A stretch of 32,730 nt of DNA from a virus, in the IMG/VR virus record IMGVR_UViG_3300030106_006370, positions 4,903 through 37,632 of that record; one strand, given 5' to 3'. This document shows positions 1 through 32,730 of the stretch, one piece after another (positions within the stretch are counted from its first letter, which is position 1; every line of letters begins with the position of its first letter). The position numbers and the translations under genes were made by a program. The notes beneath the pieces are model-generated. The model was given only the letters and a program-made list of their open reading frames with translations, was not told the DNA's origin and made no database searches.

Positions 1-96
1 GGAAGTTTCCTGGTTTCGGCGGGAGAAGCCTGCGTGGCCCGGCAGGCACTCCGACACCAAACCAGGGAGTCGATGGTCGTAGCCGAAGGCACCCAT
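1..96 (-). CDS. Partial hypothetical protein (5' end only)
   Basis: An ATG on the minus strand at 96 overlaps the TAA of the upstream gene as TAATG, and the frame stays open for 32 codons to the window edge (starts MGAFGYDHRL). The TAATG junction recurs elsewhere in this operon (6527), which suggests translational coupling. Only a weak AGGT lies about 10 bases upstream. Nothing in these residues points to a function. It is most likely the next gene of the leftward structural operon, but the visible part is too short to exclude a chance open frame. Confidence 0.45.
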   Translation of the reverse strand, partial: MGAFGYDHRLPGLVSECLPGHAGFSRRNQETS

Positions 97-452
97 TATG
101 CGTCGTACCTATGGACGTAGCCGTGAATGATGATGACGTTAGCCTCTGCGGCGAAAGCTTTAACGACCAAGCTGTTCTGAAGTGGGATGCCTGGGGCGAT
201 GAGCTTTAGCCCGCTTTCTGCTTCAATCGTGACTTCAATCAGGTCGTCAGGTGCGCTTGTTCCGCCCCACTCCAAAGTCAGCTTTCTATCTGTACTATCT
301 GTATTTACAGCATACAAGTAGATGATGTCAATATCGGTTGTGCCCGATACGGCTGTATGGATCGTTGTCCCGGCGCTGGAAGTTGCGGCGACTTTAATTC
401 CCCGACCATTCGCAGGAGATCCGCTAAGCAGATTGTAAGTCATTGTGGCCAT
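96..452 (-). CDS. Small putative virion structural protein, 118 aa
   Basis: The product is 118 aa, begins MATMTYNLLSGSP and is rich in Thr, Ala, Ile and Val with little charge. This fits an all-beta structural protein: alternating hydrophobic strands such as DIDIIYLYAVN, LTLEWGG and LIEVTIEAESG can be seen. There are no cysteines and no catalytic motif. ATG at 452 has AGGG seven bases upstream; a second ATG three codons in is also possible. The gene is second to last on the visible leftward operon, nine bases after a fibre-like gene. I recall similar short proteins next to capsid or tail genes in uncultured phages, but cannot name a family. A head or tail accessory role is inferred from context and composition only. 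Confidence 0.6.
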   Translation of the reverse strand: MATMTYNLLSGSPANGRGIKVAATSSAGTTIHTAVSGTTDIDIIYLYAVNTDSTDRKLTLEWGGTSAPDDLIEVTIEAESGLKLIAPGIPLQNSLVVKAFAAEANVIIIHGYVHRYDA

Positions 453-461
453 GGTAAAACC

Positions 462-818
462 CTACGCGAAAGTGCTCATGTGGAGAATAAGGTTTGCGTC
501 GTCAGCAGCGGTACCGCCGCCTGCAATCGCAGTGCCGGATGTGATCTGAATGTCATTCCCAGCGTCGGTCGTAAAGTAAAGCTCATTCGGCGTTGCAGTT
601 TTCACCCAGAGTTGCCCGTAGGCTGCTGTGTCTGCGTCTGCACCGGCTTGCTCTTTCAGGGTCACAGCGCCCTCAACTGTGAGCCGAGTCTTGGGCGCAG
701 AAAGACCCATCCCAACACGGTTGTTGGCGGCGTCGATACTTAACGTACCGCTGTCGATTTCAAGGTCGTCGGCGGTAAGCGTGCCTACAAAGGTGTTGTC
801 GTCAAAGACGTTGCCCAT
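462..818 (-). CDS. Small fibre-like structural protein, 118 aa
   Basis: The sequence contains blocks typical of phage fibre or decoration proteins: a repetitive LTADDLEIDSGTLSID segment, then NNRVGMGLSAPKTRLTVEG, which resembles the NRVGIGT-type shaft repeat found before fibre tips, and then a WVKTATPNELYFTTDAGND block that I recall from many phage structural proteins. At 118 aa it is far shorter than a normal tail fibre, so it may be a short head fibre, a capsid accessory protein or one subunit of a modular fibre. ATG at 818 has only a weak purine stretch upstream. It lies 12 bases after the scaffold candidate and 9 bases before the next gene in the same operon. Virion localisation is likely; receptor binding is a guess. 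Confidence 0.65.
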   Translation of the reverse strand: MGNVFDDNTFVGTLTADDLEIDSGTLSIDAANNRVGMGLSAPKTRLTVEGAVTLKEQAGADADTAAYGQLWVKTATPNELYFTTDAGNDIQITSGTAIAGGGTAADDANLILHMSTFA

Positions 819-830
819 AGCGGTACCCGA

Positions 831-1844
831 TTAAGTGATAATTTTGTCGCCAAACATCTGTTGAACCATCTGGTCCTTGATCTGTTTGTAGCTAGCAGCA
901 CCCGCACCGTTGTCAGGCGTGAAGGACACGCTGGAGTCCGCACTCATCAGGTCGATAGCGGCTGGAACAGGCTCCGGCGCTACTTCTGGTTTAGGCGCGA
1001 ACTCAGGGAACTGGACGCCAAGCATCTTGTAGGCGATCTCGGGGTCAACTTCATTCGGGTTGCTATTAATCAACCCCATGAACCTGTTGAGCGCCACTTC
1101 GTTGTCCCAAAGTCCCGCAGCGTTCTTGTCGACCCACTCAACAAGACCATCCATGACCTTGTTGAAGGCCGCCTCCCGTTCGGACAACTGGGCCTGCTGA
1201 AGCGCTTCGAAGTCCTTCTTGTAGCGGTCCCGCTCCTCTCGGATGGGATTGAACTCCTGATCATACTGTTGCTTTAGCTCAGTGGTCAGGCGCTCGCGGA
1301 GTTCTTTGTCGGTACCCTCTTTCGCAGACTGAAGCGCCTCAAGCTGAGTCCGCATTTGGGCGACCTCTGCTTTCGCTTGCGCGGTAAGGTCATCCCCTGT
1401 CCCAAGCCATCTCCGATAGCGGTCAAGCTCTGCTTTGATCGTGTGCTCTTGGGCCGTGATCCGTTTCCGCTCCTCTGCGAGTTCTTGGGTCTTCTTAGTA
1501 AACCCTGATTCGAGATTCCGGTATTTGGATCGCATGCCCTCAAGCAGCGCGTTTCGGGAGCGCTCCTCGATAGCAGAGAACCACTCAGCTTTCTCAAGCG
1601 AGTCTATTTCACCATTCCATTGGATTGGTTCTGAGGACTCGTCTGTGACCCCAGCCGTCGCTGTGGTTGCGTCGTCGCTGGCAACAGGTGCTCCTGATGT
1701 CGAGGCGGTTGAGGTCGACTCAGGCGCTGGTGGCGGCGATGACTCCGCAGGTGCGGGCTCAGCGGGGGTTTCAACTACAGGCGCAGACGTAGCAACAGGT
1801 GCCGACGCTTCGCTGGTAGTAGCTTCTTGTGGTTCTTGGGACAT
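831..1844 (-). CDS. Putative capsid scaffolding protein, 337 aa
   Basis: Residues 1-75 are a low-complexity Pro/Ala/Ser/Thr/Glu region. From about residue 85 comes a long charged alpha-helical, coiled-coil-rich segment, including GFTKKTQELAEERKR, a pattern I recall from phage scaffolds. A helical tail follows, with VEWVDKNAAGLWDNE and a region predicted to end in a basic, amphipathic stretch. Acidic composition, coiled coils and position downstream of the portal all fit a scaffolding protein, which templates procapsid assembly and leaves before DNA packaging. Scaffolds are usually directly followed by the major capsid gene. Here the capsid gene is on the other strand about 9 kb away, which is odd. 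A GAGAGA ribosome site precedes ATG 1844. The alternative is another coiled-coil head protein. Confidence 0.7.
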   Translation of the reverse strand: MSQEPQEATTSEASAPVATSAPVVETPAEPAPAESSPPPAPESTSTASTSGAPVASDDATTATAGVTDESSEPIQWNGEIDSLEKAEWFSAIEERSRNALLEGMRSKYRNLESGFTKKTQELAEERKRITAQEHTIKAELDRYRRWLGTGDDLTAQAKAEVAQMRTQLEALQSAKEGTDKELRERLTTELKQQYDQEFNPIREERDRYKKDFEALQQAQLSEREAAFNKVMDGLVEWVDKNAAGLWDNEVALNRFMGLINSNPNEVDPEIAYKMLGVQFPEFAPKPEVAPEPVPAAIDLMSADSSVSFTPDNGAGAASYKQIKDQMVQQMFGDKIIT

Positions 1845-1884
1845 GTGCGCTCTCTCGCTACATGGTTGGAAGGTTGCCCGAGGG

Positions 1885-2421
1885 CTACATCATTGGAGGC
1901 TGAGCACCCATGTCAGGGCCAGCAGGGGCGCCCATATCACCACCCATATCAGGGGCAGCCATTGGCGCTTCCAGAGCCTCTTGCATGGCCATTTCGGCAC
2001 GCTCACCGAGACCCTGGAGCAGCTTCTTGAGCAGCTCATAGTTGCCGTCAATCTTTTCGACCATCTGCTCGGGCGACATGTTGGCAAGCTCGGGCATGTC
2101 CATGGCTTCCTCGTAAATGGAGGCCGCCATTTCTGGATTCATACCGAGTGCGTCAGCAAAGACCTGGGCAGGGTCACCGCCCTCGGCGGGCTTGGCGTCT
2201 CCACCCTCTTCGGGCTTAGCGGGCTCTTCGTCGTCTGGCGTAGTCTTGTTGTCCCCAAGCAACTCGTCGACTTCTTCAGTGACTTTCTTGAGTTCAGCTT
2301 CGACAGATTCAGGCGTATCCTCTGCGTCGGGTTTGTCTTCGGCATCAGGTTTAGCGCCTTTACCCTTGCGTTTCCGCAGGTCATCAGCGAGGTTTTTACC
2401 AGGGTTGTCGTACATAGCCAT
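1885..2421 (-). CDS. Acidic hypothetical protein, 178 aa
   Basis: The N-terminus (MAMYDNPGKNLADDLRKRKGKG) is basic, followed by a strongly acidic linker with two PDAED repeats and an EEPAKPEEGGDAKPAEGGD stretch. A helical segment (about 83-150) then leads into a Met/Pro/Gly-rich tail with three PDMG repeats. Low complexity and high acidity suggest a flexible virion or assembly factor. An accessory scaffold or head-maturation partner is possible because it sits between the portal operon and the scaffold candidate, 40 bases upstream of the latter. There is no enzymatic motif. The start region is overlain by a 10-bp palindrome (AGGGGCCCCT) that also supplies the ribosome-binding purines. The function is unknown. 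Confidence 0.65.
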   Translation of the reverse strand: MAMYDNPGKNLADDLRKRKGKGAKPDAEDKPDAEDTPESVEAELKKVTEEVDELLGDNKTTPDDEEPAKPEEGGDAKPAEGGDPAQVFADALGMNPEMAASIYEEAMDMPELANMSPEQMVEKIDGNYELLKKLLQGLGERAEMAMQEALEAPMAAPDMGGDMGAPAGPDMGAQPPMM

Positions 2422-2430
2422 GAGGGGCCC

Positions 2431-2931
2431 CTATTTATTACGTTCGACAGATTTTTTGAACCGGTCAATTTGCCGGTCCATAGAAGCGACAGTTTGAGAA
2501 GGATTCTTGGGTGCTACAGTACCACGGTCAAGAGCTTCGCGTTGCTTACTCATTGCAGACAGATGGCGGTCAAATTGCCCTTGGGCGTCTATGCCGCGTT
2601 TTTGTCTGTGGCGATGTAGCCTTTGGAGGCGTTGCTCGGCTCTTGCTCTACGTTTCGAGTCTGAGTCGGAAACGACGCGGACTTCTTTGCCAGGGTTAGA
2701 TTTACGAAGCTGCTGTACTTTACCTTCGAAATCGTTAGTACTCATCGCTTGGTTGTTGTAAACCATTTGCCCGAAACCGACTAAACCGGGTGCTCGGCCA
2801 CTGTGCCAGCTGATAACAGTAGCCGCTCCGCAGTAGTCGCATACGGGTAGTTCACCCCTGCGGTGGAATACGTCGACAAACAGATGGCTGTCATCTGCTG
2901 TGCATTTCAAGTCGTGTACAACGAGTGCCAT
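2431..2931 (-). CDS. Zinc-ribbon (FmdB-like) phage protein, 166 aa
   Basis: The first 40 residues hold putative metal ligands H6, C10, C31 and C34, the last two as a CDYCG knuckle. This is the layout of small FmdB-type zinc ribbons, though one cysteine of the usual second pair is missing and H6 would have to replace it. The rest is very basic and helical (SKRRARAEQRLQRLHRHRQK), followed by a lysine/arginine-rich tail. A nucleic-acid-binding or assembly-accessory role is plausible but not shown. A good ribosome site (CGGAGAACC then ATG) fixes the start. It lies 9 bases after the portal stop in the leftward operon. Short zinc-ribbon proteins beside the portal are familiar from phage genomes; their role is not settled as far as I know. 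Confidence 0.65.
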   Translation of the reverse strand: MALVVHDLKCTADDSHLFVDVFHRRGELPVCDYCGAATVISWHSGRAPGLVGFGQMVYNNQAMSTNDFEGKVQQLRKSNPGKEVRVVSDSDSKRRARAEQRLQRLHRHRQKRGIDAQGQFDRHLSAMSKQREALDRGTVAPKNPSQTVASMDRQIDRFKKSVERNK

Positions 2932-2940
2932 GGTTCTCCG

Positions 2941-4683
2941 TTACCCCTGCGGCGGTGATTGGCCTTGCTGCATCGCGAGGCCCTGGATCTGCTGAAGGAG
3001 TTCTGGCGGGAGGTCAGCACTGTCACCGGCGGCCTGTGCCTGAGCTACAGACCGGTTCTGGGGTGTCTGCCCCTCTTGCGTTGGGGGCTGCTTCTTAGCT
3101 GCAGCACCGCCTTGTGAGCGCTGTAGCTCAACCTGTTGCTGCTGCGCCTGGGCAGCTGCCATCCCCTGTCTGGCGACGTTCTCGGGGACGATGAGGTTTT
3201 GCGGTAACCCAAGACCTGACACCAACTCTTCGAACAGCGTGAACATATTGATGTTCGGCGCCTGCGCGAGGATGGGCAGCAGCCGCTGTAGAGTTTCGAT
3301 CATGACGCCAGGGTTTTGGCGCATGGGGTTGTAGCTGACCATCTCGAAATCAATTTGAAGATCGTGTAGTTCTTGGATGCCGATCTTCTGAAAGTCGACA
3401 CCACCGGAGATGCGAATCATCTTGGGCGTCTTCATGAACCTTTGGTTCAGGTAGAACATCTTAGCCGCAACCTCTTCGATGGCTCGGTTGAGATGACTCT
3501 TACGGGTACCCAACCGGGTCTGCATCTGGGCGTCGATGATGGCCATCTCTGTCGCCGTCTTCGCTCCCGTCACCTGCCCACGAGCAGCATCTGCGAGGGC
3601 AGACTGGAACGCTGCGTCGGCTTCGAGACGTTGAATAAACTCGATGACACTACGTGGGACCTCTGGTCGAGGCATCTCGTAGAACAGCGCACCAAAGTTT
3701 CGAAGCTCATCAACACCCTCAGCTTCAACAGGAACGAAGGAGCCGAGAACGGCATCCATTGCCTTGTCCAAGTCGTCACTACTGATCTTACCCGCATCGT
3801 AAAGGATCTTCGGGACCTGGAGGTAAACGACTCGCTTCCACAAGGTCAGCAACTGATTGATGTTGGCCTGCTGGTCGAGGACGAGTTGGACCTCGCTCAA
3901 ACCACGGCAGTCTACGCCGCTGTGGTTGAGGCTATACATACAGTAGGGGATGTAGTCGATCTTCCCCTTAAACAAAGTATGCCCAGTCTCCTTGTGGTAG
4001 TGGATGACCGTGTTGCTTTCCAGGTCGTAAAACTCCCAAACAGTGATGCGCTTGTCGTGAATACCGAACTGACCGACGGTGGCCTTCTGTCCGTCATCCA
4101 ACATCCAGTCAGGGAATTGCGTGGGCTTGATGTCTTCGTGATGTTTGTAGCGACCGGACTTTACACGACCTGCGTACTGAGCAGCAGTTAGCGGAGTTGC
4201 TTCGAGCCAGTAGCGAATGTCGTCAGGGTCCCTCGCACTTAGGTCGAAAAAGACACTGGCTGGGTTAGGATTACCGACGACAGGCCGGTCGTTCTTTGCA
4301 TCCCAGACTACTTTGAAGATCCCGCGCTTACAGAGCACGGCATCCATTAAAGACAACGCGGCTCGGCGCCGCATGTTCGTCGCCTTGAACGACCACTTCA
4401 TCAGGCCGTTGACCGCCCCCACAAATTGCTGGCTCTCGGGCGTCTCCGCGTTTGCCGCTACCTGTGGATTAGGTCCGAGTAGACTGCTGATCGCGCTGTC
4501 GGTGATTGCATAGATGAGATTCTTCTGGGCGAACATCCAACTTTCGAGACCGCCGATACCGGTGGACTCTGCGACGGACCAGAAGTCGCCGCGGTAATAG
4601 CGCCGCGCCCGGTCAAAATCTTCTTTCTCTTGCTCTTTGTAAAGCTTGAGATGTTGGTCTATGAGTGCGCTAAGGGACGCCAT
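2941..4683 (-). CDS. Portal protein, 580 aa
   Basis: This is a dodecameric-portal-type protein at the DNA entry vertex; it engages terminase during packaging and the adaptor afterwards. Visible support: an N-terminal helix with LYKEQEKEDFDRARRYYRGD, the segment NLIYAITDSAISSLLGPNPQ, the wing-type NPASVFFDLSARDPDDIRYW, a central LVLDQQANINQLLTLWKR helix, and a Gln/Ala/Pro-rich C-terminal tail. Length fits podoviral portals (roughly 500-750 aa). ATG 4683 is preferred over GTG 4692 because AGGTGG lies five bases upstream. It is in the leftward operon downstream of terminase, separated from it by four other genes. The family assignment rests on pattern recognition rather than a single diagnostic motif. 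Confidence 0.85.
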   Translation of the reverse strand: MASLSALIDQHLKLYKEQEKEDFDRARRYYRGDFWSVAESTGIGGLESWMFAQKNLIYAITDSAISSLLGPNPQVAANAETPESQQFVGAVNGLMKWSFKATNMRRRAALSLMDAVLCKRGIFKVVWDAKNDRPVVGNPNPASVFFDLSARDPDDIRYWLEATPLTAAQYAGRVKSGRYKHHEDIKPTQFPDWMLDDGQKATVGQFGIHDKRITVWEFYDLESNTVIHYHKETGHTLFKGKIDYIPYCMYSLNHSGVDCRGLSEVQLVLDQQANINQLLTLWKRVVYLQVPKILYDAGKISSDDLDKAMDAVLGSFVPVEAEGVDELRNFGALFYEMPRPEVPRSVIEFIQRLEADAAFQSALADAARGQVTGAKTATEMAIIDAQMQTRLGTRKSHLNRAIEEVAAKMFYLNQRFMKTPKMIRISGGVDFQKIGIQELHDLQIDFEMVSYNPMRQNPGVMIETLQRLLPILAQAPNINMFTLFEELVSGLGLPQNLIVPENVARQGMAAAQAQQQQVELQRSQGGAAAKKQPPTQEGQTPQNRSVAQAQAAGDSADLPPELLQQIQGLAMQQGQSPPQG

Positions 4684-4707
4684 ACGGACCACCTGTGTGG
4701 GTGTGAA

Positions 4708-4977
4708 CTAAACAGTTTCGACGACGATACGTTTCTGGGGTTGGTTGCGTTTAGACTCGACCTGTCGCTTAACCGACAGCGCCTGCATCGCTCCCGGGCC
4801 TTCGGTGGACTCAGCAGTAGCGTCTTCGCAGACGTTGCATCCGCAACCCATGTGACCCATCCCGGCATGACCAGGATGGGCTTCTGTGGACATCTCCACC
4901 ACTACGACACCATCAGAATGACGAAGCGCTTGGGTAAGCAGATGCTTTAGAGCGTCGTAGTGATGGCCGCGTTTCAT
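4708..4977 (-). CDS. Cys/His-rich small protein, 89 aa
   Basis: An N-terminal amphipathic helix (MKRGHHYDALKHLLTQALRH) is followed by a short strand (GVVVVEM) and then a dense cluster of possible metal ligands: H34, H37, H42, C45, C47 and C50, ending in the CGCNVC motif. The C-terminus is basic. The cluster could bind zinc or another metal; it matches no zinc-finger class I can name. The start codon overlaps the upstream stop as ATGA, so translation is probably coupled to the peptidoglycan-binding-domain gene. It lies 24 bases before the portal start. The function is unknown. Confidence 0.6.
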   Translation of the reverse strand: MKRGHHYDALKHLLTQALRHSDGVVVVEMSTEAHPGHAGMGHMGCGCNVCEDATAESTEGPGAMQALSVKRQVESKRNQPQKRIVVETV

Positions 4978-6077
4978 ACTGGAGATGCTCCGAGGGGGCC
5001 GGTGCTCCCTCTGGTTAGAGCGGTGTCCAACGCCTCTGCTTCGTCCACCATGCGCTGCTTTGTTGCGTCGTAGCCGAGGATCTGGCTTGCCTCTGCTTCC
5101 GTGGCACGACCTTCGTCTACCAGTTTCTGAACGAAGTCAGGGTTTCTTCGCATCATCCCAACATAGGAGAACGCGGAGTTAGGGTCGCCCTTGAGCAGTG
5201 TGGAGATACTTATTTTGCCGCGTACTATCCCAGCGTAGACGTCACGGAGGTCGCTAGGTACACCCTCCATGACGCTTTCTTTCGACGCTTCCCGTGCTTG
5301 CTCTGTCCGATAAATTTTCGCACGAGCCGCAGCGGCTTCGGGGCTACGGGCACCGCCGGCTCGCTCAATGTCTGCAAGTTCTTGCTTGGCTTGTTGGAGA
5401 TCTTTATAAGTAGAGAATGCGGGCGCAGCGGGCGCAGCGGGTGCCACATCCGGGGCCCTTTCGGCGGGGGCCTCTGCGGCGGGCGCGGCGGGCGCGGCGG
5501 GCGGTGTAGTAGGACTCACGGGGCTTTCCCTGAGATCGGGAGGTGCCGGCGCAGGATCCGAGGCAGCGGGCCCAGTTGCATCAACCATGTCGGGGCCAGC
5601 AGGGGGTGGCGGTGTGCCGCCACCAGAAGGTCGATAAGACCAGTCTGCGCCGAACTTCATCTTATCGTCTTCGAGGTTCGCAGCGTCGAACAGCGCTTTT
5701 TTCGTTTGCTTCCCGACTACGCCGTCAACCTTTACCCTTCTTTGTTTCTGAAAGTCTTCTACGGCTTGCTTCGTTTGAGGACCAAAGATGCTGTCGGTCT
5801 TGATGTCATAGCCGTGCTCACCCAGAAATTCTTGGAGCTGTTTGACGTCCTCACCCTTCGACCCAACACGAAGAGTACCTACCTTGTCGGAGCCCGCGAA
5901 GGTCATACGTTCTTCAACAGCTGTCGGTGCTTTGCCGGTACGGGCAATGCTATCGATTCGCTCGGCCGTTTTTCGCGGCGCGGCATCGGCCGCACGGGCG
6001 TCTTTCTCAACGGCAGCTTTCTCTTTTGCGAGTTCACTTTTGGGGTCTTTGTCTTTTTTGATCGTGGCAGCAGCCAT
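4974..6077 (-). CDS. Peptidoglycan-binding-domain protein, 367 aa
   Basis: Residues about 68-129 form a PG_binding_1-type domain: LRVGSKGEDVKQLQEFLGEHGY, then SIFGPQTKQAVEDFQKQ and VDGVVGKQTKKAL, with the characteristic G..V..LQ..L and D/S..FG..T..AV..FQ pattern. Before it is a charged helical N-terminus; after it come a Pro/Ala-rich linker (about 150-225) and a helical C-terminal half. No hydrolase domain is visible in this protein. The domain binds murein in many phage endolysins and cell-wall enzymes. Here, between terminase and portal, a virion component that touches the wall, or a partner of a lysis enzyme, is inferred. ATG 6077 is chosen because GGAGA sits about eight bases upstream, whereas an ATG three codons earlier has no spacing. 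It ends overlapping the next start (ATGA). Confidence 0.8.
   Translation of the reverse strand: MAAATIKKDKDPKSELAKEKAAVEKDARAADAAPRKTAERIDSIARTGKAPTAVEERMTFAGSDKVGTLRVGSKGEDVKQLQEFLGEHGYDIKTDSIFGPQTKQAVEDFQKQRRVKVDGVVGKQTKKALFDAANLEDDKMKFGADWSYRPSGGGTPPPPAGPDMVDATGPAASDPAPAPPDLRESPVSPTTPPAAPAAPAAEAPAERAPDVAPAAPAAPAFSTYKDLQQAKQELADIERAGGARSPEAAAARAKIYRTEQAREASKESVMEGVPSDLRDVYAGIVRGKISISTLLKGDPNSAFSYVGMMRRNPDFVQKLVDEGRATEAEASQILGYDATKQRMVDEAEALDTALTRGSTGPLGASPV
5419..5502. repeat. GC-rich 9-bp tandem repeats inside the PG-binding gene
   Basis: Two clusters of 9-bp units lie within the Pro/Ala linker codons of the peptidoglycan-binding-domain gene. GCGGGCGCA occurs twice, with a degenerate third copy, at 5419-5445; GCGGCGGGC occurs three times perfectly at 5476-5502. 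Read on the minus strand they encode repeated Ala-Pro-Ala triplets. They probably arose by slippage and set linker length, and may vary between related phages. Confidence 0.8.
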
Positions 6078-6107
6078 TTTGGTCATCTCCGAGAGAGTAA
6101 GAAGCGT

Positions 6108-6527
6108 TTATTTTTTGCCGCTGGTTCCGGCGGCCAGACCGTGTCGAGAGTATTGCTTGCCCGCCCGAGTAGCTGCGCGCTTCTTGCGGCCGGCAGTTGC
6201 GAGTTTACTACGACCTTCCTTGGTCGACTTCAATGCGGCCGTTTTCTTTTTTGGTAAGTAGACGCCTTTACCCTTCTTACCACCAGACCACTCCCACTCT
6301 TGCTTAGTCCACTTCTTCATAGAAGCGCCTTTCTTCTTGCCTTTGTACTTACCACCCATGCCTTTGTAGTACTTGGTGGCAAGCTGCATAGCGCGGGCAG
6401 AATGCTTGCCGCCCATCTTTGCTTTGGCCTTCTTCTTTGCTTTCTCCCACAATGCGGGGTTCGCCTTCTCGGCGATACCTTTCTTCTGCTTATTGTAGGA
6501 TTTTACTGGGTGTTCTTTCTTAGCCAT
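6108..6527 (-). CDS. Highly basic phage protein, 139 aa
   Basis: This is a very lysine-rich protein (many KK and KKK runs). A central segment contains TKQEWEWSGGKKGKGVYLPKK followed by a helical basic tail (STKEGRSKLATAGRKKRAATR). The block with a Trp-rich turn, then VYLPKK, then a basic helix is one I associate with small phage and viral proteins of unknown function (possibly DUF5872); this is from memory. High positive charge suggests DNA or RNA binding, for example a packaged DNA-condensing or head protein. The start is ATG 6527, which overlaps the previous stop as TAATG; an upstream in-frame ATG at 6542 lies inside the preceding gene and is less likely. It is part of the leftward packaging operon. 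Confidence 0.65.
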   Translation of the reverse strand: MAKKEHPVKSYNKQKKGIAEKANPALWEKAKKKAKAKMGGKHSARAMQLATKYYKGMGGKYKGKKKGASMKKWTKQEWEWSGGKKGKGVYLPKKKTAALKSTKEGRSKLATAGRKKRAATRAGKQYSRHGLAAGTSGKK

Positions 6528-7093
6528 TACTCGCCCCACCAAGTGGTCTCACCGCGTTTATATCCCTTCGCCTGCTCAAAAAACTTCGGGTCAATGAAGT
6601 GATCGTCGCGGAAGCGGCAGTAGTTGTTGGGCATCAGGGCGAACTGCCCGTCATATAGCGCGATAAGGTTGAGGGGCTTGTGCTCTTGCGGGTATCTGTC
6701 GAAACCTTCAGACCAGTCGATCACAATTCCCGTATGCCTACCTTTCCACTCTTGTCGGAAGCAGTCAACCTCGATGCCGTCAAGGTAGTGCGCGCCCCAC
6801 GTTTCAATGTACGGACCCATCGCTGACCAGGGGCATAGCTTCGTATAATCTTTCTCCACCCACTGATTAGGTCCGGGGTAGCTGGATAGCGCGTGTAGCG
6901 GGATCCCTGACCAATGTGCTCCGGTTTCTAACAGTACATGGCACATCGGGATCTGCGCTTCCCGGGAGTGGACGCCGTGCCACAACCCAAACGTACTCCC
7001 TTCAGGCATCTCGGGACCGAGGTACTTGTTGTTCACCCAGACGTAGAGGTGCCACGGCATGTTGGCGTGTTTCGAGGGGTTCTCTTTTCCCAT
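6527..7093 (-). CDS. Hypothetical protein, 188 aa, in packaging operon
   Basis: The product is Trp-, Tyr- and His-rich, with segments MPWHLYVWVNNKYLG, TFGLWHGVHSREAQIPMCHV, SGIPLHALSSYPG and VIDWSEGFDRYPQEHKPLNL. Such conserved-looking aromatic motifs suggest a compact globular enzyme-like or binding fold, but I recognise no family. There is no signal peptide or membrane segment. GAGGTG about eight bases upstream supports ATG 7093. It follows the terminase stop by six bases and its stop overlaps the next start, so it is tightly coupled to packaging genes. A packaging accessory or head protein is possible; the function is unknown. Confidence 0.65.
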   Translation of the reverse strand: MGKENPSKHANMPWHLYVWVNNKYLGPEMPEGSTFGLWHGVHSREAQIPMCHVLLETGAHWSGIPLHALSSYPGPNQWVEKDYTKLCPWSAMGPYIETWGAHYLDGIEVDCFRQEWKGRHTGIVIDWSEGFDRYPQEHKPLNLIALYDGQFALMPNNYCRFRDDHFIDPKFFEQAKGYKRGETTWWGE

Positions 7094-7099
7094 CGAAGT

Positions 7100-8749
7100 T
7101 CACCTCAGTTTGGGCGGGCGGTCTGTGGCCGCGAGGTCTCTCCGGCGCATTTTATCGCGATCTCGGTTCAGAAGGTTGAACGGAATCATGCCCGGCTGAA
7201 CTTCTTGCGGCCCCTCGACTGTGGTGTCGGTCTTCTTGTTGCGATCAACACGGGCGCGAAAGCCCTTATGCTTGGCCAGCATCTCCGCTGCCATAATGTA
7301 GGTCCTCGCACGGTCGAAGTGATGGCCGATACCATCTTCGCCGACTGCCCGCTTCGAGAAGTTGCCGTCGTAGCGGAGCAGTTGTTGTAATCCTGGTCGA
7401 GACTTAATCGTGATTTCATGCTCGCGCAGGAGCTTCACCAACATGAACTCAGCCTTGGCGATGCGGATTGCGGTGGCGTACCAACCCGGTTGCCGTTTGC
7501 TGTAGCAGATCTTCGTTCTCAACTCTTTGAGAGCAGTGATGCAACCTGCATGGTTGGACTCAACCACTGCGCGAGCTTTGTTGTAATAGCTGCATACAGT
7601 GTCGATTCTTACCGCGAAGCGATCAGGGTCTTCCCGACCAGACCACACGGCAACTTCTTCTCGACTGTCCTTATCGAAGACGGTCAGCGCACACGGGTCG
7701 CCTGTCGCACCGAAACCCGCAGGGTCGGCGTATAGCTCATAGGTGCGCCCCTCTATGGGCTTGGAGAAGACCCCGCAGCCGTGCATACCCTCTTCTGGGT
7801 CGATCTGGGAAGACGACAGCTGCTCTCGGACGATGTCTTCAGGCATGCGCGGGCGGTCAGCACCCAGCCAACCATCATGGGCGTCGGAGGGGTATTTGCT
7901 GCTAAACAACCGGTTGTCACCGACAAACTCTGAACTGAGTCGAGTACGACGAAAGTAGAGGGCCGCATGGTTCATCCCCGGGTGTCGGCCCATGTACTCT
8001 AGCTCTTCCTCGCTGGGGTCAAAGTCGTCAGGCGGGTCAATCTGGCAGGTTTTATCCAGCCACCACTTCAAAAACAGCGGGTGGAATTGCCCCTCACCTC
8101 GGAGGGCTTCGTGCCACATCCGTTCATGGTAACTACCGGCTTTGCCCGGCGTAGACTCAATGACGAGCTTAGCATTGGGTCGTTTATTGATACCGGGGAA
8201 GAGGTTGATGATAGCTTTCTGCTGGTGGATAGCTTCGCCCAACTCAGTGATGTGCAGTCGGTCGATAGAGTGACCGACAGCGGGGGCCCTGCCCTCAAGA
8301 GACTTGATGGTGATGCGCCCGCCGTGGACGAACTCGATCTCGCGTTTGCTGCCCTTGCTGCCCTTGGCAAGCGGCATCTTTACCGCGGAGGGAAGATTCT
8401 GGTACGCGAAGCGAATACGACGAAAAGCCATCTCAGCAGTGGCATTGGTGTCGGCGATCAAGACACCCTCAACGCCACGCAAGTACATGCAATCGCGGAG
8501 AAGAAGGTGCATTAGTACGACGGTAGTGGCCTTCGCTTGACGGTATTTATTAACGAAGGTCCAACGATTCGCCTCGACTGCTCGAATAACTTCAACCTGT
8601 GTGGGCGTCGGGTCGAGGTACCCAGTGGTCTCGTTCTCTCGAACGATTTGGCACATGCTGACAAAGGCTTCTGGAACAGAAAACAGCTTTTGAATCATAG
8701 CTGCGTCCATGCCTTCTGCGATAACTACCTGGGCCCCTGCTCTTGCCAT
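7100..8749 (-). CDS. terL: Terminase large subunit, 549 aa
   Basis: This is the DNA-packaging motor ATPase and headful or cos nuclease. With the start at ATG 8749, a variant Walker A lies at about residues 68-76 (KYRQAKATT, the phage K.RQ...(S/T) form), Walker B at LHITELGE with catalytic E169, and a coupling-type VIESTPG about 30 residues later. The RNase H-like nuclease half shows ADPAGFG (D342), VVESNHAG (E397) and HHFDRARTY (D479), the expected three acidic positions. ATG 8749 is preferred to an in-frame start at 8806 because AAGGTG lies five bases upstream and the longer form would overlap the previous gene. Length is normal for the family. It heads the leftward operon after a 73-aa gene. 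Confidence 0.93.
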   Translation of the reverse strand: MARAGAQVVIAEGMDAAMIQKLFSVPEAFVSMCQIVRENETTGYLDPTPTQVEVIRAVEANRWTFVNKYRQAKATTVVLMHLLLRDCMYLRGVEGVLIADTNATAEMAFRRIRFAYQNLPSAVKMPLAKGSKGSKREIEFVHGGRITIKSLEGRAPAVGHSIDRLHITELGEAIHQQKAIINLFPGINKRPNAKLVIESTPGKAGSYHERMWHEALRGEGQFHPLFLKWWLDKTCQIDPPDDFDPSEEELEYMGRHPGMNHAALYFRRTRLSSEFVGDNRLFSSKYPSDAHDGWLGADRPRMPEDIVREQLSSSQIDPEEGMHGCGVFSKPIEGRTYELYADPAGFGATGDPCALTVFDKDSREEVAVWSGREDPDRFAVRIDTVCSYYNKARAVVESNHAGCITALKELRTKICYSKRQPGWYATAIRIAKAEFMLVKLLREHEITIKSRPGLQQLLRYDGNFSKRAVGEDGIGHHFDRARTYIMAAEMLAKHKGFRARVDRNKKTDTTVEGPQEVQPGMIPFNLLNRDRDKMRRRDLAATDRPPKLR

Positions 8750-8754
8750 GTGTT

Positions 8755-8760
8755 CACCTT
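8755..8760 (-). promoter_or_regulatory. Ribosome-binding site deciding terminase start
   Basis: AAGGTG on the minus strand is five bases upstream of ATG 8749. The alternative start at 8806 lies inside the preceding 73-aa gene and has no comparable site, so this element fixes the shorter terminase. Confidence 0.6.
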
Positions 8761-8778
8761 GTCCTACAGATGTCAAAA

Positions 8779-9000
8779 CTATGTGGCGTTGTTCTCGTGC
8801 TCCCACGCAGCCTGGCGTCGTTCAAACACCTCTAAGGCAAACTCTATCAGCATCCGGACGACGAACGCACGCTGGACGTTTCTTACCGGAATAGGCCGGT
8901 TTTTATACGTCGCAGCGATATACGGCCGAAGGTCATCGATCCGCTTGAGCGTCCCGCCGAGTAGGCGACAAGACAGTTTGTCTTCGTAGAATGTGGGCAT
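8779..9000 (-). CDS. Small protein upstream of terminase, 73 aa
   Basis: Starting at ATG 9000 (GGAG seven bases upstream), the protein is 73 aa with mixed charge. It is largely helical after a short N-terminal segment: MPTFYEDKLSCRLLGG, then TLKRIDDLRPYIA and VRNVQRAFVVRMLIEFALEVFERR. The short size and the two-helix pattern would allow a ribbon-helix-helix or dimeric helical DNA-binding protein. Its place just before terminase raises the possibility of a small terminase subunit, but that family is normally longer and has a clearer helix-turn-helix. It is the first gene of the leftward operon, 29 bases before the terminase start. Function unresolved. Confidence 0.6.
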   Translation of the reverse strand: MPTFYEDKLSCRLLGGTLKRIDDLRPYIAATYKNRPIPVRNVQRAFVVRMLIEFALEVFERRQAAWEHENNAT

Positions 9001-9111
9001 AGTCACTCCGTTCCGCTGTATGACAGCTGTAATCACTTAACCAGAACACGCTTGCGCGCCATGGTGACGGTGACGTAGAACAACAGAGCACAAACACCTT
9101 TGGAGGTCCCC
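9001..9111. promoter_or_regulatory. Divergent intergenic region between the two operons
   Basis: This 111-bp gap separates the leftward packaging operon (first start at 9000) from the rightward capsid and tail operon (first start at 9112). It must contain, or lie downstream of, promoters for both unless transcription enters from elsewhere. A weak sigma70-like pair TTGCGC (9052-9057) and TAGAAC (9076-9081) with an 18-base spacer points rightward. An 8-bp palindrome ACAGCTGT lies near 9023-9031. Neither is strong, and no convincing leftward promoter is visible. Promoter content is therefore inferred from gene orientation. Confidence 0.45.
9102..9106 (+). promoter_or_regulatory. Ribosome-binding site deciding GTG 9112 start
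   Basis: GGAGG is spaced five bases from GTG 9112. A longer reading from TTG 9100 would place this site inside the coding sequence, so the GTG start is chosen. Confidence 0.75.
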
Positions 9112-9936
9112 GTGCCCCTGATTCGTCAAGAAGAAGTCTACCCCTCGATTACTGTCCCATACGCGCAAGCGATTGAGATGATCGCAACCTCAGCGGTCAC
9201 GCTGAACGACATCGTTGTCGTTGACGGCGCTAACGGTCTTATCCCGAAGGCGAGCCCAGCCACTGCTGCGACAGCTGCCGGTAGCGATGGTCAGTTGTTT
9301 GTCGCTCTGGGCGGTGTCGCTACGGGCGAGAAGTTCCTGGCTGTGCCCTGGCGTGTCATTGACGAGGTGAACACTGCCACCAGCACAATCGGAAACCCTG
9401 TGTACCTGTCGACCGGCGGTGACTGGTCGCTGTCTGCTGGTACGGAGCCGCGCATCGTCGGTGCCGTCCTCGCCGTGGACGCCTCTGTCGGCAAGGTTCT
9501 CTTGAATCCCGGTCAGTATGTCTCTCGTGTTGTGAATCGGACCATAAGCGCGGCTACGTCTGCCACCACTACACTGGCCGCGACGGACAGCGGTAAGACT
9601 GTACTCATGGCTCCGAACGCGGCTATCGTTAAACTACCGGTACCAGAAGTTGGGTTGACCTTTAAGATCGTTCAAACTGGCGCGTATGCCACAGCGATCA
9701 GTAAGGTCAGGACCTTTACCGACGACTCGTCTGTCTTCTTTGTTGGTGGTATCGCCTCTGCCGATTCTGGTCATGGGAACGCCTCTGACAACAACAGCAA
9801 CGAGGAAGTTAGGTTCGGGTCGGCCACGTTGGCGGGGGACTTCGTAGAGGTGACTTGTATAAGCTCCACGCAGTGGGCAGTGACCGGTGGGTTCACGAAG
9901 GTGACAACGAATGGTGTCTCGTTCTCTGATTCTTGA
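9112..9936 (+). CDS. Putative capsid decoration / head structural protein, 274 aa
   Basis: It starts at GTG (MPLIRQEEVYPSI). Residues about 15-140 show a beta-rich pattern with VTLNDIVVVDGANGLIPKA, QLFVALGGVATGEKFLAVPW and EPRIVGAVLAVDASVGKVLLN, reminiscent of DUF2190-type head decoration proteins. A Thr/Ala linker leads to a second beta domain (about 145-265) with SGKTVLMAPNAAIVKLPVPE and SSTQWAVTGGFTKV, a type I associate with capsid- or fibre-attached proteins. There is no catalytic motif and no cysteine pair. It is the first gene of the rightward operon, upstream of the major capsid gene, which supports a head location. A terminator-like hairpin follows it. Alternative: a head-fibre or adhesin-like protein. 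Confidence 0.65.
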   Translation: MPLIRQEEVYPSITVPYAQAIEMIATSAVTLNDIVVVDGANGLIPKASPATAATAAGSDGQLFVALGGVATGEKFLAVPWRVIDEVNTATSTIGNPVYLSTGGDWSLSAGTEPRIVGAVLAVDASVGKVLLNPGQYVSRVVNRTISAATSATTTLAATDSGKTVLMAPNAAIVKLPVPEVGLTFKIVQTGAYATAISKVRTFTDDSSVFFVGGIASADSGHGNASDNNSNEEVRFGSATLAGDFVEVTCISSTQWAVTGGFTKVTTNGVSFSDS

Positions 9937-10018
9937 TCCCGTAGACGGCTGACGTTATCCTCAACATCGACCGTGCCTCTCTGGTGGTGCGGTTGGTTGT
10001 TGTCAGTTGTTAGTCACT

Positions 10019-10073
10019 GTTGCCCTCGCTGCCGGCGTACACCTCTTGTTTGGCAGTGGGGGCAACTTTGTTT
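10019..10073 (+). terminator. Rho-independent terminator-like hairpin
   Basis: A 15-bp stem pairs 10019-10033 (GTTGCCCTCGCTGCC) with 10052-10066 (GGCAGTGGGGGCAAC), including two G-U pairs, around an 18-base loop. It is followed directly by TTTGTTT at 10067-10073. It lies 83 bases downstream of the decoration-like gene. The GC-rich stem plus U-rich tail fits an intrinsic terminator, though the loop is larger than usual and the U-tract is interrupted. It could attenuate rather than stop transcription into the capsid gene. Confidence 0.6.
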
Positions 10074-10125
10074 AGCCCTTGTAGAGTCAACACCGATATG
10101 GTAGTCATGGAATACGCACCCATCG

Positions 10126-10147
10126 CGTAAACGGGCAGCCCTTTACG
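10126..10147 (+). other. Small stem-loop upstream of the capsid gene
   Basis: CGTAAA (10126-10131) pairs with TTTACG (10142-10147); inside this, GGG pairs with CCC around a CAG loop, with one bulged C. No U-tract follows, so it is unlikely to terminate transcription. It may be a leader-RNA structure for the capsid transcript or a processing site. It is short and could be chance. Confidence 0.3.
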
Positions 10148-10223
10148 GGTCCGATGTTGCGAACTCTGGGCAGGCGCGCACGACAAGTAGTTTCCTTTTC
10201 CCCAGATCCATAGGATTCCCAAA

Positions 10224-11279
10224 ATGGCTATCTCTACCGAGGTCCTAAATACGACCTACCGGCGCCTCAAGGGTCCCCTCGTCCAGACTTTCCTTCGTCG
10301 GACCCCTTTCCTCGATACACTTGCTACGAACTCTCGTATCCGTAAGAGCATCGACGGTGGTACGACCATCGAGCGCGCCATCATGACTGGCTCGCCCGCT
10401 ACTGGCCGAGGCATCTTTAACGGCACCGAACTTCTCAACCTCACCCGCACGAAGCGGACTTCCCAGGTCAAGGTCGAGCCTCATCGTCTTGCCGCTGCCA
10501 TCGCCATCCCCAACCGGGAGCTGGTGCAGAACAGTGGTCAGATGGCGGTTATGCGCCTGATCGAGAAGTACCCCGAAGCCTTCATGAAGAGCACCGACCT
10601 CTGCCTTGAGTCGTTCTTCCTGACCGGTCGCGCCCCCTCTGGGAACCATGCCTTCACCGCTTCCGCGATGTCTGGCTTTGTGACCCTCAACGGGGACTAC
10701 AGCTCCGGTACCTTGACCGGGACCACTCATGGCCTCTTGGACTTCGCCGCTCCGGCAAGTCAGGTGCAGGAAGTCGAAAGCGTGGAGAAGTCGGAAGCTA
10801 ATGTCTGGTACAACCAGTACGAAGCTATCAGCTCTTGGAACGCTGAGGGTATCCTCAAACTGGGTCAGCTCATTCGTCGCTGTGGGCACTACAGCCTCGA
10901 AGGCAAGCCCTCCATCGGCTTCATGGACCCCGAGTCCATGGCTAACCTTGAGCAGTCCAAGCGTGGGCACGTTCGGGTTGAAGTCGTCGACCAAGCTCAG
11001 GAGAAGGGTGACCTTCACACCATCGAGCACAACGGCGTCATCTTCCACGAGTCCCTCGATATGGACCGCTCGTTGTTCGGCGCCCCGATGTCCAACGGAT
11101 TCGGCTATGTCCTCAACCCGGCTTACTTTGAGATGCCGGTCCTCGAAGAGCCTGAGCTTACCGAGTTTGAAGACATGATCGCTTCGCAGGACGTGGTGGT
11201 TTCCAAGTTCAAGTTCCACGCACAGCTCCTTTGCACCCACCTGGCTGCTCAAGGCGCTTTCACCGGCTCTGCGCTGTAG
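10224..11279 (+). CDS. Major capsid protein (HK97-fold candidate), 351 aa
   Basis: This is the shell-forming protein of the head. Support: 351 aa is within the usual range. An N-terminal helix (TYRRLKGPLVQTFLRRTPFLDTL) is followed by a beta/E-loop-like region (IDGGTTIERAIMTGSP). The spine-helix region (VEPHRLAAAIAIPNRELVQ) contains conserved-looking basic residues, and a central helix-rich part has WYNQYEAISSWNAEGILKLGQ. The late beta part includes VIFHESLDMDRSLFGAPM and ends with VVVSKFKFHAQLLCTHL. Codon use is noticeably enriched in C-ending codons compared with the later genes, consistent with high expression. An AGGA site precedes ATG 10224. It is followed 9 bases later by a second small head protein. 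Alternative calls are few; the specific capsid family is uncertain. Confidence 0.8.
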   Translation: MAISTEVLNTTYRRLKGPLVQTFLRRTPFLDTLATNSRIRKSIDGGTTIERAIMTGSPATGRGIFNGTELLNLTRTKRTSQVKVEPHRLAAAIAIPNRELVQNSGQMAVMRLIEKYPEAFMKSTDLCLESFFLTGRAPSGNHAFTASAMSGFVTLNGDYSSGTLTGTTHGLLDFAAPASQVQEVESVEKSEANVWYNQYEAISSWNAEGILKLGQLIRRCGHYSLEGKPSIGFMDPESMANLEQSKRGHVRVEVVDQAQEKGDLHTIEHNGVIFHESLDMDRSLFGAPMSNGFGYVLNPAYFEMPVLEEPELTEFEDMIASQDVVVSKFKFHAQLLCTHLAAQGAFTGSAL

Positions 11280-11288
11280 GAGTTCATC

Positions 11289-11777
11289 ATGGCCAACATT
11301 CGTGCATTTCCTGATGCCGTCACCACTGTCGACACCGCAGCCCAGTATGAGCTTGGTACCGAATGGTACATGAGCGCTGCTGAAGCTGAAGCCCTCGACA
11401 GCACCGTCGCTGGTCCCCAGCTGTGGGTTTACGTCAAAGCAACTGGCGGAGCCTTCGCCGAAGGCAATGTCATCGCGTTCAAAGCTTCTACGGTTGACTT
11501 TGAGGGTCGATTGGCGCTCACCACTGCTTCTTCTAAGTCGCTGATTGGTGTTGCCCAGCACGCGATTGCTGAGAACTCCTTTGGTTGGATTCTCCGTCGC
11601 GGCTTCGGTGAGGTCAAGGGTGATAGCGGCGGTTATTCTGCTAACACTGCCCTTATCGTCGGTGACGCTCTTGGTACTGCCGCCGATCTGGCTGCTGCTA
11701 TCGATGGCGCTGCTTTCGCCTACGCGACAGAGGCTGCTGCAGCCGCTGCTCTGGGTACCTGCTACATCAACATCTAA
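11289..11777 (+). CDS. Putative capsid decoration/stabilising protein, 162 aa
   Basis: This small Ala/Gly/Val-rich protein follows the major capsid gene by nine bases with an AGGAG ribosome site. The pattern EGNVIAFKASTVDFEGRLAL, then KSLIGVAQHAIAENSFGWIL with a GFGEVKG turn, then a closing strand GTCYINI, is like the beta-tulip type decoration or capsid-associated proteins encoded next to phage capsid genes. It has no enzymatic motif. It shares general architecture, but not obvious sequence, with the N-terminal part of the protein at 9112, so both flank the capsid gene. Its last codons run into a hairpin region, making it the likely end of the head segment of the operon. Confidence 0.65.
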   Translation: MANIRAFPDAVTTVDTAAQYELGTEWYMSAAEAEALDSTVAGPQLWVYVKATGGAFAEGNVIAFKASTVDFEGRLALTTASSKSLIGVAQHAIAENSFGWILRRGFGEVKGDSGGYSANTALIVGDALGTAADLAAAIDGAAFAYATEAAAAAALGTCYINI

Positions 11778-11836
11778 GCACTTTGGCATCGGTGTCTGAC
11801 CACCGCCTACCGGCTGGGCATCGATGTCACTCATAG

Positions 11837-11867
11837 CGCCCCCATCAGCTTCGTGTTGGTGGGGGCG
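11837..11867 (+). terminator. Strong hairpin at head-tail module boundary
   Basis: A 13-bp stem pairs 11837-11849 (CGCCCCCATCAGC) with 11855-11867 (GTTGGTGGGGGCG) around a five-base TTCGT loop; two pairs are G-U. It lies 60 bases after the second decoration-like gene and 50 bases before the adaptor-like gene. The stem is strong, but the following bases (TGCTACATT) are not a U-tract, so it may be a transcript 3'-end stabiliser, a partial terminator or an RNA-processing site rather than a classical terminator. Confidence 0.5.
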
Positions 11868-11916
11868 TGCTACATTAGACAGCGACCAATCAGCCTTGCA
11901 TCCCGAGTAAGCTTCT

Positions 11917-13674
11917 ATGGACACACATCTGGGCGCCATCCGAGAGTACATCTACGCAGATCGTTCCTGGGCCAGTACTGGTTCGACACTGGATGCCCGT
12001 GTCAATGGTGCGATCAACCGCGCCTTGCGCGAGATTTCTGGCGAAGTACCTGAAGCTTTGATGCCCCAGGGCGTCCATGTGCGGGTGTTTGCGCCAGTCG
12101 ATAGCGCAGATACAGCAGTCAACGCCACAATTGGTGTGGACTCCGCCCAAGACCCGAAGGTGATGCAGTTTTCAATCGATGCCAGTAGCTCATGGACACC
12201 GACGGTGACCGGTGAGTGGGATGGCATCATGCACATTGAGATTACAGACACGAACGGTCGGAAGCGCCGCCGCCAATCTCGTGAGTGGTGGGTTGCCGAT
12301 GACGTTTACTATGTAAGTTTGGACCGGCCCTGGCGGAAGGCATCCGAGTCGGGCATGAGCTTTGAGATCTATCAGCCCGAGTTCTTTTTGCCGGGCAACA
12401 CGATTGACGTGCTCTCTCCCATTCAGCTGTATGACGAGAGCGAGCAGCTCATTGGTCAGATCAGCCCAGGCACTGCACGTCGTGAGCATCTCCCCGACTT
12501 CTCCCAAAGGGTCCAGGGTCGCCCATCGGACTTCTGGCGGGGCCGGTTCTTCCAAATGCCGACACCAATGACAGCGCCTCGGGTTGCTGTCGTTCCGACA
12601 GGCGATCCGATGACGCCCGAGCAAGACGTCACTCAAGATGACCGAGTTTCGGACCTATCTACCGTTCCAGTGAATACGTCAGGGGCTGAAGCAAGTCCGA
12701 CAGACGTTCATGTTGACTGGCTGGGGCCAAGCCAAGAGGGGAAGTTCAGGTTCCGCTACACCTACGTCTGGGGTAAGACGGAGACTGAATGGGGCGACGC
12801 GCACGTTGGGATCCGCGATCCCATCTGGGAGAGCGCGCCCAGCCCGGCGAGTGCTGTGTTCGATCACAACACACTTCGTTCATACCGAAAGACGGGTACT
12901 GGGGAGCTGATCGGGTACGCTATCAACATTCGCGTGGACAATATCGATCAGATCCTCGACTTCGTAGGGGTCACTACTGGTATCGACACGTCCGGCACCT
13001 ATCCCCATACGTCACCTCGCCGGTACGGTAGGTCAGGAATGCGGGTCCGTATCTATGTGGCCAGAGACGCTGTGTATGAAACACATGGTCCGAACGCGAA
13101 CACGACGACCGCTGGGCTGACAATGATCCAGAAAGAGAAGCGGCTGAACCATGTGCCCGCCGATGGTCGCTTCTATCTACTGACGGAAATCGACCCGCTG
13201 GACTTGGACCCAACGCTCGCCTCGCGCCTGTCTCCGATCAAAGAGATCTCTTCGTTCACCTGGGACGGCCGCTTCTCCGTTACACATAACAGTGAGACCT
13301 ACTACAGCTTGCCGGACAAAGAGCGCCCTCTAAGGAAGCTCACAGGCTACTACGCCTACCATCTGTGGCCCTTGCCCGACCAGGACTATGAACTCGACAT
13401 GAGCATCCTCCAGCAACCACTGGAACTGGTCAACGACAATGATCCTGTCCCCGTTAAGCAAGAGGCGGTCGCCGCTTTCTTGGAGTTGGCTTTGGCTTAC
13501 ATGAGCAGACTGGATGGTGTCGACCAAAACAGCGAGATGAAGCATCGCCAGCTGTATCGACAGTTGATCCGTCGCTTCCGGTCACAGCACGGTGACAGCG
13601 GTGGTATTGTCGAGCCTCGTGGCTGGGTCCATCACCGCGGGCGCAACCGCCTCGGCCAGTTTGCTGAGGGATAA
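11917..13674 (+). CDS. Head-tail adaptor-like / tail structural protein, 585 aa
   Basis: The C-terminal segment (about 473-560: YYAYHLWPLPDQDYELDM, then QQPLELVNDNDPVPVKQEAV and a helical MKHRQLYRQLIRRFRSQ) has the spacing typical of phage adaptor or connector proteins that dock onto the portal, with P..L..D.D..P near a helix bundle. The N-terminus (AINRALREISGEVPEAL) also fits such a helical domain. Between them lie about 400 extra residues that look beta-rich, including a possible fibronectin-like part near 263-310. Adaptors are usually 150-250 aa, so this may be an adaptor with inserted domains or a fusion with a tail protein. The ribosome site is weak (GAGTAAG). Position between capsid and nozzle genes fits. 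Confidence 0.6.
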   Translation: MDTHLGAIREYIYADRSWASTGSTLDARVNGAINRALREISGEVPEALMPQGVHVRVFAPVDSADTAVNATIGVDSAQDPKVMQFSIDASSSWTPTVTGEWDGIMHIEITDTNGRKRRRQSREWWVADDVYYVSLDRPWRKASESGMSFEIYQPEFFLPGNTIDVLSPIQLYDESEQLIGQISPGTARREHLPDFSQRVQGRPSDFWRGRFFQMPTPMTAPRVAVVPTGDPMTPEQDVTQDDRVSDLSTVPVNTSGAEASPTDVHVDWLGPSQEGKFRFRYTYVWGKTETEWGDAHVGIRDPIWESAPSPASAVFDHNTLRSYRKTGTGELIGYAINIRVDNIDQILDFVGVTTGIDTSGTYPHTSPRRYGRSGMRVRIYVARDAVYETHGPNANTTTAGLTMIQKEKRLNHVPADGRFYLLTEIDPLDLDPTLASRLSPIKEISSFTWDGRFSVTHNSETYYSLPDKERPLRKLTGYYAYHLWPLPDQDYELDMSILQQPLELVNDNDPVPVKQEAVAAFLELALAYMSRLDGVDQNSEMKHRQLYRQLIRRFRSQHGDSGGIVEPRGWVHHRGRNRLGQFAEG

Positions 13675-13699
13675 AGAATTTCTATAGGAGAGAACTACT

Positions 13700-14185
13700 A
13701 TGTTTAGACCACCTAAATGTGAGGCGCCCAAGTTGGGTGAAGCCTTTACTCGTGATGACTCGGACCTCGGGAAAGAGCATGCGCTAATCGTTTACGTCCG
13801 GGTTCGTGGGGACCACTGGGACGCCCTTCTCTTGACGGACAACGGGCACCACCCCTTGAGTTCTTCTGACTTTGTCGTCCCACGTCAGCACGCTAACTGG
13901 CGGCCAGCTACGTGGGTCTGGGACGAAGTCATGTTCCTCTTCCGGCCAGACGGGCTGAAGTGGGTACAGGACGGTCGCTCTGGTCGATGGGAAGGCGCAC
14001 CGAAGAAGAAGGCCAAGGATCCAAACGCGCTACCAGCGGTGTCCGAGATCCCGAAACCAAATGCTGGCGAGCATCACGGGACATGGCGTGCGCGTTGTCG
14101 ACGCAAGTTCCCTGCCCTCAAGTCTGAAGAGGGCGATAGAATGCTTGGCAGACTGTGGGATAAGTTCAAGTCCGCAGCGGCATAG
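13700..14185 (+). CDS. Hypothetical protein, 161 aa, tail module
   Basis: The N-terminal half is beta-type (ALIVYVRVRGDHWDALLLTDNG, ATWVWDEVMFLFRPDGLKW) and the C-terminal half is basic (GAPKKKAKDPN, WRARCRRKFPALKSEEGDRM) with a final helix. No known family is recognised. A good ribosome site (AGGAG at 13686-13690, nine bases before ATG 13700) and 25-base and 23-base gaps to its neighbours show it belongs to the tail operon. A head-completion or tail-assembly role is inferred from its place between the adaptor-like and nozzle-like genes. Confidence 0.65.
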   Translation: MFRPPKCEAPKLGEAFTRDDSDLGKEHALIVYVRVRGDHWDALLLTDNGHHPLSSSDFVVPRQHANWRPATWVWDEVMFLFRPDGLKWVQDGRSGRWEGAPKKKAKDPNALPAVSEIPKPNAGEHHGTWRARCRRKFPALKSEEGDRMLGRLWDKFKSAAA

Positions 14186-14208
14186 AGTAGACTTACGCAG
14201 GAGGAACG

Positions 14209-16377
14209 ATGGCGGGTCCGACACGTCGAGCACTTGGGACCTATGTCGTTCCTCCTGGTGAGGCGCAGGTCCAGTACGCACCTTCTGCGCTGGCGTACAA
14301 GATTCAGAATCTAGCCTGGACGCCGGAAGGTACGCTGCGCTCCGTTCGGGGCTTCTGTCCGTATGAGCCTGACAGAGGTGGGGACCAGTATGGTGGGACA
14401 GGTGACCCTGCTGGGTACATCTTGTCTCGTAAGTACGATGAACCAATGGGCGTAGGTCGTCGGGTACACGGCGTCTTCCACGCCAACTTGTTGGGCGGTA
14501 AGGCTCCGACGTTGGTCGCGCGTGCGGGGAGCAGTCTGTACATGCACTCCGGTTGGTATCGGAGTTGGAAGCGAATCAAGACGGGGTTGACCTCAGATCA
14601 TCGACTTGTGCCGCCAGATCATTTCGTAGTCGTGAATGACATGATCGTCTGGACGAACGGCATCGACCGTCCGCTGGTTATTACTCATACCGGTATGGTA
14701 GTTCCACTCGGCTTTGAGCGCGGGCCCGGTATGCCGCTGGCGAGTGGCCCAGAGCAGCCCACATCGCGCTTGGACTACTACGCCAACAGTTTCGGTTACT
14801 CGTGGCCAGGACGAATTGGAACCATCGGCGACTACGTCGATGCCAATGAGGGGGCTGTTCTCGCGGGGGAGTGGACCTATTACACGCAGTGGCAGGACAT
14901 CTTCGGGAACCTTTCGCCGTTATCGCCTGCCAGTGAACGGATGCGGATCGCAGTCCAGAAGGCGAATGAGGATGTCAGCCGACCAACATTTGATACGAAG
15001 TTTGTCGATGGGCAGGGTGGTGGTGGTGGTGCGAATGATACCTTCGTTCAGGAAATCATCGTCACCACCGCTCAGGTTGGGGACTTACAACGCCAGTTTG
15101 TTGTCCGGTCAACCAATGAGTACGGTACACCTCCAGAGCATACGGTAGCTTGTCGTCTTTACCGCACACCGGACATTCGTCGTTTCGGAGAGGATCCCCG
15201 GCTGGTTGAGGTCATTCACGGTACTGGTGGCTTTGTCTACGCCGACAACATTCCTGATAGCCGCCTGCTGTCTCCAGCGAAGGCGATAGCTCCTGTCCCG
15301 GTCTTTACTACGATCACGACGCATGGTGGGTGCCTCGTTGGCGTCAGCGGCGCGAAAGTGTATGTTTCTCAGCCTGGGTACCCGGGGACGTTTCCCCTCG
15401 ACCAGATCGTTACTCCTGATAAGGACGGAGCCCAGGTGACGGCTGTCGCTTCTCATGGCGGGCGGCTGATTGCTTTCACCGAGTCCTCAGTGGTCGACAT
15501 CACCGGTGGTCCTGAGACAGAGGTCACGATGTCGCGGGGTATCGGTTGCGCCGCGCCCCAGTCGATCCAGGCCCTGCCTGACGGCATGTTGGTCTGGCTT
15601 TCCAGGGACGGGTTTTACGGCTGGCGCCCTGGGGCGGGCATCGCCCACCTCTCTGTCGGTATTCACCGTCGTCTTCGAGACGGTTTGGCGAAAGGCGCGA
15701 TGAGTCGCGCGGTAGCCATCGTTGACCCAGAGAGTCGTGAGTACCGGTGTGCTGTGACACCTGCGGGCGACAGTTTTAACAGCTTGATGTTCTGTTTCGA
15801 CGGGCAGGGCTTCAGGGAGATCAAGCTTGGCCTTGACGTTTGGGACATGTGTCTCACAGACGATGCAAGGCGGTACGTGCTGATGTCAGGTCAGACTGCG
15901 CGGTCGGATCCGTATGGGCATGACGTATACGTTGCGGACCATGAACCACAAGACTTCATCAACGCGGATCGGACCCATGTCTTCAGGTCTGCTTGGTTGC
16001 GTGGGGATGACACTGCGTTGAAGCCCATCCACGTTCACAACCTGTACATCGGGATGGTGGATGAAAAGAACGACAGCATCGACGTGAACATCTACTCCAA
16101 CGGCTCATGGGCGCCTGACCCAGACAGTCCCCGAAAGGTCAAGTCAGTCGGCGTAGGTGTTCAGGACCTGACGGGGGCTGCGGTTATTGGTAAAGCTAAG
16201 GCGCACGCTCGTCGGCTTTATTGGCGGCGAGTCCCGGTTGGTCTCCAGAGTATTCATACGTGGGCGTTCGAGCTGACGTCGACCAAGCCGTTTCATATCG
16301 CGGCTCTTGCATTCCAGACTTCGTTCGCCACCATGGGTGATGAACTGGGTCGTATCCCCTTGGGTGAGGACGAATAG
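14209..16377 (+). CDS. Tail nozzle / tail tubular protein B-like, 722 aa
   Basis: This is a large beta-rich protein with repeated strand-turn patterns typical of propeller-like nozzle proteins of short-tailed phages (T7 gp12, P22 gp10): IQNLAWTPEGTLRSVRG near the start, WTYYTQWQDIFGNLSPLSPAS in the middle, TTHGGCLVGVSGAKVYVSQPG, and the striking IGCAAPQSIQALPDGMLVWL, then SRDGFYGWRPG at about 450. The segment pattern G-C-x-A-P-x-S...G-M-L-V-W-L-S-R-D-G-x-Y is one I associate with such nozzle proteins. Length is close to T7 gp12 (about 794 aa). ATG 14209 has a strong AGGAGG site. The next gene starts immediately after its stop. Homology is inferred without alignment. Confidence 0.72.
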   Translation: MAGPTRRALGTYVVPPGEAQVQYAPSALAYKIQNLAWTPEGTLRSVRGFCPYEPDRGGDQYGGTGDPAGYILSRKYDEPMGVGRRVHGVFHANLLGGKAPTLVARAGSSLYMHSGWYRSWKRIKTGLTSDHRLVPPDHFVVVNDMIVWTNGIDRPLVITHTGMVVPLGFERGPGMPLASGPEQPTSRLDYYANSFGYSWPGRIGTIGDYVDANEGAVLAGEWTYYTQWQDIFGNLSPLSPASERMRIAVQKANEDVSRPTFDTKFVDGQGGGGGANDTFVQEIIVTTAQVGDLQRQFVVRSTNEYGTPPEHTVACRLYRTPDIRRFGEDPRLVEVIHGTGGFVYADNIPDSRLLSPAKAIAPVPVFTTITTHGGCLVGVSGAKVYVSQPGYPGTFPLDQIVTPDKDGAQVTAVASHGGRLIAFTESSVVDITGGPETEVTMSRGIGCAAPQSIQALPDGMLVWLSRDGFYGWRPGAGIAHLSVGIHRRLRDGLAKGAMSRAVAIVDPESREYRCAVTPAGDSFNSLMFCFDGQGFREIKLGLDVWDMCLTDDARRYVLMSGQTARSDPYGHDVYVADHEPQDFINADRTHVFRSAWLRGDDTALKPIHVHNLYIGMVDEKNDSIDVNIYSNGSWAPDPDSPRKVKSVGVGVQDLTGAAVIGKAKAHARRLYWRRVPVGLQSIHTWAFELTSTKPFHIAALAFQTSFATMGDELGRIPLGEDE

Positions 16378-18345
16378 ATGCCTGGAGACTACCTATTCCC
16401 GAAGAGGCGTCTTAAGTCGACGGGTGATGTGCTTGATCCGACGGAGTTGAATCAGAGTATTCAACCTGCTGCTGAGCGGCTGAACGGTCACTTGAACCAG
16501 CACAACATCAAAGCTCCGGTTTCGTCGAGTATCGGTATAGACACGTCTGTTTTTGCGAACCCGTATTACGCATATAAGGCGGTGGCTTCGGGGGTGGGGT
16601 ATCTGACCCCGCCAGACAGTGCGGATGCAGATCGGTTTACGTTGTTCGGTGAGAGTTCTTGGAAGGCTGTGGACGGTGCCGTGGTGTCGTTGACGACGGG
16701 TACGTCGATGCTGTCGGTGTGGGCGTCTGCCTGGTACAGCTACCAGTTCGCTGACACGGGTTTGACTTTCGACTACACAGGCAACACGAGGTTTGTCCGC
16801 AGCAATGACGGCAGCATCGTGACTTATAACCGCGCTGCGGTACAGTTCGCGCTTCGTGTCGATGGTACCGTCATACCGGAAACCATCACGGGTCGGGTGG
16901 ACACTGAGCAGGCGCCCTTCTACCCCTATCGTGTGTATGGTCCACGGCTGAGAGAGGACCGTGATGGTGATGGTAGTGTTGACGCTGGTGATGAGTGGCC
17001 GGCTACGCCTATTACGAGCTACGCGCCTGTTATAAATGCTACCGCCAATCCTCGACGCGGTGGTCGAGTTGGTCCCCAGTCGCGTCGGCTCGACAAGACG
17101 CCGCACGGGATGAACTGCCCAAGCTTTCCGTTCAGGATTGGGTACACCATTATGGTTGAACCTGGTGGCCATACCGTCGAGTTGGTTGCGCGGCGCATCG
17201 CGAATAGGCATGAGCAGACGAACTTCATCAGCAAGATCGAGGTGTATTCTCGGCAGTTGCTGGTTCTTGATCACCCGTTCGAGGTTGCTGGGTCTGTGAC
17301 TTCGTTGACGAGTCCTGTGACAGTTCCTGAGTTTCAACCGGAAGATATTGTCTCAGCTTCGGCGTTAGAGACGGATCGGATCAGTCCGATTGAGGTGAGT
17401 ACAAACGCCGTTGAGGCGGCGCAGATTGCGCGGGGGTCATTGACGTCGGATCATATCGGTGGTCGTAAGATGATCCTGGCGTCGGCGCGTGCAGTCGCCG
17501 GGGACATGGCTGGTGGTGGCGACTTGTCGCCTGACGGGCTGACGAATCGCACGACGATGTTGACGATGAATAGTGATCCTGCGGCGTCAGGCGCTCAAAT
17601 CAGTGGCGCAGGGACTGAGGGACTCTGGCACAACTTCGCCGCGCATAACTCACCTACTGGTCGTGTATTGAGCACAGCCGCCCCCTACGCAGAGGTTCAC
17701 AGCGCGTCAGCCTGGGATGCCGGTTTGATGGGTGTCAATTTAGACGCCAGGGTGAGTGGACTGAGTACTATCTCGTCTCCGACGATGATTGTCAGATTGA
17801 GCAGTACAGGTGGTGGTTTGTTCAGCGGTACTGGAGTCAGCACAGCCACGCATAAGATGCGGTTGGTGGTGATCGCTAACGTCGAGTTGGTCTACTTGGG
17901 TGCCCCGGTGCTGGCCTCGTTAACTACAGGTACCCCTGCCCTTAATCAACAACTCCCACAAGCGTTTGCAGCTTTCGGGATTGCCGTCCGCTTCGTCGGA
18001 GACGGGACCGATGAGTATTACGTCTACACGCCCAGCGAGGTCGCTATCAACTGCGCCAACTACTATGACGGGAATGATTCTGACAGCGCAGTAGACATGC
18101 GAAATGTCTCTACTCTCCCGGTATCTCCCTACACGATGTACGATGACTCGGGCAACATGCAGTCTGAGGTGCCGCTAATCGCTTACTTCGATCTGTCCGA
18201 TGAGCGGAGCGGCACAGACAATATCGCCGACATCGCCGTCATTGGTGGTGTTGGGGGGAAGATAGCGGGGACTGCGTATAATGTACGAGCTGTCGTGAAT
18301 CGGGCGAGTATCTTCGCGTTCGCGATTGATGCAGGAGGTTCTTGA
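16378..18345 (+). CDS. Tail / fibre-type structural protein with EF-hand loop, 655 aa
   Basis: The N-terminus (MPGDYLFPKRRLKSTGDVLD, then PTELNQSIQPAAERLNGHLN) reads as a virion-anchoring helix pair, a motif I recall from phage structural proteins. At residues 194-206 is DRDGDGSVDAGDE, a clean EF-hand/dockerin-style calcium loop (acidic residues at loop positions 1, 3, 5, 9 and 12, Gly at 6, Val at 8). Later come helical repeats (SALETDRISPIEVSTNAVEA) like fibre neck segments, then a beta-rich C-terminal half (about 370-655). ATG 16378 directly follows the previous TAG. A host-contact or tail-stabilising role is inferred; receptor specificity cannot be read. Confidence 0.65.
   Translation: MPGDYLFPKRRLKSTGDVLDPTELNQSIQPAAERLNGHLNQHNIKAPVSSSIGIDTSVFANPYYAYKAVASGVGYLTPPDSADADRFTLFGESSWKAVDGAVVSLTTGTSMLSVWASAWYSYQFADTGLTFDYTGNTRFVRSNDGSIVTYNRAAVQFALRVDGTVIPETITGRVDTEQAPFYPYRVYGPRLREDRDGDGSVDAGDEWPATPITSYAPVINATANPRRGGRVGPQSRRLDKTPHGMNCPSFPFRIGYTIMVEPGGHTVELVARRIANRHEQTNFISKIEVYSRQLLVLDHPFEVAGSVTSLTSPVTVPEFQPEDIVSASALETDRISPIEVSTNAVEAAQIARGSLTSDHIGGRKMILASARAVAGDMAGGGDLSPDGLTNRTTMLTMNSDPAASGAQISGAGTEGLWHNFAAHNSPTGRVLSTAAPYAEVHSASAWDAGLMGVNLDARVSGLSTISSPTMIVRLSSTGGGLFSGTGVSTATHKMRLVVIANVELVYLGAPVLASLTTGTPALNQQLPQAFAAFGIAVRFVGDGTDEYYVYTPSEVAINCANYYDGNDSDSAVDMRNVSTLPVSPYTMYDDSGNMQSEVPLIAYFDLSDERSGTDNIADIAVIGGVGGKIAGTAYNVRAVVNRASIFAFAIDAGGS
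18333..18338 (+). promoter_or_regulatory. Ribosome-binding site deciding ATG 18345 start
   Basis: AGGAGG lies six bases upstream of ATG 18345, which overlaps the preceding stop as TGATG. A TTG at 18342 would sit three bases too close, so the ATG is preferred. Confidence 0.75.
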
Positions 18346-19244
18346 TGGCCGTCTTAGTCACCCCGTATGTTTACGTCGATAACGCTTCTTTAGACGCCGA
18401 GAGCCACAACCGAAACCTCTATTCGACGACACCGGGACAGGGTATTTTGTCGGAGCCGAATGGGGGCATCGACCAGTTTAAGTCTGGGTTTGAGGTTGGC
18501 ACCGACCATCTGCAACCTGAGCAGTTCGCCTTCGCGAGAGCGCAGGGTTCGACTTCGACACTGGATAATATGGGTGACGTGAACTTCACGCCTGCGGGGC
18601 CTGTTGACTCAGCGACGGGTGAAATCACTCACTTAAAGGCGACTCGCACGATGAGTGGCCAGATGCTCGCGGGCTGCGGGGTTCGTGTCTACTTGCCCTT
18701 TGACGCCAGTGTCGTGCTTTGGCATGCGAGCTTCTACTGGCACGTAGCGCGCTTCGCCTTCCCTGAAGTCAATGACTTCCAGCGGATCCCACCTGCGCTG
18801 ATCATCACCCGGATGGAGATTGATGGTGTCGGTGAACCACACACGCATCGGCACTATCCGCCTACGGTTTTCCAGAAGTCCTCGGAGTATTCGGCGACGA
18901 CTGAGTACTACATGAACTCTATTGGACCGACTGCTTCACAGCGTCATACAAGCGCGTTGCAGACGTCTGAAGTTGCGACCGCTCAACACCGGGACGTTTG
19001 CCACATGTCGACGGATATGTCGGCAGGATTCCATGAGATGTACCTATCGTTCTACGTGGAACCTCGGTGCAACCTCACAGATACGATTGCGAATGTCGCC
19101 ACCGACTATGCCGTTATTCGTAATCCAGTTTACAATCGCCAGAATCTGTCCGTCCGAGGGGCCGACTACTACATCAAGCAGATCCGCCTTGAAAACCGCT
19201 TCACTGTCGGTTGTAGGCATGCCCGCGTAGTAGCCTTTAGATGA
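18345..19244 (+). CDS. Hypothetical virion structural protein, 299 aa
   Basis: It starts MAVLVTPYVYVDNASLDAES. The body is rich in His, Tyr, Phe and Thr, with segments AGCGVRVYLPFDASVVLWHA, ASFYWHVARFAFPEVNDFQR and MYLSFYVEPRCNLTDTIANV suggesting a beta-sandwich. There are no catalytic motifs. The start overlaps the previous stop with a strong ribosome site, so it is probably made in step with the fibre-type protein before it, perhaps as a partner (a fibre tip or a trimeric accessory). It lies just ahead of the internal virion module, separated by a 35-base gap. The family is unknown. Confidence 0.65.
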   Translation: MAVLVTPYVYVDNASLDAESHNRNLYSTTPGQGILSEPNGGIDQFKSGFEVGTDHLQPEQFAFARAQGSTSTLDNMGDVNFTPAGPVDSATGEITHLKATRTMSGQMLAGCGVRVYLPFDASVVLWHASFYWHVARFAFPEVNDFQRIPPALIITRMEIDGVGEPHTHRHYPPTVFQKSSEYSATTEYYMNSIGPTASQRHTSALQTSEVATAQHRDVCHMSTDMSAGFHEMYLSFYVEPRCNLTDTIANVATDYAVIRNPVYNRQNLSVRGADYYIKQIRLENRFTVGCRHARVVAFR

Positions 19245-19279
19245 TAGGGTAAAGGGGACACTTCGAAGGGGGGTGCCGC

Positions 19280-19996
19280 ATGTCGATGATGGGTATGGGC
19301 TGGGCGATGGCGGGGGCGCAAGCGCTTTCGCACGCCGCGGTTTCCGCTTACGACGCAATGAAGGCCAGGAAAGCGACAAATGCGCTCCTTGCCCGAAAGA
19401 AGAGGCAGCTTCGGGAAACCAGTACCGGAGGTATGGACCCTGGCCGGATGCGTACTCTGCAGACGGCAGGTGCGCTTCAACAGCAGGCGACTCAAGCGGG
19501 TATTGCGGAAGAGGCTGCGCGTGGGACCCAGGGGCGCGGCCTGACATCCACGCAACTGGCTGAACTCTCGGCGGCTTCCGCGATGGGTGCGGCTCAACAG
19601 CAGTCAGAGCTTGACCGGCTTAGCTCGATGGAGGCGATGCAGAACGCCGCGGCGCGGCGGGCGATGCAGGACCAGGTCATGCAGTTGAAATACCAGCGGG
19701 ACATGATCGGGAGGCCAGTCGACGCAGCGGGGCGGACGATCCTTAAAACCAGCGGCGATTACGCTGGTCAGCAGGCAGGGACGATGCAGCCCTCATCGTA
19801 TGGTCAACGACAGGCGGAACAGGCTGCGAAGACTGAATATACGATCACAGCGGGGCAAGCGCAGCCAGGTGGAATGGACCCCGATAGTCTGGCTCGATTG
19901 CAGGCCCAACTTGCACAGCAACAAGCTGCCGCTCAATTTGGTCAGCCCGTGTATAACTATGGCCCACCGCAGTCAACGATGTCGGGGTCAAACTGA
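19280..19996 (+). CDS. Putative internal virion (ejection) protein, small, 238 aa
   Basis: This is an Ala/Gln-rich helical protein with little aromatic content after the first third: AMKARKATNALLARKKRQLR, QQATQAGIAEEAARG, then GRGLTSTQLAELSAASAMGA and a Gln-rich tail (QAQLAQQQAAAQFGQ). The N-terminal MSMMGMGWAMAGAQALSHAA is hydrophobic and Gly/Ala-rich, like T7 gp14 and P22 gp7 type ejected proteins that insert into the outer membrane. Length matches T7 gp14 (about 196 aa). It is followed by two larger proteins in the gp14-gp15-gp16 order and overlaps the next start by one base. Call rests on composition and order. Confidence 0.68.
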   Translation: MSMMGMGWAMAGAQALSHAAVSAYDAMKARKATNALLARKKRQLRETSTGGMDPGRMRTLQTAGALQQQATQAGIAEEAARGTQGRGLTSTQLAELSAASAMGAAQQQSELDRLSSMEAMQNAAARRAMQDQVMQLKYQRDMIGRPVDAAGRTILKTSGDYAGQQAGTMQPSSYGQRQAEQAAKTEYTITAGQAQPGGMDPDSLARLQAQLAQQQAAAQFGQPVYNYGPPQSTMSGSN

Positions 19997-22530
19997 TGAG
20001 TGCGCTTAATAGTTATCTCGCTTACACGAAGCAGGCTTCGGAGAAGAGTTACCAAGATATGCGCCGCTTCGGTTTAGCCGAGGAGCAGGCTCGCAAAGAA
20101 CAAGAGCTGCAAGAAGTGCGTATGCGGTTGCGGATCATAGAGGCTGAGCAGAAGTTTGCGGAGCAGGCGCGGCGCGGTAACCTTCAGGAAGCGAAGGCTG
20201 GGCGAGATGACCTACAGTTTTTCTTCTCAAAACTCTTAGAAGATGAGGAGGGCGTGAAGAAGGATGCGGAGAGGCACGCCAAAGACGCGAATACAGAACT
20301 CGATAAGCTGAAAAAGAGTGGCGCTAAGTTCAGTGACCCGGCGGCACAACTAACGACGGCAGCGGGAAAGCTGCTTGCTGCCGCGAAAGAGGCGAAAGGA
20401 AAAGAGGAGCTAACAGCCTTAGCTGATGCGCTGTTTGCCGTGCCCACTCTGTTTGAGGTGACGGACTCGGCTTCCGTGCCCGCGCTCAGCCCGGTTAGCC
20501 GGAAACACCCTAACTTCCTCGTCCCCGAGTCGTTTCTTGGCCAGCTTCCCGGGAACGTGAACCTCGATTCAAGCCCTGCCGATATTCGCAGGGCGTTGGG
20601 GTCCTATATAGACTCGGGCGCGATTGAGACCACCCTCGGTTATCTGGGCCAGTTCAGGGACCAGAAACAGGCGTGGTTGGCTGAGCAGGAGAGAAATAAG
20701 GACGCAATCACCGAGCAAGAGGGTATTGTCAGCGGCGCCGCCGCAGTGCTGTCCGCTGAAACGCCTGAGCAACTTAGCGGTAGCTACATGCGCCTACTCA
20801 GAGATGCCGGGGAACTGAAAAAGCTACAGGACGACATCTTGGGGGTCGGGGTAGACGAAACTGAGAGTTACCGAAGCCTAACAGGGCTGTATGGCGGTGA
20901 CGCCGGGGGCTTATCGCCGATGCAGAAGCACATGGCGGCGATGGGCGGGCAAATGCCTCCAGGCGTCCCCCAAGAGAACGCCACCGCCGTTCAACAACTG
21001 GTCGCTACTCAGAAGCGCCTGTCGACGGATCCCAGCTTCTTGAAGTGGGCCGCCCAGAACGGTATCTCAGTGCAGAGAGACGCGGTTGTTCCCGTCAACG
21101 TATTCATGCGCTGGAATAACGAAGTAATTGGGAAAGGCCGTCTCGGGTGGCGCTACAAAGGCAAACGAGGCCGTGACCTAAGAGGAACGGGAGCTGTCTT
21201 TGAGGTCACGTACAGAGCTGGCGATGACTTCGACATCGGGCTTCGGAGCGCCGGTGGCGCACAGTTGTTTGCTGTCGACGAGCGCGGCGACTATCTGAGT
21301 CCAGACAGGGTAAGCAACAAGCACCGCGATGACTTCGCAGAGGCGCAGGTTGTGACTGCTGACCTGGACGATGCCCAAACTCGGGGCGAGATCGTGTCGC
21401 TGTTATCGACTGCCGGCGAAGGCGGTCGTGAGATGGCTAAGGCTATCGGCCAGGCATACGCGGGTGACTCGAAGGGTGACTTCCAGGTCTTCCTCGACAA
21501 GTCAGGTAAAGCCGCACTCGTAGGCGCTAACGGTAGGGTCGTGAAGACGGGCGGGTTTGACGCGGAGACTGCCGCGTTGTCTGACGCAGCAAGGGATGTG
21601 AACGGTCCCTTTGTCGTCGCGGGTACGTCCAGCGCTATGCAGGACAGAATGGGCGGGAATGCGTTGGGGAATCTGGACGGTTTTGCCGAAGGCCAGACTG
21701 CCGACTTTGGTGTGTACGTACCCAAGGGCCTGCGCCTGGTCACGAAAGAGCCGACGGCAACGCTTATCGCTGAGGAAGCTCTTCATCGAGCCGGCTCTCC
21801 GGGCGATGAGACCGTGTACTTCTGGGATGACAAGGCCACGGGGACGAGACAATCAATCACCCTCAAAGATGAAAGTACAACTGGTAAAGAACTTTTCGAC
21901 GCGAAGCAGCAGCTTGAACGCGGGGACAACAGGTTCCGTGTTCTTGGTCGGGAGCGCAGGCGAGTCAAGTTGGCCAAGCGTATGTCCCCGGCTGACCCCG
22001 CAGCCAGGAGGGCGAGGACACCAGGGAGCTTGGAGGTGCGCCCGTTCACAGCGGACGAGCTGCGTAAGCGTAAAGAAGCACCCTCGGCTCCCCCTGAGCT
22101 GGCACCAACCCCCGCCCCCGCTGCGCCGGAAGCTGAGCCCCCTGTCGTTGAGGAACCGCCGCCGGTCACGACGGATGCCCCGGAACTCCCCAAGAAGCCA
22201 AGTGGTAAGAAGCCAAGCGGCACAAGACCGAGCGGTGAGAAGCCGCGTGGTACTGCGGATCTCATGTATGTCCCCGAGGGCTTCGAGGCAAAGCCGGCCG
22301 CAGACGTCACCGACGTGACTCAGACAATAGACGAGGCTACAAGTAGGTCCGTCGTGGCCGAGTCTGACCCGGAGACGGGGGCGCAGACCGTCAGGACAGA
22401 CTTAATGCGGGACGCAGACGCCGAACGTGAGAGATTAGAGCGAGAGCGAGAGAGGGAGAGGGAGCGGAAACGGCAGAGGCTAATCGCGGCGGGCGGCAAC
22501 GGCGCGGCATCAGGGGGCGGTGGTGGCTGA
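19996..22530 (+). CDS. Putative internal virion (ejection) protein, large, 844 aa
   Basis: The N-terminal third is helical and coiled-coil rich (QARKEQELQEVRMRLRIIEA, EGVKKDAERHAKDANTELDK). A middle alpha/beta part follows (about 350-690), and the last 150 residues are low-complexity: Pro/Ala/Glu-rich, then four KPSG-type pentapeptide repeats (733-752) and a very charged ERERERERKRQR stretch near the C-terminus. Size and position match T7 gp15 (about 747 aa), the middle ejection protein. The start overlaps the previous stop (ATGA) and the giant gene begins inside its 3' end. No enzymatic motif is seen. Ejection role is inferred. Confidence 0.65.
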   Translation: MSALNSYLAYTKQASEKSYQDMRRFGLAEEQARKEQELQEVRMRLRIIEAEQKFAEQARRGNLQEAKAGRDDLQFFFSKLLEDEEGVKKDAERHAKDANTELDKLKKSGAKFSDPAAQLTTAAGKLLAAAKEAKGKEELTALADALFAVPTLFEVTDSASVPALSPVSRKHPNFLVPESFLGQLPGNVNLDSSPADIRRALGSYIDSGAIETTLGYLGQFRDQKQAWLAEQERNKDAITEQEGIVSGAAAVLSAETPEQLSGSYMRLLRDAGELKKLQDDILGVGVDETESYRSLTGLYGGDAGGLSPMQKHMAAMGGQMPPGVPQENATAVQQLVATQKRLSTDPSFLKWAAQNGISVQRDAVVPVNVFMRWNNEVIGKGRLGWRYKGKRGRDLRGTGAVFEVTYRAGDDFDIGLRSAGGAQLFAVDERGDYLSPDRVSNKHRDDFAEAQVVTADLDDAQTRGEIVSLLSTAGEGGREMAKAIGQAYAGDSKGDFQVFLDKSGKAALVGANGRVVKTGGFDAETAALSDAARDVNGPFVVAGTSSAMQDRMGGNALGNLDGFAEGQTADFGVYVPKGLRLVTKEPTATLIAEEALHRAGSPGDETVYFWDDKATGTRQSITLKDESTTGKELFDAKQQLERGDNRFRVLGRERRRVKLAKRMSPADPAARRARTPGSLEVRPFTADELRKRKEAPSAPPELAPTPAPAAPEAEPPVVEEPPPVTTDAPELPKKPSGKKPSGTRPSGEKPRGTADLMYVPEGFEAKPAADVTDVTQTIDEATSRSVVAESDPETGAQTVRTDLMRDADAERERLERERERERERKRQRLIAAGGNGAASGGGGG
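22192..22251 (+). repeat. Four 15-bp tandem repeats coding KKPSG-type pentapeptides
   Basis: Four consecutive degenerate 15-bp units encode KKPSG, KKPSG, TRPSG and EKPRG (residues 733-752 of the 844-aa protein). They form a basic, flexible linker ahead of the charged C-terminus. Codon variation between units suggests an old expansion under protein-level selection. Confidence 0.8.
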
Positions 22531-25500
22531 TTATCTTTCTCACATTCGGAAACGTGCATACTCTCCGTATTACCCGGATGTGCCGAAAGAGCCTGAACCG
22601 GAACCCGCTCTTGTTGGAGTTCCGCAAGAGCCTGTAGAGGTTGAGGAACCTGTAGCTGCGCCTTCGTTTGATGCGGGTAAGCCAGCAGCTGCCGACGACG
22701 CGGGTACTCCGGCGGTTGATTACGCTGCTGAGTTCTTGCAGACAACAGCCCCTGCCGCCTCCGCCGCAGGGGTGAGCACGCTCCCCGCTATCTTCAACGA
22801 GATTGATCCCGCTACTGTCGCAGAGCAAGTGGGTCGGCGTACTATTGAAGAGTTGAAGAAAGCAGCACGGGTTTCCCAGGCGCAAAATCAGAGCGATGAC
22901 TTTGACTTAGATGAAATCAGTAACTACTTAGTTGCCGGTGCTTTAGACACAGGGATGCAGCAGCACTTCGCGACGACTCCGGACACGATGCGTGCGCTTG
23001 CGGAGAAAATCGAGTCCGCGGATACGCAACTTGGTCGAGTTCCCCAGCGGGTTGATACCGTCGATGATGTGATACGCCGGACGTTGACCGATAACGTCAA
23101 GGATCAATTCATAAAGCAGGCAGGTGGCGACAAAGCAGCTGGCCTTTCTCAGTACAGAGAGTTCCTTGGTCTGTACCAGGACGCCAGTAACACCAAGAGA
23201 GACAAAGAGATCTCAGACTTACGCGAGGCGGAGTCTGCTTTGGCCGACGAGTATGCTGGCCTGCTGTTTAGGAAGCGGGGGCTGAGCCTCAGCACCATCG
23301 CACACGAGGCTCTGAAGAAGGGCAGAGACATCGCTGGCGAAGGCATCATTGCCGTTGACCGGTTGACTGAGACCTGGACGCCGGGGCTGATCGACGTCGT
23401 TACCGCGCCGGTCATTCCGAAAAAGGCTGAGCTATTGGTCACGCCGGAGGAACGCGAGGAAGAGATTTCGGCTGCGGTAACCGGTACACTCGACGAGGCG
23501 ATCCTCCGTGATGCCAGCGTAGAGAAGCTGACGCTCAAGGAGAGTCCCGCAGAGATACCCCCGGCAAAGCTGTTGATGCCTTCGGCAGACGCACAGCGTC
23601 GCTTGGCGAGTAAAGAAGGTGCTCGCTATGTGGTCTATGACGATTACAGCGGTAAGCCGATCCGCAGCTATGAAGAGGCGATAGGTACGCCCCACATCGG
23701 GTACGGTCACGCGATTCAGTCCGCAGAGGAGCGGGAACTCTTTAAGCAGTTCTTGGCGGGCTCCGGTCAACAGATGGCACCGGACAGCGCGAAGAAGCTC
23801 TTTGGCTATGACATCGCCCGTCACGCTGAACCCCTGCAGCTGATTACTGCGCCGGCGACCCAGCAGATGTTGGATGCAGTACACAGCATGACCTACCGAT
23901 TGGGTGTACAGTCGTCTGAGGTAAATAGGGCGATTGAGCTGATTAATCGCGGTGATTACGTGGGTGCCGCAGCGCAAATCAGAAACGTAAAGCCCACACA
24001 CGCCGGCCCCGCGAACGCAGAGCTTGAGCGGGCGATCTCTGCCAGACATGCGGCAGAGGCGGACCTGTTTGTTTCCGGTGGCATCTTCAGGACGGAAGAC
24101 GACTCCGTATCTGTGACTCCGCAGCAGCAGTTGTTGGAAGAAGAGGATGTCGAACGAAAGGCGCGCTCCCAGGCCGATTACGGGGACCCATCCCGGCAAG
24201 TCCCGTTCTCTGATATGGAACTGCCAGAGGATCCGCTGGTAAACCCCAGTGAGCTTCGAGAACAAGTCGCAGAAACTCTGCAGACGAACATCGTCGAGCT
24301 TGACCCCATCGGGGTTACCGACATGTTTGACGACACCATTCGAAACCCGTTCATTTCGAAGTCGAGCGAACGTGGCGCACAGTTAGCTCAACAAAGTATC
24401 GCGGCACTCGATGACAGTGATCGCAGCGCACTCGAAGTCGCCGCGAGCTTACCTATGGGCAGAGGCTTTAAGTCTCTCCACAGCTACCTGATGAGACAGG
24501 AGCAAGCGAAAGCAAGATGGGCTGACCTGACACCACAGGAGCGCGCTGATATTGCGAAAGAGGCCAAGTCGAAAACACTTGCGATGATCGCAGACGCGAA
24601 GACGGCAGAGCTGTGGGTGTCTCCTTCCTACACAAGCTACGATGAGTTGCTTAGCAGCCGACCACCGACGGACGAGGAGTGGTCGCTGGGCAAAACGCTG
24701 TGGGGTGTCGGTTTCGACTCTCCGAGCTTCTTGCCCTACATGGGGTCAGGTAGCGTCTTGTCACCACAGCTGGAGATTGTCGGCCGAGACAATGACGGCA
24801 ACATCCTGGTCAGGCAGGTGGGAGCAACCCTTACTGCTCTTGATTTGCTTGACGCAGTTCCTGTTGTGGGTCAGAGCTACGTGATCGGGGCCCTTGAGAA
24901 CTTTGTTTCGAGTCCGATTGAGTCTTTGAAGGCATACGGGTTCAACCCGGTCGCCGCTATCCATCAGGCGGGCTTGCAGGGGATCGCGGAGCGCCGAAAC
25001 TTTGCCGAAGTGTTTATGGAGTTGGGCGCAGGCGGTATCGACTGGGCGATGTCGACGGACGCAGGTAAGGCGGCCACCGCGAAATTCGCGGATTCCCCGG
25101 TGGGTGACGTCTTTTTCGACCCAGAGGAAGAGCTGGATCAACGTATCCTCAAATCAAGAGACAGCGCCCGAGTGGTCACGTCGTTCCTCGGGGCGGGCGT
25201 GGGTCTTGGCGCAGCTATCTTCTACCCCTTTGATGGTTTACTCGTAGGAAGAGGCGCCTTTAAGTCTTTCTATGGTGCCTTCGAGGACCTATCCGACTTG
25301 ACGCCCGGGGTCGCCGCATCGATCAAGGCACAGACGCCCGAGATGATACGTGCGGCTACGTTGATTGAAGATGCTATTGCAGAGCTGGTTCTTGTGGGTG
25401 AGGCCGTCGGTGAGGGCACTGGGGGCAACGCCAAAGAGCTTAAGAGTCTCATCGCAGTTGATGAGCAGGCACTGAATAAACTTAGTGAAGCCGGCAAAGT

Positions 25501-28500
25501 TATGGCGGATGTTCGGCTGCGGGCGTCTGAGGGCGCACGCTGGGTCGACAGGTTGGATTCGTATGAGTTGAACACTGCGCCGGAGAACTTGCAGGCGATT
25601 GCCCGTCCTGGTCAGGTCTACGCGAGGGACCAAGCGTTAGCTCAGAAGATCGATGAGTTGATCAATGCGGCTATCGATGAGGCTAAGTCACCAACCGCTT
25701 CCGACGAGGTCAAAGAGATCGCGGCGCGTCTTGAGGGTCGACGGCAAAATATCGAGTCACTGTTTACTCTGCATCCGTCAGAGGCGATACGCATAGGTCG
25801 CGACCCGGAGACCTCTGGGCGAGTTCCTACCAAGGGCCTATACAGCTTTGACGAGCATATTCTACAACTGAGAGATCTTCAGAAGTACGTCAACATCGCG
25901 GATGACTTTGGTTCTCTCAAGGCGATGCGTTTACAGCGAGCCACTTCTGTCGATGGGAAGTCGCTTCCAGATCAATTACGCGAACTGCTCGTCATGGAGG
26001 AGGGGGTTGTTTCGAATAAGAGTGCGACCGCTTTGGCGAAAGCACGAGGTATTACGCTTGAAGAAGCCAAGAAGTTAGTCGTCGAAGAGAACGTCTCCGC
26101 AGTGAAGACTCTCGAAGAGGCGATGAAAGACAGCAGATTATTTGACCCTGATGCTGGTGTACTACCCGCGCTTCGGCACCAGCTGTCGGGAGCAAGCAGC
26201 ACCCCCGGTCATTTGACCGGAGCGCATCTCCTTGGAAAGGCCCAAGGCACCGACGTGACCGAGCTACTGAGTAGGCTTGAAGACGGTGTGCAAGCTACGA
26301 ACCTCAAGTTGTCTGCGCCTATCGAAGCTATCGACAAGGCATACCAAGCGGTCTACTTCAACCTCGCGGCACGCCGGCGCGGGATTATCAAACTCGCTGA
26401 GCGGATGGATGCAGATTCGGTGTCGAAGGCGCTGCGGCCTCGACTCCAGAGGGCCGTGCGGACATTTGGTCGGACGTTTGCGCGAGAGCTTGCTTCTGCC
26501 CGCTTCGGTTTTTCGGGTATGTCTGCGAACACAACACGTATGATGATCGACGCGGCTGCAGACCAAGACGGTGATCAGCTCTTCTCGTTCTTGGCGAAGA
26601 AGATTAATGAGCCCTACATCGCTCGTCAGCGCGCTGCGGGTGTCGATGAAGACGAGATTGAAGCGAATCTGTACACGTCTGTAGAACTTGAGACGATGGT
26701 TCGTGAGCAGTTGGCCCAAAACCGAGCGCTGCCTTCAGAGCAGCAGAAGCCGCTCATCCAGATCAGTCGTCCTGGTTTCAGTATCCCTCGTGGTTTACTC
26801 GACACTCGCGCACCTGTTGTGGCGGATGCGACCAAGGCGTTCATGCGTGAGCGTGATGGGTTCTTCTCTGCTTTCGGTAAGGTCCCAGACCCCGCGACGG
26901 GGGAGGTCAGGGTCATGACCGCGGGCGAGAAGCGCGCTGTCGAGCACATAGTAGATGCCATTGCACGCGAAGCCGCGGGCGTTCTTCCTGACGACTCGGT
27001 TGTCGACGTAAATCGTAAGTTGACCGAGTTCTATACGACGGGTGTCCGTGCAGTCGCGAAGGCACCTTTGATCCAGAGGCGGTCTAAAAAGTTCATCTCC
27101 GCAGTAAAGACGAGACAGCAGATTTTGACTGCTGAACGAAGAGCTGCAGGTGAAGCCGAGGAGGCCCTGTCGCCAGCGGCTACTTGGAAAGCCGCGCTAT
27201 CCGAAGTGCTGGAGTCCGGCGAGTTTCAGGCTGCAGAGCTGCTTCTGCTGACAGGGCTTAACGATCACCAGCTATCCCGCCTGCGGCAAATGGTAGTCCC
27301 CGGGCCGACGGGCGGCAGAGCGGGCGCGGCCAAGTTTTTAGCGCAGCAGGATGACGTGGTCGTAAAGCCCAGCCGGGAGCCGGTGCCATTGTCGCCAGCG
27401 CCTTCACTCTCGGATCAGCTCGTCGAGTTTGTGAAAGCGGAGCCCCGCACAAAGAAGGCTATCGGGGAGAAGTTTGGTCTTCGCGGGAAGAAGCTCACCG
27501 AGTTCATCAGCAAGGTGGCGGATACCGGGGCGATCTCCGTACCTGCGCGTGGGAAAAAGGCCAAGTTCATCGGTGAGGCGCCAGAGGCTGCTCCTGCTGC
27601 TGCTGCGAAAGCACCTACCCCCGCGCCGGTTGTGCGGGTGGACACTGATGACAAGTATGTGCTGAAGGCTCGGGAGATGTTCGACGAGGGCAAGACTCCT
27701 CGTGCAGCAGAACGTGTGCGAGAGGCCATCGAAGATAACGTGGGCGCGGAAGCCGCAACAAAGTTCATCGATGAATACAAAGCACTAAGAGATGCTGCTG
27801 TCCGGGCCCGAATCCAACAGGATGCTGCCGAGGTTGTCGAAGAGGCTGCTCCTGCTGCTGCGAAGGCACCAGATGCTAAGGCAGCGGCTAAGGTGCTGGA
27901 GCTATCCGAGGACCCAGAGTTAGTCGTCAAAGTAAGCGCTGCGGAAACCGAAGCTATCGCGGCGAAGCTCAACAAGCTGGTGACTGAGGAGCCCGGCGTA
28001 GCCGCTGTCGTCAATTGGCTGCAAACGACGGATAGCCTTTCTGCGGGGACGCGGCTGAACACACGAACGATCATCGAGGGTGTAGGTGACATAACGCAAA
28101 CTCAGGCACGCAGCGCTCTTCGCTCGTTACAAGACGCAGGCATTTTAGAGAAGTCAACTCGGGGCGGTCGGCCGCTGCACTCGGACTTCCAATCGATTCT
28201 TGACCAATTCTCGGAATCGTTTGACGAAGACTTCATGCTGAGCTTCATGCGGAATCCGGAGACAACGTACACTGTCGCTGAGATCAAGCCGATGTTGGCG
28301 GAAGTCCGCCCTGACTTAGAGAAGATCGACGAGAAGCTTGCCGCTTTAGCCGAGTCGGCGGGAGTACTGGCTGTTCGCTCGCGTGACGGCAGTCTTCGGG
28401 GATTCACTGTTCGCAAAGTCGATGACGTGCAGGACCCTGCCTTTCGCGACGTAATCAGTGCGGCTGCGCGGGACAGGGAGGTCGCCTCCAGCGCTGCGCT

Positions 28501-31500
28501 CCGGGCATTGTCCACGTCAGAGATTGCCGAAGAGGTCGCGGCTGCTGAGCGGCAGATTGAGCAAAGCACTCGGATTATCTCTCGACTTGACGAGCTTATC
28601 GGCGGCCTGGACCCGCAAGCAGATAAGGTGCGTATCCGTCGGCTAAACCGGATGAAGGAGCAACACGGTAGCCGAATTAAGCAGCAGAGGGCGTTCGTTG
28701 AGGCGACTGCGCCGAAGCCATTGGCTGTCCCCGAAGCTGCGGAGACTGCCAAGGGGGGCACTTTCTTCTTGCGAGACGGTAGCGCTGTTTTGCTCGCCTT
28801 CCGAAATGCTGACGTGACGACCGGGATCCATGAGCTTGCCCATGTTCTTCGTCGATACCTACGGGCACCAGGCGACAGGGACGTGCTTGTTAACTGGATG
28901 AACGACCACCTCGGCACGAAGGGCATAGAAGGTCGCGTTAAGTTCGATGACCGCGGGCATCTGGTTCTTACCGACGACGAAGGTGCTGTAGATGCTCTTA
29001 TCGAGGCGGAAGAAGTCTTCGCCCGCGCATTTGAGCGGTATCTGGCTGAAGGTACGGCACCTGACAATAGACTGAAGGCTGCCTTTAAGCAGATAAAAGA
29101 GCTGTTCAGGCTGGTCTACAACCGGATCAAGGGCACCGACATCGACGTCGACATCAGCCCGGAAATGTACGACCTATTTGACCGCGTATTTGGGTCGACG
29201 AAGCAGCTCGATTCGGCTCGACTATCCGCGCTATCTGACGCGCTAAAGAAGCGAGAGGACGCGCTCCGGTCGATGCGCTTGACCGAAGAAGAAGTCAAGG
29301 CGGCGCGGGCGGGCAAGCTCTCCGAGACGGCGCGTGTCGCAGGTCGCATACCCGAGGAGGCTGTCGAGGAATCTACAGTGGTAGGTAAGCTGCGGCAGTT
29401 CTGGATTGACCGGGACAAGCTGAGAGAGACCACGAGCGTCCAGCGAGAGCCTGTGAGCGAGGCGGATGCGCTTCGTTCAGCCGGGTTGGCGAGGGTCATA
29501 CCGGTGGCACGGGGTTTGACTCGTACTTTGCTGAGGGCCCCGATATTGGGAGGCGACGCAGACGAGCTTATTCGCGCATTCCCCGAGGCTATTCGGCCGT
29601 CACTCCGATCCATCACTCGTGCGTATGACAACTTCAGCTCTGCATACGTGGACGCACTTGCCAGGAGAAAACTCGCTGCGACAAAGGCTGGCAAGAAACT
29701 CCACCAAGCTCAGCTCTTCGGTCTTTTAGATGGCAAGGTCGTGGTTGGGGCTCAAGGCAGAACTGTTCGAGGCTCTGGGCGGCGACGTTCCGACTTGTTC
29801 TTTCAAACATTCGACAACTTCATAGAGCGCATACTCGCCAAGGACGTCAGCGTACTGACAGACTCTGCGGAAGATTGGTTGAAAGCTGTAAATGAGAACC
29901 ACAATGCCGGTAAGTCTGTTCGAAATGTCGGGGCAACCGTCACAAGTGCGGGCGGTAAGCGTGTAAGCCCGTTGGCGCGCCTGTTTGTCGGGGTTTCGAC
30001 CCGGCTGGATAGTTCCGACACTCTCCGGCTCAAGCCGTCCGCAGCAGCCGCGATTCAAACGGAAGCTAAACGAATAAGTAAGGGTAAACCCCCCGCGGCT
30101 GAGCAAGAGTTCGAGGTCATGCGTTTGATGCTAACGGCAGCTGGCGGGGATCCGGGGCAGCCGTTGATGGACAACCTCGGCGCCTTGTTTATGTTCTTCA
30201 GCGGAAACGCACGAGTGCCTGTGCGGGTCGGGGAAGAGGTTTACTATCTTTCTCGTGCGGACATGCCGCCAGGCATAGGCACGGCCGAGGCTCTGGTCAA
30301 AGGTGTTGACTTGAAGCGAGGCGACGTTTCCGCGAGGGTCCCGGGGCTTGAGCAGCTCGCTAACTCTCGCGTCGTTGACAGCGTCATGTACGCGATGGGG
30401 GTTAGTAGCGAAGTCTCTGAGATGTTTGACGCGGCGAGAACGAGCCGCCTGGGTATCAGTTACGATGATTTTCGGATTTATGGGCGCGGCGTAGCGGGTG
30501 AGGCGCTACTGAATGCAGATGAGCAGCAACGGTTTGCAGAGCTACGGAAGAGGTTCGGGCAAGACGCCGACTTTGGCCTTTCTCCAGACAGTACCGGAGA
30601 CTACTACCTACCAGGTTTCGCCCGTAGGAGTATCTCAAGGTCAGTTGACGACGCTATCAAGCAACTGAGTGGGTCCGACGACGGGGCTGCGAAGCGCGGC
30701 ATTTTCGTGTCTTTGCTTCAATACCTAAACATATCCATTGTCTTTGGGACTATCTCTGCGCGACCTCAGTTCTTGTTCATGAGCAACATCGACAATGGCC
30801 TTCAGCTCGGTACGATGACGGGGTCGCGCAATGGTGCCGTGTCTGCCGCTCGCGTCGCTGGCTCGACAATCGCCGCGGCCATCCGTTTGCCGGGCGGGAT
30901 CGTAGACTTATTGAGAGTTGCTGACATCGCTGACGCGGCTCTGCGTACCGAGAAGATGGCCCCGATTCGTAAGAAGCTGGCTGACCTTTCGGGCCAGGAA
31001 GTTGACGTAGCGTCCGCTCGTCGCGCCATCGATAATCTTGCACGAGCAATGGGGGACAAGTTCGGCGGTGTCATTGACCGGTTCTTCGGCGGGTCAAAAT
31101 ACAGATTCGAAGTGAACCCGATCATGGACGCAGCTCCAGGCGGCCTTGTCTACGGCGGTAACTACTACAGTTTTGTGGACTTGCGCCAAATTTTCTTAGA
31201 AGAAGGTATCTACAGCACCGCGTACAAAGAGATCAAGGCGTACCTCGGTGACAACCCTTCACCTCTCTCAATCCGCAGCGACTTGTTCAGGTTGGCGAAA
31301 GACCCGGAAAGCGGGATTACGATGCAGGCCGTACAAGAAGTTGAGTCTATCGTAGAAGCGACACGTACCTTATTTGGCAAGACCGTGGTACGAACTGTTG
31401 ACGAACTCTTCCTACACGGGGCGAGAGTCGCGGATGCTTGGGGTGAAACTGAGCGAACCGGGAGCGCTGTGTCGCTAATGGAGCAAGGGTTCTCTCCGCG

Positions 31501-32730
31501 AGAAGCGGCGCGGCTTACGGTCACTTCCCTGTACGACTACCGCGGCAGCATGACGAAAGGGGATCATGCAATAGCGTACAAGTTAATCATGCCGTTTTGG
31601 TCCTTCAGGAAGAACGCAAACAATCAGGTCATCAACCTTCTGGGCAGCACTCGCGGAACCTACATCCTCGGTGTCCTCCGTCGTGCCAGTATATACGGCG
31701 CAGAGACGCTCACTGACGTCTTGTTTGAGACGATCATAGCGCCCTACGGTGTCCAGCCGACCGCTTTGGACAATGATCAATCCGCCTTCTACTACGGTTT
31801 ACGTGACATTATCGAGAACGGTCTCGGTGACGAGGTAAGTGACGAAGACTTAGGGCGCTATCGCGAGTCTTTGCCCCAGGATAAGCGCGGTATCTCCCGC
31901 GAAGCTCTCTTAGATTACGATTTCGCCGGTTGGACTATACGAAACGGGTACAACGGGTACTCGCGTGTCCCCGAACGGGTTCAAGCTGCGGTGAGGGGCA
32001 TGCTGCTTGCGCGTTTCGACGTCGGCAAAGTGGGCGCCGATTACGTCACCTTGAAGAAGGGCCTGGTGAACCACCAACTGCTGCAGCAGTATGTGCAAGA
32101 AGGGCTACAGGGTGCTGTGATTAGTGAGGCGGATCGTTCTGGCTTACCGTCGTGGATGAGCTTGAAACCCACTATCTCCGTACCGCTGCCAGTGATGACC
32201 GAAAGCGCAAAAGCAACGGTGGCGGCGGGCGGCGCGGCGGCGGTTCACTTGATTTTGCCTGACAGCTTTGCCATCGCGTCGATGAGCCAGGGTGCGGCTA
32301 TGATCATGACCGCGGTTGCGATAGCGGACCAGGCCAAAATCCGGCTTTTCGACGACGAAGGCGTAGAAGTCGATCTGATGCAGCTAGCAGAGAACTCGCT
32401 ACGTTCTTTAGTCGACATCGACCAGACGTCAATCGGCGTTGAGTTCATTGAAAGTGCGCGGGAAGCACTCGCAGAGGGCGGCGGTCGTCCTGTCCGACTT
32501 CATCCGCTTGTTGCTCGATCATTATCTCCAGGCGTGGTCTACCCCTATGCCGGCGACCAAACTGGCCCGGTGCATGCCATTGACAGCGCGGTGAAGAGGT
32601 CTGCTGTTGCTGTCGGAAAGGCGCTTGATCCGGTGGCGTGGGTGCCTGGGTATGAGCAGGATCTCGACATGACGAAGACGGTCCCGGCGCCCCTACGTGT
32701 CGTCTTGGACCGAAACCGCAAGCGCGTCGT
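22523..32730 (+). CDS. Giant polyvalent virion protein with GH24 lysozyme and HExxH domains, partial (>=3402 aa)
   Basis: One frame runs from GTG 22523 to the window edge with no stop, so the protein is at least 3402 aa. GTG 22520 is an alternative start; AGGGGG five bases before 22523 favours the latter, and a stop at 22481 limits the frame upstream. Domains: Pro/Glu/Ala-rich N-terminus (to about 85); GH24 lysozyme (about 358-516) with E365, D373/D374, the HIGYGH block and the closing ARHAAEADL helix; hydrophobic Gly-rich segment 884-909; three winged-helix-like segments (about 1631-1684, 1826-1892, 1901-1965); HELAH zinc site at 2103-2107 with E2163/E2164 as likely third ligand; PFWSFRKN motif at 3024-3031; hydrophobic stretch about 3233-3270. 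By order it stands where T7 gp16 would be. Inferred role: ejected, wall-cutting, multi-domain infection protein. Confidence 0.9.
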   Translation, partial: MADYLSHIRKRAYSPYYPDVPKEPEPEPALVGVPQEPVEVEEPVAAPSFDAGKPAAADDAGTPAVDYAAEFLQTTAPAASAAGVSTLPAIFNEIDPATVAEQVGRRTIEELKKAARVSQAQNQSDDFDLDEISNYLVAGALDTGMQQHFATTPDTMRALAEKIESADTQLGRVPQRVDTVDDVIRRTLTDNVKDQFIKQAGGDKAAGLSQYREFLGLYQDASNTKRDKEISDLREAESALADEYAGLLFRKRGLSLSTIAHEALKKGRDIAGEGIIAVDRLTETWTPGLIDVVTAPVIPKKAELLVTPEEREEEISAAVTGTLDEAILRDASVEKLTLKESPAEIPPAKLLMPSADAQRRLASKEGARYVVYDDYSGKPIRSYEEAIGTPHIGYGHAIQSAEERELFKQFLAGSGQQMAPDSAKKLFGYDIARHAEPLQLITAPATQQMLDAVHSMTYRLGVQSSEVNRAIELINRGDYVGAAAQIRNVKPTHAGPANAELERAISARHAAEADLFVSGGIFRTEDDSVSVTPQQQLLEEEDVERKARSQADYGDPSRQVPFSDMELPEDPLVNPSELREQVAETLQTNIVELDPIGVTDMFDDTIRNPFISKSSERGAQLAQQSIAALDDSDRSALEVAASLPMGRGFKSLHSYLMRQEQAKARWADLTPQERADIAKEAKSKTLAMIADAKTAELWVSPSYTSYDELLSSRPPTDEEWSLGKTLWGVGFDSPSFLPYMGSGSVLSPQLEIVGRDNDGNILVRQVGATLTALDLLDAVPVVGQSYVIGALENFVSSPIESLKAYGFNPVAAIHQAGLQGIAERRNFAEVFMELGAGGIDWAMSTDAGKAATAKFADSPVGDVFFDPEEELDQRILKSRDSARVVTSFLGAGVGLGAAIFYPFDGLLVGRGAFKSFYGAFEDLSDLTPGVAASIKAQTPEMIRAATLIEDAIAELVLVGEAVGEGTGGNAKELKSLIAVDEQALNKLSEAGKVMADVRLRASEGARWVDRLDSYELNTAPENLQAIARPGQVYARDQALAQKIDELINAAIDEAKSPTASDEVKEIAARLEGRRQNIESLFTLHPSEAIRIGRDPETSGRVPTKGLYSFDEHILQLRDLQKYVNIADDFGSLKAMRLQRATSVDGKSLPDQLRELLVMEEGVVSNKSATALAKARGITLEEAKKLVVEENVSAVKTLEEAMKDSRLFDPDAGVLPALRHQLSGASSTPGHLTGAHLLGKAQGTDVTELLSRLEDGVQATNLKLSAPIEAIDKAYQAVYFNLAARRRGIIKLAERMDADSVSKALRPRLQRAVRTFGRTFARELASARFGFSGMSANTTRMMIDAAADQDGDQLFSFLAKKINEPYIARQRAAGVDEDEIEANLYTSVELETMVREQLAQNRALPSEQQKPLIQISRPGFSIPRGLLDTRAPVVADATKAFMRERDGFFSAFGKVPDPATGEVRVMTAGEKRAVEHIVDAIAREAAGVLPDDSVVDVNRKLTEFYTTGVRAVAKAPLIQRRSKKFISAVKTRQQILTAERRAAGEAEEALSPAATWKAALSEVLESGEFQAAELLLLTGLNDHQLSRLRQMVVPGPTGGRAGAAKFLAQQDDVVVKPSREPVPLSPAPSLSDQLVEFVKAEPRTKKAIGEKFGLRGKKLTEFISKVADTGAISVPARGKKAKFIGEAPEAAPAAAAKAPTPAPVVRVDTDDKYVLKAREMFDEGKTPRAAERVREAIEDNVGAEAATKFIDEYKALRDAAVRARIQQDAAEVVEEAAPAAAKAPDAKAAAKVLELSEDPELVVKVSAAETEAIAAKLNKLVTEEPGVAAVVNWLQTTDSLSAGTRLNTRTIIEGVGDITQTQARSALRSLQDAGILEKSTRGGRPLHSDFQSILDQFSESFDEDFMLSFMRNPETTYTVAEIKPMLAEVRPDLEKIDEKLAALAESAGVLAVRSRDGSLRGFTVRKVDDVQDPAFRDVISAAARDREVASSAALRALSTSEIAEEVAAAERQIEQSTRIISRLDELIGGLDPQADKVRIRRLNRMKEQHGSRIKQQRAFVEATAPKPLAVPEAAETAKGGTFFLRDGSAVLLAFRNADVTTGIHELAHVLRRYLRAPGDRDVLVNWMNDHLGTKGIEGRVKFDDRGHLVLTDDEGAVDALIEAEEVFARAFERYLAEGTAPDNRLKAAFKQIKELFRLVYNRIKGTDIDVDISPEMYDLFDRVFGSTKQLDSARLSALSDALKKREDALRSMRLTEEEVKAARAGKLSETARVAGRIPEEAVEESTVVGKLRQFWIDRDKLRETTSVQREPVSEADALRSAGLARVIPVARGLTRTLLRAPILGGDADELIRAFPEAIRPSLRSITRAYDNFSSAYVDALARRKLAATKAGKKLHQAQLFGLLDGKVVVGAQGRTVRGSGRRRSDLFFQTFDNFIERILAKDVSVLTDSAEDWLKAVNENHNAGKSVRNVGATVTSAGGKRVSPLARLFVGVSTRLDSSDTLRLKPSAAAAIQTEAKRISKGKPPAAEQEFEVMRLMLTAAGGDPGQPLMDNLGALFMFFSGNARVPVRVGEEVYYLSRADMPPGIGTAEALVKGVDLKRGDVSARVPGLEQLANSRVVDSVMYAMGVSSEVSEMFDAARTSRLGISYDDFRIYGRGVAGEALLNADEQQRFAELRKRFGQDADFGLSPDSTGDYYLPGFARRSISRSVDDAIKQLSGSDDGAAKRGIFVSLLQYLNISIVFGTISARPQFLFMSNIDNGLQLGTMTGSRNGAVSAARVAGSTIAAAIRLPGGIVDLLRVADIADAALRTEKMAPIRKKLADLSGQEVDVASARRAIDNLARAMGDKFGGVIDRFFGGSKYRFEVNPIMDAAPGGLVYGGNYYSFVDLRQIFLEEGIYSTAYKEIKAYLGDNPSPLSIRSDLFRLAKDPESGITMQAVQEVESIVEATRTLFGKTVVRTVDELFLHGARVADAWGETERTGSAVSLMEQGFSPREAARLTVTSLYDYRGSMTKGDHAIAYKLIMPFWSFRKNANNQVINLLGSTRGTYILGVLRRASIYGAETLTDVLFETIIAPYGVQPTALDNDQSAFYYGLRDIIENGLGDEVSDEDLGRYRESLPQDKRGISREALLDYDFAGWTIRNGYNGYSRVPERVQAAVRGMLLARFDVGKVGADYVTLKKGLVNHQLLQQYVQEGLQGAVISEADRSGLPSWMSLKPTISVPLPVMTESAKATVAAGGAAAVHLILPDSFAIASMSQGAAMIMTAVAIADQAKIRLFDDEGVEVDLMQLAENSLRSLVDIDQTSIGVEFIESAREALAEGGGRPVRLHPLVARSLSPGVVYPYAGDQTGPVHAIDSAVKRSAVAVGKALDPVAWVPGYEQDLDMTKTVPAPLRVVLDRNRKRV
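27584..27870 (+). repeat. Duplicated Ala/Pro linker coding repeat
   Basis: Near-identical stretches at 27584-27615 and 27842-27870 share GAGGCTGCTCCTGCTGCTG and continue to GCACC, differing by one extra triplet and one synonymous base. Both encode EAAPAAAKAP-type linkers of the giant protein. They bracket about 75 residues lying between the first and second winged-helix-like segments, which suggests modular insertion or duplication of linkers. Confidence 0.7.

Follow-up and report, generated by a model that had tools for sequence, protein, structure and literature searches.

A giant polyvalent protein of approximately 3,505 residues, probably an ejection protein, in an uncultivated phage lineage

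Introduction

The three internal virion proteins of phage T7, gp14, gp15, and gp16, are all ejected into the host (PMC8954989), as are gp52, gp51, and gp50 of phage N4 (PMC12633501). T7 gp16 contains an N-terminal murein hydrolase, which is a lytic transglycosylase, and a membrane segment, and homologues of gp16 diverge very far (PMC8954989). N4 gp50, the virion RNA polymerase of this member of the Schitoviridae, is the largest of the three ejection proteins, which consist of 150 (gp52), 644 (gp51), and 3,500 (gp50) residues (PMC12633501). It possesses an HExxH domain at residue 2228, followed by a large, mostly helical C-terminus; encapsidation requires the region with this domain, and gp50 is packaged without cleavage (summarised in PMC5512222). 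The polyvalent proteins defined by Iyer et al. in 2017 are multi-domain proteins that combine a zincin-like metallopeptidase with a lysozyme and are encoded beside virion genes, and autoproteolysis has been proposed for them in general (PMC5512222).

Here we describe a giant protein encoded in a window of 32,730 nucleotides, which comprises bases 4903-37632 of a 44,722-b IMG/VR virus record. A first-pass annotation of the window had proposed a polyvalent protein carried in the virion, in which wall entry is joined with possible host-directed functions. The giant links two literatures, those on podovirus ejectosomes and on polyvalent proteins, in a phage group without a match among isolate phages.

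Results

The giant frame on the plus strand (22520/22523-32730) runs for 3,402-3,403 codons without a stop inside the window, in agreement with the 3,402 or more codons read in the first-pass annotation. Its candidate start codons are GTG at position 22520 and GTG at 22523, with a G-rich stretch upstream, and its 5′ end overlaps the preceding 844-aa gene, whose stop is at 22530. At the base composition of the window, a stop-free run of this length has a P of ~1e-56. The codon-position GC pattern is even along the whole frame, and none of the other five frames stays open for more than 337 codons. Chance is therefore excluded. The right edge of the window is a 10-N scaffold gap. When the contig was extended across this gap in search of the stop, as the annotation had suggested, the same frame stayed open for another 98 codons, ending in a TAA (record position 37939), and the total is 3,505 codons with the gap included; the exact length varies with the real size of the gap. 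The 98 post-gap residues align in frame with the C-termini of relatives (E 8.6e-6 and 0.002); thus, the end of the giant is real, the true gap length aside. The giant frame is a real gene of approximately 3,505 residues.

The giant is the final gene of the structural cassette, located after the capsid and tail genes. The portal protein, a marker of the lineage (2941..4692), and the terminase large subunit (7100..8806; PHROG TerL, E 1e-171 to 1e-180 with relatives) are encoded on the minus strand, together with a 370-aa protein with a peptidoglycan-binding domain that lies between them (4974-6086). The plus-strand cassette begins with the major capsid protein (10224..11279; PHROG major head protein, E 1e-84 to 1e-89 with relatives). 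Its tail genes include a 722-aa protein conserved in relatives (14209-16377), which partially matches phrog_511 'internal virion protein' (E 4e-9). The last three genes encode proteins of 238 (19280..19996), 844 (19996..22530), and 3,505 residues (22520..32730 and on past the window). Four relatives likewise have the portal and terminase genes leftward. Rightward they have the capsid gene and tail genes, followed by a gene for 170-286 aa, one for 964-1,410 aa, and the giant. Homology is clear for the portal, terminase, and capsid genes of these four relatives and for several others. The 844-aa protein shows marginal sequence similarity to its counterparts there, and none was detectable for the 238-aa protein. 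The 238- and 844-aa genes may be likened to those of gp14 (outer-membrane pore) and gp15 (tunnel protein) by place and size only. A peptidoglycan-binding domain similar to that of the 370-aa protein was also found within the 1,410-aa gp15-like protein of one relative (L135). Tail-fibre-like and virion-structural-like proteins are encoded on the minus strand at the left of the record (L003:784-2904 and L003:3017-3841).

The murein hydrolase domain noticed earlier in the giant is a GH24 lysozyme domain at residues ~360-520 (23597..24079, plus strand; Pfam PF00959, Phage_lysozyme, E 3e-9). It also matches the PHROG endolysin and lysozymes/endolysins in the PDB (among them 9kbs, E 2e-10, and 6et6, E 1e-8). 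On our reading of the sequence, Glu366 and Asp375 fit the E-x8-D spacing of T4 lysozyme, with Glu366 as the putative catalytic residue. A His directly precedes IGYGH in the giant, at the position of the catalytic Thr26 of T4 lysozyme; because of this replacement, GH24 activity is uncertain. The hydrophobic stretches reported for the giant are real, and one of them is conserved in relatives. A hydrophobic, glycine-rich segment at residues 889-909 (25184..25246, plus strand) is predicted from its hydropathy to insert into a membrane.

The zincin motif was located as HELAH at residues 2104-2108, within a zincin-like metallopeptidase domain at residues ~2080-2235 (28757..29224, plus strand). This region matches phrog_9880 and the giants of phages Mel-JY33, Nsp-JY18, vir555, Lbo-JY46, and LS06-2018-MD07, and more weakly Bbp10 of BPP-1. 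HExxH and the downstream glutamates, invariant E2165 and E2172, are kept in a six-way alignment. An AlphaFold2 model of the core, with pLDDT values of ~80-96, has a beta-beta-alpha...alpha core. Foldseek found nothing significant with this model, and the only known zincin listed by VIA-align was lethal factor, whose catalytic domain aligned over 87 residues at a low score (Z 4.2), a match that is consistent with a zincin fold. The lethal factor superfamily is the one reported for such domains by Iyer et al. (PMC5512222).

Several winged-helix-like segments had also been proposed. One stretch, at residues ~1845-1900 (28052..28219, plus strand), gave weak, sub-threshold matches to several wHTH families (S19e, DUF4423, HTH_CodY, and FaeA) and may be a winged helix; the presence of several such segments is only weakly supported. 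No confident profile match was obtained for residues 910-2040. A match to LPD1 (E 0.046) is below the cut-off, and none of ART-PolyVal, LPD23, and PBECR5 was above threshold in the window giant; these domains occur only in relatives. The mostly helical C-terminal domain (residues ~2600-3505; 30317..32730 on the plus strand and on past the window) is conserved in the alignment of relatives. It had no match in Pfam or PHROGs, and its model is of low confidence (mean pLDDT 58). An iterated search pointed to residues 257-364 being repeated at 1476-1586, but the match covered just 47 residues at 28% identity and was dropped.

Single-sequence searches with the giant over viral and genome contigs, and searches of bacterial genomes, detected no relative; the relatives were found by alignment-based searches. 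The zincin alignment retrieved at least 324 viral contigs, and the C-terminal alignment retrieved 33 loci, or 43 when deepened. The C-terminal profile matches all 44 of the IMG/VR records scored. Giants of the relatives have 2,418-4,788 residues (median ~2,936 over 34 frames that are seemingly complete or nearly so, some of which may be shortened by contig ends). They share only ~20-30% identity, whereas the window portal is 29-55% identical to that of each of the 18 records tested, which indicates faster evolution of the giant. Among 50,697 public phage records, none matched the portal or the C-terminal domain. Judged from these comparisons, the phage belongs to an uncultivated lineage, and the giant is a member of a family that had no name before, with the wall-cutting part and other cargo swapped between phages. 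Most of the long relatives are 65-76 kb; therefore, the 44.7-kb record is probably incomplete. The longest giant among the relatives (4,788 aa) was found in L170 (G001). In another relative (G016; L169, L115), the giant frame is open at both contig ends, with 4,225 and 1,514 codons, which possibly form one longer protein; no exact terminal repeat was found that would join them into a giant of ~5,700 residues.

Iterated profiles identified three recurring parts of the window giant: module 1 (residues ~741-840; 24740..25033, plus strand), which is present in the giants of 18 relatives, the zincin with its extension (~2080-2370), and the C-terminal domain. The conserved order in the family is module 1, the most hydrophobic stretch, the zincin, and the C-terminal domain of ~900 residues. 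In the 18 relatives, the top hydrophobic 21-residue window of the giant, or one within 0.2% of the top, is located 69-97 residues downstream of the module 1 start and is often accompanied by a PD motif; the corresponding distance in the window giant is 139 residues. The spacing between the zincin and the C-terminal domain is nearly constant (~500 residues). N-terminal to module 1 is a wall-hydrolase slot, in which three unrelated hydrolases were found: Phage_lysozyme2 in six records, Peptidase_M23 in two, and GH24 in the window giant only among the records examined. The stretch from the hydrophobic segment to the zincin is the variable region of the family. It contains ART-PolyVal in two relatives (residues 1026-1214 and 1345-1513), and LPD23, PBECR5, and GNAT domains are also known in the family by their presence, irrespective of position. 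These comparisons support an internal virion protein of the polyvalent kind that is ejected and has a layout resembling that of N4 gp50.

The HExxH motif is intact in 14 of the 39 scorable members of the lineage, including the window giant and L115, which was counted as HExxH with its motif misplaced in the family alignment. In the other 25 it is replaced by sequences such as RAIGK, LEISK, and RGISR. The domain itself is kept despite the loss (E 1e-23 to 1e-53 in the first 26 members scored). On a tree of the C-terminal domain, which is a quick tree with a long branch for the window protein, the trait requires six changes, of which well-supported branches force at least four. HExxH is kept in 80 of 81 other zincin loci, which were fetched via the pattern downstream of HExxH and include a few members of the same lineage; this fraction is biased upward because similarity to an HExxH query determined the ranking of the loci. 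The repeated loss with retention of the domain indicates that zincin conservation is not explained by proteolysis alone. No mention of recurrent HExxH loss was found in PMC5512222, and such loss sets this family apart from the polyvalent proteins described there.

Discussion

The last three genes of the window have the same size order as gp14-gp15-gp16 of T7 and gp52-gp51-gp50 of N4. The giant closes the cassette as the largest of these three genes, and it has a murein hydrolase domain near its N-terminus. It shares this arrangement with T7 gp16 (PMC8954989), whose membrane segment may have a counterpart in the conserved hydrophobic segment, but it is 2.7 times longer, with an added zincin and cargo region, and has a lysozyme instead of a lytic transglycosylase. 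No PHROG, Pfam, or PDB match links it to gp16 of T7 or P22. In the comparison with N4, only 17 motif columns align to the C1 HExxH domain, and hhalign gave no credible alignment between the C-terminal domain and N4 C2.

Counterparts of the zincin are found in the same slot of Bordetella phage BPP-1 (Bbp10), Microcystis phage Mel-JY33 (annotated 'lysin'), vir555, and LS06-2018-MD07, whose giants have homologous zincin domains. In BPP-1, vir555, and LS06-2018-MD07, the zincin-bearing giant is encoded two genes after an annotated internal virion protein. However, the C-terminal domain common to BPP-1, Mel-JY33, and vir555 is not detectably related by hhalign to that of the window giant, and the BPP-1 group differs in cargo (Bbp10 has 2,052 residues). 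The 'lysin' genes of Mel-JY33 (L004:11775-23813) and Nostoc phage Nsp-JY18 (L009:3775-15813) each encode a 4,012-aa giant. As these giants are located in the gp16 slot, the label is probably misleading.

In its sequence, the window giant shows the main testable features of the 2017 polyvalent proteins (PMC5512222). Unrelated activities, those of a GH24 lysozyme and a zincin, are predicted in one polypeptide, and the HExxH helix is followed by the downstream glutamates. ART-PolyVal, LPD23, and PBECR5, known from polyvalent proteins, are carried by its relatives, whereas the window giant has no LPD above threshold. The earlier proposal of a polyvalent virion protein fits the gene position, the homologues, and the swappable domains and is thus partly supported.

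We consider it quite probable that the giant belongs to a set of three ejection proteins in a podovirus-like phage, as the largest of them, and fills the role of T7 gp16 and N4 gp50. Packaging, ejection, membrane insertion, and every activity in the following model are taken by analogy from T7 and N4. The giant is probably packed in the virus particle, where it would lie above the portal inside the capsid, and at infection it is probably ejected through the tail into the bacterium. Its lysozyme, near the N-terminus, would open the murein, and the hydrophobic segment after module 1 would insert in the inner membrane. The remainder, with its swappable cargo, would then enter the cytoplasm and be part of the conduit for the DNA. 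The zincin and the C-terminal domain would make up the conserved back end, whose simplest function would be in packaging, folding, or oligomerisation, with zincin proteolysis optional across the family. In favor of this reading are the gene order shared with the four relatives, N4, and T7, the slot of the BPP-1 group giants, the three hydrolases of the N-terminal slot, the conserved hydrophobic segment, the cargo of the relatives, and the nearly constant spacing behind the zincin. Counting against it are the negative sequence comparisons with T7 gp16 and N4 C2, the likening of the 238- and 844-aa neighbours by place and size only, the low model confidence of the C-terminal domain, and the His in the GH24 domain.

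Could the giant instead be an N4-type virion RNA polymerase that has diverged beyond recognition? The size likeness remarked on in the first-pass annotation is apt (3,505 versus 3,500 residues), and the position of HExxH (2104 versus 2228), the helical C-terminus that follows, and the gene order are also similar. Nevertheless, we regard this as very improbable. The polymerase slice of N4 scored 1,255 bits against phrog_2206 as a positive control, whereas the corresponding slices of the window giant and three relatives had no match. The giant did not match the solved N4 polymerase structures, and residues 901-2040 aligned to N4 RNAP with an hhalign probability of only 0.1. Thus, as the annotation had also noted, no polymerase is detectable, and on these comparisons the giant is not a virion RNA polymerase; it has in its sequence the GH24 lysozyme in addition to the features likened to gp50. 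A late lysis protein, namely an endolysin with extra domains, would account for the endolysin-like GH24 domain and for the 'lysin' annotation of the Mel-JY33 and Nsp-JY18 proteins. This explanation is extremely doubtful in view of the length of the giant, its conserved hydrophobic and C-terminal modules, its place as the final gene of the structural cassette, and the separate 370-aa peptidoglycan-binding gene.

A variant compatible with an ejection protein is that the zincin of the packed giant is a protease, which cleaves the giant either inside the head or once it has entered the cell. The intact HELAH and glutamates of the window giant, the prevalence of HExxH in the other zincin loci, and the autoproteolysis proposed for polyvalent proteins (PMC5512222) are in its favor, and it is possible, although we would not expect it. 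Cutting may still occur in the window member; however, it cannot be needed across the family because 25 of 39 members keep the domain without HExxH. The simplest interpretation of this loss, together with the encapsidation requirement and uncut packaging in N4, is a role in packaging or structure, and the conserved role of the zincin domain may be structural. We tentatively extend this to the view that the zincin 'hub' of phage polyvalent proteins serves primarily for packaging or structure, having repeatedly become a pseudopeptidase in this lineage while fixed before a new C-terminal domain, and that the family is a general cargo-delivery chassis. If true, an uncultivated phage group would have a chassis composed of a hydrolase slot, a membrane segment, a cargo slot, a zincin, and a C-terminus.

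With the giant as a probable ejected protein, the family reveals which parts of such a protein are fixed and which are exchangeable, and with these parts mapped, cargo becomes recognisable by position. The repeated loss of HExxH provides a natural test of which function, protease or scaffold, belongs to the domain that is commonest in phage polyvalent proteins.

The record contains N scaffold gaps at L002:10634-10643, L002:12581-12590, and L003:4889-4902, and the window spans exactly from gap to gap. The gap at L002:12581-12590 interrupts a primase/helicase, whose 300- and 389-aa frames are successive parts of a 705-760-aa protein in the relatives.
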